Shown one piece after another: positions 1-43,420 of a DNA stretch of 43,420 nt. Under the pieces are notes generated by a model. That model ran no database searches and was not told the DNA's origin. It saw only the letters and a list, made by a program, of their open reading frames with translations. Numbering within the stretch: position 1 is the first letter of the stretch; each line of letters begins with the position of its first letter. Source of the stretch: Chitinophaga pinensis (GTDB taxonomy: Bacteria; Bacteroidota; Bacteroidia; Chitinophagales; UBA10324); the NCBI GenBank assembly GCA_945903305.1, contig CAMDOA010000018.1, positions 1 to 43,420 of the forward strand. The letters are read 5' to 3'. The position numbers were made by a program, and so were the translations under genes.

Positions 1-107
1 ATCGGTTTTAGAAAATTGTTCTTACTGATTGAGGGAATTTTCCGCTCAAACAATTTTTATTGTTCTGAAATGAATTTTAAGAAATTAAATTGTTAAAGGC
101 TTATTTC

Positions 108-115
108 TACTTTTG
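108..115 (+). promoter_or_regulatory. -7 promoter element of the LUD operon
   Basis: TACTTTTG matches the Bacteroidota -7 consensus TAnnTTTG and lies 17 nt before the start codon at 133. The nearest upstream TTG (90-92) leaves a spacer of only 15 nt instead of about 19, so the -33 part is weak. No ribosome-binding purine tract is visible. Confidence 0.45.
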
Positions 116-132
116 CTTCACTAACAAAAACT

Positions 133-777
133 ATGGAGCCTACCAGTAAAGAGCGCGTGCTGAAAAAAATTCGGAAGGCGCTCATTCATTCCACCAACAT
201 TCCTTTTCCGAATATTGACCAGACGGCTTCGGTTTATCCGGCGCCGACCGATACACTGGATGTGGTTTTTGCGGAGCAGTTCACAAAAATTCAGGGCAAT
301 TTTATTTACTGCGAAAACATTCCTGAGTTCATTCAATCCATTTCGGCGGTGGCAAACGAGAAGGGCTGGCATCATTTGTACTGCTGGGAAAAACCGCTAC
401 AGGATTTATTTCAGCGATTTGATTTTAATAAATGCCGCGTGGGAAAAACAATTGATAAAGCCGATGCCGGAATTACTTTGTGCGAGTGCTTAGTGGCGCG
501 CACTGGAAGTATTATTGTGACAAGCAAGCAGCAGAGTGGTCGCAGTTTGCCCATCTTTCCACCCATTCATATTGTGGTGGCTTATACTTCGCAATTAGTT
601 TTTGATATTAAGGATGCCACGCAATTAGTGTTACAGAAATATGAAGGCAATCTGCCGAGTATGATTTCGATTGCAACGGGTCCGAGCCGCACGGCGGATA
701 TTGAAAAAACTTTAGTGCTCGGCGCGCATGGTCCGAAAGAAGTTTATGTTTTTTTGATTGACGATCCGGTTCGCTGA
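133..777 (+). CDS. LUD domain (LutC/YkgG family) protein
   Basis: A 214-residue protein of the LUD (DUF162, LutC/YkgG) family. The diagnostic C-terminal half is present: an ADAGIT...TGSIIV stretch (residues about 110-135), a proline-rich PIFPPIHIVV segment and the terminal IATGPSRTADIE...LGAHGPKEVYVFLID block. LutC belongs to the LutABC iron-sulfur system that oxidises L-lactate, but no lutA or lutB is nearby, so a lactate role cannot be assumed; stand-alone LUD proteins of unknown role are common in Bacteroidota. The stop overlaps the start of the LpxH-like gene by one base (TGATG), indicating co-translation. A TAnnTTTG box lies 17 nt upstream of the start. Family assignment is firm; function is open. 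Confidence 0.82.
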   Translation: MEPTSKERVLKKIRKALIHSTNIPFPNIDQTASVYPAPTDTLDVVFAEQFTKIQGNFIYCENIPEFIQSISAVANEKGWHHLYCWEKPLQDLFQRFDFNKCRVGKTIDKADAGITLCECLVARTGSIIVTSKQQSGRSLPIFPPIHIVVAYTSQLVFDIKDATQLVLQKYEGNLPSMISIATGPSRTADIEKTLVLGAHGPKEVYVFLIDDPVR

Positions 778-1547
778 TGCAATTCCCCACCTCCGTTGAC
801 AGCGGAAAGAAAATTTATTTTGCTTCTGATCTGCATCTCGGTGTGCCCACGCGCGAGAAAAGTTTGCAGCGCGAGAAATTATTTATTCAATGGCTCGACG
901 AAATTTCAAAAGACGCGCAATGCATTTTTATTCTAGGTGATTTGTTTGATTTCTGGTTTGAATACAAGCAGGTGGTACCGAAAGGTTTTGTTCGTGTACT
1001 AGGAAAACTGGCGGAGCTGCGCGATAAAAATATACCCATTTATTTTTTTCCGGGCAATCACGATCAGTGGATGAAAAATTATTTCACAGAGGAAATGGAT
1101 ATTCCCATCTTCAATAAAGAAATTCAGTTTGCGTGTAACAGTAAAAAATTTCTGATTGGTCACGGCGATGGATTGGGTCCCGGCGATTACAAGTACAAGG
1201 TGATTAAGAAAATTTTTCATGCGCGTGTTTTTCGTTGGTTGTTTGCACGGCTGCATCCGAACTTCGGTGTTTGGATTGGAAAAAAATGGAGTTACAACAA
1301 TCGTTTTCTGAATGGTGAAGTGAAAGAAGATTTTCTCGGGGAAGAAAAAGAATGGCTGATTGGATATGCACGCGAAATGTTGAAGAACGAACAGATTGAT
1401 TATTTCATTTTTGGTCATCGCCATCTGGCAATGGATTATCCACTCAACGAAAAAAGCAGTTACATCAATCTCGGCGACTGGCTACGGTTTTACAGTTATG
1501 CAACTTTCGATGGAGAGAAGCTGGAGTTAAAATATTATCAGAAATAA
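777..1547 (+). CDS. lpxH: UDP-2,3-diacylglucosamine diphosphatase (LpxH-like)
   Basis: A 256-residue calcineurin-like metallophosphoesterase. All metal-binding blocks are visible in order: D18-x-H20 (SDLHLG), G54-D55 (GDLFDFW), G93-N94-H95-D96 (GNHDQW), H129-G-D131 (GHGDG) and H214-R-H216 (GHRH). GDLFDFW plus GHGDG is characteristic of the LpxH branch, which hydrolyses UDP-2,3-diacylglucosamine to lipid X in lipid A synthesis at the cytoplasmic face of the inner membrane. Length is near the usual 240-260 residues. It overlaps the LUD gene by 1 nt at its start and the beta-propeller gene by 1 nt at its end. Some Bacteroidota paralogues of this fold have not been tested on lipid A substrates, so the exact substrate is inferred. 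Confidence 0.82.
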   Translation: MQFPTSVDSGKKIYFASDLHLGVPTREKSLQREKLFIQWLDEISKDAQCIFILGDLFDFWFEYKQVVPKGFVRVLGKLAELRDKNIPIYFFPGNHDQWMKNYFTEEMDIPIFNKEIQFACNSKKFLIGHGDGLGPGDYKYKVIKKIFHARVFRWLFARLHPNFGVWIGKKWSYNNRFLNGEVKEDFLGEEKEWLIGYAREMLKNEQIDYFIFGHRHLAMDYPLNEKSSYINLGDWLRFYSYATFDGEKLELKYYQK

Positions 1548-2281
1548 TGGAACCTCTATGGCATCTGTTCTTCATTATAAAAGTTAGTGCGCTGTTTTTC
1601 TCTACTGATAACCTGCAGAATATTTATGCCGTCACTACTGATTACAAAGTAGTGAAGTATGATTCTTCCGGCCAACCGTTACACACTTACACTAACAAAT
1701 CGCTCGGGCAACCAACCAGTCTTGATGTTTCGAATCCGATGAAGTTGCTATTGTACTACAAAGATTTCAGCACCATAATATGGCTCGACAATACCCTTTC
1801 TGAAATAGCAGAAACACAGCTTGCACCAATCGGAATTATTCAATCGCCGGTTGCGTGCTTATCGCAGGATGGAAATTTCTGGGTGTATGATGAAGCTGAT
1901 CAGCGATTGAAGAAGATCAATTCGCAATTAGAGGTTATTTATGAAGGGCCTAATGTTCAATCCATTTCAAATAAAACGATTGAACCTTTTTTAATGATTG
2001 AAGAAAATCAGCAACTGTTTGTTTCTGATTCATCGCAAGGTGTTTTTGTATTTGATGAATACGGAAATTTTAAAAGTAAAATTCCAACGAAGGGAATCAC
2101 CAATTTTCAGGTGGAAAATAATCAGCTCTTATATAAAAAAAGCAACCTCGCTAACATTTATCAATTGAAAACGATGGAAGAACATTCCATTAAACTACCG
2201 GATACTGCTATTCAAGTACAGATTGAATCACATCGTATTTTTCTCTTGCAAAAAGAGCAGATAGCAGTTTATCCATACTGA
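1547..2281 (+). CDS. Beta-propeller-like protein of unknown function
   Basis: A 244-residue protein with a hydrophobic N-terminus (residues 4-19, possibly a poor signal peptide) followed by repeating beta-rich units of about 40 residues. Recurring phrases such as NIYAVTTDYKVVKYDSSG, FWVYDEADQRLKKIN and VFVFDEYGNFKSKIP are typical of NHL/six-bladed propeller blades. I see no catalytic motif. It starts on the last base of the upstream stop codon (TAATG) and precedes prfA by 36 nt, so it sits in the LUD-LpxH transcription unit. Proteins of this kind are common and uncharacterised in Bacteroidota; an envelope location is plausible because of the N-terminus and the LpxH neighbour, but unproven. 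Confidence 0.6.
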   Translation: MEPLWHLFFIIKVSALFFSTDNLQNIYAVTTDYKVVKYDSSGQPLHTYTNKSLGQPTSLDVSNPMKLLLYYKDFSTIIWLDNTLSEIAETQLAPIGIIQSPVACLSQDGNFWVYDEADQRLKKINSQLEVIYEGPNVQSISNKTIEPFLMIEENQQLFVSDSSQGVFVFDEYGNFKSKIPTKGITNFQVENNQLLYKKSNLANIYQLKTMEEHSIKLPDTAIQVQIESHRIFLLQKEQIAVYPY

Positions 2282-2302
2282 TTAGCCTTTCCCAGAACTT
2301 CT

Positions 2303-2310
2303 TATTTTTA
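2303..2310 (+). promoter_or_regulatory. Possible -7 promoter element of prfA
   Basis: TATTTTTA differs from TAnnTTTG only at the last base and lies 7 nt before the prfA start. There is no clear -33 TTG at the right distance, so this is tentative; the same variant appears before the genes at 7068 and 12905. Confidence 0.25.
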
Positions 2311-2317
2311 CGCTACA

Positions 2318-3403
2318 ATGAACGAATTAGTTAATCGCCTCCAGTCAATAAAAGAGAAATGGCAGGATTTAGAATTGCAGTTGAACGACCCGCGAAAAAT
2401 TGCAGATCAAAGATTATATGTGCAACTGAATAAGTCGTACAAAGAATTGCAGAAAGTTGTAGAGGAATTTGAAAAGTATAAAGTCATCTTAAGCAATATC
2501 GAGAACAACCGGCACATTATTGAAACCGAAAAAGATGATGAGTTCAAACAAATGGCGAAAGCTGAACTCGATGGTTTGGAAGATGCAAAAATAAAATCGG
2601 AAGAAGCCATTCGCTTATTGCTATTACCAAAAGATCCGACTGACGAAAAAAATGCAGTGATTGAAATTCGGGCCGGAACAGGAGGTGACGAAGCAAGTTT
2701 GTTTGCCGGAGAGTTGTATCGAATGTACATACGCTACTGCGAAAACAAAAAATGGAAACTGGAATTAGTGAGTGACAGCCCCGGTACAATGGGAGGATAT
2801 AAAGAAGTAATATTTGAAGTGACCGGTGAAAATGTGTATGGCACTTTGAAATTTGAATCAGGTGTGCATCGCGTGCAGCGTGTGCCTGCAACAGAAGCAC
2901 AAGGCCGTGTACATACAAGCGCCGCAACTGTTGCGGTAATGCCTGAAGCAGAAGAAGTGGATGTGGAAGTTCGTGATGCGGATGTGAAAATGGAAACCGC
3001 ACGAAGCGGCGGTGCAGGCGGACAGAATGTAAACAAGGTGGAAACAAAAGTTATTCTCACACACATTGCAACGGGCGTGGTGGTAATGTGCCAGACCGAG
3101 CGTTCGCAATTAGGCAATCGTGAAAAGGCAATGAAGATGTTGCGAACAAGATTGTATGAAGCAGCCGTGCGAAAACACGAAGGAGAAATTGCCGCAAAAA
3201 GAAAATCAATGGTAAGTAGTGGCGATCGCTCAGCAAAAATCCGCACTTATAATTATCCGCAAGGTCGTGTAACAGATCACCGCATTGGAATGACGGTTTA
3301 TACTTTACCCGATTTCATCAATGGAAATATTCAGGAAATGCTTGATGCTTTGCAGATGGCAGAGAATTCTGAGTTGATGAAGGAGAGTACTGTTGGGGTT
3401 TAG
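2318..3403 (+). CDS. prfA: Peptide chain release factor 1
   Basis: A 361-residue class I release factor that ends translation at UAA and UAG codons. It has the peptidyl-tRNA hydrolysis motif GGQ at residues 234-236 ([14 protein letters not shown]) and the RF1-specific tripeptide P190-A-T192 in [10 protein letters not shown], which separates it from RF2 (SPF). RF1 with a PxT motif and without a programmed frameshift fits the 361-residue length (E. coli RF1 has 360). The gene lies 36 nt after the beta-propeller gene and converges on the DegT aminotransferase gene with a 15-nt gap. Confidence 0.97.
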
Positions 3404-3418
3404 TTGCTGATTTGTATT

Positions 3419-4528
3419 TCAGCTAACAAATTCTCCAATACAATTCACCACTCTTTCAACATACTCTTTTTTCATTCCGGGATAAATGGGCAAACTCAAA
3501 CAAGTCGCCGCAATTTTTTCTGCAAGAGGAAAATCACCGTTCTTGTATCCAAGTTCTCGATATGCTTCCTGCATATGTGGAGGAACAGGATAATGAATCA
3601 GCGAACCGATTCCATTCTTTTTTAAATGCTCGGCAAGCGCATCGCGCTTTTCAGTTCTTATAACATACAAGTGGTAATTGCTGGTAGCTCCTTCAGCTAA
3701 TTGCGGAATTGAAATATTTTTTTTGGAAGATAATCCTTCGTTGTACCAGGCAGCAATTGTATTTCTCTCAGCATTCCATTGTGCGAGGTAATTAATTTTA
3801 ACAGAAAGAAAAGCTGCCTGCAATTCATCGAGCCTTGAATTCACTCCTTTTATTTCATTGAAATATTTTTTCTGCGAACCATAATTGCGCAGCACTTTTA
3901 CTTTTTCGGCCAATTCATCATCGGTGGTTGTAACAGCACCGGCATCACCATAAGCACCTAAATTTTTTCCGGGATAAAAACTTGTGGCGTTGATGTGGCC
4001 ATAACTTCCGGTCAATTTTCCATTGTAAGATGAGCCTTGAGCCTGTGCATTATCTTCCACCACATACAAATTATTTTCTTCAGCAATTTTCATTATTGCA
4101 TCCATCTCACATGCTTGTCCATACAAATGAACCGGCATAATTGCTTTTGTTTTTTTTGTGATGGCGGCTTTAATTTTTTCAGGTGAAATATTGAAGGTGT
4201 TTTCGTTCGGTTCCACCGGAACCGGAGTTGCACCAACATACGAAACCGCCAACCAAGAAGCGATGTAAGTGTTGGAAGGCACAATCACTTCGTCACCTGC
4301 TTTTATATCTAAAGCTTTCAAACATAAAATCAATGCATCTAAACCATTCGCTACTCCAACACAATGCTTCACTTCGTTTGCATCCGCATAAATTTTTTCA
4401 AACTGTTTAACCCTGTCGCCTAAAATGTACAACTGACTATCAAACACCTTTTCAAATTGCTGCAACATGGCTTCACGCACCTGTGCATTCATGTAAGTGA
4501 AATCAAGAAATTTTATTTCGTCGTGCAT
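3419..4528 (-). CDS. DegT/DnrJ sugar aminotransferase (FdtB/QdtB-like)
   Basis: A 369-residue PLP-dependent aminotransferase of the DegT/DnrJ/EryC1/StrS family. Visible marks are the GVANGLDAL substrate/PLP-phosphate loop, the [11 protein letters not shown] aspartate block that contacts the PLP ring nitrogen, and the Schiff-base lysine in [18 protein letters not shown]. With the FdtA/QdtA-type cupins and hexapeptide acyltransferase upstream, the likely reaction is transamination of dTDP-3-keto-6-deoxyhexose to the 3-amino sugar, as in FdtB or QdtB. It is last in a five-gene leftward operon, 6 nt after the GT2 gene. Galacto- versus gluco-configuration cannot be read from the sequence. Genes for dTDP-glucose synthesis (rmlA, rmlB) are not in the window. 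Confidence 0.85.
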
Positions 4529-4534
4529 ATTTAA

Positions 4535-5461
4535 TTACCACATTTTATCAACCACATAATTCGGTCGCTTGCGCGAAGAATCTAAAGCGCGCCATACATA
4601 TTCGCCAATAACACCAAGCGCTATCATCTGGAATGCGGAAACAAATAATACAACCACCATGATGGTTGTCCACCCGGAAACCGGAATGTTGCCAATGAAC
4701 TTTTCGAATAAAATAAATCCGCCATATACCAATGCAATTATTCCTAAAATAAAACCCATTACAGAAATCATGCGAATCGGAAAAAATGAAAAGGCCACAA
4801 AAGAATCAATAAATAATTTCAGTTTCTTTTTTAAAGTCCAGCGCGATTTTCCAAGCTCTCTTTTTTTTCTTGTGTAAGGAATGCTGACAAAATCATAGTT
4901 GAGCCATGACAATAAATAAATAGTGTTCGTGTTTTTTTCATCCATTGCTACTACTTCGTCTCTCAATTGTTTATCAAACAAACAAAAATCAAAACCACCT
5001 TTTGGAATATTGGGTAACGCAAATCTTTTAATCAGGTAGTGATAAGTGTTCGAAAAAATATTGTGCATCCAATGATCTTCACGGTCATTACGATTGGCAA
5101 TTACGAATTTTATTCCCTTCGTCCAGTAGTCAAACATTTTAGGAACTAACTCGGGCGGGTCTTGCAAATCAGCAGTGAGAATCACATTGCAATCGCCGGT
5201 GGCGAATTTCATTCCGGCAAGAATGGCGTTGTACGAACCCACATTCCCGGCAAGTTTGATGATTTTAAATTTATCGGGATATTGTTCTTTAAACTTTAAT
5301 AATTCCTGAACCGTGTTGTCTTTCGAACCATCATCCACCAACACATACTCGAATTGAGTTCCCTCCGGAAAATTCTTTTCATTTTCTAAAAATGCATTAA
5401 CAGTAACCGGAATATTTTTTTCGTTAAAGTAGCAGGGAGTGATAATGGAAATTTTTGCCAT
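4535..5461 (-). CDS. GT2 polyprenyl-phosphate-type glycosyltransferase
   Basis: A 308-residue GT-A fold family 2 glycosyltransferase. The N-terminus ISIITPCYFNEKNIPVT starts the nucleotide-sugar domain, VLVDDGSKDNT and ILTADLQDPPELVP carry the acidic metal-binding residues, and the C-terminus has two transmembrane segments (about 225-250 and 262-285) followed by RKRPNYVVDKMW. This is the layout of DPM1/GtrB-like enzymes that load a sugar onto undecaprenyl phosphate at the cytoplasmic face. It sits between the acyltransferase and aminotransferase genes (18-nt and 6-nt gaps), so its donor may be the 3-acetamido sugar made by this cassette. The GT-C enzyme at 7068, on the other strand, is a possible user of the lipid-linked sugar. 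Confidence 0.82.
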   Translation of the reverse strand: MAKISIITPCYFNEKNIPVTVNAFLENEKNFPEGTQFEYVLVDDGSKDNTVQELLKFKEQYPDKFKIIKLAGNVGSYNAILAGMKFATGDCNVILTADLQDPPELVPKMFDYWTKGIKFVIANRNDREDHWMHNIFSNTYHYLIKRFALPNIPKGGFDFCLFDKQLRDEVVAMDEKNTNTIYLLSWLNYDFVSIPYTRKKRELGKSRWTLKKKLKLFIDSFVAFSFFPIRMISVMGFILGIIALVYGGFILFEKFIGNIPVSGWTTIMVVVLFVSAFQMIALGVIGEYVWRALDSSRKRPNYVVDKMW

Positions 5462-5479
5462 TTTGATTGCTGAAATGTA

Positions 5480-6034
5480 TTACTGCTTTTTTACAATCTT
5501 ATTGTTTTCAAAAAAATATTCGTCGCCGGTTTTTTCATCCATCATATTCAGGTCAAGAATTAATCCATCGTTAGTTACAAATCCTTTGTGAGTTGCAGGG
5601 TTTCCGTACCAGATAGTATTGGAAGGAATATTTTTTGTGACCATACTCCCCGCACCAATCATGGCGAATTCTCCAATGGAAATATCGCCCATAATGGTTG
5701 CGTTCGCGCCGATGGAAGCGCCGCGACAAATAAATGCTCCAACATGTTTGCCGGGATATTTTTGGGAGCGCGGATATGGATTGTTCACAAAAGTTGCATT
5801 GGGCCCAATGAACACATCATCTTCCACTCGAACTCCATCCCACAAATACACACCGCTTTTGATAGTTACATTATTACCTATCACCACATCATTCTCAATA
5901 AAAGTATGGCAGTTGATATTGCAGTTCTCGCCAACAACGGCTTCTTTTAGTATGACAGAAAATTGCCACACCCGTGTGTTTTTTCCAATCTTTTCTGATT
6001 GAACATCAGCTAATGGATGTTTGAACCAATTCAT
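5480..6034 (-). CDS. Hexapeptide-repeat sugar N-acyltransferase (FdtC/QdtC-like)
   Basis: A 184-residue left-handed beta-helix acyltransferase. Imperfect hexapeptide repeats run from about residue 15 to 145 (for example VVGENCNINCHTFIEND and GASIGANATIMGDISIGE), with the usual NTIWYGNPA closing element before a short C-terminal tail. WbbJ/WbpD/FdtC-type enzymes of this length acetylate an amino sugar nucleotide with acetyl-CoA. Its position directly behind two FdtA/QdtA-like cupins and before a DegT aminotransferase makes N-acetylation of a dTDP-3-amino-3,6-dideoxyhexose the likely job. The start overlaps the upstream cupin gene by 4 nt (ATGA). Confidence 0.84.
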   Translation of the reverse strand: MNWFKHPLADVQSEKIGKNTRVWQFSVILKEAVVGENCNINCHTFIENDVVIGNNVTIKSGVYLWDGVRVEDDVFIGPNATFVNNPYPRSQKYPGKHVGAFICRGASIGANATIMGDISIGEFAMIGAGSMVTKNIPSNTIWYGNPATHKGFVTNDGLILDLNMMDEKTGDEYFFENNKIVKKQ

Positions 6035-6441
6035 ATGTTTTTTAAATTCAGGTATTGATTGTAATCCCGAAGGTAATCGTTTGCATCAAACAGTTCGGAG
6101 GTTAGCACCAGGCAAATGGCACCCGAAGAAAAATTTAATTCCTGCGCCCATATCATTGGTGGAATGTGCAAACCATAAAACGGACGATTCAATTGCACCA
6201 CTTTTTTATTCACCCCATCTTCATACATAACTTCAAAGCTTCCGCTTGCTGCAATTAAAAACTGATGACAATTTTTATGTGCATGTGCGCCGCGCGATTC
6301 ACCGGCAGGAATATCGTATAGATAAAAAACTCTTTTTATATCAAACGGAACATCCACACCTGAATGAACAGGTGTAATGTTTCCGGCGCGATTAGAAATT
6401 TTTGGTAACTCAATAATGCTGCAATCGGAAATACTGATCAT
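6031..6441 (-). CDS. FdtA/QdtA-family dTDP-sugar 3,4-ketoisomerase (WxcM-like cupin)
   Basis: A 136-residue cupin of the WxcM-like family. The catalytic pair of the family is intact as H53-x-H55 in ESRGAHAHKNCHQF, preceded by an arginine (R50). It also has the GSFEVMYEDG and RPFYGLHIPPMIW strands. FdtA and QdtA move the keto group of dTDP-4-keto-6-deoxyglucose from C4 to C3 before transamination. The gene overlaps the acyltransferase gene by 4 nt downstream and the second cupin gene by 4 nt upstream, so all are co-translated. Whether it gives the gluco- or galacto-3-keto product cannot be told from sequence. Confidence 0.84.
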   Translation of the reverse strand: MISISDCSIIELPKISNRAGNITPVHSGVDVPFDIKRVFYLYDIPAGESRGAHAHKNCHQFLIAASGSFEVMYEDGVNKKVVQLNRPFYGLHIPPMIWAQELNFSSGAICLVLTSELFDANDYLRDYNQYLNLKNI

Positions 6442-6845
6442 TGCTTTTCGGTTTTAAGTTTTAAATACAAATCGTAATCGCGTATGTAATCGTTTACATC
6501 ATACGCTTTATCGGCAAGCACCAGCGCAAGAGAATTGGTAGAAAAATTTTCGAGCGAGCGCCAAATCATTTTCGGAATATAAACTCCGCGATAGGAACGA
6601 TTCAACGAAATAATTTTTTTTGAAACCCCATCATCCAGCACCACATCAAAGCTGCCTGACAATGCAACGATGAATTCCTGCATTTCATAAAACGCATGGC
6701 CGCCGCGCATTTCGCCACCCGGCACATCATAAATCCAGTAGGTGCGCTCAATGTTAAATGGAATTTGATTCCCCTGTTCAATGAACGATAAATTCCCTCT
6801 CGGGTCGGCAATTTTTGGCAATTCAATTAACAGCGATTCTTGCAT
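6438..6845 (-). CDS. Second WxcM-like cupin, variant active site
   Basis: A 135-residue paralogue of the neighbouring ketoisomerase with the same frame of motifs (YDVPGGEMRGGH, GSFDVVLDDG, RSYRGVYIPKMIW, DYIRDYDLYL). The first histidine of the HxH pair is kept (H50), but the second is phenylalanine (F52, in RGGHAFYEMQE). It may therefore be inactive, carry a different isomerase or epimerase specificity, or form a heteromer with its partner. It is the first gene of the leftward sugar cassette, preceded by about 220 nt of AT-rich intergenic DNA, and overlaps the next gene by 4 nt. The HAF/HAY variant recurs in Bacteroidota sugar loci as far as I recall, so this looks like a stable subfamily and not decay. 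Confidence 0.75.
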   Translation of the reverse strand: MQESLLIELPKIADPRGNLSFIEQGNQIPFNIERTYWIYDVPGGEMRGGHAFYEMQEFIVALSGSFDVVLDDGVSKKIISLNRSYRGVYIPKMIWRSLENFSTNSLALVLADKAYDVNDYIRDYDLYLKLKTEKQ

Positions 6846-6898
6846 TTTAATTTATTTCTGAATTTATTTCTAACAGTTTATCTGATTTAATTTCAAGA

Positions 6899-6920
6899 TA
6901 TAAAAATGAATATTTTTATA
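6899..6920. repeat. AT-only inverted repeat in the divergent promoter region
   Basis: A 9-bp perfect inverted repeat (TATAAAAAT / ATTTTTATA, loop GAAT) lies between the divergent cupin and GT-C genes. It could be a regulator site or chance in AT-rich DNA. The rest of 6846-7067 is AT-rich, and apart from a TATTTTTA box at 7056-7063 I see nothing else in it. Confidence 0.3.
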
Positions 6921-7067
6921 AGTATCAATAAAAAATGTTTGTTCAACAAAGTGATTCATTGTCCTAAAAAATATTTTGCTTCCAATATTTTTTCTCTAAT
7001 GCGTGTTTGAATTTTTCGGATTGATTTTAAAATCACAATGTTATTTTGCCTTCCATATTTTTAAACG

Positions 7068-8732
7068 ATGAGTAAAAAGCCAACAAAAATTGCACAACAA
7101 AAAGTTAATCAGCCGAAAATTAAAATGGAAAGTCCGCCCTTATTGGAGCGATTTCCCTGGCTGGAATATGTGCTGGTTGCAATAACCATTGTGGTTTTAT
7201 TTTTTCTCCGGGAAAATTTTGTCGGCATAGCTTTCGAGCGCGACGAGGGTGATTATGCCATGTTTGGAAAGTGGTTGCTCACCGGCGCAAAACCGTATGT
7301 TGATTTTTATGAAATGAAACCGCCTGGAATATTTTTGATTTACGCGCTGGTGGTAAAAATATTTGGTTACGAATACACCAGCCTGCAAACAGGCTTTTGT
7401 TATATCAATTCTATAACTCTTTTATTCTCCTACTTATTTTTCAAAAAATTTATCGGAAGAAGTACTGCTTTAGCGGTTCTGCCTGTTTATGGCTTTTTAT
7501 TATTAAACCCGAATGCTTCGGGGTTTACAATTCAAGCCGAATTTTTGGTTTTGTTTTTTGTAGTAGCGGGCTTGTATCTATTGTTAATCGGCCATGAACG
7601 CAACAATTATTTTCTGATTATTACTGCAGGAATTTTACTCGGCTTTTCAGTTCTGATAAAACAAGCAGGAGTTTTCTTTTGTTTGTTTGGAGCACTGGTT
7701 TTTATATTGGATTGGTGGAAGAACAGAAAACTAAAAAAGCTTTTATCACAACTGTCGGCATATACCGCCGGCGGAATTATTCCATTATTTATTATAATTT
7801 TTTGGCTGCAATACAGAGGAGTAAGCAAGGAAGCATTTTTTTGGATAGTTGAATATCCGGGCAAATATTATTTAAGCAATCAATCATTTGATGCAGGCAT
7901 GAATTTGCTTTCGATTTTTTCAAAAAATATTATGGAGCAGCAACCTTTTTTCTTTTTTCTCGCATTTGCCGGAATCGTGAGTGGCTTGATTTTAAAAATT
8001 TCAAGGGAGAAAAAAATACTAATTTATTCTTTCATTCTTTTATCGGGCGCCACCATTGTTCCCGGATTAAGATTTATGAGCCATTACTGGATTTTGTTTA
8101 TGCCTGGCATTGCCCTATCGGTTGCACTGACTTACAAGTTACTCGAACAACTGGTTAATAATTTCAAGCCAATGAAAATATTACTTGCTGTCATTTTCTT
8201 TTGCGTTCCGGTTGGTCATTTGTTTTCTGCTACTTCCTACTATATCAATCCAAATTTTGATACTATTCTTCATGGTGTTTATGGCAGTAATCCATTTCCG
8301 GAAACAAAAGTTGTTGGCGATTATCTGAAACAGAACATGAAGGAAGGTGATCAACTTTTTGTTGCCGGCTCTGAACCTCAGATTTATTTATACGCTAATA
8401 CACTCGGCGTTTCGCGGCATAATTTCATCAACTTCATCAATGCAAAAACCCCATTTGCAAAGCAATGGCAACTGGAGGCCATACATGATGTGGAAACCAA
8501 AAAACCAAGATACATTGTGTTGGTTGTTCACCCGTTTTCATGGATGCTTGATCAGAAAAGCGATATGACATTTTATAAATGGACGCAAGAATATTTTAAT
8601 AAATATTATGATCAGGTTTTATTGGCCGATCAAATTAGCTCTCGCGGAGATTGTAATTATGTGATGGGAAAGGACATTCTGACTTACCAAAGAAAAGGGC
8701 AGCAGTTTGTGCTGGTTTTTGAACGAAAATAA
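7068..8732 (+). CDS. GT-C membrane glycosyltransferase (ArnT/PMT-like)
   Basis: A 554-residue polytopic protein of the GT-C superfamily. After a Lys-rich cytoplasmic N-terminus (1-30) and the first membrane helix (about 34-48) comes the periplasmic loop FERDEGDYAMFG with the acidic pair expected for lipid-phosphate-sugar-dependent catalysis, then YVDFYEMKPPG, a pattern shared with ArnT/PMT-like (GT39/GT83) enzymes. About ten further hydrophobic helices follow, and a soluble C-terminal domain of roughly 150 residues includes QLFVAGSEPQIYLYANTLG. It probably transfers a sugar from undecaprenyl phosphate to a glycan, lipid or protein in the periplasm. It is divergent from the sugar cassette whose GT2 enzyme could make its donor. 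Acceptor unknown. Confidence 0.75.
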   Translation: MSKKPTKIAQQKVNQPKIKMESPPLLERFPWLEYVLVAITIVVLFFLRENFVGIAFERDEGDYAMFGKWLLTGAKPYVDFYEMKPPGIFLIYALVVKIFGYEYTSLQTGFCYINSITLLFSYLFFKKFIGRSTALAVLPVYGFLLLNPNASGFTIQAEFLVLFFVVAGLYLLLIGHERNNYFLIITAGILLGFSVLIKQAGVFFCLFGALVFILDWWKNRKLKKLLSQLSAYTAGGIIPLFIIIFWLQYRGVSKEAFFWIVEYPGKYYLSNQSFDAGMNLLSIFSKNIMEQQPFFFFLAFAGIVSGLILKISREKKILIYSFILLSGATIVPGLRFMSHYWILFMPGIALSVALTYKLLEQLVNNFKPMKILLAVIFFCVPVGHLFSATSYYINPNFDTILHGVYGSNPFPETKVVGDYLKQNMKEGDQLFVAGSEPQIYLYANTLGVSRHNFINFINAKTPFAKQWQLEAIHDVETKKPRYIVLVVHPFSWMLDQKSDMTFYKWTQEYFNKYYDQVLLADQISSRGDCNYVMGKDILTYQRKGQQFVLVFERK

Positions 8733-8756
8733 TTTTCAATTAACTGAAAATTATTT
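8727..8756. terminator. AT-rich hairpin between convergent genes
   Basis: A 12-bp perfect inverted repeat (AAATAATTTTCA, 6-nt loop, TGAAAATTATTT) spans the stop codons of the convergent GT-C and T9SS genes. It probably serves as a bidirectional terminator, though the stem is poor in G and C and neither side has a long pure T tract. Confidence 0.45.
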
Positions 8757-10640
8757 ACTCAGCATCAATCGCTGATTGTATTTACTGGCGTTGTTCGAAA
8801 GGGAAATAATATAAATACCTTTTGGTAAAGAATGGTTGAGCGAAATTGATTTAGAAATAATTCCGCCTGATGCGGTTACCACAGTCTCATATACTGAGGC
8901 ACCAATGAGATTTACAATTGTTAATTGATAACTATGGTTATCTCCTGTTACAAATTCAAGATTAAAAATTCCGGATAATGGGTTGGGTGTTATTGAAAAC
9001 TTACCAATGTCTTCCCTATTAATTTCAAGGGTCATTATTTCATCTGATTTTAAATTTGAAGTTGTGAATGAAAATGTCTTTGGCACTTCGGCTCCTGATT
9101 TCCAGTAGCACTCATTCAGTATTTGTAATTCGTAGGTTGTATTTGAAATTAACCCCCTCAGTTTTTTATCGCAGGGAAAGCTTGCACTTTGATTTTTTTG
9201 AATCCAGATTGTATCGCCTGCTTTTCTGTATCGGATTTTATAAATAATTGCATTGTCAGTTGCGCTCCATCTTAGTTGTGCAGATGTATCACCGACCGAA
9301 ATAATTTTTACTGAATCTGGATTATTGCAGAATGATTTTGTTTTGAAAGAATAAATCGGCGACCAGCTACTCGTATCGTTATGCATTGGGTCGCAAACAG
9401 TTTGCACCTGAATTTCATATGGCGTGTTATCAATCAGATTGGTGAGTGTGCGGTTGTTGTATGGTAAAATTGTTCCTGAACTCGACCAGGTTTTTTCGCC
9501 GGCTACGCGTTTGCGAATTTTAAAACCGTAAACCGATTCATTGGCTTCCCATCCGATTTTTACTGTTGAAGCGCCAATATTTTTTATGCTGAATCCAGCA
9601 GGTTGATAGCAGTTGGATTGCTTTACTGAAATGGTTTTTGTCACACTGCTCATTGCTTCACTCATTTCATCTTTTACAATCACGGTATAACTTCCTTTTG
9701 TTGAAATGTCAATTGATGAATCATAACTGACCGATTGATTTTTTTCATTGAACCATTGGTAACTGAATTTTCCTTTTCCACCTGTAACAATTGCATTCAT
9801 TTTCAATGAACCTCCGGCCGGAATAATTGCATTTGCGGGATAAAACCGAATATTAAGTGTAGAAAAAATATTCACACGAACTGTATCTGTAACTGTTTGT
9901 GTATTGCCGCAAGCAGAAAGATGTGTTCCTGAAACCGCATAATCAATATAAGCCGGACAATTTGGATTCGACAAAAATGAAATCATGCTTCCGTTTGTGT
10001 TACTTAAACAATGGTTGTATTGTCCATCGTAACCTGGAGCAATAGACCGCCAGTTTACACTTGATGAAAGCAGTCCCACTGTTTTTAAAATGATGGATGG
10101 TCCGCCGATTCTCACACTTGTATCTTTTGGAAACTGCGCTCTGGAAAATGAAGTAATACGATAAGTGTTTTGTGTGTTGCCCTGCTTGCAAAAGGAAATT
10201 TTATGTGTTCCGGTTAAACAAACCGTCTGACCAATTTGCACCGGATTTTCACAATCAATATAATAATACAATGAACCAACGGATAATTCACCTGATGCAA
10301 TTTCAAGCTTTATTCCTTCGGCATTTTTATCGAGTGTTATATTGAACTCAATACAGTTATGTGAATCAACTGCGTTGCAGCATTTTCCTTTTCTCGAAAT
10401 ATCCGGAGATAAAAAAACTCCATCAGGCTTGCCTTCAAAGTTTACTTCGAATCTGAGAGCTGATGATGATTGGTCGTTTGAGCTGGCAAATGCATTTGTA
10501 CTGTTTCCAAAATTAGAATATAAAAACATGATTAAACTAACTACTCCGGCAAATGCAAATCCAATAGAACTATAAATTAATGCCGGGGCAATTTTTACTT
10601 TTTGCTTTACCTGAATCTTCGATTGTAAATATCGACTCAT
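8751..10640 (-). CDS. T9SS cargo protein with Ig-like and FN3 domains (copy 1)
   Basis: A 629-residue secreted protein. Order of parts: basic N-terminus with one hydrophobic segment (17-42) acting as signal or anchor; a Cys-containing N-terminal module (60-258, with CC at 87-88 and further single Cys); an Ig/PKD-like domain (262-340, ending in a GSYTVIVKD strand); two fibronectin type III domains (344-436 and 438-528); and a Por/T9SS C-terminal sorting domain (548-629) starting FSITPNPLSGIFNLEF and ending KGIYIISL...RLML. The CTD predicts export by the type IX system and attachment to the cell surface. No enzymatic motif is seen, so adhesion or matrix binding is a guess. It is a paralogue of the gene just upstream with the same domain order. 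Confidence 0.83.
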   Translation of the reverse strand: MSRYLQSKIQVKQKVKIAPALIYSSIGFAFAGVVSLIMFLYSNFGNSTNAFASSNDQSSSALRFEVNFEGKPDGVFLSPDISRKGKCCNAVDSHNCIEFNITLDKNAEGIKLEIASGELSVGSLYYYIDCENPVQIGQTVCLTGTHKISFCKQGNTQNTYRITSFSRAQFPKDTSVRIGGPSIILKTVGLLSSSVNWRSIAPGYDGQYNHCLSNTNGSMISFLSNPNCPAYIDYAVSGTHLSACGNTQTVTDTVRVNIFSTLNIRFYPANAIIPAGGSLKMNAIVTGGKGKFSYQWFNEKNQSVSYDSSIDISTKGSYTVIVKDEMSEAMSSVTKTISVKQSNCYQPAGFSIKNIGASTVKIGWEANESVYGFKIRKRVAGEKTWSSSGTILPYNNRTLTNLIDNTPYEIQVQTVCDPMHNDTSSWSPIYSFKTKSFCNNPDSVKIISVGDTSAQLRWSATDNAIIYKIRYRKAGDTIWIQKNQSASFPCDKKLRGLISNTTYELQILNECYWKSGAEVPKTFSFTTSNLKSDEIMTLEINREDIGKFSITPNPLSGIFNLEFVTGDNHSYQLTIVNLIGASVYETVVTASGGIISKSISLNHSLPKGIYIISLSNNASKYNQRLMLSK

Positions 10641-10755
10641 GTTGCGGGTGTTTTCGAGGTCGCTTTACGATTCGGTTTGTATAAAGATTTAGCTTTTTTA
10701 TTATTGGAAAATTGTAAAAAAAACAAAAACCAATAATCACAACGCCGATAAAATA

Positions 10756-12636
10756 TTACTGCGTTAATAAAATTCTCGCCGAATACTCTTCCTCGTTTTG
10801 TTTTACCTTTAAGAAATAAATTCCTTTCGGTAAATTCTGATCAAGAACAATTTGTTTGCTTAGTATGCCGGCTTCCGGAATAATTTCTTCCTGCCAAACT
10901 TTAGCACCGGCAATATTTATAACTTCTAAATGACAACTTTCATCAGATTTCAACAAAAGATTTAATTTAAAATTACCTGAATTTGGATTTGGATAAATGG
11001 AAAGAACGCCCAATTGATCTGCAAAAACATCGCCTTCATTTCGTTGATTAGTAGTTGTAGTTGTAAAATAAATAGTGTTTGAAAAAGCCGAATAATCAGC
11101 ATATCCGCAATCAGTGAGCACCTGAATTTCGTAACCTGCATTTTTAAAAAGCCCGGTAATTTTTCTCTGTAATGGTTGGGTAACGGTTTGATATTTATTT
11201 ATCCAGGTTGTTTCGCCAATTGTTTTATACCGAACACGATATTTAACAGCATTCGATGCGGCGCTCCAGCCAATTGTGGCATGGGTGTCGGAAACACTAA
11301 GCATTATTAGGTTTTCGGGATGCGCACATACAGGCCTTGTAGTAAAAGTATATAGTGGAGACCACTCACTTGTATCAGCGAAAGATGAATTGCAAACAGT
11401 TTGAATCTGAAATTCATATGCCGTGTTTTCAATCAGCTCCACCAATTTTCGATAGGGTGTTGGGGCATATGACCCTGTATTTGTCCAGGTGCTTGACCCG
11501 ACTTCTCGTCTGCGTATTTTATATCCGTAAACTCCTGGAATTGCCGTCCAGCTTACTTTAGCTGTTGATGATGTAATGGCAGAAATGCCAATATTAACAG
11601 GAAGGATACATGTAGCTTGTGTAACCGAAATTGTTGAACTAACAGAACCCATTGATGCACATAAAGCATCGCAAACAACTACCTGATAATTCCCTGGAGA
11701 AGAAACAGTTATTGAAGAAGTTGAACCTACTAATTGGTTGTTTGCGTCAAACCATTGATAAGTATAAGTGCCCATTCCGCCTGAAACATTTGCCGTTAGA
11801 GTTAATGATCCATTCGCTGGAATAATGGCCGGATTTGGATTGATTAAAACTGTAATTGCAGGATAAACAGTTATACGAACTGTGTCTTTTTTTAATCCTG
11901 TTGAACCACAAGCTGAAGTATGTATTCCGGAAATTTCATAATCAATATATGATGGTGAACCGTTTTGAGGAAGAAATAATACCTCAGTTGAATTTGTATT
12001 GCTAAGAAAAGAATTGTACTGTCCTGATATTCCCGGATAAATTGAACGCCATACTACCGATGAAGAATTTAATCCCGAAGTATTTAATGAAATTGCGGGG
12101 CCACCTATCCTTACACTTGTATCCTTTGGAAAAGTTACTTTCGAATAGGAAGTAATTCGATAAGTATTTTGGTTATTTCCGGGCTTGCAAAATATAACCT
12201 TATAATTTCCACCTCCCGAAAGACAAATTGGCTGACCAACCACAACTGGATTCAGGCAATCAATATAATAAAACATAGAACCAACAGGCTGTGGTCCAGA
12301 GGCAATTTCAAAATTTATTCCTTCAGAATATGTATCAAGTGTAATTGCGAATTCAATACATCTATCCGGATTACTTGCACCACAACATTGTCCGCTTCTT
12401 GAAATGGAAGGAGATATATAAACCGAATCAGAATGACCATTTAAATTCACTTCGAAATAAGGAACACCTGGACATGTTCCGGCAGCTAAAGAATTTGAAG
12501 AGGTTCCTAAGTTTGAATATAAGAAAGCAACCACACATGCAATACCGGTTAATGCAAAAGCGGCCGAAGCATATACTAATTTCTGAGAAACAGTAAGCTT
12601 TTGCTTATTTGATGGCTTTAATTGTAAACGCCTCAT
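10756..12636 (-). CDS. T9SS cargo protein with Ig-like and FN3 domains (copy 2)
   Basis: A 626-residue paralogue of the protein encoded immediately downstream, with the same layout: N-terminal hydrophobic segment (about 19-42), Cys-rich module with the shared block YRITSYSKVTFPKDTSVRIG, an Ig/PKD-like domain with YTYQWFDANNQLVG, two FN3 domains (TAKVSWTAIPGVYGYKIRRR and HATIGWSAASNAVKYRVRYK) and a T9SS sorting domain from LSIYPNPNSGNFKLNL to the C-terminus. It is predicted to be a surface-exposed, type IX secreted, non-enzymatic protein. The 115-nt gap between the copies means each could have its own promoter, although I found no exact TAnnTTTG box before either. The pair looks like an old tandem duplication. 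Confidence 0.83.
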   Translation of the reverse strand: MRRLQLKPSNKQKLTVSQKLVYASAAFALTGIACVVAFLYSNLGTSSNSLAAGTCPGVPYFEVNLNGHSDSVYISPSISRSGQCCGASNPDRCIEFAITLDTYSEGINFEIASGPQPVGSMFYYIDCLNPVVVGQPICLSGGGNYKVIFCKPGNNQNTYRITSYSKVTFPKDTSVRIGGPAISLNTSGLNSSSVVWRSIYPGISGQYNSFLSNTNSTEVLFLPQNGSPSYIDYEISGIHTSACGSTGLKKDTVRITVYPAITVLINPNPAIIPANGSLTLTANVSGGMGTYTYQWFDANNQLVGSTSSITVSSPGNYQVVVCDALCASMGSVSSTISVTQATCILPVNIGISAITSSTAKVSWTAIPGVYGYKIRRREVGSSTWTNTGSYAPTPYRKLVELIENTAYEFQIQTVCNSSFADTSEWSPLYTFTTRPVCAHPENLIMLSVSDTHATIGWSAASNAVKYRVRYKTIGETTWINKYQTVTQPLQRKITGLFKNAGYEIQVLTDCGYADYSAFSNTIYFTTTTTNQRNEGDVFADQLGVLSIYPNPNSGNFKLNLLLKSDESCHLEVINIAGAKVWQEEIIPEAGILSKQIVLDQNLPKGIYFLKVKQNEEEYSARILLTQ

Positions 12637-12892
12637 GAAATGGTGTTTTTAAAAATTTATTGCGCTGCGTTACGCATGGTTTTTAAAAAAGTTAAATTAT
12701 GATTCGTCAAAACAGAACTAATTGTTCCTTGAATATATTTTAAAACAGAAATGAATGCCCAAAAATATCAGTCGATTAAATTTTTTTCATTTACTCACCC
12801 ACCTATAAAAAACATGCCTGCTTAATAAACCCTTATTGAATTTATTAGCGGCAGCATTTTTCTTCCGAAATAATAACTAAAAAATGGGGCGC

Positions 12893-12900
12893 TATTTTTA
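12893..12900 (+). promoter_or_regulatory. Possible -7 promoter element of nth
   Basis: TATTTTTA sits 4 nt before the ATG at 12905 and would lie inside the reading frame if translation began at 12884, so it favours the later start. It is a one-base variant of TAnnTTTG without a clear -33 partner. Confidence 0.25.
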
Positions 12901-12904
12901 CCTC

Positions 12905-13564
12905 ATGACCCGAAAAAATTTATTTGATTTTGTTATTCAGTACTTCGAAATGAATATGCCTGTTGCCGAAACAGAACTGGTGTATGAAAACCCTTTTCAA
13001 CTTTTAGCATCTGTTATTCTTTCAGCGCAATGTACCGATAAGCGGGTGAACATGACTACTCCGGCGCTATTCAAAATGTATCCAACTCCCGAAAAATTAG
13101 CCAAAGCAACTTTCGATGATTTGTTTCCTTTTATTAAAAGCATATCGTATCCCAGCAATAAGACCAAGCACTTGATTGGTATGTCGCAAATGCTGGTAGA
13201 AAAATTTAACAGTGAAGTACCATCTGATACAGATCAGTTACAGCAATTGCCGGGTGTTGGAAGAAAGACCGCAAATGTGATTGCATCCTGCATTTTCAAT
13301 CAGCCGAAGATGGCAGTTGATACGCATGTGCAAAGAGTAGCTGCACGAATTGGTCTGACACGCGGCGCAAAAAACCCATTGCAAACCGAATTGCAATTGG
13401 TAAAACACATTCCTGAAAATCTGATTTCGAAAGCGCATCACTGGTTGATATTACACGGACGATATGTTTGTGTAGCTAGAAAACCTAAATGCGAAGAGTG
13501 CGGATTGCGTGAGGTTTGTAAATATTTTCAGAGTACTTTGCCTAAAGTGAAGATGAAAAAATGA
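12905..13564 (+). CDS. nth: Endonuclease III
   Basis: A 219-residue DNA glycosylase/AP lyase that removes oxidised pyrimidines in base excision repair. The helix-hairpin-helix LPGVGRKTA carries the catalytic lysine K121, VDTHVQR carries the catalytic aspartate D139, and the [4Fe-4S] ligands C189-x6-C196-x2-C199-x5-C205 are complete. I chose the ATG at 12905 (MTRKNLFDF) over the in-frame ATG at 12884 because family members start here and a possible -7 box lies between the two. The gene converges on the LexA-like gene with only 3 nt between stops, in a small repair neighbourhood with recA. Confidence 0.95.
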   Translation: MTRKNLFDFVIQYFEMNMPVAETELVYENPFQLLASVILSAQCTDKRVNMTTPALFKMYPTPEKLAKATFDDLFPFIKSISYPSNKTKHLIGMSQMLVEKFNSEVPSDTDQLQQLPGVGRKTANVIASCIFNQPKMAVDTHVQRVAARIGLTRGAKNPLQTELQLVKHIPENLISKAHHWLILHGRYVCVARKPKCEECGLREVCKYFQSTLPKVKMKK

Positions 13565-13567
13565 ACC

Positions 13568-14194
13568 TTAAAACTTCTTCACCACATCCAACACCTTTCC
13601 GCTGATTATGAAATCATCATCACGATGAATAAAAATTGGCGAATAATCTTTAGTTGATTCTGAAAGCAATACAATTCTATTGTTGGCTTTGTCGAGACGA
13701 TACTTTTTAATATTCGCCATGCCATCTATAATCGAAACAACATAATCGTTGTCTTTCGGCGAATTGTTTTCGCTATCAACAATTACATAATCGCCGCTTT
13801 CAATATTTTTTCCTTTCACACTTGATTTGTTCAGCGAATTGCCATCTGCTTTTATCACATACAATCCTTTTTTATAAGGCACCAGGTTGCGCGAGATTTT
13901 TAAATACCCTTCAATATTTTCAATGGCATAAATCTCCGCCGGCCCGCAATTCGCAGACCCAACTATCGGCAGTGAAACAAAAAGGGTATCTGCCTTGGCT
14001 TTGTTGCTGATCCGTTTGATGGTTTGGTTTCGCTTGTCAATTAAAATAAACCCCTTTGCCTCGAGCTGAGTTAAATGATGTTTTACCTTTTGCGGAAGTT
14101 TTTCACCAATGAGATCACCTATTTCGCGAAGAGTAAGGTTGCCGATATTCTTTCGGTCAATTTCACTGAGCAATTGTTCTTGTAACGAATGCAT
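13568..14194 (-). CDS. LexA-like self-cleaving repressor (S24 family)
   Basis: A 208-residue protein with a LexA-like winged-helix N-terminus (residues 1-62, LTLREIGDLIG...KVKHHLTQLEAKGFI) and an S24 peptidase C-terminus. The catalytic serine is S120 (ADGNSL) and the lysine K163 (ANIKKYRL). The scissile position aligns with E. coli LexA Ala84-Gly85 but reads C83-G84 (VGSANCGPAEI), the same Cys-Gly pair cut in UmuD. I start at the ATG at 14194; an upstream in-frame TTG at 14212 falls inside a perfect -7 box (TAAATTTG). It is divergent from recA, so it probably represses recA and itself until RecA filaments trigger self-cleavage. Calling it the true SOS LexA of this organism is inference. Confidence 0.8.
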   Translation of the reverse strand: MHSLQEQLLSEIDRKNIGNLTLREIGDLIGEKLPQKVKHHLTQLEAKGFILIDKRNQTIKRISNKAKADTLFVSLPIVGSANCGPAEIYAIENIEGYLKISRNLVPYKKGLYVIKADGNSLNKSSVKGKNIESGDYVIVDSENNSPKDNDYVVSIIDGMANIKKYRLDKANNRIVLLSESTKDYSPIFIHRDDDFIISGKVLDVVKKF

Positions 14195-14209
14195 AACAGA
14201 TTGTTTTTG

Positions 14210-14217
14210 CAAATTTA
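14210..14217 (-). promoter_or_regulatory. -7 promoter element of the LexA-like gene
   Basis: Read on the minus strand this is TAAATTTG, a perfect TAnnTTTG match, 15 nt before the ATG at 14194. It overlaps the alternative TTG start and so argues against it. No exact TTG lies at the expected -33 distance. Confidence 0.5.
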
Positions 14218-14254
14218 AATAAATTTAATTATTAATTCTGTAAAAACTTATTTA

Positions 14255-14272
14255 TTGACAAACTTGACAAAC
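14255..14272 (+). promoter_or_regulatory. Tandem TTGACAAAC repeat over the recA -33 region
   Basis: Two head-to-tail copies of TTGACAAAC (14255-14263 and 14264-14272) lie in the space between the LexA-like gene and recA. The second copy contains the recA -33 TTG. A direct repeat covering a promoter element next to a repressor gene is a candidate operator, though the repeat could be coincidental. Confidence 0.45.
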
Positions 14273-14293
14273 TCAAAAGAATATTTATATTTG
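14264..14293 (+). promoter_or_regulatory. recA promoter (TTG-N19-TAnnTTTG)
   Basis: TTG at 14264-14266, a 19-nt spacer and TATATTTG at 14286-14293 match the Bacteroidota housekeeping promoter in both boxes and spacing. This leaves a recA leader of about 125 nt, the longest in the window, whose content I could not interpret. Confidence 0.75.
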
Positions 14294-14424
14294 CACCGTA
14301 CACTACAAAAAAGCAATTAAAAAATTGTGAATAAATAATTCCTGAACTTTCGTTGTTGAAATGAAAGTGATTATTCACTTTCGTGGAGCATAGAAATACA
14401 AACTGCTCAAAAATTTTTTAAATC

Positions 14425-15462
14425 ATGGCAAACATATCTTCAGAAAAACTCAAGGCGCTCAAACTTGCAATGGACAAGCTTGACAAAGATTACGGAAAAG
14501 GCACTGTAATGAAATTAGGCGATTCTGTTATTGAACCGCTTGAATCTATTTCAACCGGCTCGCTCGGATTGGATGTGGCACTTGGAATCGGTGGATTACC
14601 AAAGGGTAGAGTGGTAGAAATTTATGGTCCGGAGTCAAGTGGAAAAACCACACTCGCCACTCATGTGATTGCAGAAGCGCAACGATTAGGTGGTATTGCG
14701 GCTTTTATAGATGCAGAACATGCGTTTGATAAAGGTTATGCGCAAAAGCTGGGTGTTGATGTCGAGAATCTTTTAATATCACAACCCGACAATGGCGAAC
14801 AGGCATTGGAAATTGTCGACAACCTCATTCGTTCAGGTGCGATTGATGTGATAGTGATTGACTCTGTTGCGGCACTTGTTCCAAAAGCAGAAATTGAAGG
14901 TGAAATGGGCGACAGTAAAATGGGATTGCATGCACGATTGATGAGTCAGGCAATGCGCAAACTCACTGGCACCATCAGCAAAACAAATTGTCTGTGCATT
15001 TTTATAAATCAGTTGCGCGAAAAAATTGGTGTCATGTTCGGAAATCCTGAAACTACTACCGGAGGTAACGCATTAAAATTTTATGCTTCGGTTCGGTTGG
15101 ATATTCGTCGGCTTGCACAAATAAAAGATGGCGAAGAAGTAATTGGAAACCGCGTGAAAGTGAAAGTTGTGAAAAATAAAGTGGCACCACCTTTCCGCAT
15201 GGTGGAGTTTGATATTATTTATGGAGAAGGAATAAGCAAGGTTGGCGAAATCATAGACATGGGAGTTGACATGCAAATTATTCAGAAGGCAGGTTCATGG
15301 TTCAGTTATGATGGAAACAAACTTGGCCAGGGTCGTGATGCGGTAAAACAATTACTGCGCGATAATCCTGAAATGGCTGAAGAGATAGAAGCAAAAGTGC
15401 GGGGCAAATTAATTTCGAACGGAGCTGCACATACTCCTGAATTAGCAACAGAAAAAAAATAG
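14425..15462 (+). CDS. recA: Recombinase A
   Basis: A 345-residue RecA, the ATP-dependent strand-exchange protein of homologous recombination and co-protease of LexA-type repressors. It has Walker [10 protein letters not shown] (about residues 69-77), the MAW-equivalent region, Walker [11 protein letters not shown], the L1/L2 DNA loops ([17 protein letters not shown] and [20 protein letters not shown]) and the conserved [17 protein letters not shown]. The short variable C-terminal tail ends in ATEKK. The promoter is at 14264-14293, and a strong terminator follows 20 nt after the stop. The gene is divergent from the LexA-like repressor gene. Confidence 0.98.
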
Positions 15463-15481
15463 TTATAAAAAATAGTTGGTG

Positions 15482-15520
15482 AAAAAAATCCCGCTTCGGT
15501 TTTCGAGGCGGGATTTTTTT
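15482..15520. terminator. Rho-independent terminator after recA
   Basis: Perfect 13-bp arms AAAAAAATCCCGC (15482-15494) and GCGGGATTTTTTT (15508-15520), extended inward by a T-G wobble and a TCG/CGA stem around a GTTTT loop. Seven T follow the stem on the plus strand and seven A precede it, so it can also stop minus-strand transcripts. Confidence 0.92.
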
Positions 15521-15680
15521 GCTTAAATACTGAAGCAAAATTCAATTAGCGGTTGATTTTTTTAATAGATACATACAACTTCAGCCTTGTTGAAACAGAA
15601 CCGGCGGATAACTTTTTCACCTGGTTATTTTTACAATCAGAAAAAAGGCTTTTGACAATCATTTTTCAAGCATAAAAAAC

Positions 15681-15719
15681 ATGCAGCCCTTAGTTCAAAA
15701 TACAAAAGCACCATCTTGA
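15681..15719 (+). other. Possible 12-codon leader ORF before the flippase gene
   Basis: ATG at 15681 opens a 12-codon frame (MQPLVQNTKAPS) whose TGA stop overlaps the flippase TTG start by two bases (TTGA). This arrangement would allow translational coupling to a weak start codon. It may be fortuitous. Confidence 0.25.
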
Positions 15720-17248
15720 ATTCAATAATTAAAAAGCTTGCAGGTCAAACATTTATTTATGGTTTTTCAACCATGCTTGCCCGGTTTATTAATTATATGT
15801 TGTTGCCAATTCATACAGCTGTATTTATTCCAGCTGATTATGGAGTAATATCGGCGCTTTACTCCTATGTAAGTTTGTTTATTGTATTATTTACTTATGG
15901 AATGGAGACCGGCTTTTTCCGGTTTGCCACTAACCATCACGACAAACAAAGGATTTATTCCACAGCACAAATTTCTTTACTTTTTTCATCGACAATTTTT
16001 TTCATTCTGATTTCTTTTTTTGCGTCATCTATCGCACGGTTTATCGGATTTGCGGAACATCCTGAATATATATTGTGTTTTGCAGCGGTGTTGGCCCTCG
16101 ATGCAATAAGCGCCGTTCCATTTGCCCGATTGCGCATAGAAAACCGGCCTGTTAAGTATGGAATAATAAAGCTGATTAATGTTTTGGTAAATGTTGGACT
16201 TACCGCTTGGTTTTTAATAATTCAACCCTTTATAAACAGCGGAGAGTGGCTGATACAATTAAATGCGGATTCGATAATTTATGTTTTAATAAGCAATTTG
16301 ATTGCAAGCGCTGTTACACTTGTGTTAGCCGTTGGCACGGTTCGTAATTTGAGAATAAAAACAAAATCAAATTCTATAGATGAACCAGCTGGACAAGAAC
16401 CTTCAAATAAATTTAAATTCGATTTCGCTATCTGGAAAAAAATGTTCAGATATAGTTTGCCGCTTTTAATTGTAGGTCTCGCAGGTATGGTAAATGAAAC
16501 ACTTGATCGAGTGCTGTTATTACACCTGCTTCCTTATGGCGACAAGCAAAATTTTTCGCTCGTTGGAATTTATAGTGCCTGTTACAAATTAAGCATTCTC
16601 ATGACTTTGTTTGTGGGCGCCTACCGAATGGCCGCTGAACCCTTTTTTTTTAACGAAGCAAATAAAGCGGATGCAAAAAAAATATATGCGCAAACTATGA
16701 ACTACTTTGTTATTGCCTGCAGCTTTCTGTTCATATTTGTCATGTGTTTTCTTGAATACTTCAAATATTTTTTAGGAAACGAAAGCTATTATACGGGCTT
16801 ACAAATTGTTCCGGTTTTATTATTAGCAAATTTATTTCTTGGTGTTTATTATAACCTGACTATCTGGTACAAGCTAACCGATAAAACAATATATGGTTCG
16901 TACATCTCGCTGTTTGGCGCAGGCATTACCATTGGGTTAAATTTTTATCTCATTCCAAAAATCGGATTTATGGGTTCTGCATGGACAACGCTGGCGTGTT
17001 ATTCTATGATGATGATTGTCTCGTATTTTCTGGGGCAAAAAATTTATTTTGTTCCATATAGCATAAAACGATTTTTGTTATATGTAGGATTGGCATTGTT
17101 TCTTGGTTGGTTTTGCAACCCTTTCTACCACCAGCTTTTTGAAAGTCACCAGGCTTTATATCTGCTTGCCTCCGCCATCACGCTTGCCTTGTTTGTTTGT
17201 GTGGTGTTTTTTGCTGAAAAGTTTTGGAAACAAATTGAAAGACAATAA
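15716..17248 (+). CDS. Wzx-type polysaccharide/oligosaccharide flippase
   Basis: A 510-residue polytopic membrane protein of the MOP/PST (Wzx, RfbX) superfamily with about 12-14 hydrophobic helices. The N-terminus LAGQTFIYGFSTMLARFINYMLLP and the following FIPADYGVISALYSY match the amphipathic start and first helices of this family, so translation most likely begins at the TTG at 15716; the next in-frame ATG would remove helix 1. It would move lipid-linked glycans across the inner membrane. It is the only flippase in the window and converges on the 11-kb glycan operon, so it is the natural partner of those glycosyltransferases, but substrate assignment is inference. Confidence 0.83.
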   Translation: MNSIIKKLAGQTFIYGFSTMLARFINYMLLPIHTAVFIPADYGVISALYSYVSLFIVLFTYGMETGFFRFATNHHDKQRIYSTAQISLLFSSTIFFILISFFASSIARFIGFAEHPEYILCFAAVLALDAISAVPFARLRIENRPVKYGIIKLINVLVNVGLTAWFLIIQPFINSGEWLIQLNADSIIYVLISNLIASAVTLVLAVGTVRNLRIKTKSNSIDEPAGQEPSNKFKFDFAIWKKMFRYSLPLLIVGLAGMVNETLDRVLLLHLLPYGDKQNFSLVGIYSACYKLSILMTLFVGAYRMAAEPFFFNEANKADAKKIYAQTMNYFVIACSFLFIFVMCFLEYFKYFLGNESYYTGLQIVPVLLLANLFLGVYYNLTIWYKLTDKTIYGSYISLFGAGITIGLNFYLIPKIGFMGSAWTTLACYSMMMIVSYFLGQKIYFVPYSIKRFLLYVGLALFLGWFCNPFYHQLFESHQALYLLASAITLALFVCVVFFAEKFWKQIERQ

Positions 17249-17342
17249 GCGGCAGGAATAAAAAAAGAAAAGTCAGGCGCAACTTCATTCGGTCGATTCA
17301 AATTATGGAAGCGGTTTCTGTTTCAGAATAAAAATGCATTCA

Positions 17343-18491
17343 TTAATAATTTCCAAACAAAATAAAATTTCCATTAGCGGAATCTAATTTCAATTTCAGA
17401 TAAGTGGAGTCAGAATATTGATTCAGATAAGTATCGGTTCGTAACAATTGCAAATAAAGTTTCAGCGCAGATTTTTCGCCGGCATGCAAAGCATCAATCA
17501 TTTCGTCATTATTACTTCCATAACTTTTCAGGCGGGTAAAATCATAAATCCGAAAACCATTCTCGCGAAATACCGGATTTAAACTTTCCTGCAAATGAAA
17601 AAAACAAGTATAATTTTTTAGTTGCTTTTCGAATTGTATTAACAGATCATCATGCACCGGAGGTAAAAACCCGCTCACGCTTATATTATTTATTTTACAA
17701 AACAGCAACAACAGTCGTAGCTCGTCAATAGCATTTTTATCAATTGTTTCTAAAAAATTAAAAAGGGCAACACCCGAAAGTTCATTATTGGGTTTTTGCT
17801 GAAAAGAATCTTTTACACTTAACCGATTGTTTAACTTGTCGCCATATTCTCGGCTGCCATCTTTTCGTATTCCGCTTTGTTCTATAAGAGCAGCTAATCC
17901 ATACCACTCTGTATTATTTGATTTTTTTAAGCACCAATGATTCCAGCTTATTTTCCCTGACCAGCAATCAAAATAAAACTGTTGCCATTTTGATAATGCC
18001 TCCCAATTATTCAACCATGAATACTGGTGATAAATCAAATCGTTTGGGGTTTTTGTTAAATAATCATATTGGGCACTAAACCACCACTGATCGAGGCCAA
18101 TAATAATTACGCCCGGCAATCGGGAGCTGGGTAGCGATTCTAAAAACGACCTTATCTGAGTGAGCCTGCTAAAAACTCCTCCGGCATTATAAAACGGAAT
18201 GGAATCAGAAAAAAAAGAAGAACGGAATTGCATCACCCGGGATGAACCGATAACCAGAATATCAGGCGAAATATTTTTTGTTGCCGCAAATTTGAAATAG
18301 TGAGGAAGGTTTGAATAGGCTGCTCCGTAAATAAAATTTCGCCGGTCATTTACCTGTGCATCTAAAGTTTTATTCAACCAAAAAATTTCGCCGCTTTTAT
18401 AAAAAATAATAATTGTAAAAAGAGCTGCTAAAACATAGTAAAAAATAAAGCTGAAAAACCGCGAACTGAATTTTTGAATTTCTCTGTTCAT
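17343..18491 (-). CDS. SGNH-like envelope protein paired with MBOAT
   Basis: A 382-residue protein with one N-terminal membrane helix (about 14-32) and a periplasmic domain. DILVIGSSRVMQFR (G82-S83-S84-R85) resembles the block I serine region of SGNH hydrolases and of DltD/AlgJ-like accessory acyltransferases, followed by FYNAGG, IIGLDQWWF and a C-terminal D-x-x-H-like segment (MIDALHAGEKSA). MBOAT enzymes often work with such a protein, which passes the acyl group to the glycan. The gene starts within the MBOAT stop codon (1-nt overlap, TGATG), which supports a functional pair. It is the last gene of the glycan operon. A catalytic role is inferred; the triad is not certain. Confidence 0.6.
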   Translation of the reverse strand: MNREIQKFSSRFFSFIFYYVLAALFTIIIFYKSGEIFWLNKTLDAQVNDRRNFIYGAAYSNLPHYFKFAATKNISPDILVIGSSRVMQFRSSFFSDSIPFYNAGGVFSRLTQIRSFLESLPSSRLPGVIIIGLDQWWFSAQYDYLTKTPNDLIYHQYSWLNNWEALSKWQQFYFDCWSGKISWNHWCLKKSNNTEWYGLAALIEQSGIRKDGSREYGDKLNNRLSVKDSFQQKPNNELSGVALFNFLETIDKNAIDELRLLLLFCKINNISVSGFLPPVHDDLLIQFEKQLKNYTCFFHLQESLNPVFRENGFRIYDFTRLKSYGSNNDEMIDALHAGEKSALKLYLQLLRTDTYLNQYSDSTYLKLKLDSANGNFILFGNY

Positions 18492-19951
18492 CAGAATTGG
18501 AAGTAAATAAATTGTGAATTATTAAAAACACCAAAAACCAAAATAACGATTAGCAACAAATGATATACACTTAACCGAACCCAGCGCGGATGATTGATCA
18601 TTAAATCATAAAACTCCCGCTCTTTCATAAATCGCTGAACTGCTTCAAGGGCAAAAATGCCCACTAAAGAAAAATAAAAAACCGATGGGGTAACGATGAG
18701 AATATCTGATAACGAAAAACTTATTTGAAAAGAAGAAATAATTATCAGGCACGCATCGCTTACTGAATTGGCGCGAAAAAAAATCCAAGCGAAACACACA
18801 AGTGAAAAGGTGAGCACCTGCTTCGTTAATTTTTGAATCCCTGATTTTGCAAAAGAACTTTGTAATTGAATTAACCGGCTTGAAGAAAATGATTCATTCC
18901 TGGTTTTCTTTCCGGCTAATAATTTTTCAACAATAATATAAAGCGCATGCAATGCACCCCAAATAACAAAAGTGTAATTGGCACCATGCCATAAACCGCT
19001 AACAATAAAAACGAGGGCAAGATTCAGGTAATTTTTTTTTACTGATACTTTGCTTCCTCCAAGCGGAATGAATAAATAATCGCGAAACCACGATGAGAGC
19101 GAAATGTGCCATCGCCTCCAAAACTCGGTAACGGAGGCAGAAGAATAAGGGCGATCAAAATTTTTCATTAACCGGAAACCCATCACCCGGGCAGCGCCAA
19201 TGGCAATATCAGTGTATCCACTAAAGTCACAATAAATCTGATAAGCAAAAAAAATGGTGGCTATTATTATAGTAAGCCCCTCATATTTATCGGGGTGATT
19301 ATATACTTCATTCACATAAATGGCCAGCCGATCAGCAATCACTAATTTTTTAAAAAATCCCCAGGCCATCTGTTTCAGTCCTTCGGTCACGCGTTGATAA
19401 TTAAAATCATGCGATTCATAAAACTGGTGAATAAGATTTTGTGGCCGCTCAATTGGCCCTGCAACCAACTGTGGATAAAACATGACATATAAAGAATATA
19501 TCCCGAAATTTTTTTCTGCTTTCTGCTTTCCCCGGTAAACCTCAATGACATAAGCCATGCTTTGAAAAGTATGAAACGAAAGCCCAACAGGTATAATGAT
19601 ATTATAGACAAAGGGTGCTACATCATAATGAAACAAATGAGCAACGGAAGAAAAGGTTTCGGAAAAAAAATTGAAATATTTAAAAGCAAAAAGTATGAGC
19701 GCAGTTGAAATTAAACTGACTATAAGCAGCAATTTTTTTCGAAACCCCGATTGCCGCTCCATTAAAATGGCTGCGATATAGTCAACAACAATAGTGAGCG
19801 CGAGAATGAAAATATACATCGGAATAAAAGCCATATAAAAACAACAGCTTGCCGCCAATAACCACATCCACCTATACCGATGCCGCAACAGAAAATAAAT
19901 AACTGTTACAACCGGAAAAAAGAGGAGAAATGAAAAGGAGTTAAAAAGCAT
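18491..19951 (-). CDS. MBOAT O-acyltransferase (AlgI/DltB family)
   Basis: A 486-residue integral membrane acyltransferase. The family marks are QLVAGPIERPQNL (residues about 161-173), YCDFSGYTDIAIG (240-252), FWRRWHISLSSWFRDYLFIPLGG (277-299) and SGLWHGANYTF with the invariant histidine H322. AlgI-like MBOATs move an acyl group, usually acetyl, from a cytoplasmic donor across the membrane for O-acylation of an exported polysaccharide. The SGNH-like gene overlaps it by one base, the usual partner arrangement. It lies 61 nt after the methyltransferase gene, the loosest junction in the operon, so a secondary promoter is possible although no TAnnTTTG box is visible. Confidence 0.9.
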   Translation of the reverse strand: MLFNSFSFLLFFPVVTVIYFLLRHRYRWMWLLAASCCFYMAFIPMYIFILALTIVVDYIAAILMERQSGFRKKLLLIVSLISTALILFAFKYFNFFSETFSSVAHLFHYDVAPFVYNIIIPVGLSFHTFQSMAYVIEVYRGKQKAEKNFGIYSLYVMFYPQLVAGPIERPQNLIHQFYESHDFNYQRVTEGLKQMAWGFFKKLVIADRLAIYVNEVYNHPDKYEGLTIIIATIFFAYQIYCDFSGYTDIAIGAARVMGFRLMKNFDRPYSSASVTEFWRRWHISLSSWFRDYLFIPLGGSKVSVKKNYLNLALVFIVSGLWHGANYTFVIWGALHALYIIVEKLLAGKKTRNESFSSSRLIQLQSSFAKSGIQKLTKQVLTFSLVCFAWIFFRANSVSDACLIIISSFQISFSLSDILIVTPSVFYFSLVGIFALEAVQRFMKEREFYDLMINHPRWVRLSVYHLLLIVILVFGVFNNSQFIYFQF

Positions 19952-20012
19952 TCAGTCAAAATAATTGCGCTAAAAATAATACGAACCGAAGCGCCAATAG
20001 TTAAATGAAAAA

Positions 20013-20753
20013 TTACTTATGCAATACAAAACAATAAGTAAAATAACTGGCAAGGGCCGGTTTTCGATTAATCGTTAATTTATCAATGGAGGAAAGTACG
20101 GGTAATAAAAATTTTACATCAGGTAAATTATTCCATAGCGACATGCCCCTTGCCGGCACGCGCATTACCGGAAAAACAGATATAGTTTTCATTTCAGCTT
20201 TATCAAATAATGAAAGATAATGTTTCTGTGATCGGAATAAGTGCTTTGCAGTTTCAGCGGTTTCATTTTTTACTTGTTCGAATAATAATATTCTTCCATC
20301 AGGCTTCACTACTCTTTTTAATTCGTTTAACCATTGGATTGATTCAGCATCATTTATGTGTTGAAATACCCAGTGAGAAAAGGCTGCATTGAAATAGTTT
20401 TCTCCCACAGTAATTTTTATTTCATTTAACAATTCATAACGGATATTTTTTTTACCGCTGAATTTCCGTTTTGCTGTTTCAATCATCGACGCATTTGAAT
20501 CAACTCCGACAACTTCCATTGCTTTTTCTGCAATCAATTTTGTTATTCGCCCAACACCACAACCAAAATCAAGAATGGTTTCATTTTTTTTAGCATTAAT
20601 ATTTTTCAAAATATAATTTTTGGTGAAATAGTTGCGATAAATATTGGCATGCTGCTGGCCGGCGGCAACATCAAGAACCGCATTTTCGTTTTGATGCAGG
20701 TTGGCCGCTGAACTGAAAAATTCTTCGACTTGTTTTTTATCAATCGAGCTCAT
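20013..20753 (-). CDS. Class I SAM-dependent methyltransferase
   Basis: A 246-residue Rossmann-fold methyltransferase. Motif I is ETILDFGCGVGR (residues about 58-69), the acidic ribose-binding residue is in VVGVDSNAS, and the later blocks YFNAAFSHWVFQHI and LKRVVKPDGRILLFEQ are typical of methyltransferase domain 11/25 enzymes. I place the start at 20753 because its ATG overlaps the upstream stop by 4 nt (ATGA); a longer frame from 20786 would overlap by 37 nt. The position inside the glycan operon suggests methylation of a sugar hydroxyl, carboxyl or amidine group, but the acceptor cannot be read from sequence. Confidence 0.8.
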   Translation of the reverse strand: MSSIDKKQVEEFFSSAANLHQNENAVLDVAAGQQHANIYRNYFTKNYILKNINAKKNETILDFGCGVGRITKLIAEKAMEVVGVDSNASMIETAKRKFSGKKNIRYELLNEIKITVGENYFNAAFSHWVFQHINDAESIQWLNELKRVVKPDGRILLFEQVKNETAETAKHLFRSQKHYLSLFDKAEMKTISVFPVMRVPARGMSLWNNLPDVKFLLPVLSSIDKLTINRKPALASYFTYCFVLHK

Positions 20754-21787
20754 GACCGGATAAAAATTTTTTTGAAAATATTCCAAAGCTTTAATTGCAT
20801 TGGTTTTAATGCATAGCCTGTATGTGAAACAGGAATCTGCTGGGCACCGAATCGCAACTTGAATTTTGTAATGCCTTCACTGAATTTCAAATTGGTTTTG
20901 GTTATTTCCAGCGATGTTTCTCCTAAAAAATAATTTTGAAATCCACTTACTTTTAAATACTTCATTATTTCCCAATGCAGAAACTGACCTGCACCCAAAC
21001 TGTTTTTAACCGTGCCTCCGAAATTATAAAGCGATGATTTCCCGAAATTGTAAAGCAGGGCACCGCATAAATATTTTCCATTATGTTTTGCAAAAACAAG
21101 TTGGGCAAAATTATTTGACTTTAAAATTTCATATTCCCGGCATATAAAATTTTTATTGGGCGCATGCGAATCTTGGTTTTTATAAGTTTCATCCATCAAT
21201 AAAAATAACAATTCAATATCGTTGGAAAACTCAATGGTTAAATTGTTCTTTTCCGCTTTGATAATTTCACTACGGTGCTTAGGATTTATTTCTTTGCGGA
21301 GCTCCTCTATCTTTTTTGTCAAATCAATTTTTGCAATACCAATTCTGCTTTCCCAAACTTTTTTATATTCCGATAACGAAATCAGCTTTCCTGTTTCACC
21401 ATAAAAACTGTATGAATAAAAAGTAGTTGTGCGTTTGGTTTTCAACCACTTTTTAATTGCATCGGTTAAAGCGATTAAAAAATTATCGAAGTCAATGTTT
21501 TTTGAGTCGTCAAATAAAATTTCACTTCCTTGTGTTGCTCTTGAGCTAATACTTCGAATAAACCCCGGTAGCCTTTTCGATTCATAAAAATAAATTTTAA
21601 CTCCGCCGATTAATTTTTCCTGATTGAAACATTGAAAATACCAGGCGCGATTATTAAAAAACAATTGAACTTCATCGTTAAAAGTGCTTTGCCAGATATT
21701 GGAACATTGAACCGATAATTGATTCCACGCATCGGGCTGAAGCGGTTTGTTTTTAGTAATAATTATTTTAAAATCAGTATCTGTCAT
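20750..21787 (-). CDS. FemAB/GNAT-like acyl- or aminoacyltransferase
   Basis: A 345-residue protein with the double-GNAT look of FemAB-like transferases (acetyltransf_6 type). Typical segments are QSTFNDEVQLFFNNRAW near the N-terminus, a basic block INPKHRSEIIKAEKNNL in the middle, and the C-terminal half LCGALLYNFGKSSLYNFGGT followed by GAGQFLHWEIMKYLKVSG and YFLGETSL. Family members transfer amino acids to peptidoglycan or acyl/aminoacyl groups to exopolysaccharide sugars. Here it follows the amidotransferase fusion (14-nt overlap) and precedes a methyltransferase (4-nt overlap), which favours decoration of a glycan amino group over peptidoglycan cross-bridge synthesis. Substrate unknown. 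Confidence 0.65.
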   Translation of the reverse strand: MTDTDFKIIITKNKPLQPDAWNQLSVQCSNIWQSTFNDEVQLFFNNRAWYFQCFNQEKLIGGVKIYFYESKRLPGFIRSISSRATQGSEILFDDSKNIDFDNFLIALTDAIKKWLKTKRTTTFYSYSFYGETGKLISLSEYKKVWESRIGIAKIDLTKKIEELRKEINPKHRSEIIKAEKNNLTIEFSNDIELLFLLMDETYKNQDSHAPNKNFICREYEILKSNNFAQLVFAKHNGKYLCGALLYNFGKSSLYNFGGTVKNSLGAGQFLHWEIMKYLKVSGFQNYFLGETSLEITKTNLKFSEGITKFKLRFGAQQIPVSHTGYALKPMQLKLWNIFKKIFIRS

Positions 21788-24700
21788 GAATAAAATACTC
21801 GTCTTTTAAAGTGCCGTATAAATCAAGCAGCTTTTTTTGTTCGTGTTCCCAGTTCAGAATTTTTTTTGCTGTTTTAACACTTGCCTTAAATTCTTCCTTT
21901 CTTTTTTCCAGCTCTAAAAATCCTTTGTAGTACGCATCGGGTTCATCGGCATTTACGCATACACCAATGTTATGCTTTTCAATAATTTCTTTATGCTCGG
22001 GTTGTGCCGATGCAAGAACAGGCAACTCGGCCATCACATAATGAAAAAGTTTATTTTCAAGACCCAGCCAGTAACTCATATATTGTTTGTTCCAGGTACT
22101 TAGCAAACCATAATCTGCAGCTTGTATAAATTTTACAATGTCGGCAGGTTGAATAGCAGTATGAAAGAAAATATTTTTATATCCGGCTTCGCTTACCCAC
22201 TGCATAATTTCGTTTTTGTTTCCGCCCTCACCGCAAATAAATACCAGAGCCACACCGGGTTTATTTGCAAACTGTTCAATGGCGGCTTCAATATTGCGCG
22301 ATTTCCAATAAATGTATAATGAAAAATTCAAAACAATTTTTACATCATTTGAAAGGCCGAGCTCACGACGCAGAAGCATATCATTAGTTGTTATTTCTTC
22401 GTACTCAGCTAAATTCCGGATGATGATGGCACTGTTTTTCAGTTCGAAATAATTTTTTAAATCGATGCCAATAGAACTGGAAACAGTAATTAACCGGTCA
22501 ATATAATGTCGCACGCGATATTCGCGCGCCACCTCAATCTTGCGAACAATATCTGATTTTAACTTAACCCAGGGCGATGCTTTGCTTGAATAATTAATGG
22601 GCCATGAATGAAACAATTCATGCGAATCATAAATCAGCATTGTTTCGGGGCGAATTTTTTTAACCAATGTACCAATAAAAACCATCAGCTGATCGTGGCA
22701 GTGCAGTATATCAAAAGCCTGACGCGATATCAATACCGATACTTTTTTTCGTGCAGTAAAACTTTTAACAGTAAAAATTTCAGGCTCAAAAATGCGGTGA
22801 ATCGAAATTCCATCCTTTATTTCAAACTCCGGAAGGTCGTGGCGCTTAACTGCATAAAGGGTTAATGAATATCCATGATTAACCAGTGTTTTTGCTTCGC
22901 GGTAAACACGGCTATCCATGGTAAAAGAGTTATCGAGCAGCATGGCAATGGTTGGTAAAAAGTTCACCATTGTTGTATCGGTCTCCTTTCTTATTAATAG
23001 CTGATCATAAAAATCAATAAGCAATTTACTTTCGTTGGTCCAGTTTAATTCCTGCTTGGCCTTTTGAAGATTGGCTTTAAATATTTCCTGTTTATCAATT
23101 ACTTCTTTCCAACCTTTATAATAGGCACCGGGTACATCGGGATTTACACAAACACCAATTTTATATTTCTCTACAATGGCGCTGTACTCAGGCTGTGCCG
23201 TTGAGAGCATTGGAATTTCTGCCATCAGATAATTAAAGAGTTTATTATCCAGGGCATACCAGTAGCTTAAATCTTTTTTGTTCCAGGTGGGCACAATGCC
23301 TGCATCGCAACCAGATAAATAGGTGGTAATTTGATGGTGGGGCACTACATCGTGAAACAAAACATTGTTAAATTTTTTTCGCTTCACATAATTTTCAACC
23401 TGCTTTCTGTGCTCATCGCCCGAGCTGATAATAATTAATACCAGGTCTTCCTTGTTTCCAATTTCGTTCAGCACCTGCACCATATTTAAACTTTGCAGGT
23501 AAATGTGTGCGCCTATAAATACCAATATTTTTTTTTCATCCGGAATATTAAATTTTTTTCGAAGCACATAATTCCGATCTGTAATGATTTCGTTGACCGG
23601 AACATTTCGAATAACGAGCGGATTCGTTTTTAATTTAAAATATTCTTTCAGGTTATCGGCTAACGATTGATTTACAGTAACCAAAAAATCAATTGCACGA
23701 CCAAATTTTTTTTCATTTCGGATTTGAATCATCCGAACATATAACGATTTGAAAATGATGTAAGGATTTTTAGTGGTAAAGTTGAGCGGCCATGAGTGAA
23801 AAAGTTCGTGCGAATCATAAATCAAAACCGTATTCGGATTCAGTTTTTTAATCATCGCTCCAATCCGAAGCATTAAATGATCGTGACAATGAATCACATC
23901 AAATTGATACGATGCAATTCGATTAGCCACCATTTTTAAATCGCGCTGAGATTGAAACCGAAAAACATCGCGAGGAATTATCCGCTCAATTTTTACTCCG
24001 TTTTTTATTTCTCTGAACGGAAGATCGGGCGAGTACATGCAAAACATAGTGAGGTTAAAATATTTTGCGACAGTGGTAGCTTCTTGTATTACCCGATTAT
24101 CGTTTGTGTAGGAGTTATCGAGCAGCATCGCCACTTTTTTACCGCGATTATTAACTGTAAATCTTCTTTTTTGTTTTTTCGGCTGACTAAACCATTTTAT
24201 AAATTTTGAAAGAAACCGTAATTGTCTATACAAGTTTAAAATGGAAGGATAGTAGGTGTGCTCTACTTGTGGCATTGATAAAATAGTGTTAAAGGCCTCA
24301 TTCGATAATCCGAATTTCTTCAGTACATATTCCTTGTCTGATGCCGCTAACGATTCTGAAATTAAAGGCTTTGCCGATTCAATTAATGCCTCTTCGCGTG
24401 TGAGCTGACCCGAACAAATCATGGTGCTCAAATGCGACTTGCGCTTATCAACCTGAAATTTTACAGGCAAAATAAATGACTGATAAAACCGGGTGATTAT
24501 TGATTCATAATGTTTGCCGCCGTAGTCGCGCCAGTTCAATTTGGTTGTCAAAAGTTCTTTAGCTTCTTTTCGGTTATAATGAACAAGGTCAAGAAGCTTT
24601 ACATATTGTATTCTTTTAATTTTTTCAAAATAGAATTTTCGAATGACTCCCAGCTTCGGAAATGTTTTTAATTTTCCATTTCCAAACCGTCGGTTTATTG

Positions 24701-25319
24701 CATGAATATTAATTAAATCGTTTTTATTATGCGCCCATCTTTCGGGTAAAATTCCTTCGGTTCTGAAATTTTCGCCGCTTAAAATATATTTAATTCCTTT
24801 TTCATAAGCTACTTTATAAAGCGTTGCAAATATGGCGTGGTCAGAAGTTGCTTCAATATCAATGACCGATGCTTTTAAATAAGCCAGCTGTAAGTTTTTA
24901 AATTCTTCCCAATTAATTACATGGGTGTACAGGTCTATGTCTAATTCCTTCAGTGTGTTTGAAATATTGCTGACCGCCAGTTCAGAGTTCCATCCATTAT
25001 CGCAATGCACTGCAAGTGGCCGCAATCCGTATTGCTTCACCAGTAAGGCAACATATGTTGAATCGACTCCGCCGCTTACGCCAATGACGCAGTCATAAGC
25101 ATTGTTTTTTCCTTTTTCTTTTATTTCGGCAATTAATTTTTCGAGAAATTGTGTTCGCTCTGATGCTGGAAGAATTCGAATAGCGGCTTGATGCTCATAT
25201 AAATTGCAGTGATTACAAACTCCATTTTTATCAAAATAAATTGATGCATCATCAGCAGTTGATAATATGCATCGGGTGCATATCTGGTAGGGTCGTGTTA
25301 ACATTGTTGGTAGCGGCAA
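21774..25319 (-). CDS. Fusion: N-acetyl sugar amidotransferase + two GT4 glycosyltransferases
   Basis: One uninterrupted 1181-residue frame with three modules. Residues 1 to about 378 are a WbpG/PseA-type N-acetyl sugar amidotransferase: a Cys pair C14-x2-C17, a second pair C35-x2-C38, and the ATP-binding PP-loop SGGVDS (82-87). Residues about 395-775 and 787-1170 are two homologous GT4-type glycosyltransferases, each opening with AMLLDNS, then HCHD, YDSHELFHSWP, an AG/LL...TWNK...SYW block and AQPE...IGVCVN. Stand-alone amidotransferases are about 370-390 residues, so this is a gene fusion. An internal ATG (codon 784, at 22970) could also start the last module separately; no such Met exists before the middle one. 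It lies 6 nt after hisF2, which should supply ammonia for making an acetamidino group. Confidence 0.85.
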   Translation of the reverse strand: MPLPTMLTRPYQICTRCILSTADDASIYFDKNGVCNHCNLYEHQAAIRILPASERTQFLEKLIAEIKEKGKNNAYDCVIGVSGGVDSTYVALLVKQYGLRPLAVHCDNGWNSELAVSNISNTLKELDIDLYTHVINWEEFKNLQLAYLKASVIDIEATSDHAIFATLYKVAYEKGIKYILSGENFRTEGILPERWAHNKNDLINIHAINRRFGNGKLKTFPKLGVIRKFYFEKIKRIQYVKLLDLVHYNRKEAKELLTTKLNWRDYGGKHYESIITRFYQSFILPVKFQVDKRKSHLSTMICSGQLTREEALIESAKPLISESLAASDKEYVLKKFGLSNEAFNTILSMPQVEHTYYPSILNLYRQLRFLSKFIKWFSQPKKQKRRFTVNNRGKKVAMLLDNSYTNDNRVIQEATTVAKYFNLTMFCMYSPDLPFREIKNGVKIERIIPRDVFRFQSQRDLKMVANRIASYQFDVIHCHDHLMLRIGAMIKKLNPNTVLIYDSHELFHSWPLNFTTKNPYIIFKSLYVRMIQIRNEKKFGRAIDFLVTVNQSLADNLKEYFKLKTNPLVIRNVPVNEIITDRNYVLRKKFNIPDEKKILVFIGAHIYLQSLNMVQVLNEIGNKEDLVLIIISSGDEHRKQVENYVKRKKFNNVLFHDVVPHHQITTYLSGCDAGIVPTWNKKDLSYWYALDNKLFNYLMAEIPMLSTAQPEYSAIVEKYKIGVCVNPDVPGAYYKGWKEVIDKQEIFKANLQKAKQELNWTNESKLLIDFYDQLLIRKETDTTMVNFLPTIAMLLDNSFTMDSRVYREAKTLVNHGYSLTLYAVKRHDLPEFEIKDGISIHRIFEPEIFTVKSFTARKKVSVLISRQAFDILHCHDQLMVFIGTLVKKIRPETMLIYDSHELFHSWPINYSSKASPWVKLKSDIVRKIEVAREYRVRHYIDRLITVSSSIGIDLKNYFELKNSAIIIRNLAEYEEITTNDMLLRRELGLSNDVKIVLNFSLYIYWKSRNIEAAIEQFANKPGVALVFICGEGGNKNEIMQWVSEAGYKNIFFHTAIQPADIVKFIQAADYGLLSTWNKQYMSYWLGLENKLFHYVMAELPVLASAQPEHKEIIEKHNIGVCVNADEPDAYYKGFLELEKRKEEFKASVKTAKKILNWEHEQKKLLDLYGTLKDEYFIHDRY

Positions 25320-25325
25320 ACTTAA

Positions 25326-26075
25326 CTACCATTTCATATCGGAAGAAGAAGGATATGAAATTAGTACGGCTTTGTGTGCGCCGGTAAAAACGAATAGGCT
25401 ACCGGCGGCGGCGGCTGATGCGCCACATGATACCACGCTTCGCAAATCTGATACAGAACCTGCACCACCACAGGCAATTACCGGAATGGATACTGCTCTT
25501 GAAATTTCTTCGATAAGTTTTAAATCATATCCTTTCATTAGTCCATCCTGCTGCACGGTTTGAATTAATATTTCACCTGCTCCTGCATCTTCCATTTGTG
25601 CAAGGTGATTTTTCCATGATGTAACAATCATTTTTCCGGCTGCTGAATAGAGAATGTAATTCCCAAACATGCTTTTAGTTATATCAATTGAAACAACAAT
25701 GGTAGAGCTTGCAAATTTCTTTGCGGCTTCTTTTATGAAGGCAGGATTTTCTAACGCTGATGAATTTATTATAACCTTCTCGACCCCCAATTTTATTAAT
25801 TGCTCAATGTCGTTTAATGTTTTTATTCCGCCGCCATAAGCAAGCGGCATAAAACACTCGCTTGCTAAATCGCGAATGAGCGAGAAGTTGATAGATTGAT
25901 TTTTTTTTGAAGCATCAATATCCAGCACCACTATTTCATCTACTTCCTTTTCATTGAAAATTTTAATTGCATTAATTGGGTCGCCAACATAGCGGGGCTT
26001 CGAAAATTTTTCGGTCTTCACCAATTCTCCCTGCTGAATTAATAAAACCGGAATAATGCGTGCGCGATAACTCAT
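25326..26075 (-). CDS. HisF2/AglZ-type subunit for acetamidino sugar synthesis
   Basis: A 249-residue (beta-alpha)8 barrel of the HisF family. The second catalytic aspartate is kept (D131 in VVSIDITKS, equal to D130 of Thermotoga HisF), but the first (D11) is leucine: RIIPVLLIQQG at residues 6-16 where true HisF has a CLDV motif. Phosphate-binding loops YGGGIKT and ACGGAGSV remain. This pattern fits HisF2 proteins of O-antigen loci, which pair with a HisH glutaminase to channel ammonia to an N-acetyl sugar amidotransferase instead of making imidazole glycerol phosphate. No other his genes are nearby. It overlaps hisH by 4 nt and is followed after 6 nt by the amidotransferase fusion. Confidence 0.86.
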   Translation of the reverse strand: MSYRARIIPVLLIQQGELVKTEKFSKPRYVGDPINAIKIFNEKEVDEIVVLDIDASKKNQSINFSLIRDLASECFMPLAYGGGIKTLNDIEQLIKLGVEKVIINSSALENPAFIKEAAKKFASSTIVVSIDITKSMFGNYILYSAAGKMIVTSWKNHLAQMEDAGAGEILIQTVQQDGLMKGYDLKLIEEISRAVSIPVIACGGAGSVSDLRSVVSCGASAAAAGSLFVFTGAHKAVLISYPSSSDMKW

Positions 26076-26689
26076 ATCAGTGCAGCAAAATTTTTATACA
26101 ATTCCATTCCGTAACGATGACTTTTTTCGGGGTGAAACTGTACGCCATAAATATTTTCTTTCTGAATGCCTGAAATAAAATTGTAACCATAATGTGTTTG
26201 AAACCACTTATTTTCTTCAGCAACATTTGCCAAATGAAAAGCATGAACAAAATAAAATCGCTGCTCGGTTTCTGCGCTTGAAAAAAGCGAATTGCTTTTT
26301 AGCTGATCAACCGAATTCCAGCCCATGTGCGGAATACGAATTTGCTCTACGGCCTTTTCGGGGTTAAACCGAACTACATCAGCATCAATCCATCCGAGAC
26401 CTTTTAAGTTTCCTTCTTCACTTTGCTTGCACATCAATTGCAAGCCCAAACAAACCCCAAGGACAGTAATTTTTTCTTTCAGCACTTTTTCATTGAGTGC
26501 TTCAACCCATCCTCTGTCATTCAGCAATTTCATTCCGGTGTCGAACGAACCAACACCGGGAAGAATAATTTTTTTTGCTTCAGCAATTTCAGCCGGCACT
26601 GAAGTGATAATGGAATCAGCCCCGATTTTTTTCAGCATGTTTTTTATGCTTGAAATATTTCCGGCGCCGTAATCAATGATGTGAATCAT
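26072..26689 (-). CDS. HisH-type glutamine amidotransferase
   Basis: A 205-residue class I glutaminase. The triad is complete: nucleophile C80 in GVCLGLQLM, and H186 and E188 in VQFHPEKSH; the oxyanion region PGVGSFDTG is present. HisH releases ammonia from glutamine for a partner barrel. With a HisF2-like barrel lacking the first catalytic aspartate, and an N-acetyl sugar amidotransferase downstream, the likely end product is an acetamidino sugar and not histidine. It overlaps the HisF2 gene by 4 nt and the preceding GT4 gene by 17 nt. Confidence 0.92.
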   Translation of the reverse strand: MIHIIDYGAGNISSIKNMLKKIGADSIITSVPAEIAEAKKIILPGVGSFDTGMKLLNDRGWVEALNEKVLKEKITVLGVCLGLQLMCKQSEEGNLKGLGWIDADVVRFNPEKAVEQIRIPHMGWNSVDQLKSNSLFSSAETEQRFYFVHAFHLANVAEENKWFQTHYGYNFISGIQKENIYGVQFHPEKSHRYGMELYKNFAALI

Positions 26690-27863
26690 AGCGCCACAAA
26701 GATGGATTAGTGATGATGAGATTATAAAGATCCAGTAAATTTTTTTGTTCCTGTTTCCAGTTCAGTTTTTGTTTAGCGCTTACTAATTCAGAATGAAAAT
26801 TTTCGGGCTGTGCTAAAATCTGTTTCAATCCTTTTGTAAAAGCACCTGGAATTTCGGGGTCAACACAAACACCAATATTATATTCTTCCACAATTTTTTT
26901 GTACTCAGGTTGTGCTGTGGCAAGAATTGGAATTTCAGCCATGATGTAACTGAATAATTTATTATCAAGCGCCAGCCAATAACTTATATCCTTTTTATTC
27001 CATGCCGAAACAATTCCTGCATCGCAGCCACTCAGCACACTTGTAATTTGATTGATTGGTATAAGCGGATGAAAAAACACATTGCTCCAAATGTTTTCTT
27101 CCACCCACTGTTTGAACCATTGCGAATGTGAATCATCACCTGTAATAATCACCACAGAAATATTCGGCACGGATACAATTTCCTCAATCGCCTGTTCCAT
27201 GCGAAGCGAGTTCTTATATAAATGCCCGCCTATGTAAACCACAATTTTATTTTCTGTATCAATTGCAAATTTGTTTCGCAGGTAATCACTTCGTTTTATC
27301 ACCGCTTCGTATCGCGGAATATTTCGGGTAACAACCGCATTTGTTTTCAGTTTAAAATATTTAGTAAGAATATCTGCAATGGATTGATTGACCGTAATCA
27401 GGAAATCTGCTTTTCGTCCGTCGGCTTTTTCTTTTCGCACTTCTAACTTTCTGACTATCCATGATTTCAACCACAACACAAATCCGGGTGTCGAAACATG
27501 CAGCGGCCACTGATGAAACAACTCGCGCGATTCGTAAATCAGTTTTGCACTCGGCTGTTTCTTTTTAATAATTGTTCCGAGGTGTAACATTACCCGGTCA
27601 TGACAGTGAAGAATGTCAAAATTTTTTTTACAGATTTCAGTACAGTGTTTTTGTAAACTGTTATTATTCCGGAACAAATAAATATCCGAAGTAAAAATTC
27701 GATGAATGAAAAGATTGTTTCGTGTTTCAGTTTCCGGAAAATCTTTTTCCTTCATGCAGAATAAATGCAATTCAATATCAAGAGAACATAAACTTTCCAT
27801 CTCGAGCAATGCACGACGATCAATGGTTAAAGTATTGTCGAGCAAGAGAGCGACTCTCTTCAT
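26673..27863 (-). CDS. GT4-type glycosyltransferase (third paralogue)
   Basis: A 396-residue GT-B fold glycosyltransferase closely resembling both C-terminal modules of the neighbouring fusion protein. Shared landmarks: VALLLDNTLTIDRRAL at the start, DILHCHDRVMLHLG, the variant YESRELFHQWP where the fusion has YDSHELFHSWP, AGIVSAWNKKDISYWLALDNKLF and ILATAQPEYKKIVEEYNIGVCV. The last block provides the acidic residue region that binds the nucleotide-sugar in retaining GT4 enzymes. It lies 6 nt after the PIG-L gene and overlaps hisH by 17 nt. Donor and acceptor are unknown; being one of three related enzymes, it may add successive residues of one repeat unit. Confidence 0.82.
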   Translation of the reverse strand: MKRVALLLDNTLTIDRRALLEMESLCSLDIELHLFCMKEKDFPETETRNNLFIHRIFTSDIYLFRNNNSLQKHCTEICKKNFDILHCHDRVMLHLGTIIKKKQPSAKLIYESRELFHQWPLHVSTPGFVLWLKSWIVRKLEVRKEKADGRKADFLITVNQSIADILTKYFKLKTNAVVTRNIPRYEAVIKRSDYLRNKFAIDTENKIVVYIGGHLYKNSLRMEQAIEEIVSVPNISVVIITGDDSHSQWFKQWVEENIWSNVFFHPLIPINQITSVLSGCDAGIVSAWNKKDISYWLALDNKLFSYIMAEIPILATAQPEYKKIVEEYNIGVCVDPEIPGAFTKGLKQILAQPENFHSELVSAKQKLNWKQEQKNLLDLYNLIITNPSLWRYDSHH

Positions 27864-27869
27864 CTGTGG

Positions 27870-28502
27870 TTAGTATATAACTTTCATTACTTCAAATGCT
27901 TCGGCAAATTCACTTCCGATTTGCACACCTCGCGCAGTTGCCAATCCACGAATGAATCCTTCATTCAGATAAGCGCGGTGCGATTGTGATTTATACGCTT
28001 GAAGCGCCTCTAATTTTTTCACCACAAATTTTTCTTCAAGTTTTATAAAACAACTGGTTTGAAAATTCAGATTGTTCCACGGCAATTCATAACCAAGAAT
28101 GGAAGCATCTTTAAAAGCGCGCAACCCTTCGTTATGAATGACCTGATGATCCTGATGCAAATCGCTGGAGCATGGAAGAAAAACCAGTTCGGGTTGCAAT
28201 TCTTTTTTCAGCAACACTATGTCTTCTAAAATATTCTGACGGTGTGTGCTGAAATGCCTGACATCGTAATCAAACAACCGAAGGTTCTCTGCAGGAATTC
28301 CTAAAATTTTTGTCGCTGCTTTCACTTCAATTTCTAATGTGTCGGGAGCAAGGCCCGGTTCAAGCGAAGTGCGGCAAAGCGAAAATGCAGCGTAGTAAAT
28401 TTCTTTTCCTTCAGCCACAAAGCGCGCAATGCTTCCACCCAAACCCAACTCACCATCATCAGTATGCGGCGCTAAAACGAGAATTCTTTTTTTATTAATC
28501 AT
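27870..28502 (-). CDS. PIG-L/LmbE family N-deacetylase
   Basis: A 210-residue zinc-dependent deacetylase of the PIG-L/LmbE family. The first metal/catalytic block is PHTDDGELGLGG (residues 12-23; most members have PHPDD), and the third metal ligand is in SDLHQDHQ. The family removes acetyl from N-acetylglucosamine-type groups on lipid-linked or nucleotide sugars. It opens the glycan operon, and a TATATTTG -7 box lies 18 nt before its start. Deacetylation next to an acetamidino-forming trio could free an amino group for the FemAB-like transferase or another substituent; this order of events is inference. Confidence 0.85.
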   Translation of the reverse strand: MINKKRILVLAPHTDDGELGLGGSIARFVAEGKEIYYAAFSLCRTSLEPGLAPDTLEIEVKAATKILGIPAENLRLFDYDVRHFSTHRQNILEDIVLLKKELQPELVFLPCSSDLHQDHQVIHNEGLRAFKDASILGYELPWNNLNFQTSCFIKLEEKFVVKKLEALQAYKSQSHRAYLNEGFIRGLATARGVQIGSEFAEAFEVMKVIY

Positions 28503-28520
28503 GATTTTTATTCAGCGGCT

Positions 28521-28528
28521 CAAATATA
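28521..28528 (-). promoter_or_regulatory. -7 promoter element of the glycan operon
   Basis: Read on the minus strand, TATATTTG is a perfect TAnnTTTG, 18 nt before the PIG-L start. A TTG on the same strand (28553-28555) gives a 24-nt spacer, longer than the usual 19-21, so the -33 assignment is uncertain. Confidence 0.5.
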
Positions 28529-28555
28529 ACTGTTAGTTGTGTTGCACATTTTCAA

Positions 28556-29803
28556 TTATGGAACCACCACTTTTACTATTAAATTTTTCATTTCATTATT
28601 CTGCAACACGGCGATGTAACATCCGGATGAAAAATTCTGATTAACGAATTGCATGGTTTTATTTTTCTCAATTGCCTGCTCGAAAATTTTTCGTCCCAAT
28701 AAATCATACAACACAATTGATGAAGAAATTTCTGAATGAAAATAAATCCGCCCATCAGCATAAAATATTTTTTCGTTCGAAGGAATTCCCGATTCAACAA
28801 CTCCGGAAGGAAGCACCGTGAGTGTTTGAGTTGCAGTATCACTCATACAGTTACTTGTTACAATTTGTGTAACCGTGTAAGTTCCGGGGGCATAGTTGTG
28901 CGAAGGGTTTTGTTGTGCGGAAGAATTTCCATCACCTAAATCCCACTGAAATTGTGCGCCATTCAAATCAGTTGAATGAAATGTAACAGTGGTTCCGACA
29001 GCAGAAAAATTAAAACCGGAAAATGGAATATTGCCGCTTTCAAACCAAAGCGATAAGGAATCAAACACAACATCATGTGCAGTTTGTTGTAACAAAAGCA
29101 CAATGGATGAATCGGCAATTCCTCCTGTGTAAGCTGCACCCACCGTTGATTTTTTCATAACAACGCTATAAAAAACGCAGGCAGATAAGTATGTGCCATA
29201 AATAGTCGGATGACTTTCGTCAGCCTGATATAAATTAAAGGCAAGACTATCAGCACTTATTTTTTTCCAGGCCATGCCCACCGGAGCAACAGTGGCATTG
29301 TTGAGCTGACCCATTTCCAAATAACTTTCTCTTAATCGTTGTTGCATTCCGGCATAAGTGCAAACCGGTGGATAGCCGGCACAGTTTGACTGGTCGCCGT
29401 TTTTGCGCCCCCAGGTCATAAAGAAAACCGGCTCTGTGCACGAATCGTTGTTGTGAATTAAAGTACATAAAGCAGCCGCATATGGATAAACATCTGCCTG
29501 AACCTGCGCCGGTGGAAACGACGGCATTTGACTTTGCTCCTGCATGACTACAAAATCCCACGGTTGTTGAGCAATTTTAGCAATGGTGGGAGCATAAGTG
29601 GAGTGCTGCTGAAAAGTATAACCTCCCGGATTACTGGAGGCCACAAACATGGAATCGCCAAGTGAAATAGAAATTTCGCGCACCATAAGCGGCAAGCTGT
29701 TATAGGATACATAACTGTTGCCAATAAAAAGCACTGAAGTGGTTTGTGCCGAAATTTTCTGAAATGAAATCAACAACAACAGAATCGGAAATATTTTTTT
29801 CAT
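28556..29803 (-). CDS. T9SS-exported SGNH-type hydrolase with PKD domain
   Basis: A 415-residue secreted protein. A cleavable signal peptide (1-19, ending ISAQ) precedes an SGNH-like domain: VLFIGNSYVSYNSLP carries the putative nucleophile serine, NPGG and DFVVMQEQSQ follow, and ADESHPTIYGTYLSA supplies the D-x-x-H pair before residue 230. A PKD domain (about 262-330, FQWDLGDGNSSAQQNPSHNY) and a T9SS C-terminal domain (about 345-415, ending IAVLQNNEMKNLIVKVVV) complete it. It is probably an esterase or acetylesterase acting on extracellular carbohydrate; the substrate is unknown. It follows scpA by 24 nt on the same strand and may be co-transcribed with it. Confidence 0.78.
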   Translation of the reverse strand: MKKIFPILLLLISFQKISAQTTSVLFIGNSYVSYNSLPLMVREISISLGDSMFVASSNPGGYTFQQHSTYAPTIAKIAQQPWDFVVMQEQSQMPSFPPAQVQADVYPYAAALCTLIHNNDSCTEPVFFMTWGRKNGDQSNCAGYPPVCTYAGMQQRLRESYLEMGQLNNATVAPVGMAWKKISADSLAFNLYQADESHPTIYGTYLSACVFYSVVMKKSTVGAAYTGGIADSSIVLLLQQTAHDVVFDSLSLWFESGNIPFSGFNFSAVGTTVTFHSTDLNGAQFQWDLGDGNSSAQQNPSHNYAPGTYTVTQIVTSNCMSDTATQTLTVLPSGVVESGIPSNEKIFYADGRIYFHSEISSSIVLYDLLGRKIFEQAIEKNKTMQFVNQNFSSGCYIAVLQNNEMKNLIVKVVVP

Positions 29804-29827
29804 TAAAAACTTTTTATGAAATGAATT

Positions 29828-30571
29828 TTATTCAGTAACAGTAACCCAAAAATTATTAGAGCCCATTCCAATATTAATACTTATGAGATTGGATTGAATT
29901 AACTCCAGCATAGCGAGAAAAGTGAAGATGGCATGAATGCGATTTTCGCAGTGTTCAAAAATGCCGATGAACGGAACATTGCTTCCGCGGCGAACCACTT
30001 CCATAATTTTATCTCGCGTACCTTCAATAGTATATTCATATTGAATCACCTGATGAACCGGTTTGTTCTTGTCTTCTTCATAGCGGGTCATCACTTTTTC
30101 AAATGCTTTGAGCAAACGAAAAAGGGTGAGTGTATGCAACTCCGCTTCGCCCGATAAACTTTCTGATAAAACTTTTAATTCACCTACCGCATTTCCGCGC
30201 TCATATTTTCCTGCGCGTGTTTCTTCGAGCTGGCGCATTTGTTCCTGTACTTCTTTAAACCGTTTATACTCCAGCAATTTTGCAACTAATTCATCGCGCG
30301 GATCAATTTCATTTCCTGTTGCATCAAAATCTTTTCGAGGCAATAATAATTTTGCCTTAGTGCGCATGAGCGTTGCGGCAACGACAATGAATTCACTCGC
30401 CAGTTCAATGTTCATTAAACTCGCCTGGTGCAGGTAATCCAAAAAATCTTTTGTGATTGTGTAAATCGGAATATCGTTGATGTCGAGTTCATCGCGCTCA
30501 ATAAAAAAAAGCAGCAGATCAAAGGGGCCTTCAAACTGCGGCAGGTGTATTTCGTAAGTTTTATTACTCAT
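29828..30571 (-). CDS. scpA: Segregation and condensation protein A
   Basis: A 247-residue kleisin that bridges SMC and ScpB in bacterial condensin. The family N-terminus HLPQFEGPFDLLLFFIERDE (starting near residue 9) and IELASEFIVVAATLMRTKAK are clear, and the C-terminal winged helix ends in LELIQSNLISINIG. I start at the ATG at 30571 and not 30598, because a perfect -7 box (TACATTTG, 30585-30578) lies between them, 6 nt before the chosen ATG. scpB is not in the window. A 14-bp palindrome directly upstream of the -7 box may be an operator. Confidence 0.93.
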   Translation of the reverse strand: MSNKTYEIHLPQFEGPFDLLLFFIERDELDINDIPIYTITKDFLDYLHQASLMNIELASEFIVVAATLMRTKAKLLLPRKDFDATGNEIDPRDELVAKLLEYKRFKEVQEQMRQLEETRAGKYERGNAVGELKVLSESLSGEAELHTLTLFRLLKAFEKVMTRYEEDKNKPVHQVIQYEYTIEGTRDKIMEVVRRGSNVPFIGIFEHCENRIHAIFTFLAMLELIQSNLISINIGMGSNNFWVTVTE

Positions 30572-30577
30572 GCGGGG

Positions 30578-30585
30578 CAAATGTA
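30578..30585 (-). promoter_or_regulatory. -7 promoter element of scpA
   Basis: TACATTTG on the minus strand, an exact TAnnTTTG, 6 nt before the scpA ATG at 30571, implying an almost leaderless message. The nearest upstream TTG (30602-30600) gives a 14-nt spacer, so the -33 element is doubtful. Confidence 0.5.
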
Positions 30586-30590
30586 TTGAT

Positions 30591-30604
30591 TGTTGCATGC
30601 AACA
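30591..30604. promoter_or_regulatory. Perfect 14-bp palindrome upstream of scpA
   Basis: TGTTGCATGCAACA reads the same on both strands and covers the spacer and -33 region of the scpA promoter. Size and position fit an operator for a dimeric regulator. No regulator gene is adjacent, so the binder is unknown. Confidence 0.5.
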
Positions 30605-30665
30605 GTATGTATTGTGATTGTGATGTGAATAATCAATTACGAGTGTTGATTATCATTAATAAAAT

Positions 30666-31949
30666 TCAATAATAATAACTTCCTGAATTAAATCGCGGAT
30701 TTACAATGTTGTTATAAATACTTCCGAACTGATAACTCAAACCAAACGAACCATAATATCTGAAGTTAGTTTGCAATTGTTTAATCTGCAGTAAAACTTC
30801 TTCCTCGCTGGCTCCTGATTTCGGTAATGAAATCTGGTCGTGAATAACTGAAAAGCTGCCGTATAAATTAAACGACAGCCCTTTAAACAATCTGATGTTT
30901 GCCATTCCCGACACATTCAAATTGTTTTTACTTAAATCATATAAATATGTGGAGCCGGAAACGGTAATGTTTGTGCTGCCCCATTTTTGTTTAAAGCTCA
31001 GCGAGCTTTTTAATTTCTGTTGATAAACTGATTCTGTTATTTTACTGTAAATGGTTTCTTCAATGTATTCACCGGGTTGATATTGAATTTCATAATAAAA
31101 AGTCCAGAGCCGGCGGTTCGATTGTGAATAAGGAAACACATTATATTCTATGGCGGGCCCGCCGCTTGCCATCCACTTTATATTGCTGTAAGTGCCGGAA
31201 TAATATTCGGTAATTAAACCTGCCGACCAATGCTTGCTTAAACTTTTTATATAACTGGCATCAGCATATTTTGAATTTGATTCATTTAAATATTCAGTTG
31301 AATCGTTCAGAATGAAAATATTTTTATTGTAGTCCGCGCCCAGGCTGAAACTCATTTTCATTTTTTCGGTTACTTTATCAGCAGAAATATTTCCGTAATA
31401 AGATTCACTGGTCGATTGTTTTTCGCCATTCCAATGTCCGTTACCGCTTATCGAATACACCCAGCTGCGCCAATGATCAATGGTATCTTTTGTTTCGGCA
31501 GCACTTGAATCTTCGGCAGGAGATGTGATAATAATTTTATCGGCCAAGGTGGTGTGCGACACATACCGCATGAGCCCGATTGAAATCATTTGTGTTAATC
31601 CCTTACGGGTTTCATCAGAAGTATTGTTGGTGTTTGCATTGTAAAACAGCGTATCGTTTTCATTTTGAAATAATTGTTGCCCGAAATAGTAAAGCGAATA
31701 GTTGGTGCCTCCGCTTCCGGTTGATTGGTTGGTAATTAACAGGTGCACATCGGCCTGCAAGGGGTCGCGAACAAAATTCACAAAGTTGATTTCAGCTCGC
31801 ATAAAATCATAATCGCAATAGGTGCAGTCGAGATAAACTTTCAATGCGCCGTTAATGGCGGTTTGTTTTGTTGTTTGTGCATTTGCAAACTGAAATAAAA
31901 AGAGAACCGCTTCAGTAAACAAGAATATTGCAGTTAGTTTTTTTAACAT
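30666..31949 (-). CDS. Outer-membrane beta-barrel candidate of unknown function
   Basis: A 427-residue protein with a signal peptide (1-25, ending ANAQ). The N-terminal part holds a short Cys pair in YLDCTYCDYDFMRAEINFVN (C42-x2-C45) followed by DVHLLITNQSTGSGG. From about residue 160 to the end it alternates hydrophobic and polar residues with many aromatics and closes in LSYQFGSIYNNIVNPRFN, as expected of an outer-membrane barrel strand series. I recall similar unnamed proteins in other Bacteroidota, but know no function. It stands alone with 94 nt to scpA and 254 nt to the GH3 gene; TACCTTTG at 32082-32075 on the minus strand is a distant promoter candidate. Confidence 0.6.
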   Translation of the reverse strand: MLKKLTAIFLFTEAVLFLFQFANAQTTKQTAINGALKVYLDCTYCDYDFMRAEINFVNFVRDPLQADVHLLITNQSTGSGGTNYSLYYFGQQLFQNENDTLFYNANTNNTSDETRKGLTQMISIGLMRYVSHTTLADKIIITSPAEDSSAAETKDTIDHWRSWVYSISGNGHWNGEKQSTSESYYGNISADKVTEKMKMSFSLGADYNKNIFILNDSTEYLNESNSKYADASYIKSLSKHWSAGLITEYYSGTYSNIKWMASGGPAIEYNVFPYSQSNRRLWTFYYEIQYQPGEYIEETIYSKITESVYQQKLKSSLSFKQKWGSTNITVSGSTYLYDLSKNNLNVSGMANIRLFKGLSFNLYGSFSVIHDQISLPKSGASEEEVLLQIKQLQTNFRYYGSFGLSYQFGSIYNNIVNPRFNSGSYYY

Positions 31950-32203
31950 TTTGTGTTTGTTAGAATGAAAAAATTCTTAAGCAAAGTGCTTTTTTGAATT
32001 GAGAATTGAATAACGAAAAATCAGGCTTAAAATTGTGTAATTCAATTGCATCCGGAAATTTTAAATGCATGCATCAAAGGTAATTTCGCTACAATCTGAA
32101 TTTTGTTACTGAACAGTTAATGAGTAGTTAATGACTTGTTAAAATAAATTTTATAAAAAAGTGAATGAAGGGCTTGACATATGAAAGCGAAACGGAAACA
32201 AAT

Positions 32204-35170
32204 TTATTTATTCATTGTTAAATCTTCGGAATTCAGAATGGCTTTATATATCGCAGCTTGAATATTCTTGCGCACATTCAATAAATTTATTTTTCCGTTT
32301 TCGTCATCAGGATAAGTTCTGTTGGAAAGAAAAACAAAGGTTAAATTGTATTGCGGATCGGTCCATACACAAGTACCAGTGAATCCCTGGTGGCCATAAG
32401 TGTTACATGAAGCTTCACTGCAACAAGGGCTTGCTTTATCAGGATCCGGTTCCGGTTTATCGAAACCTAAACCACGGCGGCAAATTTTTCCTGCCTGTGT
32501 TGTAAACTTCTGAACTGTTTCTGACGAAAAGTATTTTTCCCCTCCATACTCACCTTGGTTCAACAGCATTTGCATTTGTATTGCAACATCATTTGCTGAA
32601 GAAAAAACTCCGGCGTGTCCACCAACACCACCCAGCATTGCCGCACCCTGATCATGTACAAATCCCTGAATTAATTCGCGGCGATAAAAGTTATCATAGT
32701 TCGATGGAACTATTCGGCTTAATGAAAATTTATCCGTTGGGTTGTAGGTCATGGTTGGCAATCCAAGAGGAGAATAAAAATTTTTATTAATTGAGTATTC
32801 AATTGGCCGGCTATTAATTTTCTCAGCAACCGCTTTCATAAAAAAAAAATCGAGGTCGCTGTACACATAACTTCCTCTCGAATTTAGAGGAGAAGCCAAA
32901 ATTTTTTGCCACATGGTATCAATGTATTCGGGCTTCATAAAAATATTTTTTGTCACTCTGATACTGAATTCTTTTGTATGGATACTGCTGTAAATAGTCG
33001 CATCTAATTTTCCGTAATCATTAAGCGTTTGTTTATAAAACGGAATAAATGGTTTTAATCCTGCTGTGTGCGTCAGTAGTTCTTTTATTATTATCGATGA
33101 TTTGTTGGTTCCCTTTGTTTCCGGTAAATAATCTCCAAGAGTTTTATTCAAATCAATTTTTCCATTGTCGTATAGCTTCATGATTTCCATTGTGGTGGCA
33201 GAAGTTTTAGTAATAGAAGCAAGGTCGTACAAATCATCGTTGCGCACCGAATCAATTTTATCATAAGTAAAGAAGCCGAACGATTTCTGGTAAATAACCA
33301 TTCCATCTTTTGCCACTAAAACCTGGCAGCCTGGAAATGCCCGAGCCAGTATTGCCTCATCAACTATTGAATCAATTTTTTTTAACAAATCATCGCGCAC
33401 GCCAACTTCTTCGGGTTGCGAATATTTTAACCGGATTGTTGATGATGTCAGTAATCCTGTTCCTGACGGAATTGTTTTTGAAGCGCTTACCGATAATTTT
33501 CCTTTTGCTTTTATTCCGCCGAATAAAAGTTGCGCAGCCATTTTTTGTGTAATGGATTCATCATTATAACATTCCAGTAACCAGTTCTGCTCTTCAAAAA
33601 ACTTCAATGCATACGGACTTCCGAAAACAGCAACTACTGTTTTTTTCTGTTTGCTGATGGCATCAATAAAAGTTTCGGAGCTCTGAGTGATACCATAAAA
33701 GTCGCTCGACTTTTTATTCATATTGTGAATACTGATGATAACGAGGTTGTAATCTTTCAGCTTTACTGCAAGCGAAACATATTCTTCCTTGGTCGCCTGC
33801 TTATCCATCTGAAAACTTTTCACAGGGGCATATTGTTCCAGCATTTCCTGAAACTGATTTCTGCTGAAAGCGCCAATGGCAACCGAAGCAATTCGCAGTG
33901 TATCCAGTTTCTTTAATGGAATGAAATTGTTTTTGTTGCGAACAAGTGTCAATGCATTTTCAACCAATTGTTGTTTCAATAATTTTGCTTCGTTGGTATT
34001 TAAATCTTCATTCAGATTTTTCAGCGAAATGGTTTGTCGCTTGTTTAATCCGCACCAGTATTTCGCATGAAGAATTTTTTTCACGCGCTCATCCACTTCT
34101 GCTCTTGTAATAAATCCGCTGTCAATTGCCATTTTAATTTGCCTGATTGCTTCGCCTACATTTCCTGAAAATAATAGCACATCATTTCCTGCAAGCAATG
34201 CCATTGCATCCACTTTTCCGGGGGCAGAATAATTACTTACACCTTTCATGTTCATGGCATCAGTAAAAATCAAACCCTGAAAACCGAGTTGCTGTTTTAA
34301 AATTCCGGTGACAATAGCAGGTGAAAGTGTAGATGCACGGTTCTTTGTAGTGTCCATTGCCGGAATAAAAAGATGCGCAACCATCATACTTCCAACTCCT
34401 GCATTAATCATTTCTTTGAAAGGAAATAATTCCAAAGTATCCAATTTTTGTTTCGAAGTATTGATAACCGGAAGAGCGAGGTGCGAATCAGTATCTGTAT
34501 CACCATGACCTGGAAAATGTTTTGCGCATGCAATCACTCCGCCATCCTGCATACCTTTCATATATGCGATTCCTTTTTTAGCAACATTGTACTTGTTATC
34601 ACCAAAACTTCGGTCGCCAATAACCGGATTGAGCGCGTTGTTATTGATATCGACAACGGGAGCAAAATTTACATTCACACCAATGCGCCTGCACTGCCTT
34701 GCAATTTCTTTACCCATTAAATAAATGAGCGAATCATTTTGAATGGCGCCAAGCATTTGCTGGCGTGGAAAATTCATGATACTGTCGAGACGCATACTTA
34801 ATCCCCACTCGCCGTCAATAGCAATCAGCAATGGAACTTTTGAAATGCTTTGATAATAATTTGTCAATGAAATTTGTCGTCCCGGACCACCCTGCATAAA
34901 AATCAATCCGCCTATTTTATATTTATTTATCAGCGAAGCAATTTGTTGTTTCTCTTCAGGACCTTTATTACTGTAAGCGGCCATCATAAACAACTGACCT
35001 AATCTTTCATCAGAAGTAAGTGTATTGAAAACAGAATCGACCCACTCTGAACTCTCCAATAAAAACGGAGGTACATCACCATCAAATAATTTAATATCCC
35101 TTGGACCAGGTGAGGCTAAAGGCAGAAAAAAAATTACGGCGAGCACAATTAAAACAAACAACTTCTTCAT
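32204..35170 (-). CDS. GH3 (NagZ-like) + beta-lactamase-like serine hydrolase fusion
   Basis: A 988-residue exported two-domain enzyme with a signal peptide (1-20). The GH3 half (about 45-380) has the NagZ histidine/aspartate loop KHFPGHGDTDTDSH (217-230) and the nucleophile D304 in IFTDAMNMKGV, so it should cleave beta-N-acetylglucosaminyl or related linkages. A GH3 C-terminal-like region (about 400-570) links to a class C beta-lactamase/transpeptidase-like domain (about 595-980) with SITK (652-655, nucleophile S652), YSD (770-772) and GHQGFTG (926-932). The combination is known in Bacteroidota and suggests periplasmic or outer-membrane peptidoglycan recycling with amidase/esterase activity of the second domain. 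It is divergent from queA. Confidence 0.88.
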   Translation of the reverse strand: MKKLFVLIVLAVIFFLPLASPGPRDIKLFDGDVPPFLLESSEWVDSVFNTLTSDERLGQLFMMAAYSNKGPEEKQQIASLINKYKIGGLIFMQGGPGRQISLTNYYQSISKVPLLIAIDGEWGLSMRLDSIMNFPRQQMLGAIQNDSLIYLMGKEIARQCRRIGVNVNFAPVVDINNNALNPVIGDRSFGDNKYNVAKKGIAYMKGMQDGGVIACAKHFPGHGDTDTDSHLALPVINTSKQKLDTLELFPFKEMINAGVGSMMVAHLFIPAMDTTKNRASTLSPAIVTGILKQQLGFQGLIFTDAMNMKGVSNYSAPGKVDAMALLAGNDVLLFSGNVGEAIRQIKMAIDSGFITRAEVDERVKKILHAKYWCGLNKRQTISLKNLNEDLNTNEAKLLKQQLVENALTLVRNKNNFIPLKKLDTLRIASVAIGAFSRNQFQEMLEQYAPVKSFQMDKQATKEEYVSLAVKLKDYNLVIISIHNMNKKSSDFYGITQSSETFIDAISKQKKTVVAVFGSPYALKFFEEQNWLLECYNDESITQKMAAQLLFGGIKAKGKLSVSASKTIPSGTGLLTSSTIRLKYSQPEEVGVRDDLLKKIDSIVDEAILARAFPGCQVLVAKDGMVIYQKSFGFFTYDKIDSVRNDDLYDLASITKTSATTMEIMKLYDNGKIDLNKTLGDYLPETKGTNKSSIIIKELLTHTAGLKPFIPFYKQTLNDYGKLDATIYSSIHTKEFSIRVTKNIFMKPEYIDTMWQKILASPLNSRGSYVYSDLDFFFMKAVAEKINSRPIEYSINKNFYSPLGLPTMTYNPTDKFSLSRIVPSNYDNFYRRELIQGFVHDQGAAMLGGVGGHAGVFSSANDVAIQMQMLLNQGEYGGEKYFSSETVQKFTTQAGKICRRGLGFDKPEPDPDKASPCCSEASCNTYGHQGFTGTCVWTDPQYNLTFVFLSNRTYPDDENGKINLLNVRKNIQAAIYKAILNSEDLTMNK

Positions 35171-35317
35171 GTCTTCAAATAAAAAACAACTTAATCGGAG
35201 GAAGATTCAATCACTTATACTATTCTCCACAACGATTTGTTTGACTGTTTTATTTCGAAAGAGATAAAAACAACATACAGCGCTTCTAAAAATTATTTTC
35301 GCACTGTTAATTTCTAT

Positions 35318-36544
35318 ATGAAGCAAAAGCAAATACGAATTCAGGATTATAATTATGAACTGCCAACGGAATTAATTGCGCTGTATCCATTGCCGCAACG
35401 GGATGAAGCGAGAGTGATTGTTTATCGTGACGGAGCAATCACTGAAAAAGTTTTTTCGCAGGTTGCAGACATAATTCCTGCTGAAACATTACTGGTGTTT
35501 AATGACACGAAAGTGATTCGCGCGCGCTTGTTTTTTAAATCGGGTTCGGGTGCAACGATTGAAATATTTTGTCTGGAGCCTGTTACACCTTTTACTGATT
35601 TGCGGCTTGCGGTTTTTGTGCACGAACCAACGGTGTGGCGATGCATGGTGGGCAATGCAAAACGATGGAAGGGCGATTCGCTTGAAAAGTTTTTTTCGAT
35701 TGATAATTCCATTTCAAAACTGTACGCTTCATTGGTAGAAAAAGAAGGAGAAACTTTCCTGATAAAATTTGAATGGGACAATTATGATTTCAGTTTTGCT
35801 TCAGTGATTGAAACAGCGGGATTAATTCCGTTGCCGCCATACATGCGGAGAGAGGCTGAACTGAAAGATGCTGATTCATACCAGACTATTTTCGGACAAC
35901 AAGATGGTTCAGTTGCTGCACCTACCGCAGGATTGCATTTTACCGAAGAAGTTTTTGAATCACTGAAGCAAAATAAAATTGAAACCGCATTTCTCACACT
36001 GCATGTCGGCGCCGGAACTTTTCGTCCGGTGAAAACCGAAACGCTCGAAGGACATCAAATGCATGGTGAACGGATTTATGTGAATCGCATTTTCATTGAG
36101 AATTTATTGAAACATATTTCAGTCGGCAAGTCGATTGCTGCGATTGGCACAACCTCGCTACGAACACTTGAAAGCTTGTACTGGTTTGGTGTAAAATATT
36201 CGCTCGGTGATAAATCATTTGAACTGAATCAGTGGGAAGTATATGAATCTTCAATATCTGAAACGACCATGACAGCAACTGAAGCATTGCAATCGCTAAT
36301 TAAATATTTAGACACAGAAGGAAAATTTGAATTGAGTTGCACCACTCATTTGTTGTGTGCGCCGGGTTATCAGTTCAGAACAACTGATATTCTGTTCACC
36401 AATTTTCATTTGCCGCAAAGCACTTTACTCCTGCTTGTTTCCGCATTCATTGGTGATGACTGGAAAAAAGTTTATGACTTTGCGCTTGAAAATCGCTTCC
36501 GGTTTTTATCGTATGGCGATACTTCGGTATTATTTCGGAAATAA
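35318..36544 (+). CDS. queA: tRNA preQ1(34) S-adenosylmethionine ribosyltransferase-isomerase
   Basis: A 408-residue QueA, which transfers and rearranges the ribosyl part of SAM onto preQ1 at tRNA position 34 to give epoxyqueuosine. Motifs seen: LIALYPLPQRDEARVIVY, LLVFNDTKVIRARL, AAPTAGLHFT, TLHVGAGTFRPV, and near the end TDILFTNFHLPQSTLLLLVSAF. I use the ATG at 35318 (MKQKQIRIQDYNYELP), which matches the family start; the frame is open upstream to 35237, but those residues look non-coding. The protein is about 50 residues longer than E. coli QueA (356). It converges on creD with 14 nt between the stops. Confidence 0.95.
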   Translation: MKQKQIRIQDYNYELPTELIALYPLPQRDEARVIVYRDGAITEKVFSQVADIIPAETLLVFNDTKVIRARLFFKSGSGATIEIFCLEPVTPFTDLRLAVFVHEPTVWRCMVGNAKRWKGDSLEKFFSIDNSISKLYASLVEKEGETFLIKFEWDNYDFSFASVIETAGLIPLPPYMRREAELKDADSYQTIFGQQDGSVAAPTAGLHFTEEVFESLKQNKIETAFLTLHVGAGTFRPVKTETLEGHQMHGERIYVNRIFIENLLKHISVGKSIAAIGTTSLRTLESLYWFGVKYSLGDKSFELNQWEVYESSISETTMTATEALQSLIKYLDTEGKFELSCTTHLLCAPGYQFRTTDILFTNFHLPQSTLLLLVSAFIGDDWKKVYDFALENRFRFLSYGDTSVLFRK

Positions 36545-36558
36545 AATTTTTACACTTT

Positions 36559-37926
36559 TTATTCTTCTGTTTTCTCGCCGGTGATATTATACCAGTTCAC
36601 TTTCCGGGTCAGGTAAATGATAGTGGAGAGAATCAGAAACAATCCAATACTTCCCAGCAGCAATGAATAATCTTCGAGTTGCAGCAATGAATAAAAGAAT
36701 CCATAGAGCAATGCAAGCACTGAAGAGAATATAACTGTGAGTATTGTATTTTGAAAAACATACTTTGCATAAAAAGTAATGAGCGAAAGAATGGCTACAC
36801 TACCAATGAGGTAAGCAGTATTGAACGGAAGGTGTTCAGAAACAGAAAGCAGCAATACATAAAACAAACAGACAGCAAATCCAACCAGTAAGTATTGAAT
36901 CGGGTGAATTCGTTTTTTTTTCAGCACTTCAATAAAGAAGAACGACAGAAATGTGATGATGATAAACATCAAACAATATTTTACTGAGCGCATGGTTTTT
37001 AAATATTCATCAACCGGCAATAATAATTTTACTCCGAATGATGATGAGCCATTGTCGTTGTTGCTATATTCATCAGTATTTGTTCCGGATATGTAAGAAC
37101 CTAAACCTTGTTGAGGATAATTGCGGTTTAGTTGTAACACTTTCCAGTTTGCAGTAAACCCTTTTGAGCTGATATCTCTTGTGTCGGGCAGAAATGAACC
37201 ATCGAAACTCGGGCTTTCCCATGTTGATTGTAAGGCCACAGATGTTTCTTTTCCGAATGGAAGAAAACTGAGCGATGTGCTACCGTTCAGATTAATATCG
37301 AATTCGAAATCGTAAGTTTCTTTATTTCCCAAATCAAATTCAAACCCTGCACCCGAAGCAAGAATATCATGAGATGGCAATCCGGGATTGATGTTGAATA
37401 TTGAATCGTTCCATTTCACATTTATATTATCGTTTATTCCTTTCATATCAGAAATACCGAGTGAAATAAATGATTTATTGAACAAATAATTTTCGGGTGC
37501 AATGGTAAGTGCTTTAATATTGGGGTAAGAAAATTTTCCTTTAACATGAAGCTTAGAATTGTAAAGTACAACCACATAAATTCCACGAGATCTTTTTTCA
37601 GGCGTAACTGTTCCGGTAATGTTTAATTCATCAGGCAAAAAATGCGCATAGTTGATTTCGCGATACTCAACTCCCTTCGAATCTTTTGAGTAAGTGTAGT
37701 ATGGAATGGAAAGAACAGGACCACCAATGGTTTGACTTTCGCCCCACTTTGAACTCACCTCTTCCATGGCACCATCACGCAAACTCTGCCGCTCATACAC
37801 CAGTGAGGTGAGCATTTCTGTTGGAATAATTAATAATAAAATGAGAAAGGCAATAGATAAAAGTTTGAGTGTAACCGAGCGGCGCACCCAATTATTAAAT
37901 CGTTCGAATACCGATGGTTTTTCCAT
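36559..37926 (-). CDS. creD: CreD-like inner membrane protein
   Basis: A 455-residue CreD family protein. The N-terminal helix (about 19-38, LLSIAFLILLLIIPTEMLTS) is followed by VYERQSLRDGAMEEVSSKWG and QTIGGPVLSIPYYTY, the most conserved part of the family, then a large beta-rich periplasmic domain (about 70-305) and five or six hydrophobic helices at the C-terminus. In Enterobacteria CreD is controlled by CreBC and affects envelope integrity and colicin E2 tolerance; its molecular activity is not known. No creBC or other two-component genes are nearby, so the regulation here is unknown. Confidence 0.87.
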   Translation of the reverse strand: MEKPSVFERFNNWVRRSVTLKLLSIAFLILLLIIPTEMLTSLVYERQSLRDGAMEEVSSKWGESQTIGGPVLSIPYYTYSKDSKGVEYREINYAHFLPDELNITGTVTPEKRSRGIYVVVLYNSKLHVKGKFSYPNIKALTIAPENYLFNKSFISLGISDMKGINDNINVKWNDSIFNINPGLPSHDILASGAGFEFDLGNKETYDFEFDINLNGSTSLSFLPFGKETSVALQSTWESPSFDGSFLPDTRDISSKGFTANWKVLQLNRNYPQQGLGSYISGTNTDEYSNNDNGSSSFGVKLLLPVDEYLKTMRSVKYCLMFIIITFLSFFFIEVLKKKRIHPIQYLLVGFAVCLFYVLLLSVSEHLPFNTAYLIGSVAILSLITFYAKYVFQNTILTVIFSSVLALLYGFFYSLLQLEDYSLLLGSIGLFLILSTIIYLTRKVNWYNITGEKTEE

Positions 37927-38003
37927 TTAGAAAATTGTTTTGCGAATGTCAAACTACAAAGGTGTAAGATTATTATACAACGAACGAAAAATATTTCGCA
38001 AAC

Positions 38004-38032
38004 AAAAAAGGCAATCAGAAATGATTGCCTTT
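38004..38032 (-). terminator. Rho-independent terminator after ftsH
   Basis: An 11-bp perfect stem (AAAGGCAATCA / TGATTGCCTTT) closes a 4-base loop. Read on the minus strand, the stem runs into six T (38009-38004). It lies between ftsH and creD and should separate their transcripts. Confidence 0.85.
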
Positions 38033-38089
38033 CATTTTTTTGATTAACTGTATTCCAAATAACTAATCAACAGATCAACTAATAACCTG

Positions 38090-40147
38090 CTAAGCAAGCG
38101 GGGGATCTAATTTTGCATTCCACTCAATTTTAGTTTGCTGTGCAGGTTCTGCGGCAGTTTCGGTTTTCTTTTCTTCTTCAACTTCTTCTTTTGGCGCTTC
38201 AACAACCGGAATGTGTTTTATTTCCCATCGGCGCTTGCCGATTAATCTTTCCAAATCAACCATGAACAAAACCTCTTTCTTCAGTAATTCCTGAGCAAGT
38301 GCTTCTAACTGTTCGCGGTGTTCGATTAATATTTTTTTGGTGCGCACATACATTTCATCAATCAATTTGCGCACTTCCTGGTCAATCATTTTTGCTGTTT
38401 CTTCCGAGTATGGTTTTGTAAATCCATATTCATTATTCGGGTCGTAGTAAGAGATGTTTCCGATTTTATCATTCATACCATAAATGGTAATCATGGCATA
38501 AGTCATCTTCGTAATTTTCTCCAAATCATTTTGTGCACCAGTTGAAATACGACCGAAAGAAATTTCCTCAGCAGCACGACCACCCAATGTCATGCAAAGC
38601 ATATCCTGCATTTGCTCTGTGGTATATAAGTATTGTTCTTTCGGATTGTACTGCGCATAACCAAGCGCCGCAACTCCGCGTGGAATAATACTCACCTTTA
38701 CTAATGGGTCAGCATGTTCTAAAAACCAACCGCAGATTGCGTGACCGGCTTCGTGGTACGCAACAATTTTTTTCTCTTCAGGGCTGATGATTTTATTTTT
38801 CTTTTCCAAACCACCAATTACTCTGTCAATTGCGTCCTGAAAATCTGCAATTTCCACTTCTTTTTTTCCGCGGCGGGCTGCAATCAATGCAGCTTCGTTG
38901 CACACATTGGCAATATCGGCTCCTACAAATCCGGGAGTTTGTTCTGCTAAACCTTTTACATCAATATCTTTTGGTGTCTTCACATTTTTCACATGCACTT
39001 TAAATATCTGCTCGCGTCCAACTATATCCGGTTTGTCTATAGAAATCTGACGGTCGAATCTTCCCGGACGCATTAACGCAGGGTCCAATACATCAGGGCG
39101 ATTTGTTGCTGCGAGAATAATTACTCCTGCGTCAGTTGCAAATCCATCCATCTCAACCAACAATGCATTCAAAGTATTTTCCCGTTCATCATTTCCGCCT
39201 TGCATCACATTACGACCACGCGCACGACCAATGGCATCTATCTCATCCATGAATATTACACACGGTGCTTTCTCTCTTGCTTGTTTAAATAAATCACGAA
39301 CACGAGATGCTCCGATTCCAACAAACAGTTCCACAAAATCAGAACCTGAAATTGAAAAGAAAGGAACCTGTGCTTCACCTGCCATTGCTTTTGCCAATAA
39401 AGTTTTTCCCGTTCCGGGCGAACCGACTAACAAAACTCCTTTCGGAATTTTTCCACCGAGCGCAGTATATTTTTTGGGGTTTTTCAGAAAGTCAACAATT
39501 TCCATTACTTCTTCCTTCGCTTCATCTAATCCTGCAACATCGTTGAAGGTGACATTCACTTTTGTATTTTTATCAAACAGAGTTGCTTTCGATTTTCCGA
39601 AATTGAAAATCTGTCCGCCGCCGCCACCCATTCCACCTGCAACACGACGCATCACGAACAACCACAAACCAATAATGATAATTATCGGAAGCACTATTCC
39701 AACCCAATCGCCCCAATTTGCACGCTCAACAGGATATACAGGAACCCGATCAGCTTCAACAAAACTTTGTTGAGCCGCATCTAATTTTTTTGAGAAATCA
39801 TCGGGACTTAAAATATTGAAGTAATAATGCGGGCCTTCATTAACCGTATTGAAATTTGTTTTTGAAACAGTTTTATATTTTTCATCAGTGAGCCTGTCTT
39901 TCTTAACATAAACTTCAACTGATTTTCCGTTGAGCACTTCTAATTTTTCCACATCGTGTGTCTGCAACATTTCGTTGTTAAACTTTTCCCAACTGATTGG
40001 GACTGATGCGGGTTTAAATCCAATAAACTGCATTCCTATTAATATCACCGCAATAATTCCATATATCCAGTATATGTTAAATTTCGGGGGCTTTACATTA
40101 AGTTTATTTTTTTGCTTTTCTACTTCCTCGTTCTGATTCTCTGCCAT
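38090..40147 (-). CDS. ftsH: ATP-dependent zinc metalloprotease FtsH
   Basis: A 685-residue membrane AAA+ protease that degrades unassembled and damaged membrane proteins and some regulators. Two membrane helices (about 27-43 and 148-167) flank the periplasmic domain, and a Gly-rich linker (171-178) follows. The AAA module has Walker A GSPGTGKT (242-249), Walker B CVIFMDE (296-302) and the second region of homology [18 protein letters not shown]. The zinc motif is HEAGH (465-469). The C-terminus is Glu/Ala-rich and low in complexity. It lies 38 nt downstream of rsfS on the same strand, a gene order common in Bacteroidota, and has its own terminator. Confidence 0.97.
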
Positions 40148-40185
40148 TTTAATTTTGTTGTATCTGAGTATTGCTTTTTAAAATT

Positions 40186-40707
40186 TTATAATTCGTTATG
40201 TTCTTTCACAATTGCATCACACCACAAATCTTCAAGCTGATAAAATTCCCGTTTCGATTTTAAAAATATGTGAACCACCGTTGACACATAGTCTATCAAT
40301 ACCCATTCCGATTGTGCGATGCCTTCAGTGTGCCATGCAATTTCATTGAGGGTTTCCTTTGTTTTCGCAGTTACATTGTGTGCAATGGCTCTCACTTGTG
40401 TAGTTGAATCTGCTTCGCAAATGATGAAATACCGTGCTGCTGTATCCGGAATTTTTTTAAAATCTATGCTTGTGATTTTTTCTCCTTTTTTTTCCAGGAT
40501 ACTTTCGATGATGACATCATTGACTGATAAAGTTGCAGGTTTTGTCTTTGTCTGCCTTTTTGCTGCTACCTTTTTTACTGCCGTTTTCTTTTTCGCTGTC
40601 TTTTTCGCAACAGCCTTCTTTGCTGTTTTTTTGGGGGTTGTTTTTTTTGCTACTTTCAAAACTTCTATTTGCTTTATTTTTGGTGACTTGATAACAAAAT
40701 TAATCAT
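40186..40707 (-). CDS. rsfS: Ribosomal silencing factor RsfS with Lys/Ala-rich N-terminal tail
   Basis: A 173-residue protein. The C-terminal 115 residues are a standard RsfS (DUF143/Iojap) domain, with DIIESILEKKG-like start, FIICEADSTTQVRAIA and the hallmark EGIAQSEWVLIDYVSTVVHIF, followed by YQLEDLWCDA. RsfS binds uL14 on the 50S subunit and blocks subunit joining when nutrients are short. Residues 20-58 form a tail of KKTAKK/VAKKT-type repeats resembling histone H1-like proteins, absent from typical 105-125-residue family members. A TTG at 40659 (KVAKKTTPKK start) is an alternative start that keeps the tail. The ATG is only 6 nt from the divergent birA start, so at least one promoter must lie within the other gene. 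Confidence 0.88.
   Translation of the reverse strand: MINFVIKSPKIKQIEVLKVAKKTTPKKTAKKAVAKKTAKKKTAVKKVAAKRQTKTKPATLSVNDVIIESILEKKGEKITSIDFKKIPDTAARYFIICEADSTTQVRAIAHNVTAKTKETLNEIAWHTEGIAQSEWVLIDYVSTVVHIFLKSKREFYQLEDLWCDAIVKEHNEL
40675..40682 (+). promoter_or_regulatory. Candidate -7 element of birA inside rsfS
   Basis: TATTTTTG matches TAnnTTTG exactly and lies 31 nt before the birA start, within the 5' end of the opposite-strand rsfS gene. The nearest TTG upstream (40647-40649) gives a 25-nt spacer, longer than usual. Confidence 0.35.
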
Positions 40708-40713
40708 TCCAAA

Positions 40714-41481
40714 TTGATTGCCTCATTTCGCAACACTCTTTTCACTGGAAAAGTAATTCATCGGTTAGATGAAACACTTTCGACCAACATGTATGCTTCA
40801 CTTTTGTTGCAGCAAAAAAATGTGGCTGAAGGCACTATTGTCATTGCTGAAAATCAAACTGCAGGTCGTGGTTACTCAGGTGATGTTTGGCAAAGTGAAC
40901 CCGGAAAAAATCTGCTGGCAAGTATCATTTATAAACCTCATTTTATCAAAGCAAAAAATCAATTCTTTTTAAATCAGGCTGTTTCATTGGGAGTTTATGA
41001 TGCATTAAAAAATTTTACTGAAAAAGATTTGAAGCTCAAGTGGCCGAATGATATTTATTTCAAAGACAAAAAATTATGCGGGATGCTTATTGAAAATTCT
41101 GTTTCCGGAAACTGGTTACAACATTCAATCATCGGCATTGGGGTTAATGTAAATCAAACTGAATTTCCGGATGCAATTGGAAATCCGGTTTCTCTTAAGG
41201 CGATTACGAAGAAGGAATATTTTATTGAAGGTGTTTTAGAAAAAATTGCTGAACAGGTTGAAGTTCGTTACATGCAATTGCGACGAAATGAAATTCAACA
41301 ATTGCAACGCGATTACATGAAAGCACTTTATCGTTTGGAAGAAGAACATTTATATAAAACTTCAGAAGGAAAAATAAAAGCGAAAATTGTTGGACTAAAT
41401 CCTGAAGGGAAATTATTACTCGAAACAAAAACCGGTTGGAATGCTTATGGTTTTAAGGAAGTAGAATTTTTACTTGATTGA
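40714..41481 (+). CDS. birA: Biotin--[acetyl-CoA carboxylase] ligase
   Basis: A 255-residue class I biotin protein ligase without the N-terminal DNA-binding domain, so not a repressor. It attaches biotin to the carboxyl carrier protein via biotinyl-AMP. Seen: ETLSTNMYA, the biotinyl-AMP loop AGRGYSGDVWQSEPGKNLLA, LKWPNDIYFKDKKLCGMLIE and the IGIGVNVNQTEFP strand, then a small C-terminal domain (GLNPEGKLLLETKTGW). The start is a TTG at 40714: no ATG precedes the conserved LFTGKVIHRLDETLSTN, and the next Met lies inside the fold. It is divergent from rsfS with 6 nt between start codons. Confidence 0.93.
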   Translation: MIASFRNTLFTGKVIHRLDETLSTNMYASLLLQQKNVAEGTIVIAENQTAGRGYSGDVWQSEPGKNLLASIIYKPHFIKAKNQFFLNQAVSLGVYDALKNFTEKDLKLKWPNDIYFKDKKLCGMLIENSVSGNWLQHSIIGIGVNVNQTEFPDAIGNPVSLKAITKKEYFIEGVLEKIAEQVEVRYMQLRRNEIQQLQRDYMKALYRLEEEHLYKTSEGKIKAKIVGLNPEGKLLLETKTGWNAYGFKEVEFLLD

Positions 41482-41488
41482 ATTATTC

Positions 41489-41623
41489 AGCCACAGATTC
41501 ACAGATTGGCTCTGAAATTTATTTTTCAATTTAAAAATTTTCGAAAAGAATTTCACAGAGTTTCTTTGTGAAAATTGAATTATTCATTGATAAGAATTTT
41601 TGATAGAAAATAAATCTGTGGCT
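41489..41623. repeat. Nested inverted-repeat element between birA and gltX
   Basis: Outer arms AGCCACAGATT (41489-41499) and AATCTGTGGCT (41613-41623) are perfect 11-bp inverted copies. Inside are TTCAATTT/AAATTGAA (41525-41532, 41572-41579) and a 10-bp hairpin with one G-T wobble (41551-41560, 41564-41573, loop TTT). The left arm is followed by a second half-copy CACAGATT. It has no coding capacity. It resembles a dispersed palindromic repeat or small non-autonomous element, and could also act as birA's terminator. Confidence 0.6.
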
Positions 41624-41634
41624 TTCATTTTCAA

Positions 41635-41664
41635 TTGTTCATCCTTTGTGTTTGGTTATTTTTG
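41635..41664 (+). promoter_or_regulatory. gltX promoter (TTG-N19-TAnnTTTG)
   Basis: TTG at 41635-41637, a 19-nt spacer and TATTTTTG at 41657-41664 match the Bacteroidota consensus fully. The box ends 9 nt before the ATG at 41674, so the message is nearly leaderless and the longer frame from 41635 cannot be the true start. Confidence 0.75.
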
Positions 41665-41673
41665 CGGCTCATT

Positions 41674-43218
41674 ATGGTAAAACCGGTTAGAGTTCGTTAC
41701 GCGCCAAGTCCCACGGGACCGCAACACCTTGGAGGTGTTAGAACAGCATTATATAATTTCCTTTTTGCAAAAAAACATAAAGGAACATTCATTATACGAA
41801 TTGAAGACACTGATCAAACACGATTTGTTGAGGGGGCTGAAAACTACATGCTCGAATCCTTGAAATGGTGTGGCATCACACACGATGAAGGTCCAGGAAT
41901 TGGAGGAGATTATGGTCCATACAAACAAAGTGAGAGAAAAAATTTATATCGTCAATACGCCGACCAGTTAATAGAAAGTGGTCATGCTTATTATGCATTT
42001 GATACGCCTGAAGAATTGGAAGCTATGCGTGAACGAATGAAAGCATCTGGTATTCCGAATCCGCAGTATGGAGCGGCAACACGCGATTACATGAAAAACT
42101 CCCTGGTGCTTCCTCACGATGAAGTAAAAACTAAATTGGCAAACGGGGAACAGTTTGTGATTCGAATGAAGATGCCGCGTAAAGAAGAAATCAAGTTACA
42201 GGATTTGATTCGCGGTTGGGTGGTTTTTCAATCATCGCAATTAGATGATAAAGTTTTATTCAAGAGCGATGGAATGCCAACTTATCATCTGGCCAATGTG
42301 GTGGATGATTACCTTATGAAAATCACACATGTTATTCGTGGTGAAGAATGGTTACCTTCTGCTCCGCTTCATGTGATGTTATATAAATGTTTAGGTTGGG
42401 AAGATGTAATGCCGCACTTTGCACATCTGCCGTTGATACTCCGCCCTGATGGAAATGGGAAATTAAGCAAGCGCGATGGAGACCGATTAGGTTTTCCTGT
42501 TTTCCCTCTAAATTGGACTGACTCTGAAACAAAAGAAAACAGTATTGGATTTCGCGAAAGAGGATTTTTTCCGGAAGCATTTGCAAACATGATTGCATTA
42601 CTTGGCTGGCATCCGGGAAGCGTACAGCAAGAATTATTTTCGATGGAAGAAATGATACAACTCTTCACCATTGAACACATCGGAAAATCCGGAGCGAAAT
42701 TCGATTTCGAAAAAGCGAAGTGGTTCAACCACGAATACATGAAGAAGGCAGACAGCAAAATCCTGGCTGCTGAATTCAAAAAAGTTTTAACAGAAAAAGG
42801 AATTACTGATTCTGATGAACATATAGTTGCCATTTGTGAATCATTAAAACAACGCTGCACTTTCATTTCAGAATTCTGGGATAACAGCTTTTATTTTTTC
42901 ACCGAACCAACTGTTTACGATGACCAGGTTGTGAAGAAAAAATGGAATGAAAAAACAAAATCAATAATGAAAGAATTGAGCGCTTCACTTACTGCACAAA
43001 CTGATTTTTCGTTTTCAGGGCTCGATACTTTTTTACATTCATTCGTGAAAGAAAACAACCTGAATACTGGCGATGTGCTTCCCGTTTTACGAATTATGTT
43101 GAGCGGAACAAAAAACGGACCTGCGGTTTATGAATTAGCATCATTACTCGGAAAAGAAAAAAGTATTGAACGAATGGCAAAAGCAGAAGGTGAATTTGAT
43201 AAAATGATTTCAGTATGA
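41674..43218 (+). CDS. gltX: Glutamyl-tRNA synthetase
   Basis: A 514-residue class I aminoacyl-tRNA synthetase. The HIGH-like signature is PSPTGPQHLGG near the N-terminus, the second signature is KLSKRDGD (KMSKS equivalent), and DTDQTRFVEGAE and NVVDDYLMKITHVIRGEEW are family blocks. It charges tRNA-Glu; whether it also charges tRNA-Gln depends on gatCAB, not visible here. The ATG at 41674 (MVKPVRVRYAPSPTG) is chosen because the promoter lies just upstream. The stop overlaps the next gene's ATG by 4 nt. Confidence 0.97.
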   Translation: MVKPVRVRYAPSPTGPQHLGGVRTALYNFLFAKKHKGTFIIRIEDTDQTRFVEGAENYMLESLKWCGITHDEGPGIGGDYGPYKQSERKNLYRQYADQLIESGHAYYAFDTPEELEAMRERMKASGIPNPQYGAATRDYMKNSLVLPHDEVKTKLANGEQFVIRMKMPRKEEIKLQDLIRGWVVFQSSQLDDKVLFKSDGMPTYHLANVVDDYLMKITHVIRGEEWLPSAPLHVMLYKCLGWEDVMPHFAHLPLILRPDGNGKLSKRDGDRLGFPVFPLNWTDSETKENSIGFRERGFFPEAFANMIALLGWHPGSVQQELFSMEEMIQLFTIEHIGKSGAKFDFEKAKWFNHEYMKKADSKILAAEFKKVLTEKGITDSDEHIVAICESLKQRCTFISEFWDNSFYFFTEPTVYDDQVVKKKWNEKTKSIMKELSASLTAQTDFSFSGLDTFLHSFVKENNLNTGDVLPVLRIMLSGTKNGPAVYELASLLGKEKSIERMAKAEGEFDKMISV

Positions 43219-43420
43219 AAAAGAAATCAAAAAAGAAAGAAGACATTGCTAAAGTGAACCCTGAATTGCAGGGGTTGGATATCAGGTTTAATAAATTCGG
43301 ACAATTAATTTCAAGTGTATCTCTTGATGAATTGAATGGGTTCTTAAATAAAAATGTAAAGGATAGAAAATTGGAGGAGAAATTTGAAAAGGAAAAAAAT
43401 CAAACTCCGGATTTAAAAAC
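43215..43420 (+). CDS. Unknown Lys-rich protein, 5' part only
   Basis: Starts with an ATG overlapping the gltX stop by 4 nt (ATGA) and runs off the window end. The visible 68 residues begin MKKKSKKKEDIAKVNPELQG, continue with LDIRFNKFGQLISSVSLDEL and a charged, probably helical stretch NKNVKDRKLEEKFEKEK. No domain is recognised. The tight overlap with gltX and the conserved-looking LDIRFNKFGQLISS phrase suggest a real small gene translated together with gltX. Confidence 0.65.
   Translation, partial: MKKKSKKKEDIAKVNPELQGLDIRFNKFGQLISSVSLDELNGFLNKNVKDRKLEEKFEKEKNQTPDLK

Follow-up and report, generated by a model that had tools for sequence, protein, structure and literature searches.

The window analysed here, a stretch of 43,420 nucleotides from Chitinophaga pinensis, carries one open frame that joins a WbuX/WbpG-type N-acetyl sugar amidotransferase domain to two glycosyltransferase family 4 (GT4) domains, a triple layout that we found only in the window's taxonomic family in our order, phylum and class samples (for the class, among the matches listed). 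Tentatively, we read the product as a multi-enzyme with three domains, encoded in a surface-glycan operon, that could amidinate an N-acetyl sugar and add the neighbouring sugars, probably on a carrier lipid; its activities, substrate, carrier and order of steps are what we infer. To our knowledge, it has not been settled for the WbpG/WbuX enzymes whether the acetamidino sugar is formed on the free nucleotide sugar or on the growing glycan, and an amidotransferase that shares one chain with its glycosyltransferases (GTs) would make the stage of amidination testable with one expressed protein. In the available text of PMC10607449, little is said to be known of the structural and functional properties of these amidotransferases.

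The fused frame and its domains

The frame lies on the minus strand (21774–25319), is free of stops over its 1181 codons and would encode a protein of 137.8 kDa (computed mass); at the base composition of the window, the computed chance of an open frame this long is ~1e-38. Its first codon is a TTG at 25319, giving 1181 aa, and an ATG follows at codon 6 (25304), giving 1176 aa. The ATG at 25304 is the likelier start, given that codon 5 is an ATG in each of the other six genomes with this layout. The preliminary description had seen in this one frame an amidotransferase and two homologous GT4s, and the matches over cut-off to TIGR03573 and to the Pfam GT4 models bear this out.

The amidotransferase domain (aa 12–347; 24279–25286, on the minus strand like all features below) scores 282.8 bits against TIGR03573 of NCBIfam, for a cut-off of 203.2, over residues 12–347. 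It has the PP-loop SGGVDS (aa 82–87; 25059–25076) and the tetracysteine C14xxC17 ... C35xxC38 (25206–25280), which is a zinc site in LpNASAT and of which all four cysteines are invariant in a 15-row alignment. The TIGR03573 score, the two motifs and the adjoining HisF2 and HisH genes, by which we tested membership of the family, were all found. The named WbuX, WbpG and PseA members known to us are single-domain. Like the WbuX/WbpG/PseA enzymes of TIGR03573, the window's domain matches LpNASAT (PDB 8WEX); unlike them, it has two GT4 domains after it in the same chain. A PP-loop SGGxDS and a tetracysteine CxxC...[GN]xCxxC are the motifs given for the amidotransferase family in the available part of PMC10607449.

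The two domains that follow in the chain, GTa (aa 392–776; 22992–24146) and GTb (aa 787–1178; 21786–22961), are 41% identical to each other, and a stand-alone GT4 paralogue, GTc (26673–27863), shares 48% identity with GTa and 41% with GTb. The Pfam models PF13439, PF13692 and PF00534 each match two stretches of the fusion over cut-off. GTa, in which the best stretch for NF007640 is 524–759, forms a clade supported at 99/99 in the GT tree, from which the half-GT of genome G007 described below was left out. Modelled alone, GTb takes a GT-B fold (pLDDT 70.4) whose nearest match is MshA (Z 21.7, rmsd 7.0, 341 aligned); the next matches, BshA among them, have Z of at most 19.8 and rmsd of 12 to 16. 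The model of the full-length fusion, made from six sequences, reached a pLDDT of 57.8 and a pTM of 0.34, which is too poor for the domain arrangement.

The Pfam matches of both domains and the MshA-like GT-B model of GTb are what the pair shares with known GT4s. It differs from them in being a tandem, in its distance in sequence from solved enzymes (best PDB profile E 1.7e-4), in its fusion to WbuX and in a seemingly atypical motif. The usual GT4 motif is E-x7-E; in GTa, GTb and GTc of the window the corresponding sequence is [AG]L[DE]NKLFxYxMAE, with N, H and S, respectively, in place of the second Glu. This position is E in the relatives from genomes G029, G055 and G043. The neighbourhoods of the single GT4 relatives in these three genomes and in G058 gave no functional lead, and the best sequence model for the window's GT4s is WcaI-like, below its own cut-off. 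A Massilia GT4 was ruled out as a close relative of GTa, GTb and GTc, being 24–25% identical to the three and on a very long branch. Viral contigs yielded nothing related to the WbuX or GT alignment, and phages gave two weak matches only, to the GT part.

Conservation of the fusion and its operon

The family sample comprised 16 genomes, with the window's as G000, G001–G005 from the same genus and G010 from another. These seven have the same stop-free layout of 1180–1183 aa at 64–78% identity; the record L004 (BJGQ01000029.1) was taken to be the same as G004:C29 and was counted once. In the rest of the sample, WbuX stands alone in G009 and G012, where it lies in other clusters, G007 has a different fusion and six genomes have no match at E 1e-60. 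The module junctions had been placed at codons 380–395 and 776–787, and this is where the variable linkers of the seven-genome alignment sit; the first linker has no invariant column among 17, and the second has one among 12. Over the domains, 49% of columns are invariant in WbuX, 42% in GTa and 52% in GTb.

Stops at the module junctions in related genomes, named beforehand as evidence against a fusion, occur neither in the window's frame nor in the other six of this layout, and since the same open layout is present in seven genomes, an assembly artefact or frameshift was ruled out. Misassembly, or translation of separate proteins from internal start codons, is a very improbable account of the frame: the seven genomes stand against the first and, as for the second, the window does have a Met784 close to the start of GTb, but it is not kept in the other six genomes of the layout. 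The stand-alone GTc begins MKRVALLLDN in the window, and at the position of its start Met there is Gly (six genomes) or Ser (one) in GTa and Leu (six) or Phe (one) in GTb. Since neither domain has a Met there, translation from the old GT starts of the fusion is unlikely.

WbuX, GTa and GTb are all under purifying selection, with an NG86 dN/dS well under 1 for each; over the G000/G004 and G002/G005 pairs, dN is 0.09–0.18 and dS 1.6–2.4 (near saturation), and for G000/G010, dS was computable for GTb alone. We rejected counting the seven genomes as seven independent cases, as the G010 fusion nests inside the genus, where it clusters with those of G000 and G004 in the trees of GTa (100/97) and WbuX (100/95), GTb being without clear grouping. 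Because of this nesting, the fusion locus has probably moved between genera.

In order of transcription, the operon consists of PIG-L, GTc, HisH, HisF2, the fusion, a FemAB/GNAT-like gene, a methyltransferase, MBOAT and a 382-aa protein. The PIG-L type de-N-acetylase (27870–28502) scores 53.5 bits against PF02585 (cut-off 28.2), and the HisH-type glutaminase (26072–26689) scores 221.2 bits against TIGR01855 (cut-off 105.4) and has the stretches GVCLG and QFHPEKS, which we take to mark a live glutaminase. The HisF2/AglZ acetamidino modification protein (25326–26075; NF038364, 353.1 bits for a cut-off of 310) starts with PVLLIQQG, presumably the place of the catalytic Asp in true HisF. Beyond the fusion lie a weakly FemAB/GNAT-like protein (20750–21787; TIGR03019 at 32.3 bits and PF13480 at 18.6 bits, both below cut-off), a SAM-dependent methyltransferase (20013–20786; PF08241), a DltB-like MBOAT O-acyltransferase (18491–19951; PF03062, with TIGR04091 at 145.7 bits, below cut-off) and the conserved 382-aa neighbour of the MBOAT gene (17343–18491), which is without a family match. 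No nucleotide-sugar synthesis gene was recognised in the nine-gene block. In the MshA and BshA pathways, a PIG-L type deacetylase acts after each of these enzymes; the PIG-L gene of the operon fits the MshA- and BshA-like folds, but proves nothing.

G000, G001, G003 and G004 all have the nine-gene order, as does G002 up to the end of its contig. HisF2 and HisH are directly upstream of the fusion in six of the seven genomes of the layout; in G005 they are on another contig than the fusion, together with PIG-L and GTc. PIG-L and GTc are likewise on another contig in G010, and both G005 and G010 are without the methyltransferase between the FemAB-like and MBOAT genes. O-antigen clusters usually vary, whereas every one of the six genomes of the genus has this block (divided between contigs in one of them), which suggests a glycan common to the whole genus.

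Permuted and recurrent WbuX fusions

In G007, which belongs to a third genus, HisF2 is followed by a 1008-aa frame made up of a GT4 (21–406), WbuX (428–798) and a 208-residue remnant. The remnant has no Pfam recognition and matches only the N-terminal half of the GTs in BLAST, at ~25% identity; being so diverged, this half-GT may be decaying. The N-terminal GT4 clusters with GTb (86/57, moderate support). The separate GTc of this genome falls among the GTc sequences with a support of 97/99, and its WbuX among those of the fusions with 94/81. Since each clusters with its counterpart in the fusion family, the GT4 trio seems to predate the split of G007, one GT4 having switched ends. The domains have moved and the linkage has been kept, which is a point for the multi-enzyme reading.

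Three overlapping samples from the order, phylum and class (396, 395 and 395 genomes) contained a WbuX over cut-off in 70, 54 and 129 genomes, respectively. Among such frames longer than 600 aa, the order sample had eight of the window's family and those of G037 and G049, the phylum sample none besides the window's, and the class sample the window's and at least 16 others among the matches listed. The preliminary description held that the family normally stands alone, and most matches do, but with these class frames fusions are not rare. The novelty it claimed is similarly to be narrowed to the triple layout, as the class has repeated fusions of WbuX to varied partners. No description of a WbuX-GT fusion was found in searches of an open-access library.

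We fetched 18 other fusions, namely 16 of the class sample and those of G037 and G049, and 12 of the 18 were scanned directly. WbuX is the C-terminal part in all 18. The partner is a GT4 in G900, G926 and G1091 by scanning and in G846, G815, G774 and G916 by homology (32–77% identity), while G933 has a GT2, G1074 a hexapeptide acetyltransferase and G1103 an asparagine synthase-like (AsnB-like) partner. In G1068 it is a GT4 N lobe alone, with PF13439 over cut-off and no C-lobe model in the frame; among four neighbours scanned, a 395-aa protein matches the donor-lobe model PF13692 at 24.2 bits, short of the cut-off (27), and may provide the donor lobe in trans. The partner in G037 and G049 is weakly GT4-like (a weak profile match to alignment A1, E 3.6e-4, none to A4, E 0.42, and PF13439 below cut-off), and for that of G956 and G1010 the only match is PF00535 at E 0.005, in one of the two. 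That of G917, G921 and G895 gave no family over cut-off (one scanned) and hhalign E values of 0.12 and 0.19 to GT4 alignments. PDB sequence searches with profiles of alignments A5, A6 and A7 found nothing.

BLAST detects no relationship of these partners to GTa, GTb or GTc save for a weak local match of G926 (E 6e-4), and the profiles of the G900-type GT4s and the window's GT4s align at E 4e-5, as expected within a single broad fold family. In a WbuX tree of 38 domains, from which the Spirosoma WbuX was left out for its incomplete tetracysteine, fusions with different partners are scattered, some of them beside stand-alone proteins. This scatter makes it probable that WbuX became fused to other enzymes on several occasions. 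The window's fusion is like the others of the class in that WbuX is covalently joined to an enzyme of glycan or amide chemistry, and unlike them in that they have WbuX at the C-terminus and one partner. Such repeated fusions indicate the GTs with which a given amidotransferase works.

It is improbable that the fusion gives equal amounts or co-folding only, with domains that act independently and without channelling. Such independence would sit well with the variable linkers, with the unfused GTc in the same operon and with the stand-alone WbuX in other clusters of two other family genomes. However, WbuX is fused to several different GTs, and in G005 the fusion persists with the rest of the operon on another contig; together these suggest a gain from the linkage. 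There is also a small chance that one of the GT4 domains transfers no sugar and, as a pseudo-enzyme or binding module, holds the acceptor for WbuX, as the replaced second Glu of E-x7-E in GTa, GTb and GTc, the retention of about half of one GT4 in G007 and the lone N lobe in the G1068 frame might indicate. Against this, neither GT4 is truncated in the seven genomes of the layout, and both have a degree of conservation close to that of WbuX.

Substrate and stage of amidination

NeuB (PF03102), detected in 9 of 14 genomes as a control, was found in one of the eight genomes with a fusion, G010, the window's genome being among those without it. Since it was not found in seven of the eight, a nonulosonic acid substrate (NeuB/Pse/Leg) is unlikely. 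The UDP-sugar 2-epimerase family PF02350 is linked to the WbpG-type D-ManNAc3NAmA and the FnlC-type L-FucNAm pathways, and this Epimerase_2 is over cut-off in six of the eight, the window's included, and was not found in G002 (93% complete) or G007 (99%). Neither a ManNAc3NAcA- nor a FucNAc-type route, as judged by the enzymes assigned to them, was found in all eight. FdtA is present in six of the eight, which are all those of the genus, with two genes in each and the window's adjoining aminotransferase and acetyltransferase genes; it was not found in G007 or G010. As these are draft genomes, with G010 at 80% and G002 at 93% completeness, such absences are not firm. Polysacc_synt_2 occurs in all eight, and in a 630–650-aa WbpM-like form in seven (not G002), but is uninformative on a common pathway because it is also present in all 14 controls.

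In the mechanism that we propose, HisH would release ammonia from glutamine and HisF2 would hand it on to WbuX, which, with ATP, would convert the N-acetyl group of a sugar to an acetamidino group. The two GT4 domains would attach neighbouring sugars on the same oligosaccharide, most likely on a carrier lipid, and the amidinated sugar would be one just transferred by, or next extended by, the protein's own GT domains. Coupling of amidination to sugar transfer is plausible from these comparisons, and is better supported because of the permuted order in G007, the recurrent GT partners and the two distant cases, G1068 and the C-terminus of G007, that seem to join WbuX to the GT4 N (acceptor) lobe only.

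It is possible, though we think it unlikely, that amidination instead takes place on the nucleotide sugar and that the fusion passes the amidinated donor straight to the adjoining GT domain. For PseA of Campylobacter, a CMP-sugar is the presumed substrate, hexapeptide acetyltransferases in other pathways act on nucleotide sugars, and an acetyltransferase-WbuX fusion exists. In addition, the unfused GT4-HisH-HisF2-WbuX genes of Massilia litorea adjoin an aminotransferase, an acyltransferase, an oxidoreductase and a sugar dehydrogenase, which look like nucleotide-sugar genes, and the FdtA pairs of the window's genus, beside aminotransferase and acetyltransferase genes in the window, could supply an N-acetyl sugar nucleotide. 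However, no such genes were recognised in the conserved block, NeuB was found in one of the eight genomes with a fusion, searches for Epimerase_2 in G002 and G007 and for FdtA in G007 and G010 gave no match, and two fusions seem to retain the acceptor lobe of the GT only.

The WbpG homologue of Methanococcus maripaludis and the GTs of that archaeon are separate proteins. According to unpublished results mentioned in the available text of PMC2952790, deletion of this homologue, MMP1081, leaves sugar 3 without its acetamidino group and sugar 4 missing altogether. As sugar 4 is also lost, transfer of the next sugar seems to depend on amidination there, which likens MMP1081 to the multi-enzyme that we favour, although it serves an archaeal N-glycan. 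The mutant still transfers unamidinated sugar 3 (PMC2952790, same text), which also fits amidination of the nucleotide sugar. A wider reading, which we hold to be possible but doubtful, is that WbuX-type enzymes act on a lipid-carried sugar held by a GT-B acceptor lobe, that Bacteroidota have repeatedly fused the two, and that the triple protein would be an ordered assembly line. The WbuX, HisF2, HisH and GT4 genes of Sphingomonas sp. LM7 are likewise in one polysaccharide cluster, cluster B, which the available part of PMC11340318 lists, unlike the window's fusion, as separate genes.

Origin of the fusion in a second genus

The fusion gene of G010 (locus L049, contig G010:C32) belongs to a genome of another genus, yet it falls inside the window's genus, g1, in the trees of both the first GT4 domain (GTa) and WbuX. 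This grouping suggests that the fusion locus moved horizontally between genera.

Other WbuX fusions and atypical homologues

The protein of G007, from a third genus of the same family, has a permuted domain order, GT4-WbuX-half GT4 (1008 aa; L054, 1156-4182), and its C-terminal half GT4 is a diverged remnant of a GT N lobe. Among the class-sample genomes, G1068 carries a GT4 N lobe-WbuX fusion (L105, 3002-4780). Judging from sequence, the GT4 part joined to WbuX there seems to be the N lobe only; the donor-lobe model found no match in the fusion frame, and a weak donor-lobe match lies in a neighbouring gene. WbuX is also fused to a hexapeptide acetyltransferase in G1074 (L102, 2961-4730) and to an asparagine synthase in G1103 (L110, 3515-6592).

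WbuX-like matches below the cut-off occur in the order sample in frames of 1354-1482 aa (at least nine among the matches listed, all of family f17) and in further frames of 563-692 aa. A match on a Roseovarius plasmid carries the annotation of a non-ribosomal peptide synthetase, and the WbuX homologue on a Spirosoma oryzicola plasmid (L094, 6043-7200) has the PP-loop and an incomplete tetracysteine motif.

Other genes of the window

Genes for a DegT aminotransferase, a PgfS-like GT2, a hexapeptide acetyltransferase and two adjoining FdtA proteins lie at 3419-6845 on the minus strand. FdtA gave two matches per genome in all six genomes of the window's genus, and the genome search found none in G007 or G010. 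Given the role of FdtA, this gene group is a possible source of a 3-acetamido sugar. Another fused gene (32204-35170, minus strand) encodes a GH3 glycosidase and a beta-lactamase-family domain in one protein of 988 aa, a fusion also present in relatives.
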